Source: Curvibacter sp. (lineage in GTDB: Bacteria; Pseudomonadota; Gammaproteobacteria; Burkholderiales; Burkholderiaceae_C). From it: 47,640 nt of DNA. The position numbers were made by a program, and so were the translations under genes. Each line of letters begins with the position of its first letter. Position 1 is the stretch's first letter. Under the pieces are notes generated by a model. It saw only the letters and a program-made list of their open reading frames with translations. It was not told where the DNA came from and searched no databases. This document shows, piece by piece, positions 1-47,640 of the stretch. The stretch covers positions 1 through 47,640 of the forward strand of contig JAFAMV010000082.1 of the NCBI GenBank assembly GCA_019233055.1. Reading direction: 5' to 3'.

Positions 1-1875
1 TACGAAAAGCTCGGCGTGGAAGAAGTGCTCTCGCCGCTGGCCGACAAGGCCGCGTTCGGCGGCAGCATGATTGACTACAACGTCCGCGCCGAACGCATGG
101 GCTGGCTGCCCAGCGCGCCGCAGCTCAAGACCAATCCGCTCGAGGTCTGCCGCCAGGCTGCCGAACAAGGGCTGGATGCCAAGGACCACGTCGTCGGCGC
201 ACTGAAGAGCGGCTCGCTGCAGCTGTCCTGCGAAGACCCGGACGACCCCGCCAACTGGCCGCGCAACATGTTCGTGTGGCGCTCCAACCTGCTGGGCTCC
301 AGCGGCAAGGGCCACGAGTACTTTCTCAAGCACCTGCTGGGCACCACGCACGGCGTGCAGGGCAAGGACCTGGGGCCGGACGACGCCAAGCCGCAGGAAG
401 TGCGCTGGCACGAGCACGCGCCGCAAGGCAAGCTCGACCTGCTGGTGACGCTGGACTTCCGCATGAGCACGACCTGCCTGTACTCCGACATCGTGCTGCC
501 CACGGCCACCTGGTACGAGAAGAACGACCTCAACACCAGCGACATGCACCCCTTCATCCACCCGCTGTCCACCGCCGTGGACCCGGCCTGGGAGGCCCGC
601 TCGGACTGGGACATCTACAAGGGCTTCGCGAAGAAGTTCTCCGAGGTCTGCGTGGGCCACCTGGGGGTGGAGAAAGAAGTGGTGCTCACGCCCATCATGC
701 ACGACACCCCGGGCGAGATGGCCCAACCCTTCGATGTGCGCGACTGGAAGCGCGGCGAGGTGGACCTGATCCCCGGCAAGACCGCGCCGCAGATCACCGT
801 GGTCGAGCGCGACTACCCCAACACCTACCGCCGCTTCACCGCCTTGGGCCCGTTGATGGAGCGGCTGGGCAACGGCGGCAAGGGCATCGGCTGGAACACC
901 CAGGACGAGGTGCGCCAACTCGGCGAACTCAACGGCACGGTCCGCGAAGCCGGCGTGAGCCAGGGCCGCCCGCGCATCGAGACCGACATCGACGCCGCCG
1001 AGGTGGTGATGATGCTGGCCCCCGAAACCAACGGCCACGTGGCCGTGAAAGCCTGGGAGGCCCTGTCGAAGCAGACCGGGCGCGAACACGCCCACCTGGC
1101 GCTGCACCGCGAGGACGAGAAGATCCGCTTCCGCGACATCCAGGCCCAGCCGCGCAAGATCATCTCCTCGCCCACCTGGTCGGGCCTGGAAAGCGAGAAG
1201 GTCAGCTACAACGCGGGCTACACCAATGTGCATGAGCTGATCCCATGGCGCACCCTCACCGGACGCCAGCAGTTCTACCAGGACCACCCCTGGATGCGCG
1301 CCTTCGGCGAGGGCTTCGTCAGCTACCGCCCCCCGGTGGACCTCAAGACCCTGGACGAGGTGCAGGGCAGGAAGCCCAACGGACACCGCGAGATCGCACT
1401 GAACTTCATCACCCCGCACCAGAAGTGGGGCATCCACTCGACCTACACCGACAACCTGCTGATGCTGACGCTGAACCGGGGCGGCCCGGTGGTCTGGCTC
1501 AGCGAGGACGACGCGAAAAGCGCCGGCATCGAAGACAACGACTGGGTCGAGCTGTTCAACACCAACGGCGCCATCGCCGCCCGCGCGGTGGTCAGCCAGC
1601 GCGTCAAGAACGGCATGGTGATGATGTACCACGCCCAGGAAAAGATCATCAACACCCCGGGCTCGGAGATCACCGGCACACGCGGCGGCATCCACAACTC
1701 GGTGACCCGCATCGTGCTCAAGCCCACCCACATGATCGGCGGCTACGCCCAGCTCAGCTACGGCTTCAACTACTACGGAACGATAGGCACCAACCGCGAC
1801 GAGTTCGTGGTGGTGCGCAAGATGGCCCGGGTCGACTGGCTCGACGGCGAAACCACCCAAGGAGCACACGCATGA
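1..1875 (+). CDS. narG: Respiratory nitrate reductase alpha subunit NarG, C-terminal half (5' end outside window)
   Basis: NarG is the Mo-bis-MGD catalytic subunit of the membrane-bound NarGHI complex on the cytoplasmic face; it reduces nitrate to nitrite with quinol electrons passed through NarI and NarH. The reading frame is open from base 1, so the N-terminal half, with the Fe-S ligands and start, lies upstream; 624 residues are present, about half the usual ~1240. The piece carries the typical DFRMSTTCLYSDIVLPTATW segment and a C-terminal molybdopterin dinucleotide-binding region (HQKWGIHSTYTDNLLMLTLN, then TRGGIHNS and YGFNYYGTIGTNRDEF). Its stop overlaps the narH start (ATGA), so the subunits are probably translationally coupled. 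Identification is very secure from neighbours and motifs. Confidence 0.97.
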   Translation, partial: YEKLGVEEVLSPLADKAAFGGSMIDYNVRAERMGWLPSAPQLKTNPLEVCRQAAEQGLDAKDHVVGALKSGSLQLSCEDPDDPANWPRNMFVWRSNLLGSSGKGHEYFLKHLLGTTHGVQGKDLGPDDAKPQEVRWHEHAPQGKLDLLVTLDFRMSTTCLYSDIVLPTATWYEKNDLNTSDMHPFIHPLSTAVDPAWEARSDWDIYKGFAKKFSEVCVGHLGVEKEVVLTPIMHDTPGEMAQPFDVRDWKRGEVDLIPGKTAPQITVVERDYPNTYRRFTALGPLMERLGNGGKGIGWNTQDEVRQLGELNGTVREAGVSQGRPRIETDIDAAEVVMMLAPETNGHVAVKAWEALSKQTGREHAHLALHREDEKIRFRDIQAQPRKIISSPTWSGLESEKVSYNAGYTNVHELIPWRTLTGRQQFYQDHPWMRAFGEGFVSYRPPVDLKTLDEVQGRKPNGHREIALNFITPHQKWGIHSTYTDNLLMLTLNRGGPVVWLSEDDAKSAGIEDNDWVELFNTNGAIAARAVVSQRVKNGMVMMYHAQEKIINTPGSEITGTRGGIHNSVTRIVLKPTHMIGGYAQLSYGFNYYGTIGTNRDEFVVVRKMARVDWLDGETTQGAHA

Positions 1876-3401
1876 AGATCCGAGCCCAAATCGGCATGGT
1901 CCTGAACCTGGACAAGTGCATCGGCTGCCACACCTGTTCAGTGACCTGCAAGAACGTCTGGACCAGCCGTCCCGGCGTCGAGTACGCCTGGTTCAACAAT
2001 GTGGAGACCAAGCCCGGCATCGGCTATCCCAAGGAGTGGGAGAACCAGGACAAATGGAACGGTGGCTGGGTGCGCAAGGCCGACGGCCGCATCGAGCCGC
2101 GCCAGGGCGGCAAGCTCAAGCTGCTGATGCGCCTGTTCGCCAACCCCAACCTGCCCGAGATCGACGACTACTACGAGCCCTTCACCTTCGACTACGAGCA
2201 CCTGCAGAGCGCGCCCAAGTCGAAGGCGCCCCCCACGGCACGCCCGCGCAGCCTGATCACCGGCCAGCGCATGGAGAAGATCGAATGGGGCCCGAACTGG
2301 GAGGAGATCCTGGGTGGCGAGTTCAGCAAGCGCAGCAAGGACAAGAACTTCGACGAGGTGCAGAAGGACATCTACGGCCAGTTCGAAAACACCTTCATGA
2401 TGTACCTGCCGCGCCTGTGCGAGCACTGCCTGAACCCGGCCTGCGTGGCCAGCTGCCCTTCGGGCTCGATCTACAAGCGCGAGGAAGACGGCATCGTGCT
2501 GATCGACCAGGACAAGTGCCGCGGCTGGCGCATGTGCGTGTCGGGCTGCCCGTACAAGAAGATCTACTACAACTGGCAGAGCGGCAAGGCCGAGAAGTGC
2601 ATCTTCTGCTACCCCCGCATCGAGGCCGGCCAGCCCACCGTGTGCTCCGAGACCTGCGTGGGCCGCATCCGCTACCTGGGCGTGCTGCTGTACGACGCCG
2701 ACCGCATCGAGGAAGCCGCCCGGACCGAGCACGACCGCGACCTGTACCAGGCCCAGCTCGATGTGTTCCTCGACCCGAACGACCCCGCAGTGATCGAGCA
2801 GGCCCGGCGCGACGGCGTGCCCGAAGCCTGGCTGACGGCGGCGCGCAACAGCCCGGTCTACAAGATGGCGGTCGACTGGAAGGTGGCCCTGCCTCTGCAC
2901 CCCGAGTACCGCACCCTGCCCATGGTCTGGTATGTGCCGCCGCTGTCGCCCATCCAGGCGGCCGCCAACTCGGGTGAGCTGGGTGTGAACGGCGAGATCC
3001 CCGACGTGAACCAGTTGCGCATCCCCGTGCAATACCTGGCCAACCTGCTCACCGCCGGCGACACCGGCCCCGTGATGCGGGCGCTGGAGCGCATGCTGGC
3101 CATGCGCGCCTACATGCGCTCGCGCCATGTCGACCAGGTCGAGAACCAGACAGTGCTGGATCAGGTCGGCCTGGACGCTGCCACCGTGCAGGACATGTAC
3201 GACATCATGGCCATCGCCAACTACGAAGACCGCTTCGTCATCCCCAGCACCCACCGCGAGTACGCCGAGAACACCTTCGACGTGCGCGGCGGCTGCGGCT
3301 TCTCCTTCGGCAATGGCTGCTCGGACGGCGCCAGCGAGGCCAGCCTGTTCGGCGGCAAGAAGAAGCGCACCATCCCGATCCAGGCGGAGCAGCGCACATG
3401 A
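1872..3401 (+). CDS. narH: Respiratory nitrate reductase beta subunit NarH
   Basis: The 509-residue iron-sulfur subunit carries electrons from haem b of NarI to NarG. Four cysteine clusters are visible: CIGCHTCSVTCK near residue 16, CEHCLNPACVASCP, CRGWRMCVSGCP and CIFCYP with a later CSETCVG. The Trp in CRGWRMC replaces a cysteine, which is the known signature of the [3Fe-4S] centre in NarH. The start at 1872 (MKIRAQIGM) was chosen over an in-frame upstream extension because it overlaps the narG stop and gives the normal family length. The end overlaps narJ by ATGA. There is a C-terminal GGCGFSFGNGCSDG stretch. Confidence 0.97.
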   Translation: MKIRAQIGMVLNLDKCIGCHTCSVTCKNVWTSRPGVEYAWFNNVETKPGIGYPKEWENQDKWNGGWVRKADGRIEPRQGGKLKLLMRLFANPNLPEIDDYYEPFTFDYEHLQSAPKSKAPPTARPRSLITGQRMEKIEWGPNWEEILGGEFSKRSKDKNFDEVQKDIYGQFENTFMMYLPRLCEHCLNPACVASCPSGSIYKREEDGIVLIDQDKCRGWRMCVSGCPYKKIYYNWQSGKAEKCIFCYPRIEAGQPTVCSETCVGRIRYLGVLLYDADRIEEAARTEHDRDLYQAQLDVFLDPNDPAVIEQARRDGVPEAWLTAARNSPVYKMAVDWKVALPLHPEYRTLPMVWYVPPLSPIQAAANSGELGVNGEIPDVNQLRIPVQYLANLLTAGDTGPVMRALERMLAMRAYMRSRHVDQVENQTVLDQVGLDAATVQDMYDIMAIANYEDRFVIPSTHREYAENTFDVRGGCGFSFGNGCSDGASEASLFGGKKKRTIPIQAEQRT

Positions 3402-4105
3402 GCACCTCCCAGAATCCGTCGCCGCGCAGCCTGCGCGCCCTGGCCCATCTGCTGTGCTACCCCGACGCCGCGCTGCGCCAGGTGCTGCCCGAGATCGACC
3501 ACGCCCTGCAGCAGGAGGCCGCGCTGTCGGCCCCGGCCCGGGCCGGCCTGCGGGCCCTGAGCCAGGACCTGCAGGAGCGCGCCGCCCTGGACATCGAAGG
3601 CGAGTACGTGGATCTGTTCGACCGCGGCCGCGCCACCTCGCTGCACCTGTTCGAACATGTTCACGGCGACTCGCGCGAGCGCGGCCCGGCCATGATCGAC
3701 CTGCTCAAGACCTACGAGCAGGGCGGCCTCTACCTCGACCCGGCGCGCAGCGACGGCGAGCTGCCCGACCACCTGCCGGTGGTGCTGGAGTTCGCCTCCA
3801 CCCTGCCGACGGCGGCCATGCGTGACTTCATCGGCGAATTCGCCCATATCCTGAACGCGCTGCACCAGGCCCTGCAGCGCCGCGACAGCCTGTATGCCCA
3901 TGTGCTGGCGGCCACGCTCGAACTGGGCGGCCAGGCCCTGGGCGGCGGAGCACCGGCCGAGGAGGCACCGCTGGACGAGAGCTGGGCCGAACCCGAGGCC
4001 TTCGCCGGCTGCAGCAACCCGGGCCAGAGCGCACCGGGCCAGCCGCAGCCCCTCCATTTCATGCCCCGCCATGGGGCCTCCACCGCACCAGGAGCCCTGT
4101 CATGA
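3398..4105 (+). CDS. narJ: Nitrate reductase assembly chaperone NarJ
   Basis: NarJ is a cytoplasmic TorD-family chaperone that binds apo-NarG and helps molybdenum cofactor insertion and membrane docking; it is not part of the final enzyme. The 235-residue helical protein has family-typical stretches: LRALAHLLCYPDAALR near the N terminus, GEYVDLFDRGRATSLHLFEH and ERGPAMIDLLKTYEQGGLYL. It lies between narH and narI with four-base overlaps at both ends, the standard narGHJI order. The C terminus after about residue 180 is a low-complexity Ala/Pro/Glu-rich tail. Confidence 0.95.
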   Translation: MSTSQNPSPRSLRALAHLLCYPDAALRQVLPEIDHALQQEAALSAPARAGLRALSQDLQERAALDIEGEYVDLFDRGRATSLHLFEHVHGDSRERGPAMIDLLKTYEQGGLYLDPARSDGELPDHLPVVLEFASTLPTAAMRDFIGEFAHILNALHQALQRRDSLYAHVLAATLELGGQALGGGAPAEEAPLDESWAEPEAFAGCSNPGQSAPGQPQPLHFMPRHGASTAPGALS

Positions 4106-4797
4106 GCCTGAGCCATCAATTCATCTTCGGCGTCTACCCCTACATCTGCGGGGTGGTCTTCCTGCTCGGCAGCCTGATCCGCTTCGACCGCGAACAGTAC
4201 AGCTGGCGCAGCGAATCGAGCCAGATGCTGGCCACCCACAGCCTGCGCTGGGGCTCCAACCTGTTCCACGTCGGCGTGATCGGCCTGTTCTTCGGCCATC
4301 TGTTCGGCATGCTGACGCCGCCCGAGATCGTGCATGCCCTGGGCGTCAGCCCGGCCCAGAAGCAGTTGCTGGCCGTGGTGGCCGGCGGCACGCTGGGCAG
4401 CCTGGGCCTGGTCGGCCTGCTGCTGCTGATCCGCCGCCGCCTGGGCCATGTCCGGGTGCGGGCCACCTCGCGCCGGCGCGATTTTCTGGTGCTGTTCTGG
4501 CTGCTGGCCACGCTGCTGCTGGGCCTCTCTACCGTGCCCCTGTCGCTGCAGCACAGCGACGGCGCCACCATGCTGCTGCTGATGGCCTGGGCGCGCCACA
4601 TCGTCACCTTCCAGGGCGACGCGGCCAGCCTGATCACGGGTGTGTCGCCGGTGTTCAAGCTGCACATGTTCATGGGCATGAGCCTGTTCGCCATCTTCCC
4701 CTTCACCCGCCTGGTGCATGTGTGGAGCGGCTTTGCCGCAGCGGGCTATGTGGCCCGCCCCTGGCAGATCGTGCGCAGCCGCAAGATCGGCCTGTGA
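4102..4797 (+). CDS. narI: Respiratory nitrate reductase gamma subunit NarI
   Basis: NarI is the integral-membrane dihaem cytochrome b that oxidises quinol and passes electrons to NarH. The 231-residue protein has five hydrophobic segments, beginning with FIFGVYPYICGVVFLLGSLI, and ends with a cytoplasmic basic tail (RPWQIVRSRKIGL). Candidate haem-ligand histidines lie in LFHVGVIGLFFGHLFG and in the KLHMFMGMS and TRLVHVW segments. It starts inside the narJ stop (ATGA) and is followed after 14 bases by the ppiC-like gene, indicating one transcript. Confidence 0.96.
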   Translation: MSLSHQFIFGVYPYICGVVFLLGSLIRFDREQYSWRSESSQMLATHSLRWGSNLFHVGVIGLFFGHLFGMLTPPEIVHALGVSPAQKQLLAVVAGGTLGSLGLVGLLLLIRRRLGHVRVRATSRRRDFLVLFWLLATLLLGLSTVPLSLQHSDGATMLLLMAWARHIVTFQGDAASLITGVSPVFKLHMFMGMSLFAIFPFTRLVHVWSGFAAAGYVARPWQIVRSRKIGL

Positions 4798-4811
4798 GAG
4801 AGGAACGCACC

Positions 4812-5597
4812 ATGACCCTCGACACCGCCCTGCCCACCCCCCTGGCCGTGGCCGGCCAGCGCCTGGACCACGACCGCAGCGACCTCGGCGAGGCCGAGCG
4901 GCATCAGCGCGCCCGCCTGGCCCTGCTGCGCCTGGCCGCCCTTGAAGACGGCCTGCTGCCGGCCAGCGACCCGCCGCCCCACGACGGCGTGCTGAGCGAG
5001 GCCGCGGCCGACGCCATCGAACAATGGCTGGAACGGCATCTGCAGGTGCCCGAACCCGACGAGGCGGCCTGCCGGCGCTACCACGCCGCGCACCGCGCCC
5101 GCTATGCGCTGGACGAGCGCGTCCAGGCACGTCACATCCTGTTCGCCGTGACCCCGGGCACCGATGTCGTGGCGCTGCGCGGACGCGCCGAGCAGGCCCT
5201 GCTGTTGCTGCGGGCCGAGCCGGGCCGCTTTGCCGAACAGGCGGCCGCCCTGTCCAACTGCCCCAGCGGCGCCCAGGGCGGCGAGCTGGGCTGGCTGGGC
5301 CAGGCCGACTGCGCCCCCGAGTTCGCCCGCGAGCTGCTGGGCCAGGACGCCGAACGGGCCCATGTGGGGGTGCTGCCGCGCCTGGTGCATTCGCGCTTCG
5401 GCCTGCATGTGGTGGAGGTGCTGGCCCGCGAGCCGGGCCGGCAGCCTGAATTCGAACAGGTGCGCGAAGCGGTGGCCCAGGCGCTGCGGCAACAGGCCTG
5501 GGTGACCGCGTTGCGCCAGCAACTGATGCGGCTGGCAGCCCGCTGGCCGGTGGAAGGTGTGGCGCTGGAGCAGGCGGATTCGGCGCTGATGCAGTGA
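4812..5597 (+). CDS. PpiC/NifM-type parvulin peptidyl-prolyl isomerase linked to nar
   Basis: A 261-residue protein with a helical N-terminal half and a C-terminal parvulin domain. The parvulin core is recognisable from VQARHILFAV (about residue 99), the NCPSGAQGGELGWLG segment, CAPEFARELLG and VHSRFGLHVVEVL. Parvulins catalyse cis/trans isomerisation of prolyl bonds during folding. No signal peptide is visible, so a cytoplasmic role is likely, as for NifM. It follows narI by 14 bases with a recognisable site (GAGAGGAAC) before the ATG. Similar genes end nar operons in several betaproteobacteria, so I infer a role in nitrate reductase folding or assembly, not shown here. Confidence 0.87.
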   Translation: MTLDTALPTPLAVAGQRLDHDRSDLGEAERHQRARLALLRLAALEDGLLPASDPPPHDGVLSEAAADAIEQWLERHLQVPEPDEAACRRYHAAHRARYALDERVQARHILFAVTPGTDVVALRGRAEQALLLLRAEPGRFAEQAAALSNCPSGAQGGELGWLGQADCAPEFARELLGQDAERAHVGVLPRLVHSRFGLHVVEVLAREPGRQPEFEQVREAVAQALRQQAWVTALRQQLMRLAARWPVEGVALEQADSALMQ

Positions 5598-5603
5598 GCC
5601 GGC

Positions 5604-6182
5604 TCAGGCCCCCGGCGTGCCTGCCCGGGCCGCCAGCAGATGCCCACGGCGTTGCATCATGTCCTCGGACATCCGGTCCGTGGCCTGCACGGTGAGCAGG
5701 GCCTGGGCGGCCGGATAGGCCACCGATTCTTCGAGTTCCAGGTGCCGACGGTAGGCGGCTGCGAAGCCGACCCAATCGGCGCGGGCCTGCCACCCGGCGC
5801 CCGACGCCTCGTCCCCGAGCCCGATCAGACGCAACAGATCGGCCCGCAGGTCCGCCCAGGCATCGGCCAGCCGGCGGTGCTCCTCGGTCAGTTGCCGGGC
5901 CAGGGCCGCCAGGGTCGGTTCGGCGGCAGCCAGCAGGCAGGGCAGCACGTGCAGTTCCTCGTCCTCGTGGTGCAGCGGTGCCGCCAGATCGAAGTACCGC
6001 ATCACGTCGCGGGCGGCCTCGCGGGCCTGTGCATCCGGCCCCTGCGTGCGCACATGGACCGCGAGACGCTCCAGCAGGCCCAGCAGACGCTCGACCTTCT
6101 CATGGCAGGCATGGAGCATCTCGAAGGGCTGCTCGAAGCCATGGCCCCCCGGCTCGGGCCTCGCGGCGGCACGGATGTCCAT
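5604..6182 (-). CDS. Hemerythrin-like (HHE domain) protein
   Basis: A 192-residue protein with hemerythrin-type di-iron ligands: H27 region (HACHEKVERL), HHEDEELHVLP, TEEHRRLADAW and RRHLELEESVAYP. Hemerythrin-like proteins bind O2 or NO or handle iron. The start at 6182 (MDIRAAARPEP) was chosen because it lies 7 bases after the ytfE stop; a longer frame to 6299 would overlap ytfE and has an Arg/Ser-rich, non-native N terminus. It is probably co-transcribed with ytfE under NsrR control, so a role in NO stress is inferred. It runs convergent to the nar operon with only 6 bases between the stops. Confidence 0.85.
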   Translation of the reverse strand: MDIRAAARPEPGGHGFEQPFEMLHACHEKVERLLGLLERLAVHVRTQGPDAQAREAARDVMRYFDLAAPLHHEDEELHVLPCLLAAAEPTLAALARQLTEEHRRLADAWADLRADLLRLIGLGDEASGAGWQARADWVGFAAAYRRHLELEESVAYPAAQALLTVQATDRMSEDMMQRRGHLLAARAGTPGA

Positions 6183-6189
6183 GCCGACC

Positions 6190-6927
6190 TCAGGCACAGC
6201 CGCAAGCGCCCGTGGCGCAGGCGCCGGCCGACGGCGCCGGGGCTTCGAACTGCGGGAACAGCAGGTTGTTCTCGAGATGGATGTGCTCGATGAGGTCATC
6301 GTGGAACTGCTGCAGGCCCGCGTACAGCGCGCGCCAGGTGTTGCAGGCGCCCTGGGGCGGGTTCATGCCCTGCGCCAACGCCACCATGCGCTCCAGGGCT
6401 CCGCCATGGGCCAGATGCTCGTCGCGCATCACCGCGATCGGTTGCACCGCCCAGGGCTGGCCGCCGCTGATCAGCATCGGGAACAGGATGTTCTCTTCCT
6501 TGCGCATGTGGTCCAGCAGTTCCTGTTCCATGAGCGCCAGATGCTCGGCCAGACCGGCCGGCACCTCGGGGTGGTCGCGGTGCACGGCCTCCACCCGGCG
6601 GGCCATGCGCTCGAGCTCGGGCAGTTGCTGGCGATGGACCTCGTGGTAGCGCGCCAGGATGTGGGCGATCAAGGACGCGGGCTGCTCGATCGGGGCAGCT
6701 TGCGCCGGGCGCTCAAGCCCTGCCAGTTCGGCCACCACCGCCTCCAGATCGAGTTGCCTTTGAGCGGCCGCCTCACGCAGGCTGACCTGGCCGCCACAGC
6801 AGAAGTCCAGTTTCAGGCGCCGGAAGACCGCCGTGGAGCCGGGAAGCTGGACGGCGATCTGGCCCAGGGCGCGGTCCGCCAAGGCGAGAGGGGTGGCTGC
6901 GATGTCAGGTGCGACAGAGGTGTTCAT
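6190..6927 (-). CDS. ytfE: Iron-sulfur cluster repair di-iron protein YtfE/Ric (DnrN/ScdA)
   Basis: A 245-residue RIC protein, involved in restoring nitrosatively or oxidatively damaged Fe-S clusters. The N-terminal ScdA/DUF542 part contains RLKLDFCCGGQVSL with the paired cysteines near residue 43; the C-terminal hemerythrin domain supplies HEVHRQQLPELE, HMRKEENILFPML, MRDEHLAHG and HIHLENNLLFPQFE. The extreme C terminus is cysteine-bearing (GACATGACGCA), which is unusual and might bind metal. The ATG at 6927 has GGAAAC a few bases upstream. Its promoter is covered by two NsrR-type operators, so it should be derepressed by nitric oxide. Confidence 0.94.
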   Translation of the reverse strand: MNTSVAPDIAATPLALADRALGQIAVQLPGSTAVFRRLKLDFCCGGQVSLREAAAQRQLDLEAVVAELAGLERPAQAAPIEQPASLIAHILARYHEVHRQQLPELERMARRVEAVHRDHPEVPAGLAEHLALMEQELLDHMRKEENILFPMLISGGQPWAVQPIAVMRDEHLAHGGALERMVALAQGMNPPQGACNTWRALYAGLQQFHDDLIEHIHLENNLLFPQFEAPAPSAGACATGACGCA

Positions 6928-6940
6928 GGGGTTTCCTATA

Positions 6941-6963
6941 AAGATTCATTTTGCGTGAATCTT
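6941..6963. promoter_or_regulatory. NsrR operator 1 (ytfE-proximal)
   Basis: A 23-bp inverted repeat with arms AAGATTCATTT and GCGTGAATCTT around one central base; the outer 8 bp (AAGATTCA/TGAATCTT) are perfectly symmetrical. It matches the known 11-1-11 NsrR consensus (AAGATGCATTT and its complement) at about 17 of 22 arm positions. It overlaps the proposed ytfE -10. Confidence 0.7.
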
Positions 6964-6986
6964 ATTAGGATTAAGATGCATGTCAA
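6959..6986 (-). promoter_or_regulatory. Candidate sigma70 promoter for ytfE and the hemerythrin gene
   Basis: Read on the minus strand, a perfect -35 hexamer TTGACA (6986-6981) is followed after 16 bases by TAAGAT (6964-6959). One NsrR-type operator covers the -35 and the other covers the -10 and downstream side, the arrangement expected for repression. Inferred from sequence only. Confidence 0.6.
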
Positions 6987-6995
6987 ATGAATTTT
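6973..6995. promoter_or_regulatory. NsrR operator 2 (covers ytfE -35, faces nsrR)
   Basis: A second 23-bp site with arms AAGATGCATGT and AAATGAATTTT around one base. About 19 of 22 arm positions agree with the NsrR consensus, the better of the two sites. It lies 27 bases upstream of the nsrR ATG, so it may mediate both ytfE repression and nsrR autoregulation. Confidence 0.78.
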
Positions 6996-7022
6996 TAAAC
7001 CCCACATCACGGCGAAGCTCTC

Positions 7023-7496
7023 ATGCGACTGACCCAATGGACGGACTACACCCTTCGGGTGCTGATGTACTGTGCCGCCAGCGAAGGGCGGGCGGCACCG
7101 GTGACCATCAGTGAAATGGCCCAGGCCCACGGCATCTCCCGCAGCCACCTGACCAAGATCGTGGTGGCCCTGTCGGACCGGGGTTGGCTCGAAACCACCC
7201 GGGGCCGTGGCGGCGGGCTGCGGCTGTGCGTGCCGGCCGAACAGATCAACCTGGGCGAGGTGCTGCGTTTCACCGAGACCGACTTCACCCTGGTCGAATG
7301 CTTCGATCCGGCTCAGGACCTGTGCCGCCTCAGTGGGCAATGCCGCCTGCAGCAGGTGCTGGGGTCGGCCCTGCAGAGCTATCTGTCGGTGCTGGACGCG
7401 GTGAGCCTGGCCGATCTGGTCAGACCTGCCACGCCGGCACGCGAACAGACCATGCGCCGCCTCCCCCTCCCCAGGCCAGGGCTTCCCCAGCCCTGA
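7023..7496 (+). CDS. nsrR: NO-sensing Rrf2-family repressor NsrR
   Basis: A 157-residue Rrf2-family winged-helix regulator. The N-terminal MRLTQWTDYTLRVLMYCA and the HGISRSHLTKIVVALSDRGW recognition region are typical of NsrR. The three Fe-S cysteines are present at C93, C101 and C107 (ECFDPAQDLCRLSGQCRL); the first spacing is longer than in the E. coli protein. NsrR represses NO-detoxification genes and loses DNA binding when its cluster is nitrosylated. It is divergent from ytfE across 95 bases holding two matching operators, which strongly supports the call. The C-terminal 20 residues are Arg/Pro-rich and probably disordered. Confidence 0.92.
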   Translation: MRLTQWTDYTLRVLMYCAASEGRAAPVTISEMAQAHGISRSHLTKIVVALSDRGWLETTRGRGGGLRLCVPAEQINLGEVLRFTETDFTLVECFDPAQDLCRLSGQCRLQQVLGSALQSYLSVLDAVSLADLVRPATPAREQTMRRLPLPRPGLPQP

Positions 7497-7525
7497 ATCC
7501 GCAGGCCGCGCCGCACCTCGACGGT

Positions 7526-9862
7526 TCAGGCCGGTCCGCCCAAGGGATCCGCTGGATCCATGGCCTTCAGGCGCTGGCTCATGGCGCGGTGCTCACGCCC
7601 GATCTCGTACATCCGGAAAGCATCCCGCACACTGTCGAGAAGCACCTCGTCATCCCAGGGCTTGGTGATGAACTTGTAGACCGCCCCCCGGTTGACCGCA
7701 TCGATGATCGAGTTCAGCTCGGTGTAGCCCGACAGCACGATGCGGACCGTGTCGGGATAGAGGGCCTTGGTGCGGCGCAGGAACTCGGTCCCGGTCATCT
7801 CGGGCATGCGCTGGTCGCAGATCACCACCCCCACCCGATGGGCCCCCAGAAGCTCGAAGCCTTCGGCGACCCGGTTGGTGGAAAGCACGCGGTAGCCTTC
7901 ACGGCGCAGGGTCCGCTTGAGCGCCGTCAGGATGTTCGGTTCGTCGTCGACCAGCAGCAGCACCCGGTCCATCGTCTCTTCGGAGAGCGCAAGCCCCCTG
8001 CCTGCCGCCAGCAGTTCGAGGAACTCGGTCTCGGGCAAGGGCCGGCTGAACAGATAGCCCTGCATCTCCTCGCAGCCCAGCGAGCGCAGATAGCCCAGTT
8101 GCCCCTGGGTCTCGACGCCTTCGGCAATCACGGCCAGGCCCAGGCTGTGCGCCATGCCGATCACCGCACGGGCGATGGCGGCATCGCTGGCGCTGGAGAT
8201 GAGGTTGGTGACGAAGGACTTGTCGATCTTGATGCGGGCCACCGGCAGACGCTGCAGATAGCTCAGCGAGGAGTAGCCGGTGCCGAAGTCGTCCAGGGCA
8301 TGGCTGACGCCGGTGGCATTGAGCTCGCGCATGGTGCGGATGACCTGGTCGGCATGGGTCAGCACCACGCTCTCGGTCAGCTCCAGTTCAAGGCAGCCGG
8401 GATCCAGCCCGCTGTCGCCCAGCGCGCGGCGCACCATGGTCGGGACGCGGTCGTCGTGGAACTGGCGGGCCGACAGGTTGACGGCCACCCGCACCGGCGG
8501 CAGGCCCTGGTCCTGCCAGGCGCGGCGGCGGCGGCAGGCTTCCTGCATCACCCACTCGCCCACCGCCTCGATCAGCCCGCTTTCTTCGAGCTGGCCGATG
8601 AACTCCATCGGCGGCACCAGGCCATGGCCCGGCCGGTTCCAGCGCAGCAAGGCCTCGGCACCGACGATGCGGCCGCTGCGCAGATCCACCTGAGGCTGGT
8701 AGTGCAGCACGAACTCCTTGCGCTCCAGCGCCCGGCGCAAGGCGGAATCCATGTCCAGCCAGCGCCGCGAGTTCTGGTCGAGGTCCGGGCTGTAGAAGCT
8801 GCACAAGGCATTGGCGTCAGCCGCCTTGGAATCGGCCGCCACGGTGGCGCACCGCAGCAGGCCGGTCGCGCCCGAATCCTGGGGGTAGCTGGCAATGCCG
8901 ATGAATGGGGCCAGGAACATCTCCTGGGCGCCGGCCTGCATCCCCCGCGCCAGGACCTGATGGATCTGCCAGGCCAGTTCCTCGGCTTCATGCAGCCCGG
9001 AGGCATTGCGCAGCAGGAAGGCGAACTTGGACTCCATGACGCGGGCCATCGCGAGACCGGGGAAGGCCGCCTCCAACTGGCGGGCCACCGTGCGGATGAG
9101 TTCGATACCGGCCGCCGGGCTGAGCAGTTGGACGATGCCGTGGTATTGGCGCAGATCGGCCACCAGCACCTGCACCGACGACGTATCGGCAGCCGCGCAG
9201 ACATCGGCCAGCCGCTCCTCGAACCATGCCCGGCTGGGCACACCGGTCTGGGCATCGTAGTAGGCCTGGTAGCGCATCTTGGATTCGGCCGCGATGCGCC
9301 GCTCCTCGTGCCGCAGGGCATTGAGCGCATAGGAGATGTCCGCAGCCACCTCGGACATAAGGTTGACCTCGGTCGCCTTGAAGAAATCGGCCTCGGCACT
9401 GACCAGATGGAAGGTCCCGATGAGGTCCCCATCGCGGCAGATCGGGAAGGCGCCGCCCGAACGCACCAGGCGCTCCGCCAGCAGGTCCACCTCCACCGTC
9501 ACCGGAGCGGCGCTCAGGGCGTCATTGACGATGATCGGCGGCACCGACTCCCCGCCGTCCTGCGGCATGGGCTGCTGCCGCGTCAACCAGCCGGTCAGGC
9601 GGTCGAACTCCTGCGCCGACGCCCCGCCCGCGCAGGCCACCAGCTCCGAGCGGGCGCTGGCGGGCTCCAGCAGACAGATCCAGGCCAACGAGAAACCGCC
9701 GTGTTCGAGGGCAATCCGGCAGACGTTCGCGAACAAATCGTCCGGCGCCTCGCTGCGCACGATGGTCCGGTTGATCTGGCTCAGCATGGCATAGAGGCGG
9801 TTGGCCCGCAGCAGCTCCTGCTGGGCCAGCGCCAGTTCGTCCCGGTTCTCAATCCTGTCCAT
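7526..9862 (-). CDS. GAF - degenerate GGDEF - EAL - REC signalling protein (probable c-di-GMP phosphodiesterase)
   Basis: A 778-residue cytoplasmic protein. Residues about 20-190 look like a GAF sensor domain; about 210-370 is a GGDEF fold whose active-site loop reads MESKF, so no cyclase activity is expected. An EAL domain starts near residue 385 with an intact EALLRW motif (E403), DDFGTGYSSL, KIDKSFV and AEGVET, consistent with active c-di-GMP hydrolysis. A C-terminal receiver domain (about 632-750) has the DDE acidic pocket, phospho-acceptor D683 (ICDQRMPEMTG) and KPW. This order, with the receiver last, is less common than REC at the N terminus. The start overlaps the end of the upstream response regulator by 14 bases. 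Confidence 0.88.
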   Translation of the reverse strand: MDRIENRDELALAQQELLRANRLYAMLSQINRTIVRSEAPDDLFANVCRIALEHGGFSLAWICLLEPASARSELVACAGGASAQEFDRLTGWLTRQQPMPQDGGESVPPIIVNDALSAAPVTVEVDLLAERLVRSGGAFPICRDGDLIGTFHLVSAEADFFKATEVNLMSEVAADISYALNALRHEERRIAAESKMRYQAYYDAQTGVPSRAWFEERLADVCAAADTSSVQVLVADLRQYHGIVQLLSPAAGIELIRTVARQLEAAFPGLAMARVMESKFAFLLRNASGLHEAEELAWQIHQVLARGMQAGAQEMFLAPFIGIASYPQDSGATGLLRCATVAADSKAADANALCSFYSPDLDQNSRRWLDMDSALRRALERKEFVLHYQPQVDLRSGRIVGAEALLRWNRPGHGLVPPMEFIGQLEESGLIEAVGEWVMQEACRRRRAWQDQGLPPVRVAVNLSARQFHDDRVPTMVRRALGDSGLDPGCLELELTESVVLTHADQVIRTMRELNATGVSHALDDFGTGYSSLSYLQRLPVARIKIDKSFVTNLISSASDAAIARAVIGMAHSLGLAVIAEGVETQGQLGYLRSLGCEEMQGYLFSRPLPETEFLELLAAGRGLALSEETMDRVLLLVDDEPNILTALKRTLRREGYRVLSTNRVAEGFELLGAHRVGVVICDQRMPEMTGTEFLRRTKALYPDTVRIVLSGYTELNSIIDAVNRGAVYKFITKPWDDEVLLDSVRDAFRMYEIGREHRAMSQRLKAMDPADPLGGPA

Positions 9863-10238
9863 GGCCCCCTCCCAGCACCCGGTCGAGCATGGCCTTGAGT
9901 GCCCAGCGATCGACCGGCTTGATGAGCAGATCCTTCACCCCGGCCGCGGCCAGTCGGGCCCGCGACCCTTCGTCATCGATGGCGGTGACCATGATCACCG
10001 GCATCGCGGCGGTCGCCGGATCGGACTTGAGCCGGTGCACGACCTCGAAGCCGTCCATGCCGGGCATCATCAGGTCCAGCAGCAGCAGCGCCGGCGACTG
10101 GCTCGCCACGGCCTCCAGCGCGGCCGCGCCGGAGGCCACGCTGACCACCCGGTAGCCCGCATTGAGCAGCAGGGTGGTGAGCAATTTGCGATTCCGGGGA
10201 TCGTCATCGGCGATCAGGACGGTGTTCTGGGTACTCAT
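9849..10238 (-). CDS. Single-domain response regulator (CheY/DivK-like)
   Basis: A 129-residue stand-alone receiver domain: acidic residues D11-D13 (IADDDP), phospho-acceptor D55 (LLLLDLMMPGMDG), VTA and K107 (LLIKPVD). No output domain is present, so it should act by protein contact or as a phosphorelay step. It overlaps the REC gene before it by four bases and the EAL gene after it by 14 bases, placing it firmly in the kinase operon. Confidence 0.9.
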   Translation of the reverse strand: MSTQNTVLIADDDPRNRKLLTTLLLNAGYRVVSVASGAAALEAVASQSPALLLLDLMMPGMDGFEVVHRLKSDPATAAMPVIMVTAIDDEGSRARLAAAGVKDLLIKPVDRWALKAMLDRVLGGGHGQD

Positions 10239-10630
10239 ATCGCGGGTCCTCGGGGCCCGGCCGACTCACTGAGCCAGCGCTCCACTTCCTGCAGGAAGCT
10301 CTTGTATTGGATGGGTTTGGCAATGTAGCCATCGAAGCCGGCGGACTGGATCCGCAGTTCATCCTCCTTCATGGCGAAGGCGGTGAGGGCCACCACCCGG
10401 ATGCGGGCGGTGAGCGGATCGGTCTTGAGCCGGCGCGTCGCCTCCAGTCCGTCCATGCCGGGCAGCAGGATGTCCATCAGGATCAGGTCGGGCTGCTCGT
10501 CGGCCGCCAGGACCACCCCCGATTCCGCATCGTCGGCCTGCAGCACATGGTGCCCCCCCTTGGCCAGCACCATGCTCACCAGCTTCATGTTGGCGGGGTT
10601 GTCCTCGACCACCAGGATGCGGGCTGTCAT
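10235..10630 (-). CDS. Single-domain response regulator (DivK-like)
   Basis: A 131-residue receiver domain with E9/D10 (VVEDNPANMKL), D53 (ILMDILLPGMDG), T83 and K105 (YIAKPIQ); the NPANMKL start is typical of DivK-type regulators that pair with hybrid kinases. The start at 10630 (MTARILVVED) is set by the ATGA overlap with the histidine kinase stop; an in-frame extension to 10819 lies wholly inside the kinase gene and was discarded. Confidence 0.9.
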   Translation of the reverse strand: MTARILVVEDNPANMKLVSMVLAKGGHHVLQADDAESGVVLAADEQPDLILMDILLPGMDGLEATRRLKTDPLTARIRVVALTAFAMKEDELRIQSAGFDGYIAKPIQYKSFLQEVERWLSESAGPRGPAI

Positions 10631-13233
10631 GGCTCGCCCCTCCTGCCATCCGAGAGCGCCTTGCGCACCATGCCGACGAACCGGTTGTGATTGAAACTGG
10701 CCTTCTCCAGCACCGCCACCACATCGCCGCCCAGTTCGGCGAGGTCCTCTGCGGACAGGGCCCGCGCGGTGACGACCAGGATCGGAATCCGGCAGGTCTG
10801 CTGATCCTGCTTGAGGCACTTGATGAATTCGAAGCCGTTGACCTGGGGCATCATCAGGTCCAGCACCACCATGTCGGGCCGCTCCCGGCGCGCCAGCGCC
10901 AGGCCTTCCTGGCCGTCAAAGGCCCGGCGGACGGTGAAGCCCGATTCGCTCAGGTAGGCCGCGATCAACTCCACCGAGCGGGGGTCGTCGTCGACCACCA
11001 GCACCTTCACCGAGGGCCCCACCAGGGCCAGGCGCTGGTCATGCAGGGCGTCGTACAGGTCCTCGCGGCTCACCGGCTTCTGCAACACCGCACTGGCCCC
11101 CAGCGACAGGCCCCGGGCCTCGTCGGCCACGATGGACACGACGATGACGGGCACCTGGGCCGTGGGCGACGCCCCCTGCTTGAGTTGCACCAGCAGGTCC
11201 CAGCCATCCATGTCGGGCAGCAGGATGTCCAGGATGATCACGCTGGGCCGCCAGTGCTCGAGCAGGTCCAACCCCTGCCTGGCCGTGGCCACCAGCACGG
11301 CCCCCAGCCCGGCAGTGGCCAGTTGCAGCCGGATCAGCTCGGCCGCCTTCGGGTTGTCTTCGATGATCAGGGCCTGTTCTGCGGCGGACTCCGCCGCCTG
11401 CGAGGCCGCCAGCGGGGAGGCGCGGTCCGATGCCGGCAGGCCGGGCCCGGCCTCGCGCCACGGCAGCCAGACCGTGAAGCAACTGCCCTGCCCGGGCGCG
11501 CTGCGCATGCCGACGGTGCCGCCATGCAACTGGGCCAGCCGCATGACCAGTGCCAGCCCCAGGCCGGTGCCATCGGAGGCGCGGGCCAGCGACGAATCCA
11601 GTTGGGTGAAGGCATGGAAGAGGCGCGGCGCATCCTCGGGGCCGATGCCGACACCGGTGTCGCTGACGCTGATCTCGAGAAAGAAGGCGAAATCGTTCGC
11701 CGGCACGGGCATCCTCACCTGGGCCATGGCGTGGGGGCCGACACCGTCGGGCTCCCAGGCCAGGGCGGACCTGGGCACCCGCGCCGCCCGCAGGGACACC
11801 GAACCACCGTCCGGCGTGAACTTCACCGCGTTGGACAGCAGGTTGTAGAGGATCTGGCGGACCTTGCGCGCGTCCACCTGCAGCAGGCCCGAGCCGTCCA
11901 CCAGATCCGCCGCCAGGCCGATGCCGCGTGCCGCCGCCGCGCTGCGGACCACCACCAGGCTGTCGCCCAGCAGGCGGTCGACCGACTGGTCCGACAGGTC
12001 CAGCGTCATCTTTCCGGCCTCGATCTTGGACAGATCCAGGATGTCATTGATGAGGGCCAGCAGATGCTGGCCGCTGCCGTAGATGTCGGTGATGTACTCA
12101 TGCTGGTCGGGCGCCAGCTCACCCAGCAGGCCGTCCTTGAGCACCTCCGAGAAACCGATGATGGCGTTCAGCGGGGTGCGCAGCTCGTGCGACATGCTGG
12201 CCAGGAATTCGGATTTCAGCCGGCTGGCCTCGGCCAGTTGCTGATTCTTCTGGGCCAGCAGGGCGTTCATCGACTCCCGCTCCGCCGCCAGCCGATGCAG
12301 ATCCGCCGATTTCGCGACCTCCCGCTCATGCGAGGCCGCCAACCCCGCATACAGGGCGCCGTTCTCCAGCAGCAGGACCATGAGGACGAAACTCGCTGCC
12401 AGCCATCCATAGATGCGCCCGACGTAATAGCCGAGGTCGAAGCGTCCGCCGTTGAACACCGCAGCCAGCGCGATGTCGAACAACCAGACGCACAGCACCA
12501 CCATCAGCCACAGGTCGAGCACCGAGTGAGGCCGCCGGCGCCAGAGCAGCCACAGCGCGGGCAGGCTCATCGACCAGGTCCCGGCCATGGCCAACCTGCC
12601 GGTCGTCGTGTAGTGGTTGTTGAGCAGGATCGGAGGCAGCGTCAGCACCTGGGTCGTGGCCAGCCAGCCCAAGGCCGCCACCCACAAGGCCACCAGCGCC
12701 ACAGCCACCAGGGCGGCACGGCCGGGCTCGACGCGTTGCACCCAACCCTGACCAGGCCTCGTCTTGAGGCTGGCATAGACCACCAGGAACAGCGGGAAGC
12801 CGCCATGCCAGAACGCATAGAGCCAGGCGGTCGTGTGCGGCCCGGCCCCGAGCAGGCCGGTCTCGGAGAACAGCCCGGGGAAACTCAGCGAGTGCAGCAC
12901 CGTCATGCCGGCGCTGTAAAGGTAGGCACTGGCCAGCACCCACAAGGCCTCGGTGCGCAGGATGCGGAACTGCCCGAACAGCAGCACGGCGGTGATCAGG
13001 TCATTGACGATCAGAGCGGCCTGGTACGCCGGGATGAAGGCCGCCAGCGGCGTCAGGGGGACCCTGGCAAAAGGCAGGGCCAGCAGGAACACCACGGCCG
13101 AGGCGCCCAGGACGACCCTGGCCACCTGACGGTCCCGGCTCGACGCGCACAGCGTCGACAGGAACGGCGGCTGGGGCGCAGCCAGGCCCTCGGCCTGTGC
13201 CGCAGCCCCAGCCTGTGGCCCGTCGGCAGCCAT
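10627..13233 (-). CDS. Membrane hybrid histidine kinase with two receiver domains
   Basis: An 868-residue sensor kinase. About residues 40-290 contain seven or eight hydrophobic helices (for example VVLGASAVVFLLALPF and AFIPAYQAALIVNDLI) resembling a MASE-type (perhaps MASE4) membrane sensor. Then follow a short coiled coil, the HisKA box with phospho-accepting H349 (SMSHELRTPLNAIIGFSE), a HATPase domain (ILYNLLSNAVKFT, DTGVGIG, GTGLGLAL) and two receiver domains with acceptors D669 (ILDILLPDMDG) and D792 (VLDLMMPQVNGFE). ATG 13233 was preferred over an upstream GTG at 13260 because GGCGGGGTG precedes it. It is first in a four-gene operon with two REC proteins and an EAL protein; the stimulus is unknown. 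Confidence 0.88.
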   Translation of the reverse strand: MAADGPQAGAAAQAEGLAAPQPPFLSTLCASSRDRQVARVVLGASAVVFLLALPFARVPLTPLAAFIPAYQAALIVNDLITAVLLFGQFRILRTEALWVLASAYLYSAGMTVLHSLSFPGLFSETGLLGAGPHTTAWLYAFWHGGFPLFLVVYASLKTRPGQGWVQRVEPGRAALVAVALVALWVAALGWLATTQVLTLPPILLNNHYTTTGRLAMAGTWSMSLPALWLLWRRRPHSVLDLWLMVVLCVWLFDIALAAVFNGGRFDLGYYVGRIYGWLAASFVLMVLLLENGALYAGLAASHEREVAKSADLHRLAAERESMNALLAQKNQQLAEASRLKSEFLASMSHELRTPLNAIIGFSEVLKDGLLGELAPDQHEYITDIYGSGQHLLALINDILDLSKIEAGKMTLDLSDQSVDRLLGDSLVVVRSAAAARGIGLAADLVDGSGLLQVDARKVRQILYNLLSNAVKFTPDGGSVSLRAARVPRSALAWEPDGVGPHAMAQVRMPVPANDFAFFLEISVSDTGVGIGPEDAPRLFHAFTQLDSSLARASDGTGLGLALVMRLAQLHGGTVGMRSAPGQGSCFTVWLPWREAGPGLPASDRASPLAASQAAESAAEQALIIEDNPKAAELIRLQLATAGLGAVLVATARQGLDLLEHWRPSVIILDILLPDMDGWDLLVQLKQGASPTAQVPVIVVSIVADEARGLSLGASAVLQKPVSREDLYDALHDQRLALVGPSVKVLVVDDDPRSVELIAAYLSESGFTVRRAFDGQEGLALARRERPDMVVLDLMMPQVNGFEFIKCLKQDQQTCRIPILVVTARALSAEDLAELGGDVVAVLEKASFNHNRFVGMVRKALSDGRRGEP

Positions 13234-13550
13234 GGTCACCCCGCCAGACCCGACCCGCACCGAGGGCAGTCACGGCGGCCCGGTCCCAGCCGCCGGAGGT
13301 TCTGCATGCCTTGAATCGCTTTTTTCATCCGCACCCCCTGTGTTCCATGTCCGGACCGGGGCCTTCGGCGCTGTCATGAGCGCTCCGGCCTTTGGGTGAA
13401 GCATTCATGAAAGCCGTTCGTCCGTCAAGCCAAGCCGCCCGGAACCCGGATTGGTGGCCCACGACAAAAGGGGGGGCGGGCACCGGGCATCCACCCGGGC
13501 CGCCTCAGAGCGCGGTGCGCGCAGCGTCTGCGCAAGGCCTCAGGAGGGTC
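13234..13550. other. Intergenic region between the kinase operon and fahA
   Basis: This 317-base gap should hold the promoter of the minus-strand kinase operon and the end of the fahA transcript. A short inverted repeat, CCGGG (13483-13487) and CCCGG (13494-13498), followed on the minus strand by a C-run and TTTT (13466-13469), could be a weak terminator for fahA. I see no RNA gene and no convincing small ORF. Confidence 0.4.
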
Positions 13551-14831
13551 TCAGGCCCAGGCCGGCAGCACCTGACCGACACAGGGTCCGAAACCGATGC
13601 TTCGCCAGCCGGCCCTGTGGCAGCGCCCCGCCAGCTCGATGCTGTCGCCATCGAGCAGGAAGCTGCGCTGTTCGCCGTTGGCCAGGGTGATGGGGTGCTT
13701 GCCCCCCTGGCTCAGCTCGAGCAGCGAGCCCGATTGCCCGGCCCCGGGGCCCGACAGCGTGCCCGACCCGAACAGATCGCCGGCCTGCAGGCTGCAGCCG
13801 TTGACCGTGTGGTGGGCCACCAGTTGGGCCACGGTCCAATAGGCCGCTTCGGCAAAGTTGGAGCGGCTGATGGTTTCGGCGGCGTTGCCGGCCGCGCGCA
13901 TGCGCGCAGTCTGCAGGCGCACCTCGAGGTCGATGTCGAAGGCGCCGCTGGCGCTGTTGCCGCCCGAACTCAGATAAGGCAAGGGTTGCGGATCGCCCGC
14001 CGGCCGGCTGAAGGGGCGCCGGAACGGCGCCAGCGCCTCCAGCGTCACGATCCAGGGCGAGAGGGTGCTGGCGAAATTCTTCGACAGGAAGGGCCCCAGG
14101 GGCTGGTATTCCCAGGCCTGCAGGTCGCGTGCGCTCCAGTCGTTGAACAGGGTCAGCCCGAAGACATGGGCCTCGGCCTCCTCGATGGACACCGGCTCGC
14201 CGCGCTCATTGCCACGGCCGACCACCACGCCCAGCTCCAGCTCCAGGTCCAACCTCTGGGACGGCGCCAGATGCGGGACGGCCTCGTCCGGGCCCTTGAT
14301 CTGGCCACGGGGACGCCGGAAATCCGTCCCGCTGGGCACGATGGTCGACGCCCGGCCGTGGTAGCCGATGGGCACCCACTGGTAGTTGGGCAGCAGCGGG
14401 TTGTCGGGCCGGAACAGGCGTCCGACGGCCGTCGCATGGTGGATGCCGACATAGAAATCGGTGTAGTCGCCGATGTCGCAGGGCAGCGCCAGCGCCACCG
14501 CCGACAGGGGCCGCAATGCCGGCTGCCAGCCCGCCTGCTGCGCGCTGCCGGCCCGCAGGCCCCGCGACAGGGCCAGGCGCAAGGCCTGCCGCTCGGAGGC
14601 GCTGCACTCCAGCAGCTGCTTCATGTCGCCCTGCGGCACCAGGCCTGCGGCCTGCAGGTCCAGCACCTGATCGCCGATCGCGACCCCGAGCCGCAGCGCG
14701 CCCCCTGCCGGGTCGCGGAAGCGCCCGAAAGGCAGGTTCTGGAGCGGGAAATCGCCGCCCTCGTCGTTGGCCGACTCGACCCAGCTGCGCAGGGCCGGGT
14801 CATGGGTTTCGTTGATGTCCTGGAGGTTCAT
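13551..14831 (-). CDS. fahA: Fumarylacetoacetase
   Basis: A 426-residue protein of the fumarylacetoacetase family, which hydrolyses the C-C bond of fumarylacetoacetate to fumarate and acetoacetate, the last step of homogentisate degradation. Family motifs include DYTDFYVGIHHATAVGRLFR, YQWVPIGYHGRASTIVPSG, LDLELELGVVVGRGNE, LFNDWSARDLQAWEYQPLG and SSGGNSASGAFD. The full length and N-terminal SH3-like region favour true FahA over the shorter fumarylpyruvate hydrolases. The start at 14831 is the first ATG after a GGGAAGCTCC stretch. It is the last gene of a minus-strand set with the AAHS-type transporter and MBL hydrolase. No homogentisate dioxygenase or maleylacetoacetate isomerase is present in the window. 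Confidence 0.93.
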   Translation of the reverse strand: MNLQDINETHDPALRSWVESANDEGGDFPLQNLPFGRFRDPAGGALRLGVAIGDQVLDLQAAGLVPQGDMKQLLECSASERQALRLALSRGLRAGSAQQAGWQPALRPLSAVALALPCDIGDYTDFYVGIHHATAVGRLFRPDNPLLPNYQWVPIGYHGRASTIVPSGTDFRRPRGQIKGPDEAVPHLAPSQRLDLELELGVVVGRGNERGEPVSIEEAEAHVFGLTLFNDWSARDLQAWEYQPLGPFLSKNFASTLSPWIVTLEALAPFRRPFSRPAGDPQPLPYLSSGGNSASGAFDIDLEVRLQTARMRAAGNAAETISRSNFAEAAYWTVAQLVAHHTVNGCSLQAGDLFGSGTLSGPGAGQSGSLLELSQGGKHPITLANGEQRSFLLDGDSIELAGRCHRAGWRSIGFGPCVGQVLPAWA

Positions 14832-14872
14832 GGAGCTTCCCTGAAGAATGGGCAGAAGAAGGGCCGGTCCGC

Positions 14873-16252
14873 TCAGGCCGCCTTGCCGGCCAGAGGTGCC
14901 GCACGCCCGGCCGCCCGGGCGGCCAGCGAGGGGATGTGGCGACGCACCAGCAGCAGACCGACCAGGGCCAGCACCATCGCACCGCCCAGCAGGCTCAGGT
15001 AGGCGCCGGCACCGCCCGAGGTGATGACCGCCGCCCCGGCAAAGGCGCTGAGGATGGCGCCGAAGCGCCCGACCGCCAGGGCCGTGGCGGTGCCGGTGGC
15101 CCGCACCGCCGTCGGGTAGACGTGGGCGCACAGCGCATACATGGTCGACTGCACCGCGTTGACGAACAGACCGTGCAGGCCCAGGCCGACGATCAGGAGC
15201 TGGGTGTTCTGTTTCACGTCCACGCCCTTGAGCACGAAGGCGGTGGCCGCACCGCCGAGACAGCACAGGATGAGCGGCCAGCGCGAACCGTGGCGGCTGA
15301 TGGCCACGGCGCAGAGCAGGGCACCGAAGACGCCGCCGAAGTTGTAGGCCGTCAGGCCGGAGCCGGCGATGTCCAGCGGCAGGCCTTCGGTGGCCAGCAT
15401 GGTGGGCAGCCAGCTGAAGGCGCTGTAGACCGCCAGCAGGCACATGAAGAAGGCGAAGGACAGCGCCAGGGTGTCGCGGCGATGGTCGCGGCTGAAGACC
15501 GCCGCAAAGCCGGCCGATTGCTCGCGCTGCTGCTCGGCTGCATCGACGAAGACACTGCCGGCGCCCACCTGGCGGCCCATGCGGGCGAGCAGCCGGGTCA
15601 GGGCATCCCAGCGCTCGCGGTGGCGTGCCAGGTAGCGCGGCGATTCGGGCAGGGCCAGGCCGAGCAGGAGCGCCATCGCGATGGGGAACAGGCCGCCGAT
15701 CCAGAACAGCCCCTTCCAGCCCAGGACCGGCAGCACCAGGCCGGCGAACAGGCCCGCGATCATGCCCCCCAGCGGGTAGCAGACGATGGTGGCGGTCACC
15801 GCCAGGGTGCGGCGGCGTGCCGGGGTGAATTCGGCCGTCATGGTGGTGGCGCTGGGCAAGGCACCGCCGATGCCCAGGCCGGCGACGAAGCGCAGCAACG
15901 CCAGGGTCGGCACATCGGGCGCGAAGCCGATGGCGCAGGTGGCCAGGCCGAACAGCAGCACGCTGCCCACCACGGCCAAGCGGCGGCCGAAGCGGTCGGC
16001 AAAGGCGCCGACGCTGGCACTGCCGATGGCCATGCCCAGCAGCCCGGCCGCCACCGCCGGGGCGAAGGCGCTGCGCGGCAGCCCCCAGTCCTTGAGCATC
16101 ATCGGAATGGCGAAGCCGATCAGCTGGCCGTCCAGGCCGTCCATGACGATGGCCAGGGAGGCCAGCAGGACGACCCATTTCTGCAGCGCTGAAAACGGCC
16201 CGTCGTCGAGGGTGCGGCCGATGTCGACGGCGCGCGGGTTGGTGTTGCTCAA
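14873..16252 (-). CDS. MFS transporter, aromatic acid:H+ symporter (AAHS) type
   Basis: A 459-residue, 12-helix major facilitator. AAHS features are visible: VMDGLDGQLIGFAIPMM in helix 1, the GAFADRFGRRLAVVGSVLLF loop between helices 2 and 3, LRFVAGLGIGGALPS in helix 4 and a LPESPRYLARH central loop. The family (PcaK, BenK, MhpT) imports aromatic acids or related anions with protons. Placement between fahA (41 bases downstream) and the MBL hydrolase suggests uptake of the aromatic substrate of this cluster, which cannot be named from sequence alone. Confidence 0.88.
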   Translation of the reverse strand: MSNTNPRAVDIGRTLDDGPFSALQKWVVLLASLAIVMDGLDGQLIGFAIPMMLKDWGLPRSAFAPAVAAGLLGMAIGSASVGAFADRFGRRLAVVGSVLLFGLATCAIGFAPDVPTLALLRFVAGLGIGGALPSATTMTAEFTPARRRTLAVTATIVCYPLGGMIAGLFAGLVLPVLGWKGLFWIGGLFPIAMALLLGLALPESPRYLARHRERWDALTRLLARMGRQVGAGSVFVDAAEQQREQSAGFAAVFSRDHRRDTLALSFAFFMCLLAVYSAFSWLPTMLATEGLPLDIAGSGLTAYNFGGVFGALLCAVAISRHGSRWPLILCCLGGAATAFVLKGVDVKQNTQLLIVGLGLHGLFVNAVQSTMYALCAHVYPTAVRATGTATALAVGRFGAILSAFAGAAVITSGGAGAYLSLLGGAMVLALVGLLLVRRHIPSLAARAAGRAAPLAGKAA

Positions 16253-16319
16253 GGCTTGTCTCCGTCTTTTTTCTTGATGAGGCGCCGCCCGCGGCAGCGC
16301 CTGCCTACCGGGGCTGTCT

Positions 16320-17279
16320 TCAGCCTTCCAGGGTTTCCCACATCATGCGGTCACGGTCGGCGGTCCAGACGCGGGGATCAGGGTACTGGGTCACCTCGTC
16401 ATAGCAGCGGGTCACGTCGAAGGGCATGCAGTGGTCGAAGATCACCCAGTGGCCGTACTTGGGCTTGAGCCTGGCAAAAGTGTCCTTGTAGACCGCGTTC
16501 AGGTCCTTGCCGGCCGCCACGCCGGCTTCCACGCTGGCGCGCACGTCGGCGATGAAGGAGGCGGTGGACGAGAGCCCGGCGGCCACCTGGGCCTCACCCA
16601 GCAGGGCCGGTCCGCGCCCGGGCACCAGGGCCTGGGGCTTCAGGGCCGCCAGGTTCTCCAGGGTCTGCGGCCAATCCTTGAAGTAGGCGTCGCCGGCATA
16701 GGGGGTGGCATCGAACTCGACCAGGTCGCCCGACAGCAGGGTGCGCTCCTGCGGCAGCCAGACCACGGTATCGCCCTTGGTGTGGCCACGGCCCAGTTGC
16801 AGCAGCTGCACCTCGAGCTTGCCCAGCCACAGCGTCATCTTGCCGGTGAAGGTCATGGTCGGCCAGGTCAGGCCGGCCGGCACGGTCTCGACATTGCGGA
16901 ACAGGCGCGGGAAGCGGCCGATCTCGCTGGCCTTGTCGGCCTCGCCGCGCTCGACGATCAGGTCGTAGGTGTCCTGGCTGGCGATCACCTGCTCGGGCTG
17001 GTAGGCCGAGGCACCCAGCACGCGCACCGCGTGGTAGTGGGTCAGCACGACGTACTTGATGGGCTTGTCGGTCACCTCGCGGATGCGCCGGATCACGTCG
17101 GCGGCCATGGCCGGCGTGGCCTGGGTGTCGGCCACCAGCACCGCATCGTCGCCAATGATGATGCCGGTGTTGGGATCGCCTTCGGCGGTGTAGGCCCAGG
17201 CGTGTTCGGACAGCTGGCTGAAGGTGACCTTCTTTTCTTCCAGGTCGGCTTGCGAGGCAAATTGTTTGGTCTGCGTCAT
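16320..17279 (-). CDS. MBL-fold metallo-hydrolase with incomplete metal-binding motif
   Basis: A 319-residue metallo-beta-lactamase-fold protein. The fold is seen from VLVADTQATPAMA, VVLTHYHAVRVLGA, LGRGHTKGDTVVWLP, LLSGDLVEF and a late FDHCMPFD. The canonical HxHxDH motif reads HYHAVR here, so the Asp and His that bind the second metal are replaced by Val and Arg; the later His and Asp ligands remain. The same replacement may be characteristic of a subfamily found with aromatic catabolic genes, which I infer from memory. It has a strong ribosome binding site (AAGGAGATCGCC) and a promoter facing the divergent IclR gene. Confidence 0.82.
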   Translation of the reverse strand: MTQTKQFASQADLEEKKVTFSQLSEHAWAYTAEGDPNTGIIIGDDAVLVADTQATPAMAADVIRRIREVTDKPIKYVVLTHYHAVRVLGASAYQPEQVIASQDTYDLIVERGEADKASEIGRFPRLFRNVETVPAGLTWPTMTFTGKMTLWLGKLEVQLLQLGRGHTKGDTVVWLPQERTLLSGDLVEFDATPYAGDAYFKDWPQTLENLAALKPQALVPGRGPALLGEAQVAAGLSSTASFIADVRASVEAGVAAGKDLNAVYKDTFARLKPKYGHWVIFDHCMPFDVTRCYDEVTQYPDPRVWTADRDRMMWETLEG

Positions 17280-17303
17280 GGCGATCTCCTTGGTTTGTCT
17301 ATG

Positions 17304-17323
17304 GCGAATTCATTTGCGAATTC
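17304..17323. repeat. Tandem GCGAATTC repeat in the MBL/IclR intergenic region
   Basis: GCGAATTC occurs at 17304-17311 and again at 17316-17323, separated by ATTT; each contains the palindrome GAATTC. It lies 25 bases upstream of the MBL hydrolase start, inside the expected transcript leader, and may be a regulator binding site. Confidence 0.35.
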
Positions 17324-17360
17324 AACGGAAAGGCATTCTGAGTTCAATGTTCGTCAATGT

Positions 17361-17372
17361 CAAATGCATTTG
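17361..17372. promoter_or_regulatory. Candidate IclR operator, palindrome CAAATGCATTTG
   Basis: A perfect 12-bp palindrome overlapping a minus-strand TTGACA (17363-17358) that could be the -35 of the MBL-transporter-fahA operon; CAGAAT follows after 17 bases. It is 55 bases upstream of the IclR start. Assignment to the IclR protein is inferred from position only. Confidence 0.45.
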
Positions 17373-17427
17373 TTATGATTTCATGAACCCCAGGGGTCTT
17401 TCCGGGGCATGCGAGGAGATCGGCGCG

Positions 17428-18228
17428 ATGGCGGATGGCGAGACAAGGCAGGCGCAGCAGCGCTCGGTGCAATCGGTCGAGGTCGGCGGCCGCCTGCTGC
17501 TGGTGCTGGCCCAGCGCCCGGTCCCCATGACGCTCAAGGAGCTGGCGGCGCTGGCCGACCTGAGCCCCTCGAGAGCCCACCCCTATCTGGTGAGCTTTGC
17601 CCGTCTGGGCTTTGTGCTGCAAGACCCGCAGAGCGGCAAATACGCCCCTGGTCCGGCAGCCTTGCAACTGGGGCTGAGCTGCCTGCACCAGTCCGACCCG
17701 ATCGCCTCGGCCAATGAGGTGGCGCGCGCCCTGGCCGAGCGCATCGACTCGGCCGTGGCCGTGGCCGTCTGGGCCAATTTCGGCCCCACGGTCGTGCGCC
17801 TGTTCGAGGGCAGCCAGCCGCTGCATGTGAACATGCGCGCCGGCACCGTGATGGCCCTGTTCGGCACCGCCACCGGCGAAGCCTTCGCGGCCACCCTGCC
17901 GCCGCAGGAGATCGAACGCGCCCTGTCGGCCCTAGCCGGCGAACGCGCGAACCGGCATCGCCTGACGGACAGCCAGCTGAGCCGGCAACTGCAACAGGTG
18001 CGCACGGAATTCGAGCAGCAAGGCCTGACCCGTGCGCTCGGGCGCCCCATCCCCAACGTCAACGCCCTCAGTGCGCCGGTGCGCGACCACGAAGGCCACA
18101 CGGTGCTGGTGCTGACCGCCATGGGCCACGAGCAGGATTTCCCGCCCGACTGGGACTCGCCGCAGGCGCAGGCCCTGCGCGAGGCGGCGGACGAGGTGTC
18201 GCGGCGGCTGGGATACCACCCCGGCTGA
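17428..18228 (+). CDS. IclR-family transcriptional regulator
   Basis: A 266-residue regulator: N-terminal winged helix ([40 protein letters not shown]) and C-terminal IclR effector domain ([35 protein letters not shown]). IclR proteins control aromatic and short-chain acid catabolism by binding a pathway metabolite. ATG 17428 was chosen because GAGGAG (17413-17418) lies nine bases upstream; an in-frame ATG at 17383 lacks such a site. It is divergent from the MBL-transporter-fahA genes, which it probably controls. The next gene on the same strand, 32 bases downstream, is the ubiquitin-like gene. Confidence 0.9.
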
Positions 18229-18260
18229 CCCGGGACACCAACGCCAACCCGCCCACCGAC

Positions 18261-18614
18261 ATGCAGATCTTCGTCCGCACCCCGACCGGCTCGACAATCA
18301 CACTCGAGGTGGAGAACAGCGACTCCATCGAGAACGTCGAAGCCAAGATCCAGGACAAGACCGGCGACCCGCCAAGCCAGCAGCAACTGACCTTCGCCAA
18401 TCAGGTGCTGCAGCCGGGCAGGACGCTCAGCGACTACAACATCCAGAAAGAAAGCACGCTCTTCCTGACCTTGACCACCCAGGGCGGACAGGATGCGGCG
18501 GCCGTACCGACACTGTCGCCCCTGGGCTGGGCGCTGACTGCGGCGGGCATCTGCGCCCTGACGCTCATGCGACGGCGGGACCGGCTGGCAGCCGCCAGGG
18601 ACACCGGATCTTGA
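18261..18614 (+). CDS. Ubiquitin-like protein with C-terminal IPTL-CTERM-like sorting/anchor tail
   Basis: A 117-residue protein. Residues 1-76 align without gaps to eukaryotic ubiquitin with about 55 identities (hand count against human ubiquitin from memory), including [33 protein letters not shown] and the final Gly75-Gly76. K29, K33 and K63 are kept; K6, K11, K27 and K48 are replaced by R, S, E and Q. The recognition patch L8/I44/V70 is P/T/T, and R42, R72 and R74 are Q, T and Q. The tail (77-117) has VPTLSPLGW, a hydrophobic helix to about residue 103 and RRR, as in IPTL-CTERM signals. There is no signal peptide, no in-frame upstream start and no obvious ribosome binding site; translation may depend on the IclR gene 32 bases upstream. 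G+C of the ubiquitin part is about 60% by hand count, below its neighbours. Function unknown. Confidence 0.85.
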
Positions 18615-18619
18615 AATCC

Positions 18620-18645
18620 GAACCGCCCCGGGGTTGAACCGCCCC
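18620..18645. repeat. Short direct repeat downstream of the ubiquitin-like gene
   Basis: GAACCGCCCC occurs at 18620-18629 and 18636-18645, with CGGGGTT between them that could pair with either copy to form a small hairpin. There is no T-run, so this is not a convincing terminator. Confidence 0.3.
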
Positions 18646-18704
18646 CAAGCGTCCCCTTGCAAAGTGGCCGAACCTCCGCGCCACACAGGCGGTCCGCCCT
18701 GACG

Positions 18705-19190
18705 CTAGGCCCGCCGCCCCTCATCCCCCATCTCGACCAGCTGCCGGGCGCGCAGCAACAGCTTGTCATGCAGCGCATTCAGGCTGGCAAGTTCATCGGC
18801 GCCGAGGTCTTCGAGCAGGAAGCGTTCCCGCGCCAACACCAGCGGCTCGATCTTCTTGTAGAGCTCCCGCCCGGCAGGCAGCAGCTTCACCAGGTAGGCA
18901 CGGGCGTCGTCGGGGTCCACCGAGCGCGACACCAGCCCCTTGCCCTCCATGCGTGCCAGGGCCCGGCTTGCCGACAGCTTGTCGAGGGTGGTGTGCTCGA
19001 TGATGGCCGTGGTCTTGGTGGGCGGCGCCTTGTACAGCGCGGCCAGCACCCGCCACTCGTCGCGGCTGAGGTCGAAGCGCACCGCATAGATCTGCGCCAT
19101 GGAGCGGCTCACCGCCTCCGACAGGACGGCCAGCCGATAGGGGAAGAACGACGCCAGCTGCTGATTCAGTCCATTCGTATCTTTTGACAT
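18705..19190 (-). CDS. MarR-family transcriptional regulator (aromatic cluster)
   Basis: A 161-residue MarR-type winged-helix repressor: FPYRLAVLSEAVSRSMAQIY, DEWRVLAALYKAPPTKTTAI, the recognition helix DKLSASRALARMEGKGLV and the wing SVDPDDARAYLVKLLPAG. Such proteins usually release DNA on binding a phenolic ligand. It is divergent from the VOC/monooxygenase operon across 115 bases with clear inverted repeats, so it is probably the repressor of that operon. ATG 19190 is the first good start; the N terminus MSKDTNG is typical. Confidence 0.88.
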   Translation of the reverse strand: MSKDTNGLNQQLASFFPYRLAVLSEAVSRSMAQIYAVRFDLSRDEWRVLAALYKAPPTKTTAIIEHTTLDKLSASRALARMEGKGLVSRSVDPDDARAYLVKLLPAGRELYKKIEPLVLARERFLLEDLGADELASLNALHDKLLLRARQLVEMGDEGRRA

Positions 19191-19216
19191 CGTTCCATCC
19201 TACCAAATTGCGATCC

Positions 19217-19247
19217 ATCAATGAATTTTCCATAAATTTCCATTGAT
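19217..19247. promoter_or_regulatory. Inverted repeat ATCAATG / CATTGAT upstream of the VOC operon
   Basis: ATCAATG (19217-19223) and CATTGAT (19241-19247) form perfect 7-bp arms around a 17-base AT-rich spacer, in the marR/VOC intergenic region. Possible regulator binding site overlapping one or both divergent promoters. Confidence 0.4.
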
Positions 19248-19254
19248 CTATTTA

Positions 19255-19268
19255 GTATCAGTTGATAC
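19255..19268. promoter_or_regulatory. Candidate MarR operator GTATCAGTTGATAC
   Basis: Perfect 6-bp arms GTATCA/TGATAC around two bases, located 37 bases upstream of the VOC gene start. The size and symmetry suit a MarR dimer. The regulator is inferred from adjacency. Confidence 0.5.
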
Positions 19269-19305
19269 CATTGCACCATTCCAACCCTCATCAATGGAGA
19301 CAGAC

Positions 19306-19851
19306 ATGGGCATCGAACGAATTCATCACGTGGCCTACCGCTGCAAGGACGCCAAGCAGACGGTCGAGTGGTACAAGAAGCATCTGGGCATGGACTTCGT
19401 GCTGGCCATCGCCGAGGACCAGGTGCCGTCCACCCACGCGCCCGACCCCTACATGCACCTGTTCCTCGATGCCGGCGGCGGCAACATCCTGGCCTTCTTC
19501 GAACTGCCCAACGCCGCCCCCATGGGCCGCGACACCAACACCCCCGACTGGGTCCAGCACATCGCCTTCAAGGTGGGCAGCCTGGACGAACTCACCGCCA
19601 TCAAGGCCCGCCTCGAGGCCGACGGCATCGAGGTGATCGGCATCACCGACCACACCATCTTCAAGTCGATCTATTTCTTCGACCCGAACGGCCACCGCCT
19701 CGAGCTGGCCGCCGACACCGCCACGCCCGAGATGATGAAGAAGCTCGACGAGGTCAAGTGGCCGATGATCGAGGAATGGGCGCAGACCAAGCGCGCGCCC
19801 AAGCACGCGGCCTGGATGCACGAACGCGAATTCTCGGGCGACCCGGCCTGA
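19306..19851 (+). CDS. VOC-superfamily protein (glyoxalase/extradiol dioxygenase fold)
   Basis: A 181-residue single-chain vicinal-oxygen-chelate protein with two beta-alpha-beta-beta-beta modules. Candidate metal ligands are H8 (IERIHHVAYRC), E66 (LAFFEL), H85 (WVQHIAFKV) and E133 (GHRLELAAD), the pattern seen in glyoxalase I-like enzymes; H/H/E also matches type I extradiol dioxygenases. GGAGA five bases before ATG 19306 fixes the start. It is first in an operon with a flavin monooxygenase and a DUF2783-like protein. As no other ring-opening enzyme is seen in the window, it could be the ring-cleaving or an isomerising step; this is inference. Confidence 0.8.
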   Translation: MGIERIHHVAYRCKDAKQTVEWYKKHLGMDFVLAIAEDQVPSTHAPDPYMHLFLDAGGGNILAFFELPNAAPMGRDTNTPDWVQHIAFKVGSLDELTAIKARLEADGIEVIGITDHTIFKSIYFFDPNGHRLELAADTATPEMMKKLDEVKWPMIEEWAQTKRAPKHAAWMHEREFSGDPA

Positions 19852-19863
19852 AGGAGCGACGCC

Positions 19864-21471
19864 ATGCTGAAAACCTACAGCTACCCCGAATTCGCCTATC
19901 GGCAGTCTGCCGAGCAGCGCGAAGGCCAGGTCCGGCGCCACCCGCTGGTCATCATCGGTGCAGGCCCGATCGGCCTGACCGCCGCCCTCGACGCGGCTCA
20001 GCGCGGCATCCCCGCCATCGTTCTCGATGACAACAACACCGTGAGCATCGGCTCGCGCGCGGTCTGCTACGCCAAGCGCCCCCTCGAAATCTGGGACCGC
20101 CTGGGCGTGGGCCAGCGCATGGTCGACAAGGGCGTGAACTGGAAGGTCGGCAAGGTCTTCTTCCAGGAAGACCTGGTCTACACCTTCGATCTGCTGCCCG
20201 AAGACCGGCACAAGATGCCGGCCATGATCAACCTGCAGCAGTACTACCTGGAGGAGTACATGGTCGAGGCCTGCGACAAGGCCCCGGGCGTCGATCTGCG
20301 CTGGAAGCACAAGCTGCTGAGCATCGCCCAGGAGTCCGACCACGCGGTGCTGACCATCGAGACCCCCGACGGCATCTTCAAGATGGAGGCCGACTGGGTC
20401 GTCGCCTGCGACGGCGCCAACAGCGACACCCGGCGCATGATCGGCGCCGACTTCACCGGCCAGTTCTTCCAGGACCGCTTCCTGATCGCCGATGTGGTCA
20501 TGAAGGCCGATTTCCCGACCGAGCGCTGGTTCTGGTTCGACCCGCCCTTCCACCGTGGCCAGAGCGTGCTGCTGCACAAGCAGTGCGATGACGTCTGGCG
20601 CATCGACTTCCAGCTCGGCTGGGACGCCGACCCCAACGAGGCCAAGAAGCCGGAGAACGTCATCCCCCGCATCCAGGCCATGCTCGGCAAGGATGTCGAA
20701 TTCGAACTCGAATGGGTGTCGGTCTACCAGTTCGCCTGCCGGCGCATCGACCAGTTCCGCCACGGCCGCATCTTCTTTGCCGGCGATGCCGCGCACCAGG
20801 TCTCGCCCTTCGGCGCCCGGGGCGCCAACACCGGCGTGCAGGACACCGACAACCTGATGTGGAAGCTCAAGCTGGTGCTCGACGGCAAGGCCCCCGAAAG
20901 CCTGCTCGACAGCTACCATGCCGAACGCGCCTTCGCCGCCGACGACAACCTGCTCAACTCGACGCGATCGACCGACTTCATTACGCCCAAGAGCAGCACC
21001 AGCCGCATCCTGCGCGACGCGGTGCTCGAACTGGCCCACCACGAGACCTTCGCCCGGCGCATGGTCAACAGCGGGCGGCTGTCCACCCCCACCCCCTATT
21101 CTCAGTCGCCGCTCAACACGGCAGACGAAGACCGCTTTGCCGGGCTCATGCAGCCCGGCACCAACTGCGCCGATGCGCCGGTCCGGGTCGGCGGCCAGGA
21201 CGGCTGGCTGCTCAACCAACTGGGCGAAGGCTTTGTGCTGCTGACCTTCGGCACCGAGCCCCTGCCTGCCGTGGAGATCGGCGGTGTGCGGGCCGGCGTC
21301 CTGCGCGTGGGCGTCGAACTGCAGGACCCCGACGGCACCCTGACCCAGCGCTACGACGGTCAGCCCGGCACCGTCTACCTGATCCGCCCCGACCAGCATG
21401 TGGCCGGCCGCTGGCGCCGCTTCGACGCCGCCAAGATCGAAGCGGCCCTGCGCCGCAGCCTGGCCCTGTGA
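19864..21471 (+). CDS. Class A FAD-dependent monooxygenase (aromatic hydroxylase, MhpA/PheA-like)
   Basis: A 535-residue flavoprotein with the group A monooxygenase fingerprints: GAGPIG at residues 32-37, the DG motif (VVACDGANSDTRRMIG) and the second FAD motif (FFAGDAAHQVSPFGARGANT), plus a thioredoxin-like C-terminal domain. These enzymes hydroxylate phenolic rings using NAD(P)H and O2. Combined with fumarylacetoacetase across the regulators, a route through a hydroquinone such as homogentisate is plausible, but the exact substrate cannot be assigned. It starts 12 bases after the VOC stop behind GAAGGAG. Confidence 0.87.
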   Translation: MLKTYSYPEFAYRQSAEQREGQVRRHPLVIIGAGPIGLTAALDAAQRGIPAIVLDDNNTVSIGSRAVCYAKRPLEIWDRLGVGQRMVDKGVNWKVGKVFFQEDLVYTFDLLPEDRHKMPAMINLQQYYLEEYMVEACDKAPGVDLRWKHKLLSIAQESDHAVLTIETPDGIFKMEADWVVACDGANSDTRRMIGADFTGQFFQDRFLIADVVMKADFPTERWFWFDPPFHRGQSVLLHKQCDDVWRIDFQLGWDADPNEAKKPENVIPRIQAMLGKDVEFELEWVSVYQFACRRIDQFRHGRIFFAGDAAHQVSPFGARGANTGVQDTDNLMWKLKLVLDGKAPESLLDSYHAERAFAADDNLLNSTRSTDFITPKSSTSRILRDAVLELAHHETFARRMVNSGRLSTPTPYSQSPLNTADEDRFAGLMQPGTNCADAPVRVGGQDGWLLNQLGEGFVLLTFGTEPLPAVEIGGVRAGVLRVGVELQDPDGTLTQRYDGQPGTVYLIRPDQHVAGRWRRFDAAKIEAALRRSLAL

Positions 21472-21487
21472 AAAAAAGGACATGACC

Positions 21488-21688
21488 ATGAGCCAACTGA
21501 TCCGCAGCCCGAACATCGCCGATGTCGATGGCTTCTACGAAGAGCTGGTGGCCGCACAGCGCCACTGCAACGACGAGCAGGCCGTCGGCGTGCTGGCCAA
21601 GCTGGTGCTGCTGCTGGCCAACCACGTGGGTGACCGCGCGGTGCTCAGCGAGGCCCTGGCGCTGGCGCGCCGGCCCGAAGCGGGCTGA
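21488..21688 (+). CDS. Small DUF2783-like protein following the monooxygenase
   Basis: A 66-residue helical protein (MSQLIRSPNIADVDGFYEEL, then HCNDEQAVGVLAKLVLLLAN) that I recognise as DUF2783-like, commonly encoded directly after FAD monooxygenases of this type. Two in-frame ATGs exist; 21488 is preferred because AAGGA (21476-21480) is seven bases upstream, whereas it sits only one base from ATG 21482. It lies 16 bases after the monooxygenase, so it is probably co-translated. Function unknown; a role as partner or stabiliser of the monooxygenase is an inference. Confidence 0.68.
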   Translation: MSQLIRSPNIADVDGFYEELVAAQRHCNDEQAVGVLAKLVLLLANHVGDRAVLSEALALARRPEAG

Positions 21689-21712
21689 GGCCGGCTGAGG
21701 CCGCGCCGCGAT

Positions 21713-22234
21713 TCAATCTGGGTGAGGCACCGCCCCGCCCGGCCCGAAGATGACCGTCATGGCCCGCCCCTGCTGCTCGCGGCTGGCGCCCACGACGGCC
21801 TCCAGGCTGTCGTCCGGGCCGCGCACGGCGATGCCCGCCTGCCGCAATTCGGCCAGCAGTTGATCGACCGGCTTGCCGGCCAGGGGCGCCACCTGCTGCA
21901 AAGGGGCCCGGGTGATGGCGCGCAGCGCCAGCACGGGTGGCGACTGGCGCGCACCGCCCTGCCCCGGCAACTTCGCGAAAGACCCGGCCAATACCAGCGC
22001 ACTGAGCCCGAGCAGGAACCAGGCGGTGCGCCCGACCACGAAGTGCCGCTTCAAGGCCGGCCAGTTGGTGAAGGCATGGGCGGCCACCGCCGCCACCATC
22101 AGCCAGCCCAGCCACTGGTGGGCCGTCTTGTTGAGCCCGGTGTCGAGGTGGAAGAACATCAGCACGCCGGTGGCCGCCATCAGGAGAAAGGCGCCCAGGG
22201 TCAGCGGGGTCGCCCATTCGCGGGAGATTTTCAT
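21713..22234 (-). CDS. DUF4405-like membrane protein
   Basis: A 173-residue protein with three hydrophobic segments: PLTLGAFLLMAATGVLMFF (about 10-28), WLGWLMVAAVAAHAFTNW (about 41-58) and AWFLLGLSALVLAGSFA (about 71-87). Histidines near the helices (FHLD, TAHQWLG, AAHAF) resemble the haem-coordinating pattern of cytochrome b561/DUF4405-type proteins. The C-terminal 80 residues (TRAPLQQVAPLAGKPVDQLL onward) form a soluble domain. It may carry haem b; no partner gene is adjacent. Confidence 0.65.
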   Translation of the reverse strand: MKISREWATPLTLGAFLLMAATGVLMFFHLDTGLNKTAHQWLGWLMVAAVAAHAFTNWPALKRHFVVGRTAWFLLGLSALVLAGSFAKLPGQGGARQSPPVLALRAITRAPLQQVAPLAGKPVDQLLAELRQAGIAVRGPDDSLEAVVGASREQQGRAMTVIFGPGGAVPHPD

Positions 22235-22389
22235 TCAGGGTTCCAGTTCAGACCGGCGGCCCCACAACCGGTGCCGCCCACGGACCCGACACTAACCGCC
22301 GCCTGTGGCGTGCCGGTGAACACCCCGTGCCATTTGTTCAAGCGCAGTTGAAGATCGGGTCAAGCGGCAGCGGATTTCCGCCGAGGCGG

Positions 22390-23367
22390 TCAATCGGCCT
22401 CGATGTGGGCCGCATGGATCAATTGCGCCCAGCGCTGGGTCTCCTGCCTCAGGAACTGTCCGGCCTGTTCGGGGTTGGACGGGGTGACGCTGGCGCCCAG
22501 GGCACCCAGGCGTTCCACCAGATGCGCATCCGCCAGCGCCTGGGTGGCGGCACGGCTCAGCGCCTGCAGGACCTCGGCCGTCAGGCCGGCCGGGCCGAGC
22601 AGCATCCACCAGACATCGGTGTTCACACCGGCCAGCCCGGCTTCGGCCAGCGTCTGCAGTTGCGGCAGCAACGAAGAGCGGTGTTCGCCGGTGACCGCCA
22701 GTGCCTTCAGCCGCCCCGATTGCAGATGGGGCAGCACCTCGAGCGGGTTCAGCAGCATGAAGGACAGGCGGTTGGCGATCAGATCGACCAGGGCCGGCGA
22801 GCCCCCCTTGTAGGCCACATGCTGGGCGTCGATCTGGGCCACCGAGCAGAACAGCGCGCTGGCCAGGTGCCCAGAGCTGCCATTGCCGGCCGAGCCATAG
22901 TTGAAGCTGCCCGGCTTGGCCCGGGCCGCCGCCACCAGGGCTTTGACCGAATCCCAGGGCGCGCCGGAGGCCGTCACCAGCACCAGGGGTGCGGTGCCCA
23001 GGCGGGAGATCGGCGTGAAGTCCTTCAAGGCCTGGAAGCCCAGCTTGGGGTAAAGCGTGTTGTTGGTGGCCAGGCCATTGGCCCCGACCAGCAGGGTGTA
23101 GCCGTCGGGCGCGGCGCGGGCCACGTATTCAGCCCCCAGGTTGGCATCCGCGCCGGGCCGGTTCTCGACGATGACCGACACCCCCAGCAGGGCCGCCAGC
23201 CGCTCGCCCAGGGTGCGGCCCACGGTGTCGACCGCGCCCCCAGGGGCAAAGGGCACGACAAGGTGCAGGGGGCGCTCCGGGAAGCGGCCGGCGGCCAGGG
23301 CCGGGCGCATCAGGCGGGTGGCCCCGGCAGCCAGGGCCAGGCGATGGAAGTCACGGCGGTGGAACAT
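22390..23367 (-). CDS. Bug-family (TctC-type) periplasmic solute-binding protein
   Basis: A 325-residue tripartite tricarboxylate-type binding protein. It has a signal peptide with a twin-arginine-like start (HRRDFHRLALAAGA) and probable cleavage after ALAA near residue 26. Family motifs include LHLVVPFAPGGAVDTVGR, VENRPGADANLGAEYVA, YTLLVGANG and NYGSAGNGSSGHLA. These proteins bind carboxylates and related anions. No TctA/TctB membrane genes are adjacent, as is usual for orphan Bug proteins. The ATG at 23367 was chosen over a longer frame because it begins the export signal. The MFS gene 41 bases upstream may share its transcript. Confidence 0.9.
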   Translation of the reverse strand: MFHRRDFHRLALAAGATRLMRPALAAGRFPERPLHLVVPFAPGGAVDTVGRTLGERLAALLGVSVIVENRPGADANLGAEYVARAAPDGYTLLVGANGLATNNTLYPKLGFQALKDFTPISRLGTAPLVLVTASGAPWDSVKALVAAARAKPGSFNYGSAGNGSSGHLASALFCSVAQIDAQHVAYKGGSPALVDLIANRLSFMLLNPLEVLPHLQSGRLKALAVTGEHRSSLLPQLQTLAEAGLAGVNTDVWWMLLGPAGLTAEVLQALSRAATQALADAHLVERLGALGASVTPSNPEQAGQFLRQETQRWAQLIHAAHIEAD

Positions 23368-23408
23368 GGAAGAGTCTCCTGAAGAGGGCGGCCAATGCCG
23401 GGCCAGGG

Positions 23409-24611
23409 TCATTGTCGGTCGACCGCGGCGGATGGCCCGGGGTGCAAGGCCCGCACCACCCCGAAGATCAGGGGCAGCGTCAGCAACACGAAGCCCGCCA
23501 CGCATTGCATGGCGCGGTCCACGCCCAGGTGATCCCCCAGCCAGCCGAACAGGGTCGGCGCCAACGCGCCCGAGCCGATGGTGCCGGTGTAGAACAGGGC
23601 AAAGGCATGGTCGCGCCGCTCGGCAGGCACCAGATCGGGCACACAGCCATAGAGCACCGACGAGGTGCCATTGAGCATCAGACCCAGCAGCGGCAAAGCG
23701 CACAGCGACAGTTGCAAAGGCAGGGTCAGCACCAGCAGGATGCACAGCGCGGTGCAGCCTTCGGTCAGCCAGACGGTCTTCAACAGGCCCAGGTGCCGCC
23801 CGAGCCAGGCGCAGGCCAGTTTGCCCAGGGCCCCGCCCACGAACAGCAGGGTCAGCGCCAGGCCGATGCCGGCACTGCCGGCGCCCTTGGCCCGCAGCAC
23901 AAAGGGCAGGAAGGTCAGGAAACCCATGCGGGTGCCGCTGTCCACCACCCCGGTGGCCCACAGGGCGGCAAAGCCGCGCCCCAGGGCCTGCGGGGTCAGC
24001 GCCCGCCCGCGCCCGGCGACCGGCGACTCCTGAGGGAGGGCGGCGGGCTGCGGGGGCAGCAGCCTGGCCAGCAGGAGGGCGGCCAGCAGGCCCAGCCCCG
24101 CGAGCAGCAGGGCGCTATGCTGCCAGCTCAGGGAGATGAGCAGCAGGCCCACCAGGGCCGGCAGCGCCATCTTGCCCAGGTCACCCGCGAAGTTGTAGGT
24201 GGCCAGCGCGCTGCGGGCCTGCGCCTTGTCGTGGCCATGGGCGTCGGCCACCAGGGCCGAGGCCAGCGGGTGCTGGGTGCTGGCGCCCAGTCCCCCCAGC
24301 AGCAGGGCCAGACAGACCCCGGCCAGGGCGCCACTGAGCCCCGCCAGGGCATAGGCCAGGGCCGCCAGCACCGTGCCGGCCAGCAGCAGCCGGCGACGCC
24401 CGAAACGCGCCGCCAGCCGCGTGGCCGGCACCTGGAAGCCGGCCATGCAGCCCGCATACAGGCCGCGCAGCGCGCCGGTGAAGGCCAGGCTCAGGCCGAA
24501 CTGGGCCTGCCAGAGCGGCAACAGCACATAGATCACATCGGTCATGCCGTCGTGCACCGCGTGTGCGGTGCCTGCAGCCAGCAGGCTGCGCCGTGGAGAC
24601 GTGGCGTTCAT
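23409..24611 (-). CDS. MFS transporter
   Basis: A 400-residue, 12-helix major facilitator. Helix 1 reads HAVHDGMTDVIYVLLPLWQA; the inter-helix loop is ATRLAARFGRRRLLLAGTVL. The overall pattern is closer to the fosmidomycin-resistance/oxalate-like group than to AAHS, but the substrate is not predictable. ATG 24611 (MNATSPRRSLL) was chosen; the extension to 24650 is Arg-rich and unlikely. It precedes the Bug protein on the same strand. Confidence 0.82.
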   Translation of the reverse strand: MNATSPRRSLLAAGTAHAVHDGMTDVIYVLLPLWQAQFGLSLAFTGALRGLYAGCMAGFQVPATRLAARFGRRRLLLAGTVLAALAYALAGLSGALAGVCLALLLGGLGASTQHPLASALVADAHGHDKAQARSALATYNFAGDLGKMALPALVGLLLISLSWQHSALLLAGLGLLAALLLARLLPPQPAALPQESPVAGRGRALTPQALGRGFAALWATGVVDSGTRMGFLTFLPFVLRAKGAGSAGIGLALTLLFVGGALGKLACAWLGRHLGLLKTVWLTEGCTALCILLVLTLPLQLSLCALPLLGLMLNGTSSVLYGCVPDLVPAERRDHAFALFYTGTIGSGALAPTLFGWLGDHLGVDRAMQCVAGFVLLTLPLIFGVVRALHPGPSAAVDRQ

Positions 24612-24709
24612 GCGCGGGCTCCGGTGCCGGCGGACGGGGCGGCTTCCCACACGGAGGGGGACAGGTTCGGACAGGACATCGACCGATCATGGCGCAAAAA
24701 CCATCGCCC

Positions 24710-24736
24710 CCCGGACAGGCCGGCGCCATGTCCGGG
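24710..24736. promoter_or_regulatory. Inverted repeat in the region upstream of hoxF
   Basis: Perfect 8-bp arms CCCGGACA (24710-24717) and TGTCCGGG (24729-24736) around an 11-base spacer, within the 257-base gap between the divergent MFS gene and hoxF. It could be a regulator site. I found no convincing sigma54 -24/-12 element in this gap. Confidence 0.35.
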
Positions 24737-24868
24737 CCGGCGCAGGGACAAACCCTGGTCAACCGTGCCTTTCCTGCCCCGGACCCGATCTTGTCAACAC
24801 AGCCGATGGCTGCCTCTGGTACAACCGCCAGGGTCAACGCCCCTTGCCGATCCGTCGGCCGATTGAAC

Positions 24869-26659
24869 ATGCCCCCAGCGGACACCCTCCTGCAGGCCCT
24901 GCTCGACCGACACCGGCGGGCCCCCGATCGGCTGGTGCAGATCCTGCGCGAATGGCAGGCGCAGGCGCACTGGCTGCCGCGCGCCGATCTCGCCACCATC
25001 GCAGCGGCGCTGCGCCTGCCCCTGGCCCATGTGGAGGGGGTGGCCGGCTTCTACCGTTTCCTGCACACCCGACCGGTCGGCCGATATCGGGTGCTGTTCA
25101 GCGACAACATCACCGACCGGCTGCAAGGCAGCGAGGCCCTGATGCACGAGCTGTGCCGGCGCCTGCGGGTGACCCCGGGCCAGGTCCGCGCCGACGGCCG
25201 GGTCAGCGTAGACACCACCTCGTGCACCGGGCTGGGCGACCAGGGTCCGGCGGTGCTGGTCAACCACCACCAGGTGCTGACCCGGCTCGGACCCGACCGC
25301 ATCGCCGAACTGGCCGGGCTGATCGAAGACCAGGTGCCGGCCGCCCGATGGCCGGCCGAATGGTCGCAGGTCGAAGAGCAGGTGCGGCGCGCCGATGTGA
25401 AGCTGGGGCCCCAGCCCGAGCCGGGCCGCAGCCTCCAGGCCGCCCTCGCCCGGGGCCCGCTGGGCACCCTGGAAGAGATCCGTCGCTCACGCCTGCGCGG
25501 GCGCGGCGGTGCGGGCTTCGCCACCGCCACCAAATGGGAACTGTGCCGCCACGCGCACGGCGCGCAGCACTACGTGGTCTGCAATGCCGACGAGGGTGAG
25601 CCGGGCACCTTCAAGGACCGGGTGCTGCTCAGCCGCTGCGCCGACACGGTGTTCGAAGGCATGACCATCGCCGCCCTGGTGGTGGGCGCACGCCAGGGCC
25701 TGGTCTACCTGCGCGGCGAATACCGCTTCCTGCTCGAGGCGCTGCAGGCGGTGCTCGAGCGCCGCCGTGCCGCCGGCCTGCTCGGCCGCGGCATCCTGGG
25801 ACAGGCCGGCTTCGACTTCGACATCGAGATCCACCTCGGTGCCGGCGCCTACGTCTGCGGCGAAGAGTCGGCCCTGCTCGAGTCGCTGGAAGGCCGGCGC
25901 GGCACGCCCCGCATCCGGCCGCCGTTTCCGGTCGAACAGGGCTACCTCGGCCAACCCACCACGGTCAACAACGTCGAGACCTTCTGCGCCGCCACCCACA
26001 TCGCCTGGCGCGGCGGCGACTGGTGGGCCGCCATTGGCACACCGCAGTCCACCGGCACCAAGGTCCACTCCGTCTCGGGCGACTGCGAGCGCCCCGGTGT
26101 CTACGAATACCCTTTCGGCACCCGCATCGGCCGCATCCTCGAAGACTGCGGCGCGCGCGACACCCAGGCCGTCCAGGTCGGCGGCCCCTCGGGCCTGTGC
26201 CTGAGCGCCCTCGAGTTCGACCGCCGCATCGGCTTCGAGGACGTGCCCACCGCCGGTGCCTTCATGGTCTTCGACCGCAGCCGCGACATGTTCGAGGTGG
26301 CGCGCAACTTCGCCCGATTCTTCGCCCATGAGAGTTGCGGCTTCTGCACGCCCTGCCGTGTCGGCACCGCGCTGGTGCTGCGCCGACTGGACAAGCTGCG
26401 CGCCGGCTGGGGCTCCAGCGAGGACGTGCAGGTGCTGACCGAGCTGGAGCACCTGTTGCAGGGCACCACCCACTGCGGGCTGGGCGCGGCCGCCTGCAAC
26501 CCGCTGCGCGACACCCTGCTCAAGTTCCGCCCGGCCTATGAGCAGCACCTGCAGTCGCTGCATTTCGTGCCCGGCTTCGACCTGGATGCCGAACTCTCGC
26601 AGGCCCGTCGGGCCACCGGCCGCGACGACGACCAGGCCCATCTGGAGACCCTGCCATGA
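24869..26659 (+). CDS. hoxF: NAD-reducing hydrogenase diaphorase subunit HoxF
   Basis: A 596-residue FMN/Fe-S subunit of the soluble [NiFe] hydrogenase that passes electrons between NAD(H) and the HoxU clusters. The N-terminal ~170 residues are a NuoE-like module whose [2Fe-2S] motif is incomplete (TSCTGLGDQGPA), as in the Cupriavidus protein from memory. The NuoF-like part has RGRGGAGFATATKW (NADH), CNADEGEPGTFKDRVLL, GAGAYVCGEESALLESLEG (FMN) and the [4Fe-4S] motif SCGFCTPCRVG with THCGLG. ATG 24869 gives the expected length (~600); longer in-frame starts are Arg/Pro-rich. It is the first gene of hoxFUYHW and overlaps hoxU by four bases. Confidence 0.95.
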   Translation: MPPADTLLQALLDRHRRAPDRLVQILREWQAQAHWLPRADLATIAAALRLPLAHVEGVAGFYRFLHTRPVGRYRVLFSDNITDRLQGSEALMHELCRRLRVTPGQVRADGRVSVDTTSCTGLGDQGPAVLVNHHQVLTRLGPDRIAELAGLIEDQVPAARWPAEWSQVEEQVRRADVKLGPQPEPGRSLQAALARGPLGTLEEIRRSRLRGRGGAGFATATKWELCRHAHGAQHYVVCNADEGEPGTFKDRVLLSRCADTVFEGMTIAALVVGARQGLVYLRGEYRFLLEALQAVLERRRAAGLLGRGILGQAGFDFDIEIHLGAGAYVCGEESALLESLEGRRGTPRIRPPFPVEQGYLGQPTTVNNVETFCAATHIAWRGGDWWAAIGTPQSTGTKVHSVSGDCERPGVYEYPFGTRIGRILEDCGARDTQAVQVGGPSGLCLSALEFDRRIGFEDVPTAGAFMVFDRSRDMFEVARNFARFFAHESCGFCTPCRVGTALVLRRLDKLRAGWGSSEDVQVLTELEHLLQGTTHCGLGAAACNPLRDTLLKFRPAYEQHLQSLHFVPGFDLDAELSQARRATGRDDDQAHLETLP

Positions 26660-27402
26660 GCCCGCCGGACCGCATCGATCCGCTCACGCCGGGGCGCTTC
26701 CGGCTCGATGGCCAGGACGTCGAGTTCGGTCCTGGCGAATCGATCCTGCAGGCGGCGCTGCGCGCCGGCCATGTCCTGCCCCACCTGTGCTGGCACCCCG
26801 AACTCGGGGCCGCCGGGTCCTGCCGGGTCTGCAGCGTGCTGGTCAACGGCCGCAGCGGCGCCGCCTGCACCGTGCCGGCCAGCGCCGGCCTCGAGGTTCG
26901 CAGCGACACCCCCGAACTGCAGCAGCAGCGCCAGCGCCTGCTGCAGATGCTGTTTGTCGAGGGCAACCACTTCTGCCCGGCCTGCGAGAAGAGCGGCGAC
27001 TGCCGCCTGCAGGCCAGCGCCTATGCCGCCGGCATGGAAGGGCCGCATTTCGAGGAGTTCTATCTGCAACGCCCGGTGGATGCCAGCCACCCCGAGGTAT
27101 GGCTCGACCTGAACCGCTGCATCCTCTGCGGCCTGTGCGTGCGGGCCAGCGAACAGCTCGACCACAAGAGCGTCTTTGCCATCGGCGGCCACGGGCTGGC
27201 CGCGCGGCTGCTGGTCGACAGCCCCGACGGCCGCCTGGCCGGCAGCGCCATCGCCGCCGGCGACCAGGCACTTGCGGTCTGCCCCACCGGCGCCCTGCTG
27301 CACAAGCGCGTGGGCTTTCGCACGCCCATCGGCCGACGGCGCTACGACCTCGAAGGCCTGGACGGCGCAAGCCCGCCCCAGCCCCCGGAGGCCACCCCAT
27401 GA
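26656..27402 (+). CDS. hoxU: NAD-reducing hydrogenase diaphorase subunit HoxU
   Basis: A 248-residue ferredoxin-like subunit relating to the N-terminal part of NuoG. A [2Fe-2S] domain (CWHPELGAAGSCRVCSVLVN and ACT) is followed by a His/Cys [4Fe-4S] motif (NHFCPACEKSGDC) and a second cluster (NRCILCGLCVRAS with VCPTGA). It wires the hydrogenase module to HoxF. ATGA overlaps both ends (hoxF and hoxY), so stoichiometric translation is likely. The C-terminal tail is Pro-rich. Confidence 0.95.
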   Translation: MSPPDRIDPLTPGRFRLDGQDVEFGPGESILQAALRAGHVLPHLCWHPELGAAGSCRVCSVLVNGRSGAACTVPASAGLEVRSDTPELQQQRQRLLQMLFVEGNHFCPACEKSGDCRLQASAYAAGMEGPHFEEFYLQRPVDASHPEVWLDLNRCILCGLCVRASEQLDHKSVFAIGGHGLAARLLVDSPDGRLAGSAIAAGDQALAVCPTGALLHKRVGFRTPIGRRRYDLEGLDGASPPQPPEATP

Positions 27403-27947
27403 ACAGCCGCCGAAAGCTCAGGCTGGCCACCGTCTCGCTGGGTGGCTGCTTCGGCTGCCACATGTCCCTGCTCGACATCGACGAACGCCTGCTCGCCCTG
27501 CTCGATCGCGTCGAATTCGACCGCTCGCCGCTGACCGACCTCAAGACCCTGGGCCCTTGCGACATCGGCCTGGTCGAAGGCGGGCTCTGCAACGCAGAGA
27601 ACGTGCAACTGCTGCGGGAATTCCGCGCCCGCTGCAAGGTGCTGGTGGCGCTGGGCGCCTGTGCCATCAACGGCGGTCTGCCGGCCCAGCGCAACGCGCT
27701 CGACGTGGGCGAGTTGCTGGACGCGGTCTACTGCCGTCAGAGCGGTCTGGACGCAGGCAGCCGGGTCCCCGACGACCCCGAGCTGCCCCTGCCGCTGAAC
27801 CGGGTCCACCCGCTGCACGAGGTGGTGCATGTGGACCATTTCCTGCCGGGCTGCCCGCCCTCGGCCGAGGCCATCTGGCGTTTCCTGAACGCCCTGCTCG
27901 ACGGCCGGACCCCGACCCCGGGCCCCGGCCAGATCCACTACGACTGA
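27399..27947 (+). CDS. hoxY: NAD-reducing hydrogenase small subunit HoxY
   Basis: A 182-residue small subunit of the bidirectional/soluble [NiFe] hydrogenase. Ligands of the proximal [4Fe-4S] cluster are visible in GGCFGCHMSLLDID, GACAINGG and FLPGCPPSAEAIW. It lacks a Tat signal, fitting a cytoplasmic enzyme. The start overlaps the hoxU stop; hoxH follows after 19 bases. Confidence 0.95.
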   Translation: MNSRRKLRLATVSLGGCFGCHMSLLDIDERLLALLDRVEFDRSPLTDLKTLGPCDIGLVEGGLCNAENVQLLREFRARCKVLVALGACAINGGLPAQRNALDVGELLDAVYCRQSGLDAGSRVPDDPELPLPLNRVHPLHEVVHVDHFLPGCPPSAEAIWRFLNALLDGRTPTPGPGQIHYD

Positions 27948-27966
27948 GCGACCAGGAGGATTTGCC

Positions 27967-29481
27967 ATGGCCAGCGATCTCGAGACCGCCGCCCACCCGC
28001 AGGGTCTGCGCCGCGTCGCCATCGACCCGGTGTCGCGCGTGGAGGGCCATGGCAAGGTGACCCTGCTGCTCGACGAGCAGGGCGTGGTGCAGCAGGCGCG
28101 CCTGCACATCGTCGAGTTCCGCGGTTTCGAGAAATTCATTGAAGGGCGGCCCTACTGGGAGGTGCCGGTGCTGGTGCAGCGCCTGTGCGGGATCTGCCCG
28201 GTGTCCCACCAACTGGCCGCCGCCAAGGCCTTCGACCGGGTGCTGGGCGCGGTGCCGGTCAGCCCCAGCGCTGAAGCCGTGCGCCGGCTCATGCACTATG
28301 GGCAGATCCTGCAGTCGCATGCGCTGCACTTCTACCACCTGTCCTCGCCGGATCTGCTGTTCGGCTTCGACGCCGATCCCGCCGGACGCAACATTGTCGG
28401 CGTCGCCGCCAGCCACCCCGAACTGGCGCGCCAGGGCATCGAATTGCGACGATTCGGCCAGGAGGTGATCCGCATCACCTCGGGCAAGCGCATCCATGGC
28501 ACCGGCGCCGTGCCCGGCGGGGTCAACAAGTTGCTGAGCCCTGGCGAGCGCGACAGCCTGCGCGCGCAACTGCCACCGATGCTGGACTGGGCCCAGGCCT
28601 CGGTGGAACTGGCCCAGACCCTGCATGAGCGCAACCGCGCGCTCTACGAGGGCTTCGCCCGCTTCCCTTCCAAGCTGATGTCGCTGGTGCGCCCTGACGG
28701 CGCGCTCGACCTCTATCACGGCGGCCTGCGGGTGCGCGACGAACGGGGACACATCCTGTGCGACGCGGTGGACGATCAGGACTACCTGGAACTCATCGCC
28801 GAAGAGGTTCGCCCCTGGAGCTACATGAAGTTCCCCTACCTGCGAAGCCTGGGCCCCGGGCCGGGTTGGTACCGGGTCGGCCCGCTGGCCCGCGTGCAGA
28901 ACTGCGACTTCATCCCCAGCCCGCGCGCCGAGGCGGCGCGCCAGGCCTTCCTGGCCTGGGGTGGCGGCGCGCCGGTGCAATCGTCGCTGGCCTACCACTG
29001 GGCCCGCATGATCGAGCTGCTGCATGCGGTGGAGGTGATCGCCGAACTGCTGGCCGACCCGGCCCTGCTGGATGGCGAGCTGCTGACCCAGGGCCGGCGC
29101 CAGCGCCGGGGTGTGGGCATGATCGAGGCGCCACGCGGCACCCTGATCCACGACTACGAGGTGGGCGACGACGATCTGGTGCAGCGCTGCAACCTCATCG
29201 TCTCGACGACCCACAACAACCAGGCCATGAACGAGGCGGTGCGCGCGGTGGCACGCGAACAACTCAGCGGCCACGAGATCACCGAGGGCCTGCTCAACCA
29301 GATCGAGGTCGCGATCCGGGCCTACGACCCCTGCCTGTCCTGCGCCACCCATGCCCTGGGCCAGATGCCGCTGGACCTGTGCCTGCTCGGTCCGGACGGC
29401 CGGGTGCTGGACCGGGTTCAGAAATCCAGCAGCGGCGAGTTGAGCCGCTCCGTCACGGGCCCGCCGGGGCTGGGCGCATGA
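27967..29481 (+). CDS. hoxH: NAD-reducing hydrogenase large subunit HoxH
   Basis: The 504-residue catalytic subunit holding the NiFe(CN)2CO centre. Ni ligands are C74 and C77 (RLCGICPVSH) and C456 and C459 (DPCLSCATH). Processing is expected after H462, removing a 42-residue C-terminal extension, which seems longer than usual. The ATG has a strong AGGAGG site 7 bases upstream. The overlapping protease gene (ATGA) probably performs the cleavage. Hydrogenase HypABCDEF assembly genes are not in the window and must lie elsewhere. Confidence 0.96.
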   Translation: MASDLETAAHPQGLRRVAIDPVSRVEGHGKVTLLLDEQGVVQQARLHIVEFRGFEKFIEGRPYWEVPVLVQRLCGICPVSHQLAAAKAFDRVLGAVPVSPSAEAVRRLMHYGQILQSHALHFYHLSSPDLLFGFDADPAGRNIVGVAASHPELARQGIELRRFGQEVIRITSGKRIHGTGAVPGGVNKLLSPGERDSLRAQLPPMLDWAQASVELAQTLHERNRALYEGFARFPSKLMSLVRPDGALDLYHGGLRVRDERGHILCDAVDDQDYLELIAEEVRPWSYMKFPYLRSLGPGPGWYRVGPLARVQNCDFIPSPRAEAARQAFLAWGGGAPVQSSLAYHWARMIELLHAVEVIAELLADPALLDGELLTQGRRQRRGVGMIEAPRGTLIHDYEVGDDDLVQRCNLIVSTTHNNQAMNEAVRAVAREQLSGHEITEGLLNQIEVAIRAYDPCLSCATHALGQMPLDLCLLGPDGRVLDRVQKSSSGELSRSVTGPPGLGA

Positions 29482-30047
29482 GCGCCGCGCGCCGCCCGCC
29501 CCTGCTGGTGCTGGGCTGGGGCAATCCGAGCCGGGGTGACGATGCGCTGGGGCCGCTCTTCCTGGAGCGCCTGGGTGCCGGCCTGAGCACGGCGCAGAGG
29601 CCCCAGGTGGAGTGCCTCGAAGACTTCCAGCTGCAGATCGAGCACGCGCTGGACCTGCGCGGCCGCCGGCAATTGCTGTTCGTCGACGCCAGCCTGGACA
29701 GCGCGCCGCCGTTCACGGTGCGCCCGGTCCTGGCGCAGCGCGACCGCAGCATCAGCAGCCACGCGCTGAGCCCCGAGGCCCTGCTGCAGGTGTATGAGGA
29801 CCTGGAGGGCTGCCCCGCCCCGGAAGCCCTCCTGCTGGCGATCCGGGGCCAGGAATTCGGTCTGGGCCAGCCGCTGGGCGCGGCGGCCGAAAGCCATCTT
29901 CAGGCGGCTCTGGCCTGGGCCCGCGGGTGGTTGACGCAACTCGACCTGGACGGCCCGCGCGCGCTCACAGGGCCATCGAAGGCCGCTGGGCCATGGCCTG
30001 ACGCCAACGCAGCAGATGCGGCTGCGCCTCGTCCGGCCGGACCTTGA
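29478..30047 (+). CDS. hoxW: Hydrogenase maturation endopeptidase HoxW
   Basis: A 189-residue member of the HycI/HoxW nickel-dependent protease family that trims the HoxH C terminus after nickel insertion. The N terminus LVLGWGNPSRGDDALGPLFL carries the GNxxRGDD Asp ligand (D21/D22); LLFVDASLDSAPPF has the second Asp and SSHALSPEALLQVY the conserved His. The start overlaps the hoxH stop. The last ~25 residues are low-complexity and run 83 bases into the opposing GST gene, so the true conserved part ends near residue 160. Confidence 0.88.
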   Translation: MSAARRPPLLVLGWGNPSRGDDALGPLFLERLGAGLSTAQRPQVECLEDFQLQIEHALDLRGRRQLLFVDASLDSAPPFTVRPVLAQRDRSISSHALSPEALLQVYEDLEGCPAPEALLLAIRGQEFGLGQPLGAAAESHLQAALAWARGWLTQLDLDGPRALTGPSKAAGPWPDANAADAAAPRPAGP

Positions 30048-30600
30048 CCGCCCGGGCGAAATCCACCGCCACCACCGCCGTGATGTCGGCCAGGCTGAAG
30101 CGCCCGGTGGCGATGAAATCACGCCCCGCCAGATGCCGGTCCAGATCGACCATGAATTGGCGCACCCGCGCCACCCCACGTTCGGCCAGCGCCGGGATCT
30201 GGGCATAGTCCACCGGCCCCGGCAGGGCCCGGTTGGCCATGGCCGGCGAGCCGTTGCGCAGGGCCTCGGCGATCGCCATCAGGCCCTCGAACTCGACGCG
30301 CCAGTTCCAGCTCGCCACCTCGGCCTTCTCGGCCGGCGTGACGCCCATCAGCGGCGGCTCGGGGTAGCGTGCCTCGAGGTAGGCGGCGATGGCCGCGTTG
30401 TCGGCCAGCACCAGGCCTTCGTCGGTCTGCAGGGCCGGCACGGTGCATTGCGGGTTGATGGCCCGGAAGGCCTCGCCGAGCTGCTCGCCCTGGCGCAGGT
30501 CGATCGGCACCGTGGCATGGTCCAGGCCCTTCTCGGCCAGCAGGATGCGGGCACGCCGCGGACTGGGCGCGGTGGCGCAATCGTAGAGGGTGAGACTCAT
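29965..30600 (-). CDS. Glutathione S-transferase
   Basis: A 211-residue soluble GST: thioredoxin-like N-terminal domain (LTLYDCATAPSPRRARILLA, then CTVPALQTDEGLVLADNAAI with the cis-Pro and glutathione-binding E/D-N segment) and an all-helical C-terminal domain with FSLADITAVVAVDFA. The class is not clear. It lies 20 bases downstream of yghU on the same strand and probably shares the marR-yghU-gst transcript. Its 3' end overlaps hoxW tail-to-tail. Confidence 0.88.
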   Translation of the reverse strand: MSLTLYDCATAPSPRRARILLAEKGLDHATVPIDLRQGEQLGEAFRAINPQCTVPALQTDEGLVLADNAAIAAYLEARYPEPPLMGVTPAEKAEVASWNWRVEFEGLMAIAEALRNGSPAMANRALPGPVDYAQIPALAERGVARVRQFMVDLDRHLAGRDFIATGRFSLADITAVVAVDFARAVKVRPDEAQPHLLRWRQAMAQRPSMAL

Positions 30601-30620
30601 GGGCGGGGGCTCCTGTCGGC

Positions 30621-31496
30621 TCAGGCGGCGGGCGTGAGTTTGTCCTGGGTGCGGGTGTCGAAGTCGCTGGCCTCATGGCGCTCGCGCAACTGGCTGGCCA
30701 GGGGGCCGGTGGCCCGGTTGACCATGCGGCCGCGCTGCACCGCCGGGCGCCGCGCGATCTCGTCGGCCCAGCGGATGACCTCGGTGTATTCCTGCACCTG
30801 CAGGAATACACCGGCCTCGTAGAGCAGGCCCTTGACCAGGGCGCCGTACCAGGGCCAGGTCGCGATGTCGGCGATGGTGTAGTCATCGCCGGCCAGGTAG
30901 CGGTGCTCGGCCAGATGGCGGTTGAGCACGTCGAGCTGGCGCTTCACCTCCATCGCGTAGCGGTCGATGGCGTATTCGATCTTGGTCGGCGCATAGGCAT
31001 AGAAATGGCCGAAACCGCCGCCGAGGAAGGGCGCACTGCCCATCTGCCAGAACAGCCAGGACAGGCATTCGGCGCGCTGGGCGGCCTCGGTGGGCAGGAA
31101 GGCACCGAACTTCTCGGCCAGGTAGATCAGGATCGCCCCCGACTCGAACACCCGCTGCGGCTGTGGGCCGCTGTGGTCCATCAGCGCCGGGATCTTGGAG
31201 TTCGGATTCACCTCGACAAAGCCGCTGCCGAACTGCGCGCCCTCATTGATCGGCACCAGCCAGGCATCGTATTCGGCCCCGGCATGGCCCAGCGCCAGCA
31301 GTTCCTCGAGCATGACGGTGACCTTGACCCCGTTGGGGGTGGCCAGCGAATACAGCTGCAGCGGGTGGCGCCCCACCGGCAGGGGCTTGTCGTGGGTCGC
31401 GCCCGAAACCGGGCGGTTGATGTTGGCAAAGCGCCCGCCGTGGCCGGGCTTCCAGCTCCAGATGGCGGGCGGGGTGTAGGTCGATGCATCCGACAT
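30621..31496 (-). CDS. yghU: Glutathione-dependent disulfide-bond oxidoreductase, YghU type
   Basis: A 291-residue Nu-class GST. The long N-terminal extension YTPPAIWSWKPGHGGRFANI is characteristic of YghU/YfcG proteins, as are LYSLATPNGVKVTVMLEELL, NPNSKIPALMDHSG, RVFESGAILIYLAEKFG and DDYTIADIATWPWYG. The family reduces disulfides and peroxides with glutathione. It follows the MarR gene by 45 bases and precedes another GST, suggesting a xenobiotic or oxidative stress operon. Confidence 0.92.
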   Translation of the reverse strand: MSDASTYTPPAIWSWKPGHGGRFANINRPVSGATHDKPLPVGRHPLQLYSLATPNGVKVTVMLEELLALGHAGAEYDAWLVPINEGAQFGSGFVEVNPNSKIPALMDHSGPQPQRVFESGAILIYLAEKFGAFLPTEAAQRAECLSWLFWQMGSAPFLGGGFGHFYAYAPTKIEYAIDRYAMEVKRQLDVLNRHLAEHRYLAGDDYTIADIATWPWYGALVKGLLYEAGVFLQVQEYTEVIRWADEIARRPAVQRGRMVNRATGPLASQLRERHEASDFDTRTQDKLTPAA

Positions 31497-31541
31497 GCGC
31501 AGAACTCCTTGAGGACAGGGCCGGGCCAGTGTACGGGGCCG

Positions 31542-32018
31542 TCAAAGACCTTGCTGATCGGCCAACAGGCGCTCGAGGTTGTCGTTGACGCGGCCGATCA
31601 GCGCGCGCAACTGGCTCGACTCTTCGTCGCTGAATCCGGCCAGCGCCTCCTGGCCGATCGCCTGCATCACGTCGCGGGCGGCGTGCAGGCGCTGGACGCA
31701 GGAGTCGGTCAGCGTGATGAGGCGGCTGCGCCTGTCGCTCGGATCGGGAATGCGCTGCACCAGCCCATCGCGCTCCATGCGATTGAGCAGTTGCGCCATG
31801 CTGGGCTGCTCCACCTGGGCCAGCCGGGCCAGCTCGGCCTGGGATCGGGGGCGCCCATCCTTGAGCGTGACCAGCACCGGCAGCTGCCCCATGGCAAAGC
31901 CCTGGTCGCGCAAGCGATGGTCGGCAATGCGATGGAAGGTGTGGTGGGTCCGCCCGATCAGCTTCAACGGCGAGTCGGCAAAGGCCGGCGCAAAGGTCGG
32001 CTGGCTGGTTTCGGACAT
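31542..32018 (-). CDS. MarR-family regulator, divergent from the TetX-like monooxygenase
   Basis: A 158-residue MarR repressor with LKLIGRTHHTFHRIADHRLR, GQLPVLVTLKDGRPRSQAEL, recognition helix VEQPSMAQLLNRMERDGLV and wing PDPSDRRSRLITLTDS. It faces the monooxygenase gene across 85 bases holding two related palindromes, and heads the yghU-gst genes. It should sense an antibiotic- or phenol-like ligand and control both directions; this is inferred from layout. Confidence 0.9.
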   Translation of the reverse strand: MSETSQPTFAPAFADSPLKLIGRTHHTFHRIADHRLRDQGFAMGQLPVLVTLKDGRPRSQAELARLAQVEQPSMAQLLNRMERDGLVQRIPDPSDRRSRLITLTDSCVQRLHAARDVMQAIGQEALAGFSDEESSQLRALIGRVNDNLERLLADQQGL

Positions 32019-32059
32019 ACGGAAGACTCGGACAAAGAAAAAATTCTGCTTGCTCTTAC

Positions 32060-32071
32060 ATAGGGCCCTAT
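32060..32071. promoter_or_regulatory. Candidate MarR operator 1, ATAGGGCCCTAT
   Basis: A perfect 12-bp palindrome between the divergent marR and tetX-like genes, lying just upstream of the AT-rich TTAATATAAAT -10-like region. Its centre is 22 bp (two helical turns) from the second palindrome. Confidence 0.6.
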
Positions 32072-32081
32072 ATTAATATAA

Positions 32082-32093
32082 ATAGGCACCTAT
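32082..32093. promoter_or_regulatory. Candidate MarR operator 2, ATAGGCACCTAT
   Basis: Same outer arms (ATAGG/CCTAT) as operator 1 around CA. It lies 11 bases before the monooxygenase ATG and would block initiation or elongation from the upstream promoter when bound. Confidence 0.6.
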
Positions 32094-32103
32094 CCAAGTT
32101 CAC

Positions 32104-33300
32104 ATGCAATCTACCACTCCCTGCATCGCCATTGTCGGCGCTGGCCCTGCCGGCCTGGCCCTGGCCCGCGTGCTTCACCTGGGCGGACTGCCGGCCACCC
32201 TGTATGAACAGGAAGCCGGTCCGCACGACCGCCCCCAGGGCGGCACCTTGGACCTGCACGAGGGCACCGGCCTTCTGGCCATCGAACGCACCGGACTGCA
32301 ATGCGAATTTTCGCGCATCGCACGCCCCGAAGACCAGGGTGAGCGTCTGTACAACCGCCACGGCGAACTGTTGTTTGACCAGGCGCAGTCCGCTGGCGAC
32401 CACCGGCCCGAGGTCGACCGGCAGGCGCTGCGCGGGATGCTGCTCGATTCGATCCCGGCCGACCGGGTGCGGTGGGGCTGCGCCCTGCGCCAGGCCGAAC
32501 CCAACGGCGACGGTCGCTGGCGCCTGCATCTGGCCGGTACCGGTGCGACCAGCGCCCCGGTCTTCGACCTGGTGGTGGGCGCCGACGGCGCCTGGTCGCG
32601 CCTGCGCCCCCTGCTCTCGGCCTACCGGCCCCAGTACAGCGGGCTGACCCTGCTGGAGTTCGGCATCGACGACGTCGATCACCGGCACCCCGCCGTGGCC
32701 GCCCTGGTCGGGCGCGGCAAGATGATGGTGCAGGGCCAGGGGATCTCACTGATCGCGCAGCGCAACGGCCACGGCCACATCCGCTGCTACGCCTGCTTCC
32801 GCGTGCCGGCCGACTGGGTCGGGCGCCGCTTCGACCTGAACGATCCGGCGCGGGTACGCGCCCAGCTGCTGACCGAGTTCGACGGTTTCGCGCCGGCCAT
32901 CCGGCAACTCATCCTGGCCGGCAACGGCCATTTCCGCCCGCTGCCGATCCATGCCCTGCCGGTGGGCCACCACTGGGCGCATGTCCGGGGGCTCAGCCTG
33001 ATCGGCGATGCGGCCCATCTGATGTCGCCCTTCGCGGGCGAAGGGGTGAATGCCGCCCTGCTCGATGCGGTGGAACTGGGCCGCCACCTGGTGGCGGCGC
33101 ACCAGCAGGGCCGCGACTGGGACGCCGCCCTGCAGCAGGCCGAGACCACCATGTTCGAACGGGTGATCGAAGCCGCCGCAGGGTCCGCCGAAGCCGCCGC
33201 CGAACAGCTCTCGCACGACGGCGAGGCCCTGACCCTGGAACACATGATCCGCCACCATGCCCCGAGCGCCCCGCTGGCGCCGGCACTCACACAAGATTGA
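32104..33300 (+). CDS. TetX-like FAD-dependent monooxygenase
   Basis: A 398-residue class A flavoprotein: AIVGAGPAGLALARVLHLGG (FAD), the TetX-typical RPQGGTLDLHEGTGLLAIE, VVGADGAWSRLRPLL, SLIGDAAHLMSPFAGEGVN. The TetX group hydroxylates tetracyclines, but many relatives act on other polycyclic or phenolic compounds. A MarR regulator upstream and an MFS exporter eight bases downstream suggest a detoxification unit. No drug specificity can be claimed from sequence. ATG 32104 has no strong ribosome binding site. Confidence 0.87.
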   Translation: MQSTTPCIAIVGAGPAGLALARVLHLGGLPATLYEQEAGPHDRPQGGTLDLHEGTGLLAIERTGLQCEFSRIARPEDQGERLYNRHGELLFDQAQSAGDHRPEVDRQALRGMLLDSIPADRVRWGCALRQAEPNGDGRWRLHLAGTGATSAPVFDLVVGADGAWSRLRPLLSAYRPQYSGLTLLEFGIDDVDHRHPAVAALVGRGKMMVQGQGISLIAQRNGHGHIRCYACFRVPADWVGRRFDLNDPARVRAQLLTEFDGFAPAIRQLILAGNGHFRPLPIHALPVGHHWAHVRGLSLIGDAAHLMSPFAGEGVNAALLDAVELGRHLVAAHQQGRDWDAALQQAETTMFERVIEAAAGSAEAAAEQLSHDGEALTLEHMIRHHAPSAPLAPALTQD

Positions 33301-33308
33301 AGCCCCCC

Positions 33309-34580
33309 ATGTCCAACACCTCGACGCCCCCTCGGACCGGCACGGCACCGCCGGCCTTTTCGCCCTACCAGCGCTTTGCCACCGCCCTGCTGGCCCTGTT
33401 GCAGTTTGCCGTCATCCTCGACTTCATGGTCATGTCGCCGCTGGGCGCGATGATCATGCCCGACCTGGCCATCTCGACCCACCAGTTCGGCCAGGTGGTG
33501 TCGGCCTATGCCTTCAGCGCCGGGCTGTCCGGTCTGCTGACCGCCGGCTTCGCCGACCGCTTCGACCGCAAGAAGCTGCTGCTGGTCTTCTACGCCGGCT
33601 TTCTCGGCGGCACCCTGTGGTGCGGTCTGGCAGACAGCTACACGATGCTGCTGTGCGCCCGCATCGTCACCGGCCTGTTCGGCGGCGTGATCGGCGCCAT
33701 GGTGCTGGCCATCGCCACCGACCTGTTCGCGCCCGCCCAGCGGGGCCGGGTGATGGGCCTGATCCAGACCGGCTTTGCCGCCAGCCAGGTGCTGGGGCTG
33801 CCGATGGCGCTCTTCCTGGCCAACCGCTGGCAATGGCATGCCCCCTTCCTGGCGCTCGCGGCCTTCGGTCTGCTCGGCGGGCTGCTGATGATGTGGCGAC
33901 TCCAGCCGGTCGATGCCCACCTGTCCCTGCCCCAGGAGCACAGCCCCTGGATGCACCTGTTCCACACCCTGGCCCAGCCCCGTCATCTGCGCGCCTTCGT
34001 CACCACCGGCCTGCTCACCGTGGGGGGCTACATGCTGATGCCCTTCAGCAGCGCCTTCGTGGTCCACAACCTCGGCATCTCGCTCGACCGCCTGCCCCTG
34101 GTGTACCTGATCACCGGCCTCAGCACCCTGGTGGTCACCCCCCTGGTGGGCCGCCTCAGCGACAGCCTGGGCAAGCTGCCGGTGTTCTTCGCCGGCAGCG
34201 CGACCACCGTGCTCATGGTGCAGATCTACACCCGCCTCGACGAGGTCTCGCTGGCGGGCCTGGTGCTCATCAACGTGCTGATGTTCGCCGGCATCTTCTC
34301 GCGCATGATTCCCTGGCAGGCCCTGATGAGCGGCCTGCCGCCCCCGGTGCAGCGCGGCGCCTTCAGCGCCCTGAACGCCTCCACGCAGCAGATGGCCGGC
34401 GGCCTGGCCTCGCTGGTGGCCGGGCACCTGGTGCATTTCGGCGCCGACGGGCAATTGCTGCAGTTCCCCCTGGTGGCCGATGTGGTGGCCGTCTCGGCGC
34501 TGATCTCGGCCGGTCTGGTGTGGTGGGCCCAGCGCGACACCGGCCCGGCCCCCCGCACCGCCCCGGCGCACGGAGAGTGA
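33309..34580 (+). CDS. MFS exporter downstream of the TetX-like gene
   Basis: A 423-residue 12-helix major facilitator of the DHA1/arabinose-efflux type: LLALLQFAVILDFMVMSPLG (helix 1), TAGFADRFDRKKLLLVFYAG (loop 2-3) and LLCARIVTGLFGGVIGAMVL (helix 4). ATG 33309 lies eight bases after the monooxygenase stop, so the two are co-transcribed. An efflux role for the monooxygenase substrate or product is a reasonable inference. Confidence 0.87.
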   Translation: MSNTSTPPRTGTAPPAFSPYQRFATALLALLQFAVILDFMVMSPLGAMIMPDLAISTHQFGQVVSAYAFSAGLSGLLTAGFADRFDRKKLLLVFYAGFLGGTLWCGLADSYTMLLCARIVTGLFGGVIGAMVLAIATDLFAPAQRGRVMGLIQTGFAASQVLGLPMALFLANRWQWHAPFLALAAFGLLGGLLMMWRLQPVDAHLSLPQEHSPWMHLFHTLAQPRHLRAFVTTGLLTVGGYMLMPFSSAFVVHNLGISLDRLPLVYLITGLSTLVVTPLVGRLSDSLGKLPVFFAGSATTVLMVQIYTRLDEVSLAGLVLINVLMFAGIFSRMIPWQALMSGLPPPVQRGAFSALNASTQQMAGGLASLVAGHLVHFGADGQLLQFPLVADVVAVSALISAGLVWWAQRDTGPAPRTAPAHGE

Positions 34581-34645
34581 TCCGGGCCGCATCAGCGGCC
34601 TTTCTGCAACCCAGCTCTTGCCGTGCCCGGGCAATTTGCGCAGAA

Positions 34646-34665
34646 TACTGTGATTATTTACAGTT
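34646..34665. promoter_or_regulatory. LexA/SOS box upstream of tag
   Basis: TACTGT (34646-34651), eight AT-rich bases and ACAGTT (34660-34665) match the proteobacterial SOS box CTGT-N8-ACAG exactly in its core. It is 12 bases before the tag ATG, where LexA would block transcription of tag and the following mmcB-like gene. Confidence 0.78.
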
Positions 34666-34677
34666 TTCTTGCGCCCC

Positions 34678-35322
34678 ATGCTGCCCAGCACCGACACCCC
34701 TCCCGGCCTCTTCGGCGATCCGCAAGGCGTGCTGCGCTGCGCCTGGTGCCGGGCCAGCCCCGAATACCAGCGTTACCACGACGAGGAATGGGGCTTTCCG
34801 GTCCATGATGACCGGCGCCTGTTCGAGAAGATCTGCCTCGAGGGCTTCCAGTCCGGCCTGAGCTGGCTGACGATCCTCAACAAGCGCGAGGCCTTCCGCC
34901 GCGCCTTCGCCAACTTCGAGGCGGACCGGGTGGCGCGCTTCGACGACGCCGATGTGCAGCGCCTGCTGCTCGACGCAGGCATCGTGCGGCACCGCGGCAA
35001 GATCCAGTCGACGATCCACAACGCCCGGCAGGCCCTGGCGCTGCGCGAGGAGTTCGGCTCGCTGGCCGCCTATTTCTGGCGCTTCGAACCCGGCAGCGCG
35101 ACCCGGCCGGCCCAGGTCACCCAGCAGACCCTCCAAGGCGTCAGCACCTCGCCCGAGTCGGTGGCCCTGTCCAAGGACCTGCGGCGGCGCGGCTGGAGCT
35201 TTGTCGGCCCGACCACCGCCTACGCCTTCATGCAGGCGATGGGCCTGGTCAACGACCACCTCGAAGGCTGCTCGGCCCGGCCGGCGGCCCTGCAGGCCCG
35301 CGCGATGCAGCCCGGCCCCTGA
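34678..35322 (+). CDS. tag: DNA-3-methyladenine glycosylase I (Tag)
   Basis: A 214-residue base-excision enzyme removing 3-methyladenine from alkylated DNA. The zinc ligands are recognisable (LRCAWCRASPEYQRYHDEEW near the start and VNDHLEGC near the end), as is the active-site region LEGFQSGLSWLTILNKREAF with the conserved Glu and Trp. ATG 34678 was preferred to a TTG nine bases upstream. A near-perfect SOS box precedes it and the mmcB-like gene follows after 14 bases, so a DNA-damage-induced operon is predicted; E. coli tag, by contrast, is considered constitutive. Confidence 0.94.
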   Translation: MLPSTDTPPGLFGDPQGVLRCAWCRASPEYQRYHDEEWGFPVHDDRRLFEKICLEGFQSGLSWLTILNKREAFRRAFANFEADRVARFDDADVQRLLLDAGIVRHRGKIQSTIHNARQALALREEFGSLAAYFWRFEPGSATRPAQVTQQTLQGVSTSPESVALSKDLRRRGWSFVGPTTAYAFMQAMGLVNDHLEGCSARPAALQARAMQPGP

Positions 35323-35336
35323 CCGGGGATCCCGCC

Positions 35337-36245
35337 ATGCCGGACCAGGCCCTTCCTGCCACCGCCGCCGAGCAGCCCACGACGGCCGAGCCGACACCGC
35401 TGAGCCGCGCCCACCGCTCGCGCCTGATGCAGATCTGGCGCTCGGCCGGCTGGCCCTGCAAGGACGGACTGGAGATCGACCTCCTGGCGGCGGGCCAGAT
35501 CATCCTGCAGACCTCGCCCGAAGGGCACGAGACGCTCAGGCTCACCGATGCCGGGCTGCAAAGCCTGGCCTTCGCCCGGCAGCGTGGGGCGCGGGCCCTG
35601 ACGGCCCACGACCGGCTGGCGCGCCGCTTCGGCGAACACCTGCTGGCCACCGGCCGCATCGTCTGGCGCGAACTCGCCCTGCGGGCCGCCCTCGAGGCGC
35701 CCGCCGCGCCCGGACCGGCGCCGGCCCAGGAGCAGGCCGGACTGCCCTGGTCCGAGGCAGCGACCTCAGCTGTCCCAGCCGCGCCACCTGCGCCGCCGGC
35801 CTGGCGACTCGCGCGGCCGGATCTGTTCTCGGTGCGGCACACCAGCGTGGCGGCCTATCTGCAGCCCCTGGTGCACGAGATCAAGTTCAGCCGCGCCGAC
35901 CTGCTGTCCGACCTGCGCCAGCGGACCAAACGGCAGGCCTATGAATGGCTGTGCGAGGGCTGCTACTACGTCTTTCCGGCCGGGGTGGCCAAGCCCAACG
36001 AGATCCCCGAACACCTGGGCATCTGGGTGCTGCACGGCGGTCTTGAAGAGGGCGAGTTCGAATTGCTGCGGGCCGCGCGCCACACCCGCTGCGAACTGCC
36101 CTTCGCGGTCTGGATGGCACTGGCCAAGGCCACCCCGATGCGCACCGAGATCGAGCTGGCTCAGACCGGTCTCGGCGACGGCAGCCCCGAGGCCGAGCCC
36201 GCCAAAGCCCCCTGGCGTCGCAGCGCGTCCGCCCAGGCTGCATAG
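35337..36245 (+). CDS. MmcB-like protein: winged helix plus PD-(D/E)XK nuclease-like domain
   Basis: A 302-residue protein. Residues about 20-120 look like a winged-helix domain (EIDLLAAGQIILQ, TLRLTDAGLQSLAFARQRGA). After a Pro/Ala linker, residues about 165-265 (DLFSVRHTSVAAYLQPLVHE, then EIKFSRADLLSDLR, YEWLCEGCYYVFPAGVA and EIPEHLGIWVLHGG) resemble the MmcB DNA-repair family with a nuclease-like D...EIK core. In Caulobacter, mmcB is an SOS gene linked to mitomycin resistance. The location in a LexA-box operon with tag supports a repair role. The 3' end overlaps the opposing DedA gene by 85 bases. Confidence 0.68.
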   Translation: MPDQALPATAAEQPTTAEPTPLSRAHRSRLMQIWRSAGWPCKDGLEIDLLAAGQIILQTSPEGHETLRLTDAGLQSLAFARQRGARALTAHDRLARRFGEHLLATGRIVWRELALRAALEAPAAPGPAPAQEQAGLPWSEAATSAVPAAPPAPPAWRLARPDLFSVRHTSVAAYLQPLVHEIKFSRADLLSDLRQRTKRQAYEWLCEGCYYVFPAGVAKPNEIPEHLGIWVLHGGLEEGEFELLRAARHTRCELPFAVWMALAKATPMRTEIELAQTGLGDGSPEAEPAKAPWRRSASAQAA

Positions 36246-37132
36246 CCGCCGCGCAGCGGACGGACCGAGCGATAGCCCGCCTGCACCAGCCGGTGCGCAG
36301 CCTGGACCGCCCCCGCATCCTCCGGGCAGGCACACAACGTGACCACGGCCCGGTCGCGGGGCCAGTCGGCCACCGCCTCCAGCAGACGGTCATGCTCGGC
36401 CACCACCGCTCCCGACAGGGGGCCGGTCTCGGCAATCAGTGCCGGGCTGCGCAGATCCAGCAGGCGCAACGGTCCGCCCTCGCCCAACAGGCCCAGCAGC
36501 TCGTCGGGGCTGATGTGAGGCAGTGCACTCGCCCGCCTGAAACGGTATTTCTGCCAGAACTTCCAGCCGAGCCAGATCCCGGCCAACCCGGCAACCAGCA
36601 GCAGGGCCATCGCGCCATGCCCTGCCAGCAGCGCCAGCGCCTGCGGCACCGAGTCGCGCAGGCACCAGCCCGCCCCGATGGCGACACCCGCCCACAGCGC
36701 CGCGCCCAGGGCCGATGCCAGGCCGAAACCGGCGAAATCCATGCGCAGGGCGCCGGCAATCGGAGGCGCCACCGTCGAAAAGCCCGGGATGAACTTGGCC
36801 ACGACCAGGGACGGCAGGCCCCAGCGGATGAAACGGGCCTCGGTCTGGCTGACGCAGGAAGAGGGATTGATGGATAGGCGGCACAGACCGGCCAGCACCC
36901 GGTAGCCGAACACCCGGCCCAGGGCATACCAGGCCGCATCGGCCAGCACCGAGGCCAGCACCGCCGCGCCGAGCGCCTGGGCCAGCGGCCAGGGCCCGGC
37001 AGCCAGTCCGCCGACCAGCAGCAGGGTCGGCACCGCCGGCATCGGCAGGCCCAGTTGCTGCAGCAGGACGTTGAGGAACACGACGGACACGGCGTCGTGG
37101 CTGAGCGTGCGGGCGAGGTCGTCGAGCATCAT
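36161..37132 (-). CDS. DedA-family membrane protein fused to a rhodanese-like domain
   Basis: A 323-residue protein. The first ~200 residues form the DedA/SNARE-associated membrane domain (QQLGLPMPAVPTLLLVGGLA; FIRWGLPSLVVAKFIPGFST with the conserved Arg and FIPG; ALWAGVAIGAGWCL). A basic cytoplasmic linker (KFWQKYRFRR) is followed by a rhodanese-like domain (about 205-300: HISPDELLGLL, LLDLRSPA, VVTLCACPEDAGAVQAAHRL, VRPLRGGYAAW) with its candidate catalytic Cys. DedA proteins are linked to membrane lipid flipping and proton-motive force; the fused domain may transfer sulfur or act as a sensor. Two adjacent ATGs exist (37132 and 37129). Confidence 0.85.
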   Translation of the reverse strand: MMLDDLARTLSHDAVSVVFLNVLLQQLGLPMPAVPTLLLVGGLAAGPWPLAQALGAAVLASVLADAAWYALGRVFGYRVLAGLCRLSINPSSCVSQTEARFIRWGLPSLVVAKFIPGFSTVAPPIAGALRMDFAGFGLASALGAALWAGVAIGAGWCLRDSVPQALALLAGHGAMALLLVAGLAGIWLGWKFWQKYRFRRASALPHISPDELLGLLGEGGPLRLLDLRSPALIAETGPLSGAVVAEHDRLLEAVADWPRDRAVVTLCACPEDAGAVQAAHRLVQAGYRSVRPLRGGYAAWADALRRQGALAGSASGLPSPRPV

Positions 37133-37180
37133 GTGGAGACGGATTCTGCGACAGAAGCGGCAGGCACCGCCAGCACGCCC

Positions 37181-38212
37181 TCAATCACCCAGCTTGGGCT
37201 GCCACTGCCCGAGGCGGCGCCGCCATTCGCCCAGCGGGCTGCGGGCCTGGGCCTCGGCGGCCCGCGCCGAGGCGGCGACCAGCCGGTCCAGGGCCTCCTG
37301 CACGGCCTCGTCCTCGTCTTCGGGAAACTGGGGCAGCACCTTGACGATGAAATCGCCGCGCTCCCCTTTCGGCGTCAGCGGGAAGCCCTGGCCGCGCAGG
37401 CGATAGACCAGGGCCTCGCGCTGCAGGCGCATCTGCTGCACGCCGCCGGGCACCGGCACGTCGACCCAGCGCTGCGCCATCCAGGCATAGCCATCGACCG
37501 GCATCTCGCAGCGCAGGCCGGCCTCATCCAGGATGAAGAAAGGGTGCGGCTCGAACTCCACCCGCAACTCCAGGCTCAGCTCGAACCCTTCATGGCGGGT
37601 GCTGGGCACGGTCAGCACGTCCCCGGCCCGCACGCCGGCCGGGAAACGCACACTGCGCCGGTACTTCACCGAGCGCTCGCCGGCCCCGCCGCAATCGCCG
37701 CAGACCTCGCGTGCGCGCCCCTGGCCGGCGCAATCGGCGCAATCCTCCTGGGTCCAGAGCCAGCCGAAAAGGGCGGCCCGGCGCACCGAGCCACGGCCCG
37801 CACAGGCCTGGCAGGCCGAGTCCAGCACCCGCTGCCCCTGCCCCTCGCAGGCCCGGCAGCCATGGGTGAAACGCCCCCGCAGCGAACGCACGCAACCCAG
37901 CACCGCCTGGTCGAGCGTGAGGTGCACGGTGCGCGACTCGGTCCGCGCCTCGAACGTCTCGGCCGTCTCGGATGCATCAGACGTGTCGGCGGGCGCCGGC
38001 GCCTCGGTGTCGGACGGCACGCTGACCCCGCTGCGGATCTGCCGGATGTGGTCGTAGGCCTTGTTGATGTGGGCCATGCGCCGCGCCGCTTCGGCGCTCT
38101 TGTTGCGATCGGGGTGCCAGGCCGACACCAGCCGCCGCCATGCGGCCTTGAGCCGGGCGTCGTCCACGCCGGGGTCCAGCCCCAGCGCCTGGTAGGCCTC
38201 CTGGATGTCCAT
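37181..38212 (-). CDS. DnaJ-like co-chaperone with four zinc-finger-type repeats
   Basis: A 343-residue protein: a J domain at residues 1-60 with the HPD motif (AWHPDRNKSAEAARRMAHIN), an acidic Ala/Thr/Glu-rich spacer in place of the usual Gly/Phe region, four CxxCxGxG-like motifs (CRACEGQGQ, CQACAGRGS, CADCAGQGR, CGDCGGAGE) and a DnaJ-type C-terminal substrate domain (FPAGVRAGDVLTVPS, DVPVPGGVQQMRL). It should stimulate DnaK ATPase. ATG 38212 starts exactly at the J domain; a longer frame to 38506 is rejected. It differs from housekeeping DnaJ in the missing Gly/Phe region, so it is probably a specialised paralogue. Confidence 0.86.
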   Translation of the reverse strand: MDIQEAYQALGLDPGVDDARLKAAWRRLVSAWHPDRNKSAEAARRMAHINKAYDHIRQIRSGVSVPSDTEAPAPADTSDASETAETFEARTESRTVHLTLDQAVLGCVRSLRGRFTHGCRACEGQGQRVLDSACQACAGRGSVRRAALFGWLWTQEDCADCAGQGRAREVCGDCGGAGERSVKYRRSVRFPAGVRAGDVLTVPSTRHEGFELSLELRVEFEPHPFFILDEAGLRCEMPVDGYAWMAQRWVDVPVPGGVQQMRLQREALVYRLRGQGFPLTPKGERGDFIVKVLPQFPEDEDEAVQEALDRLVAASARAAEAQARSPLGEWRRRLGQWQPKLGD

Positions 38213-38432
38213 CAAATACCTTGTCCTGTCGGATACCGGCCCCAGGAGCCCCGCCCCTGTCGCCACCGGCGGCCGCATGGTAGCAGCCGCCGACGACCAT
38301 CGTTCCATGACCGCAACGGTGAAACACCATCGGCAGGCCTCGCAGAAGGCCCCGAGAGACCTAAAGTGGGAGGCTCGGTCCCTGCGCCGCCCCCCTGGCA
38401 CAGGGACATCGCTCCATCTGGAAAGGTCTGCC

Positions 38433-39302
38433 ATGTCCACCCCCCTCACCGAATCCCCTGTTTCCCGCTCCCGCACGGTCGAGCGCCTGGTCCTGGGCCA
38501 GGCCACCTCGGACGGCGCGGGTGTCCGGCTGCGCCGCGTGCTGACCCCCGACCTGCAACAGCGCCTGGACCCGTTCCTGATGCTCGACGCCTTTGGCAGC
38601 GATCGGCCCGAGGACTACATCGCAGGCTTTCCTGAGCATCCCCACCGGGGTTTCGAGACCGTGACCTACATGGTGGCCGGGCGCATGCTGCACCGCGACA
38701 GCGCCGGCCATGAAGGCCTGCTGCAAAACGGCGGCGTGCAGTGGATGACCGCCGGGCGCGGGGTGATCCACTCCGAGATCCCGCAGCAGGAAGAGGGCCT
38801 GATGGAGGGCTTCCAGCTCTGGCTCAACCTGCACAGCAGCGAGAAGATGATGGCGCCCTGGTACCGCGATTTCGCGGCCGATGAGCTGCCGCGTGGGCAG
38901 ACCGCGCAGGGCGTGAAAGTGACCGTGATCGCCGGCAGCAGCCAAGGCCTGCTGGGCGCGGTCAGCCGCCCCCTCACCGAGCCGCTGTACCTGGACCTGC
39001 AACTGCCCGCCGGCGCCCGTTTCGACCAGGCGCTGCCCGCCGCCCACAACGCCTTCGTGTACGTCTACCGGGGCGAGGTGGCGGTGGCCGGCCGGCCGAT
39101 CCCGGCCCAGCGCATGGCGATCCTCGCCAACGAGCCGACAGCCGACGGGGTGGTGATCGAGGCCTCACAGGAGGCCCGGGTGCTGCTGATCGCGGGCCGG
39201 CCGCTGCGCGAGCCCATCGCGCAATACGGGCCATTCGTGATGAACAGCCGCGAGGAGATCCTCCAGGCCATGGCCGATTTCCGCGACGGGCGGCTGGGCT
39301 GA
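38433..39302 (+). CDS. Pirin-family protein
   Basis: A 289-residue bicupin. Metal ligands typical of pirin are present in the N-terminal cupin: GFPEHPHRGFETVTYM (two His), MLHRDSAGHEG and GVIHSEIPQQ (His and Glu). The C-terminal cupin contains AFVYVYRGEVAVAGR. Bacterial pirins can act as quercetinases or interact with metabolic enzymes; the role here is unknown. GGAAAGG lies upstream of ATG 38433. It is monocistronic between converging neighbours. Confidence 0.92.
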   Translation: MSTPLTESPVSRSRTVERLVLGQATSDGAGVRLRRVLTPDLQQRLDPFLMLDAFGSDRPEDYIAGFPEHPHRGFETVTYMVAGRMLHRDSAGHEGLLQNGGVQWMTAGRGVIHSEIPQQEEGLMEGFQLWLNLHSSEKMMAPWYRDFAADELPRGQTAQGVKVTVIAGSSQGLLGAVSRPLTEPLYLDLQLPAGARFDQALPAAHNAFVYVYRGEVAVAGRPIPAQRMAILANEPTADGVVIEASQEARVLLIAGRPLREPIAQYGPFVMNSREEILQAMADFRDGRLG

Positions 39303-39315
39303 GGCGCAGCGCCTC

Positions 39316-40419
39316 TCAGCCGACCACCTGCTGGAACACCCGCAGGTAGTTGCCGCCAAGGATCTGCCCGGCCTCCGCCTCCGAGAACTGCGCCAGCAGC
39401 GCCGCCGCCAGCTGCGGGAAGTCTGCATACGACGACAGCAGCGGATGCAGCAGGCCGTTCATGTCGCTGCCGATGGCCACATGATCGACCCCGATGGCCT
39501 CGGCCATCGCCACCGCCCCCCGCGCCAAGGCCGCAGGGCTTGAAAAGCTCGCGGCATTGGTCCACAGGCCGACCACGCCGCCGGTGTCGGCGACCAGCCG
39601 CGCATGGGCCTCACCGATGCTGCGGGCCCGTGGCCCCGGGGCGCGGACCAGGGCGGTGTGCGACAGCACCAGCGGCGCGGTGCTGATCCGGGCCACCTGC
39701 TGCACCGTCTCGAAAGTGGCATGGGCCACATCGACCACGATGCGCAGTTGCTGGCAGGCGCGCACCAGCTCAAGCCCCCAGGCGGTGGCGCCGCCCGCCT
39801 GCGGCGCCTCGGTCTGGATGTCGCCGATGCCGTTGTCGGCGCGGTAGTGCACCAGCTGGAGATGGCGCAGTCCCCGGGCGTGCAGGGGCTCGAGCCGCTC
39901 GGCCTGACCGTCCAGGAAATCCGCGCCCTCGGTGGCGAGGATCAGCCCCGGCGGACTCTGCGGCGCGACCTGGCGCAGATCGTCGGCGCAGAGGATGCGG
40001 CGCAGCCCCTGCTCTCTGATGGCCGCGTCGGCGAAGTCAAACCGCTCCTGCATGGCCTGATGAAGCTCGCCGGGCAGGGGTTCGCGACGGGCCAGGATGT
40101 GGCCCCGCGACACGCCCAGCACCGGCTTGTCGGAGACCAGCGACAGGCAGGCCGCCGACAGGCCGCTGGCCTTGAAGGCGGCAAAGTCGTGCACCGGCCG
40201 GCTCGGTCCCGAGCCGCCGAGGTGGCCATGGATGTCGATGCAGGGCTGGCGCGCCATCCAGGCGCGGGCCCGTTCCAGCGCGTCGTCCCCGGTGGGTTGT
40301 GCCGCCGGCGTGGCGCCCTCCAGGGCCCGGACGGCGGCCGACGCCGGCATCAGCGCCAGACCGGCGCACTGCAGGAGGCGCCGACGGTGGATCATCCCTG
40401 GCGGTGCGGCAGCTGACAT
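39316..40419 (-). CDS. Exported membrane-dipeptidase-like protein (peptidase M19)
   Basis: A 367-residue renal dipeptidase family protein. An N-terminal signal follows a basic cluster (MIHRRRLLQCAGLALMPASA), so export is likely, perhaps by Tat. Metal/active-site features: CIDIHGHLGG (the usual HxD reads HGH), LATEGADFL (bridging Glu), LQLVHYRADNGIGD, VDVAHATFETV, LVLSHTAL and AIGSDMNGL. M19 enzymes hydrolyse dipeptides or other amides. ATG 40419 has GGAG about 12 bases upstream; ATG 40395 is a possible alternative. Confidence 0.86.
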   Translation of the reverse strand: MSAAAPPGMIHRRRLLQCAGLALMPASAAVRALEGATPAAQPTGDDALERARAWMARQPCIDIHGHLGGSGPSRPVHDFAAFKASGLSAACLSLVSDKPVLGVSRGHILARREPLPGELHQAMQERFDFADAAIREQGLRRILCADDLRQVAPQSPPGLILATEGADFLDGQAERLEPLHARGLRHLQLVHYRADNGIGDIQTEAPQAGGATAWGLELVRACQQLRIVVDVAHATFETVQQVARISTAPLVLSHTALVRAPGPRARSIGEAHARLVADTGGVVGLWTNAASFSSPAALARGAVAMAEAIGVDHVAIGSDMNGLLHPLLSSYADFPQLAAALLAQFSEAEAGQILGGNYLRVFQQVVG

Positions 40420-40452
40420 GGTGCGGGCTCCGGTCCGTGGCTGGCTGAAGGT

Positions 40453-40695
40453 TCAGAACGGTGGCTCGTCCTGGGCAGGCGAAGCCGCTGCCTCGGCGGC
40501 CGCACCGCCATGGCCCAGTTCTTTTTCCAGTGCCTTCTCGACCGCATCGATGCGGGCCTGGCAGACCTTGAACGCGGCCACCGACTCTTCGACGATCTTC
40601 AGCAGATCGTCGATGTTGGGTTCCTGCTGGTCGCGCAGGGTCTGTGCATGCTGCTGGAGCACGCCGTAGGCGTCTTTGAAGGTGGTGTGCTTCAT
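40453..40695 (-). CDS. xseB: Exodeoxyribonuclease VII small subunit
   Basis: An 80-residue helical protein with the XseB pattern FKDAYGVLQQHAQTL, PNIDDLLKIVEESVAAFKVC and ARIDAVEKALEKEL, ending in the typical acidic Pro-Phe tail. It binds along the coiled coil of XseA. Its ATG overlaps the xseA stop, so the two are co-translated, with xseA first. Confidence 0.9.
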   Translation of the reverse strand: MKHTTFKDAYGVLQQHAQTLRDQQEPNIDDLLKIVEESVAAFKVCQARIDAVEKALEKELGHGGAAAEAAASPAQDEPPF

Positions 40696-42425
40696 GGCTG
40701 TTGGAGTGTTGCGGCCCGTTGGCCGTCGTGGAATTGAATGATCACCTCCTGCTCGGAGGTGGAAGCCCGGGTCACGGCCCGGCCCTGCGGGTCGCGGACC
40801 AGGGCGAAGCCCCGCCTCAGGGTCTTCTCGGGGCCCTGGCCGGCGATCTCGCGCAGCAGGGCCTGGGACGAGGCCCGCGCCTCCTGCAGCGTGCGGCCGG
40901 CGCGGGCCCGGTTCTCCGCCAGCAGTTGCTCGAGCGTCTGGCGCCGATGCCGCAGCTCGCTGCCGGCCTGGGTGCGCACGACCCCCATCTCGGCCTCGCT
41001 CATGGCGCGCGCGGCCCGCACGGCGGCGCGCGACTCCGAACGGATCTCGGCCAGCAGCGCCGGCGTCTCGCGCCGGGCCAGCAGCAGTTGCTGGCGCGCC
41101 AGGTGCCGCACATCGTCACGCCGGGCCTGTGCCCGGGTGGCCGCCAGCCGCAGTTGGGAAACCGCCTCGAGGTGCAGCGTGGCCAGCCATTGCGCGGCCC
41201 GCTGGCGGGCGTTGCCGAGGTCCTGGCGCGCGCCGGCCTGGATCTCCTGGTGCCAGCGCTCCGTCTGGCGCCGGGCCTGTTCGATCGAGCGTCCGGCGCC
41301 CTGCACCAGTTGTTCGAACAGCGCCTGCGCCTCGCGGGCGCGCTGCACGATCTGACGCTCGATGCCGGCAATCACCTTGGACGGGGTGTCGTAGCGCTGG
41401 TGCGCCACTTCGTCGAGGACCGTGTTGTCGCGTTCATGGCCAATGCCGGTGAGCACCGGGATCGGCAGCTCGCAGACACAGCGGGCCAAGGCATAGTCGT
41501 TGAGCCAGGCCAGGTCGTTGACCGCGCCGCCGCCGCGCAGGATGACCACGGCGTCGGGCACCCAGGGGTGGTTGGCGCGGATCTGCTCCAGTGCCGCCGT
41601 CAGTTCGCGACGGATCTCCTGCGCCGCGCCCTCGCCCTGGAAGCGGCTGTAGACATAGAGGAAGCGGCAGATCCCGCGCCGCTCCAGACGCGAGGCCTCG
41701 GCCTGGAAATCGCCCAGACCGGCGCCGCCCTCGGGCGCCACCACCAGCACATGCTGGTAGTCCCAAGGCGGCATCAGTTGCTGGTTCAGGCGCCAGAGGC
41801 CTTCGGCCTGCAGCCGTTCGCGGATCTCGCGCTTGCGGGCCTCCAGATCGCCGAGGGTGTAGCTGGCATCGATCGCATCGATCTCCAGACTGAACCCATA
41901 TTGGGCCTTGAACACCGGGCGCGCATGCACCAGCAGCTTGATGCCGGGCCCGAGCTCTGCCCCGGTCGCCTGCTGGAATTCCGGCAGGATGCGGTGGGCC
42001 TGGCCGGACCAGATCACCGCGTTGGCCTTGGCGACGACCACCCCATGGGCATCGCGCTCGGACACCTCCAGGTAGACATGGCCGCGCATGCGCACATCCA
42101 CCACCTCGACCGTGGTCCAGATGGCGGACGGAAAGGCGTCGGACACCGCCGCGGCGACGCCGCCCAGCAGGCGCGACAGCGGCACCCCCCGGGGCGGCGG
42201 CGTCTGCAGGGCATAGCCAGCCTGCGGCTCGGCGGCCGCCAGGGCGCGCTGCGGCGGCTCGGTCGGCGCCTCTTCGGCCTGTCCGGCCGGCAACCAGGCC
42301 GCGAACGGGGCCAGGTCACGCCCGGGCGGCACATGCCACTGCCGCCGCGCCGGGTCCCAGCGGGCGCCCAGGGCCTTGACCTTGTCCTTGTCTTTGAAGG
42401 TCGTGACCAGGTAGGTGCCGCTCAT
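40692..42425 (-). CDS. xseA: Exodeoxyribonuclease VII large subunit with N-terminal DUF5710-like domain
   Basis: A 577-residue catalytic subunit that digests single-stranded DNA in repair. Standard parts: OB-fold (about 80-185, SRLLGGVAAAVSDAFPSAIW and VYLEVSERDAHGVVVAKANA), catalytic domain with RGGGAVNDLAWLNDYALARC and PVLTGIGHERDNTVLDEVAH, TPSK, a long Ala/Arg/Gln coiled coil and a C-terminal RGFALVRDPQGRAV segment. The first ~45 residues (TYLVTTFKDKDKVKALGARW then DPARRQWHVPPG) are not part of ordinary XseA; they match the short domain known as DUF5710. The chain is therefore about 100 residues longer than E. coli XseA. Confidence 0.9.
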   Translation of the reverse strand: MSGTYLVTTFKDKDKVKALGARWDPARRQWHVPPGRDLAPFAAWLPAGQAEEAPTEPPQRALAAAEPQAGYALQTPPPRGVPLSRLLGGVAAAVSDAFPSAIWTTVEVVDVRMRGHVYLEVSERDAHGVVVAKANAVIWSGQAHRILPEFQQATGAELGPGIKLLVHARPVFKAQYGFSLEIDAIDASYTLGDLEARKREIRERLQAEGLWRLNQQLMPPWDYQHVLVVAPEGGAGLGDFQAEASRLERRGICRFLYVYSRFQGEGAAQEIRRELTAALEQIRANHPWVPDAVVILRGGGAVNDLAWLNDYALARCVCELPIPVLTGIGHERDNTVLDEVAHQRYDTPSKVIAGIERQIVQRAREAQALFEQLVQGAGRSIEQARRQTERWHQEIQAGARQDLGNARQRAAQWLATLHLEAVSQLRLAATRAQARRDDVRHLARQQLLLARRETPALLAEIRSESRAAVRAARAMSEAEMGVVRTQAGSELRHRRQTLEQLLAENRARAGRTLQEARASSQALLREIAGQGPEKTLRRGFALVRDPQGRAVTRASTSEQEVIIQFHDGQRAATLQQP

Positions 42426-42638
42426 GTCGATGTCTGTTGAAGGTGCCGGAGCTGTATTTTGCCAACTCTGGACAGAGCTGCAGGCCTCAGGCCGCTATGA
42501 AACTGCCGCGCGCCCTCCCTGGGCCTGTACCGGCAGGACATGTGCAGAAAACGCATAAGCTGCCCCGCAGGGCGTGTTTGCCTAGACCGCGAGCTTGATC
42601 ACAATGGGGCCCATCGACCTTCCGTCCATCAGAACGCC

Positions 42639-42830
42639 ATGACCCATCCGGCCTTGCCCGTTTCCCCCGCCGCCGCCGCAGACCCGACCCTGCAGGGGGG
42701 TGACTCCGCGCGGGGCCGCAGGCGCCAGCTGTGGACGGATCTGGGCACGAGCCTGGTGATCGCCCTGGTGCTGGTCGGCTCGCTGTTCGCCTCGGTGAGC
42801 CTGATCGCCATCAGCCTGGCCCCTTTCTGA
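42639..42830 (+). CDS. Small single-helix membrane protein of unknown function
   Basis: A 63-residue ORF: a polar N-terminal 40 residues ([20 protein letters not shown], then a basic GRRRQLW) and a C-terminal transmembrane helix ([20 protein letters not shown] to ISLAPF). Positive residues before the helix suggest N-terminus in. It lies 29 bases upstream of the nitroreductase gene on the same strand, so it may be co-transcribed. I do not recognise a family. The frame stays open upstream to 42540, but ATG 42639 gives a sensible protein. Confidence 0.5.
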
Positions 42831-42859
42831 AGTCCATCACCCCACTCAGGAGATCCCCG

Positions 42860-43456
42860 ATGACCCAACGCCTTCCCCTGCCCGACAGTGCGCTTGACCA
42901 GTTGTTCCGCCACGCCCGCACCGTGCATGGCTTTCTGCCGGACGCCGTCCCGGACGACACCCTGCATGCGCTCTACGAACTGCTGAAATGGGGGCCGACC
43001 GCCTTCAATGCGCAACCGGCGCGCTATGTCTTCGTGCGCAGCGCCGAAGCCAAGGCCCGCCTGCTGCCGGCCCTGTCGGCCGGCAATCAGGCCCAGACCC
43101 AGGCGGCGGCCGTGACCGTCATCGTCGCGCTGGACACCCAATTCCAGCAGCACCTGCCGGAACAATTCCCGGCCTACGACGCGAAGCCGCTGTTCGACGG
43201 CAATGCGGCGCTCGCACAGACCACCGCCTTGCGCAACAGCAGCCTGCAAGGGGCCTACCTGATCCTGGCGGCCCGCGCCCTGGGCCTGGACGCCGGACCG
43301 CAATCGGGCTTCAACCCGGCGGCGGTCGATGAGGCCTTCTTCCCGGACGGCCGCTTCAAGACCAATTTCATCGTGAACCTGGGGGTGGGCGACCCGGCCC
43401 TGACCCACCCGCGTGGGCCACGGCTGCCCTTCGAGGTGGCTGCCCGCATCGTTTGA
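42860..43456 (+). CDS. Nitroreductase-family protein, RutE-like (probable malonic semialdehyde reductase)
   Basis: A 198-residue FMN oxidoreductase. Motifs of the RutE/HadB group: [59 protein letters not shown] and [20 protein letters not shown], then [12 protein letters not shown]. RutE reduces malonic semialdehyde in pyrimidine breakdown, but no other rut genes are adjacent, so a stand-alone semialdehyde or nitro-compound reductase is possible. CAGGAGATCCCCG precedes ATG 42860. Confidence 0.88.
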
Positions 43457-43495
43457 ACCGGCCCTGCCTCTGCGCCCATGGCGGCGGGGAGGCGT

Positions 43496-44155
43496 TCAGG
43501 CTGCGCGGCGAACCCACATCAGGCTGGCACCCATGGCCATCAGGACGCCGCCGAAGACCCGGTTCTGCACCCGCTGGGCCCGGGCGCTGCGCAGCAGATG
43601 GGCCAGCCGCGCACCGGTGAAGGCGTAACCGTGCATGACCACGGTGTCCACCGCCACGGTGGTCAACAGCAGCACCGCGATCTGTGGGAGCAGAGGGCGG
43701 TCGGGGGCGATGAACTGGGGCAGCACGGCCACCATGAAGACGATGCCCTTGGGGTTCGTCAGGTTGGTGAACAGGCCCGTCAGAAAACGTTGCCTGGGCG
43801 ACAGGGCAGGCGACTTGCCCTCGACGGTCGCCCCCTCGGTGGCGTCATCGAGGACGCCATGGCCCTCGTGCACCGGCGCCCGCCATTGTTGCCAGCCCAA
43901 CCAGAGCAGGTACAGCGCACCCAGCGTCTTGACCACGGTGAACGCCAGGGCCGACGCCAGCAACAGCGAGCCCACGCCGACACCGGCCACCAGGGTGATG
44001 CCGGTCAGACCGGCCTGCAGACCGGCGATGGTGACGCTGGCCCGTTTGACGCCATACCGCAGACCGTGGCCGACGGACAGCACGGCCCCCGAGCCCGGCG
44101 ACAAGGCGATGAGCCAGGCCGCCACGAAATAAGACCACCAGATATTTGTATCCAT
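43496..44155 (-). CDS. LysE/RhtB-family amino acid exporter
   Basis: A 219-residue membrane protein with six hydrophobic segments. The family N terminus is seen (FVAAWLIALSPGSGAVLSVG) with SPG, then TIAGLQAGLTG, LGALYLLWLGWQQW and the FLTGLFTNLTNPKGIVFMVA segment conserved in RhtB/LysE proteins. It exports homoserine, threonine or similar amino acids; the exact substrate is unknown. It appears monocistronic. Confidence 0.9.
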   Translation of the reverse strand: MDTNIWWSYFVAAWLIALSPGSGAVLSVGHGLRYGVKRASVTIAGLQAGLTGITLVAGVGVGSLLLASALAFTVVKTLGALYLLWLGWQQWRAPVHEGHGVLDDATEGATVEGKSPALSPRQRFLTGLFTNLTNPKGIVFMVAVLPQFIAPDRPLLPQIAVLLLTTVAVDTVVMHGYAFTGARLAHLLRSARAQRVQNRVFGGVLMAMGASLMWVRRAA

Positions 44156-44237
44156 GGGTTAAATGGTAAGGGACCCGCACCGGGCCCAAGAAAAACTGTC
44201 GCCGCTGCAGGCGCCCTGTCCGGCCGCCCCGGATCCA

Positions 44238-45644
44238 TCAGGCACGGCTGCGGCGGGTGAGTTCATCGCCCGCATCGTGCGCCAGACGGCGTGTGAGCGG
44301 AATCGACCCGGCGGAAAACAGGCCGATGGTCAGGAAGGCGGGCCAGAAATCGCTGTGCACGATGGTCGGGTGCCCCTGCCATTGGTGGGAAATGTGCAAG
44401 GCCAGGCCGGCGATGGTCACGCCCATGCCCAGCGACAGCTGCTGCACCACGCTGGCCAGACTGGTGGCACGCCCCACATCGCGGCTCGGGATGTCGGCGT
44501 AGGCGATCGAGTTGAGGCAGGTGAACTGCAAGGCCGGAAAGAAACCACCCAACACCACCACGGCCACCATGGCCCAATGCGGCGTCTGCGGCGTGAAAAG
44601 GCCGCAGGCGGCGATGGCCAGACCCGAGAACAAGGCGTTGTAGATCAGGACATTGCGGTAGCCGAACCTGGCCAGCACGTTCGCCGTGAGGCTTTTCATG
44701 AACAGGCCGCCGAAGGCGGTGGCACAGGTGATGGTGCCCGAGGCGAAGGCCGTCATGCCAAGCCCCTCCTGCAGGGCCAGGGGCAACAGGAAAGGCAAGG
44801 CCCCCAGGCCGATGCGGAACAGTGAGCCCCCCAGCACGCTGGCCTGGAAGGTCGGTATGCGCAGAAAGGCCAGATCCAGCAACGGCAATGCGCCGCGTCG
44901 ACGCGCGCGTTCGGCATGGCGGCTGTACAGGGTCAGCGCCAGCAGGCCCAGTCCGAGCAGGCCGACGGCGACCTCCTCGCGGACCAGCTCACCATCGATC
45001 AACGACAGGCCCAGCATCACGCCCGCCCCGCCGAGCGCCGACAACAACAGGCCACCGATGTCCAGCGGGCCGGGATCCTCCTCGTGCCGGTTCTCGATGT
45101 AGCGGGTCGCCAGCACCATGCCCAAGATGCCGATGGGCACGTTGATGAAGAAGATCCAGCGCCAATGGAAATAGGTGGTGATGAAGCCCCCCAACGGCGG
45201 CCCGATCACCGGACCGAACAGGGCCGGCACGGTCAGGTAGCTGATGGCGCTGACGAAGTCCTTGCGCGGCACGGTGCGGAAGATGATGATCCGCCCCACC
45301 GGCACCATCATCGCGCCGCCGATGCCCTGGATAAAGCGGGCCGCCACCAGTTGCGGCAGGTTGGTGCAGATGGCACACAGCAGCGAGCCCAGCAGGAACA
45401 CGGCGATGGCCGCGCGGAACACCGAACGCGATCCATAGCGGTCGGCCACCCAGCCACAGATCGGAATGAACACCCCGAGGCCGACCACATAGGAGGTCAG
45501 GGCCAGTTTGAGCGCGATGGGATTGACACCGAAGTCATGGGACAACGCCGGCAGGGCGGTCGACATCACCGTGGCATCCATGTTTTCCATGAACAAGGCA
45601 CAGGCGATGATCAGGGGAACCAGAAAAGTGCGGGAAATAGGCAT
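44238..45644 (-). CDS. MFS multidrug exporter, DHA2 (EmrB/QacA) type
   Basis: A 468-residue, 14-helix drug:H+ antiporter. Typical features: ALFMENMDATVMSTALPALS (helix 1 motif), VADRYGSRSVFRAAIAVFLL (loop 2-3), ARFIQGIGGAMMVPVGRIII (helix 4) and the motif C-like LFGPVIGPPLGGFITTYFHW. ATG 45644 (MPISRTF) was chosen; the upstream GTG/ATG extension is unlikely. No periplasmic adaptor (EmrA) gene is adjacent, so it probably works alone. Confidence 0.9.
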   Translation of the reverse strand: MPISRTFLVPLIIACALFMENMDATVMSTALPALSHDFGVNPIALKLALTSYVVGLGVFIPICGWVADRYGSRSVFRAAIAVFLLGSLLCAICTNLPQLVAARFIQGIGGAMMVPVGRIIIFRTVPRKDFVSAISYLTVPALFGPVIGPPLGGFITTYFHWRWIFFINVPIGILGMVLATRYIENRHEEDPGPLDIGGLLLSALGGAGVMLGLSLIDGELVREEVAVGLLGLGLLALTLYSRHAERARRRGALPLLDLAFLRIPTFQASVLGGSLFRIGLGALPFLLPLALQEGLGMTAFASGTITCATAFGGLFMKSLTANVLARFGYRNVLIYNALFSGLAIAACGLFTPQTPHWAMVAVVVLGGFFPALQFTCLNSIAYADIPSRDVGRATSLASVVQQLSLGMGVTIAGLALHISHQWQGHPTIVHSDFWPAFLTIGLFSAGSIPLTRRLAHDAGDELTRRSRA

Positions 45645-45820
45645 GGCGTGTCGGCGCTGACGAAGCACGCCGATCCGATGGGCAAGCGGGAGAACCCTGA
45701 TTATGGTGTCGACCGCCTGCCCATGGTTGCGCTACCACCCGTTCCTGAGCAAGTCAGTCGGAAAGACCGCCTGCCGGTGGTGCCTCGGGGCCGCCCCGGG
45801 GTCGCCCGCGTTCTGCGCCC

Positions 45821-47413
45821 TCAGCGGAATGCGGCGGTCAGCGCATCGAGGCCGACCTCCAGATCGTGCAAGCCCCGGTAGATTGGTGGAATCGCCCGCT
45901 CCACGCCGAACAAGCGATACACCGCATGCATCGCGCAGTGCACCGAATATTCGACGGTGTAGACGGTGTCCTCAGGCAACTCGACATGCTGGCCCAGAAA
46001 GCCGAAATTGAAGGCCCCTTCCGGCAGCACCGATGGCCGGTCGCCCAGCTTGCGCGGCGCAAACATGGCGGATGCGTAAGGCAGCATCACGGGCGTCACG
46101 ACGGTGGTCGCCAAGGCCTGGTCGCGCAGGTCCTCGAACTGCAGGTGATGGAGCAATTCGGACAGGATTTCTTCACCGCTGCATTGCGCCATCGGTTTGC
46201 CGACATGGTCGCCCGGCGCATCGATCATCAGACCATAGCCCCACGCGGTGTAGGTGTCAGGGGGCATGTCCGGAAAATGCGGCTGGTACGGCACCACCAG
46301 GGACATGAGCCAGCTGGAGTCGACAAAAGTCATCAAGGCACCGGTGCCAGGCTGGTTGCCACTGAAGGAAATCAGCCGGTCCAGCAGGGCGCGGCCCCGC
46401 ATCGTCAGCGTGAACGACTCCCATTTGTTGTCGTCCACATGGAAGAAGGTGTGCGGGCGGCCAAAGTCGTCGGCCTTGCGGGCGATCGCCTCCCACAAGG
46501 ACCAGGCACCGTCGCGACGGTCCCGGATCAGTTCGGGCGCGCCCTGATGGCTCCCGTAGCGCGCATCGGCCGTGATCGAGCCCAAGGTCAGCAGGCAGGC
46601 ATCTCCTTCGGCCAATTCGATTGCCCGCTCGCCGGTTTCGGTCCGGACATGCAAGCGCGTCGCGCGGCGCCGTTGCGGGTCTTGCTGGTCGAAATCGACG
46701 TCAGTCACCCGATGGCCGAATCGCACGTCGACGCCCTGAGCCAACAGCCATTGCTGCAGGGGCACCGCGATCGAATCGTATTGGTTGTAGGGGGTGCGCC
46801 GAACCCCGGACAGGGTGTGCATGCGCGGGAATTCCTGGATGAAGCGCAGAAAGTAGCGCCGCAATTCGACCGCACTGTGCCAGTTCTGGAAGGCGAAGGT
46901 CGTCCGCCACATCTGCCAGAAATTCGAGGCAAAGAAATGCGGACCGAACATTTCATCGATGCGGCGCGCCCCGATCAGGGCTTCGGGTGTCGCCAGCAGG
47001 CGTGTCAAAGCAGCTCGGTCCCGTGCGTCAAGGCCGTAGTGATGTGCATCGAGAATGCGTGCGCCGGCACCGATGAGGCGGGCATGGGCCTCGGTAGATA
47101 CCTCGGCATTGAAATCCACGATTTCCTGCCGGACCGACCGGCCCGGTCGGCGCAGCGACGGAATGCTGTCGAGCAGATCCCAAAGACATTGGTAAACCTC
47201 CTCGCAGAGCATGCGCCCCCCTCGGGTCACATAGGCGTCGGGCTGCCCAGGGGGCGCGCCACCGTCAAGGCAGCCGCCCACCAGACTCAACTCTTCAAGA
47301 ATGTGGATGTGCGTGGCCGGCATGCCGGCGTCCCGGATCAGGAAAGCTGCGGCTGCCATCGAGGCAATGCCACCGCCGACCAACCAGACTTCTGCGTTCT
47401 TTGCGTCAAGCAT
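45821..47413 (-). CDS. ohyA: Oleate hydratase (myosin-cross-reactive antigen family)
   Basis: A 530-residue FAD-dependent fatty acid hydratase, adding water to the cis-9 double bond of oleate to give 10-hydroxystearate. Family landmarks: WLVGGGIASMAAAAFLIRDA (FAD), LEELSLVGGCLDGG, TRGGRMLCEEVYQCLWDLLD, FAFQNWHSAVELRRYFLRFI, PYNQYDSIAVPLQQWLL, LTLGSITADARYGS, GFLGQHVELPEDTVYTVEYS. ATG 47413 (MLDAKNAEVW) is preferred to an in-frame TTG at 47434, though neither has a strong ribosome binding site. It appears monocistronic. Confidence 0.93.
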   Translation of the reverse strand: MLDAKNAEVWLVGGGIASMAAAAFLIRDAGMPATHIHILEELSLVGGCLDGGAPPGQPDAYVTRGGRMLCEEVYQCLWDLLDSIPSLRRPGRSVRQEIVDFNAEVSTEAHARLIGAGARILDAHHYGLDARDRAALTRLLATPEALIGARRIDEMFGPHFFASNFWQMWRTTFAFQNWHSAVELRRYFLRFIQEFPRMHTLSGVRRTPYNQYDSIAVPLQQWLLAQGVDVRFGHRVTDVDFDQQDPQRRRATRLHVRTETGERAIELAEGDACLLTLGSITADARYGSHQGAPELIRDRRDGAWSLWEAIARKADDFGRPHTFFHVDDNKWESFTLTMRGRALLDRLISFSGNQPGTGALMTFVDSSWLMSLVVPYQPHFPDMPPDTYTAWGYGLMIDAPGDHVGKPMAQCSGEEILSELLHHLQFEDLRDQALATTVVTPVMLPYASAMFAPRKLGDRPSVLPEGAFNFGFLGQHVELPEDTVYTVEYSVHCAMHAVYRLFGVERAIPPIYRGLHDLEVGLDALTAAFR

Positions 47414-47516
47414 GGGGTGAGGCGCCAGCGCCAAAGCCGCGCCGGGGTTGCGGAATGATGAAGATCATTCTATCGGCCACACCCGAGAAACCGCAGCAAG
47501 CCGGCGATCACAAATC

Positions 47517-47571
47517 TTGATCTGACAGGGTGTCCCCCCCGATTTTCTGCAACCTCTCCAGCCGAGATCAA
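47517..47571. promoter_or_regulatory. TTGATCT / AGATCAA inverted repeat upstream of oleate hydratase
   Basis: TTGATCT (47517-47523) and AGATCAA (47565-47571) are perfect 7-bp complements 41 bases apart, about 100-150 bases upstream of the hydratase start. Possible paired half-sites for a regulator; weak evidence. Confidence 0.3.
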
Positions 47572-47602
47572 ATCTGCAAGGTGATTTTCGGCCGTTAAAA
47601 AA

Positions 47603-47638
47603 CAAAACCCCCGCCCATGGAAGTGGGAGGGGGTTTTG
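47603..47638. terminator. Strong rho-independent terminator at the right edge
   Basis: Perfect 10-bp arms CAAAACCCCC (47603-47612) and GGGGGTTTTG (47629-47638) continue, after one mismatch, into CCCA/TGGG around a TGGAAG loop. On the minus strand the stem is followed by TTTTTT, so it best serves a minus-strand gene lying to the right of the window; it can also end plus-strand transcripts. Confidence 0.85.
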
Positions 47639-47640
47639 AG

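Follow-up and report, generated by a model that had tools for sequence, protein, structure and literature searches.

Introduction

Ubiquitin is regarded as a hallmark of eukaryotes, and ThiS, MoaD, UBact and TtuB have its general fold in common and share little sequence similarity with it. BfUbb, the product of ubb in Bacteroides fragilis, is described (PMC3352274, PMC5705921) as 63% identical to human ubiquitin, secreted, 76 residues long, lacking the terminal glycine and present in some strains only, with cleavage of its signal peptide immediately before Met1. BfUbb inhibits other strains of its own species, and B. fragilis is counted as 'one of a few bacteria' that have a ubiquitin of the eukaryotic kind (PMC5705921). 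Among the portions of the open-access literature that were retrieved, those on BfUbb were found and none on anchored bacterial ubiquitins, ubiquitin with an exosortase, or a ubiquitin cassette; the excerpt of PMC11354881 does not name B. fragilis.

Here we describe a bacterial gene for a ubiquitin with a membrane-type tail. The window, that is, the whole stretch of 47,640 nucleotides that was analysed, is all of one contig (C198, 47.6 kb) of a genome called 99.97% complete, and the gene lies inside this contig. We tentatively propose that a eukaryote-derived ubiquitin domain now serves bacteria as a binding module which is anchored in the envelope and is not conjugated.

The ubiquitin domain

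The open reading frame is uninterrupted, with an ATG start, a TGA stop and 117 codons. Its parts are as follows, with the basis of each in brackets.

18261-18614, + strand: whole ORF, ubiquitin domain and sorting-like membrane tail, 117 amino acids (ORF, translation, Pfam, alignment)
18261-18488, + strand: ubiquitin domain, residues 1-76 (alignment to human ubiquitin, core and patch counts, predicted structure)
18489-18503, + strand: short linker QDAAA, residues 77-81, after GG 75-76 (sequence)
18504-18530, + strand: IPTL-like motif VPTLSPLGW, residues 82-90, below the IPTL_CTERM cut-off (alignment of tailed ubiquitins)
18522-18569, + strand: hydrophobic stretch, residues approximately 88-103, a probable membrane helix that would insert into the membrane (sequence; helix 87-115 in the model)
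18570-18611, + strand: basic C-terminal end (sequence)

When residues 1-76 were aligned with human ubiquitin without gaps, 55 of the 76 positions were identical (72%, 21 changes), exactly the number that an earlier note on this DNA had estimated by hand. Similarity at the level of the fold only would have counted against that note; instead, the protein scored 71.4 bits with the Pfam ubiquitin profile PF00240 (curated cut-off 25.4, E = 5.3e-20), and the domain reached approximately 1e-28 in a phmmer search of single-ubiquitin PDB chains. The resemblance of this ORF to ubiquitin is not due to chance. Structure prediction, proposed in the same note, pointed the same way: the AlphaFold model had a mean pLDDT of 89.9, with per-block averages of 94-97 across residues 1-70 and of 64 across residues 71-80. 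Of the 50 PDB matches listed in a structure search, nearly all were ubiquitin or variants of it, mostly with an rmsd of 0.4-1.9 Å. The domain is thus confidently predicted to have the ubiquitin beta-grasp fold.

The description of the protein as a near-eukaryotic ubiquitin holds for the overall identity but not for the positions that are critical for function. Q2, F4, K29, K33, K63 and the GG at 75-76 are kept, and the function-critical changes are L8P, I44T, K48Q, H68F, V70T, R72T, L73T and R74Q; four of the seven lysines are altered (K6, K11, K27 and K48). None of the 14 positions which we take to be the core is changed (p = 0.006) and all four positions of what we take to be the I44 patch (8, 44, 68 and 70) are (now P8, T44, F68 and T70; p = 0.005), where both sets were picked after the sequence was seen, and the p values rest on them. 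The domain ends in LTTQGG, followed by 41 more residues, and not in a free or processable LRLRGG. Given these departures from the human protein in the I44 patch, in four of its seven lysines and in R72-R74, conjugation appears unlikely from the sequence.

The tail and the missing signal peptide

The earlier note had described the domain alone and did not mention the 41-residue sorting-type tail. This tail (residues 77-117) consists of the linker, VPTLSPLGW, the hydrophobic stretch and RRRDRL, and has the tripartite build of IPTL-CTERM (P-T-L, helix, basic end). Among 15 aligned tailed ubiquitins, P83 is invariant and L85 nearly so. The tail can be aligned with members that pass the IPTL_CTERM model (L111, L109, L005, L008 and L019), and IPTL tails of the host's own proteins, for example one starting with IPTLSPWAL, resemble it. 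When it was searched with the IPTL_CTERM model itself (TIGR04174, cut-off 20.5 bits), no match was obtained at E ≤ 5, and PF18203 gave none at E ≤ 0.1; matches below threshold were midcut_by_XrtH (E = 0.022) and two PEP-CTERM models (approximately 0.05). As the tail misses the IPTL_CTERM model, we use the term IPTL-like and do not count it among the members of that family.

Exosortase substrates normally have a signal peptide. Using an in-house hydrophobicity rule, and no trained predictor, for all signal-peptide calls in this work, we saw none for the window protein in the three frames of the 210-240 nt upstream, nor, consequently, one hidden in another frame of that region. The midcut-by-XrtH proteins of the same genome were considered as a precedent for a signal-less XrtH substrate; since two of the three have signal-like starts by eye, they provide no such precedent.

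Genomic setting

The ubiquitin gene stands, as the earlier note stated, among ordinary bacterial genes. The neighbours are as follows.

16320-17279, − strand: metallo-beta-lactamase (MBL)-fold hydrolase (Pfam)
17428-18228, + strand: IclR-family regulator, with its stop 32 nt before the ubiquitin start; probably co-transcribed with it (ORF list, Pfam)
18705-19190, − strand: MarR-family regulator, convergent neighbour (Pfam)
19306-19851, + strand: VOC (glyoxalase-fold) protein, catabolic neighbour (domain search)
19864-21471, + strand: FAD-dependent oxidoreductase, catabolic neighbour (domain search)

The gene order is an ORF with a C-terminal fumarylacetoacetase, the MBL-fold hydrolase, IclR, ubiquitin, MarR, VOC and the FAD-dependent oxidoreductase. 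Within 17100-19400 a single promoter-like site is found on the + strand, at 17351-17379, and no obvious ribosome-binding site is seen in the sequence before the ubiquitin gene. Third-position GC of the ubiquitin part is host-like (0.88, against 0.88-0.93 in five neighbours).

The catabolic cluster at 13551-21471 is partly common to plasmids of Sphaerotilus and Acidovorax, where the MBL proteins are 83% and 77% and the IclR proteins 55% and 41% identical, respectively, and VOC genes are found as well; tblastn detected no ubiquitin gene and no MarR gene in these plasmid clusters. The same two Betaproteobacteria gave the first listed DNA match and the highest listed identity. Matches in Alphaproteobacteria stood between the two, so that the agreement with the assignment of the DNA as betaproteobacterial is weak. 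Elsewhere in the window, at 26656-29481, there are genes with iron-sulfur and nickel-hydrogenase domains, perhaps a soluble hydrogenase.

Bacterial relatives

A search of bacteria for relatives, another proposal of the earlier note, yielded 320 relatives in a scan of species genomes. The best 80 of these 320 were kept and, together with the window gene and eight from genome searches, make up the 89 loci that were parsed. A signal-peptide-like segment was found in 74 of the 89 by the in-house rule, and 72 of these 74 have an A-x-A-like cleavage motif directly before Met1. The remaining 15 loci (14 without a signal-like segment and one cut by a contig end) comprise five that look eukaryotic by eye and were set aside (L003, L010, L025, L030 and L035), four actinobacterial ones with another C-terminal part, and six tailed ubiquitins without a signal peptide, namely the window gene, L082, L110, L111, L112 and L011.

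The other five signal-less tailed copies are intact; four come from the same GTDB family, spread over three further genera, and one (L011) is in a Nitrosomonas MAG, where the taxa of MAGs may be wrong. The same architecture is present in the single-contig genomes G361, G178 and G111. Of the six signal-less members, only L111 passes the IPTL_CTERM cut-off (21.2 vs 20.5 bits), and the other five, among them the window protein, miss it; the tail of L112 passes the MYXO-CTERM model TIGR03382, and its domain is altered at the same four I44-patch positions as that of the window. Among 19 ORFs scanned around four of the other signal-less copies, no family was found in common.

Signal-bearing loci occur in 12 genus-named, non-MAG records: Cocleimonas, Dyella, Denitrificimonas, Paracidovorax, Hoeflea, Rhodoferax, Methylotenera, Rhodopirellula, Iodobacter, Pseudovibrio, Cohnella and Rhodobacter. 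When domains were searched in 74 proteins (73 of the 74 signal-bearing ones, L071 being left out for its length, and L006), 22 matched the autotransporter barrel of Pfam at E ≤ 0.01, 10 matched IPTL-CTERM, four dockerin and three SLH, and NCBIfam gave one T9SS tail.

Inspection by eye showed ubiquitin N-terminal to outer-membrane barrel ends in L012, L017, L029, L033, L041, L058 and others, and ubiquitin fused to dockerin-like ends in the Clostridia loci L067, L069, L076, L079 and L146. The actinobacterial ubiquitins L006, L059, L072 and L075 have no signal peptide and a different C-terminal part, and upstream of both L059 and L072 lies a gene with a C-terminus of this type, pointing to tandem copies.

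With the genome of the window counted in each case, a ubiquitin gene was found in one of nine genomes of the genus, and ubiquitin matches in 10 of 399 sampled genomes of the GTDB family and in two of 369 of the class sample; among the ten family genomes, the match in G186 is interrupted by a stop and that in G370 is weak and partial. One match was obtained in the plasmid search at E ≤ 1e-8, a protein of Ruminococcus albus 7 annotated as 'ubiquitin family protein', and the phage search for relatives gave no match. Twelve IMG/VR viral contigs (L132-L143) encode relatives of the tailed ubiquitins.

The ubiquitin gene of L011 (5784-6236 of the Nitrosomonas MAG contig) resembles an integron cassette. 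An attC-like hairpin lies on either side of it (z = -3.6 and -3.7), and the array contains eight GTTAG-ended sites that are attC-like by eye, where the scan called three sites versus 0.2 in shuffles. These attC scans are insensitive: of the two sites next to the L011 gene, one scan called neither and the other called one. That the window gene is itself an integron cassette gained no support, no attC site being found at 13000-23000 by the insensitive scan that called three of the approximately eight plus-strand sites of L011. Rfam gave nothing at gathering scores on L011, L082 and L001. The copy in G026 lies approximately 1.5 kb from transposase genes.

Link with exosortase H

The genome of the window has XrtH (TIGR04177) at 183.6 bits, against a cut-off of 86, and five IPTL-CTERM sites over cut-off, and in a control for the XrtH search one of 14 genomes gave a match and none passed the cut-off. 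XrtH was over cut-off in nine of the ten GTDB-family genomes with a ubiquitin match, the one without it being G186; the nine include all five family genomes that carry a signal-less copy. In 150 sampled family genomes, XrtH was over cut-off in 18 (23 at E ≤ 0.001), four of which are ubiquitin bearers. The comparison of nine of ten ubiquitin-bearing with 14 of 146 other family genomes, the latter taken as ubiquitin-free because no match was listed for them in the 399-genome search, gave a Fisher value of 6e-8 with kinship ignored; as the genomes are related, such values overstate independence.

A similar association was observed with the type of tail. XrtH was over cut-off in 16 of 20 genomes with a CTERM-type tail (eight shared with the family count) versus none of 15 other-tailed genomes, where the CTERM-type tails were partly assigned by eye, the 15 genomes were hand-picked, and L113, L114 and L023 represent a single type and may be closely related. 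The other-tailed genome of L029 gave one weak XrtH match. No XrtH match was found in the genomes of L011, L066 and L117 (G570), and that of L007 reached 82.7 bits, just under the cut-off. In addition, five of the eight other genomes of the window genus have XrtH and no ubiquitin match, indicating that XrtH is not enough.

Constraint and phylogeny

Among 73 signal-bearing relatives (L073 was dropped from this count because of an offset), Q2 is kept in 72, F4 in all 73, the patch positions in 52-65, and the GG at 75-76 in only six. Conservation of residues 58-65 was not read as selection, because the collection had been fished with peptides such as DYNIQKES.

The dN/dS ratio was 0.11 or less in nine of 12 close pairs and 0.28-0.51 in the other three, and signal-less L111 compared with signal-bearing L005 gave dN 0.07, dS 1.39 and a ratio of 0.05. 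The window gene has no close partner; with its five nearest by DNA, dN/dS was 0.24-0.48 (dS 0.7-1.2), and weaker constraint is therefore possible. In a tree of the 76-residue domain, from which L010, L030 and L073 were left out, 62 of 83 inner branches are open, and the end branch of the window protein is 0.99; in a second tree, in which the tail was included, it is 1.62. This second tree needs three changes for the six signal-less members, which form one group in 0% of 200 bootstrap trees, and by the AU test a single clade of the six stays compatible (p = 0.19); judged from the trees, the signal peptide may have been lost once or several times. Transfer from a eukaryote, as the earlier note suggested, is plausible, but the mostly unresolved tree does not give its direction.

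These results bear on the alternative that the window gene is a copy losing its function, which has lost its signal peptide and a better IPTL tail and is now drifting with no present role. This explanation deserves serious attention, although we consider it somewhat doubtful. The long end branch, the 21 changes from the human protein and the dN/dS to the five nearest are what a decaying copy would show, as are the missing signal peptide, the tail below cut-off, the occurrence in one of nine genus genomes and the lack of an obvious ribosome-binding site; yet the 117-codon frame is intact, the core is kept at 14 of 14 positions and third-position GC is typical, the five other signal-less tailed copies are intact elsewhere, and the ratio of 0.05 between L111 and L005 argues against decay.

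Discussion

The window gene appears to be one of a group of bacterial ubiquitins, patchy in distribution, which are reused as exported or envelope proteins and not as tags. The possibility of a domain adapted to a new role, raised in the earlier note, fits the many bacterial relatives; these also fit its other suggestion, a bacterial ubiquitin lineage, which is not wholly undescribed, as the secreted BfUbb has already been published.

How the envelope-anchored, non-conjugating module that we prefer would work can be put as follows, where we infer the eukaryotic origin, expression, topology, cleavage and function of the protein. The protein would be translated from the second gene after iclR. 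A basic end after a helix favours a cytoplasmic C-terminus by the positive-inside rule. The tail would insert with its basic end inside, so that the helix leaves the ubiquitin domain outside without a signal peptide (N-tail translocation). Exosortase H might then recognise the tail, cut near VPTL and pass the ubiquitin part to an envelope carrier, and the displayed domain may bind non-covalently, perhaps in antagonism between bacteria as BfUbb does.

The reverse orientation, an inner-membrane or cytoplasmic protein whose ubiquitin domain faces the cytoplasm, for example as a decoy for, or an immunity factor against, toxins from other bacteria that resemble ubiquitin or depend on it, would suit the six tailed members without a signal peptide, but it is unlikely: the basic end after the helix favours the C-terminus inside and the domain outside, the association with XrtH favours the envelope, and the target is putative only. 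Still less probable is a working ubiquitin-like modifier conjugated to proteins. The GG at 75-76 is kept in the window protein, but R72, L73 and R74 are changed, 41 residues follow the GG, and only six of the 73 signal-bearing relatives have it; moreover, no conjugation-type domain was found in the 16 other window ORFs scanned (six of them without any match), and a conjugating system was judged unlikely from the C-terminus and the I44 patch. Finally, an assembly artefact or eukaryotic contamination is scarcely credible even though five of the 80 kept loci look eukaryotic by eye in MAGs, because third-position GC is host-like, the tail is bacterial and host-like, the uninterrupted ORF lies inside its 47.6-kb contig of a nearly complete genome, and the same architecture stands in three single-contig genomes.

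A broader and more doubtful extension of the envelope-module reading is that many phyla may repeatedly have taken up eukaryotic ubiquitin as a non-conjugating envelope weapon or recognition module whose anchor can be exchanged (autotransporter barrels, exosortase tails, dockerin, SLH or T9SS) and which at times travels as an integron cassette, with the window branch being signal-less and its exosortase-H tail alone bringing the domain outside. The loci collected here suggest many more bacterial bearers of ubiquitin, of which most have a signal-peptide-like segment; among the proteins that were scanned, approximately half carry an export or anchoring part of a recognised type. One odd bacterial weapon would then become a general question, that of the binding partner of ubiquitin outside bacterial cells. 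A second question is whether a signal-less protein can reach an exosortase.

Compared with eukaryotic ubiquitin (PF00240), the window domain has the predicted fold, the 55 of 76 identities, the core, Q2, F4, K29, K33 and K63 in common, and differs in the I44 patch, K6, K11, K27, K48 and R72-R74 and in its 41 additional residues. With XrtH/IPTL-CTERM sorting (TIGR04177, TIGR04174) it shares the P-T-L motif, the helix, the basic end and a genome with XrtH, whereas it falls below the IPTL_CTERM cut-off and no signal peptide was found by our rule. The nearest published protein is BfUbb, whose role is reportedly the subject of a 2024 paper. BfUbb is a secreted inhibitor of other strains, whereas the window protein is without a signal peptide and has a membrane-type tail. 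Nevertheless, both are bacterial ubiquitins near the human protein, both are unfit for normal conjugation and both are patchy in distribution, and BfUbb is cut before Met1, as the cleavage motif suggests for most of the relatives found here.
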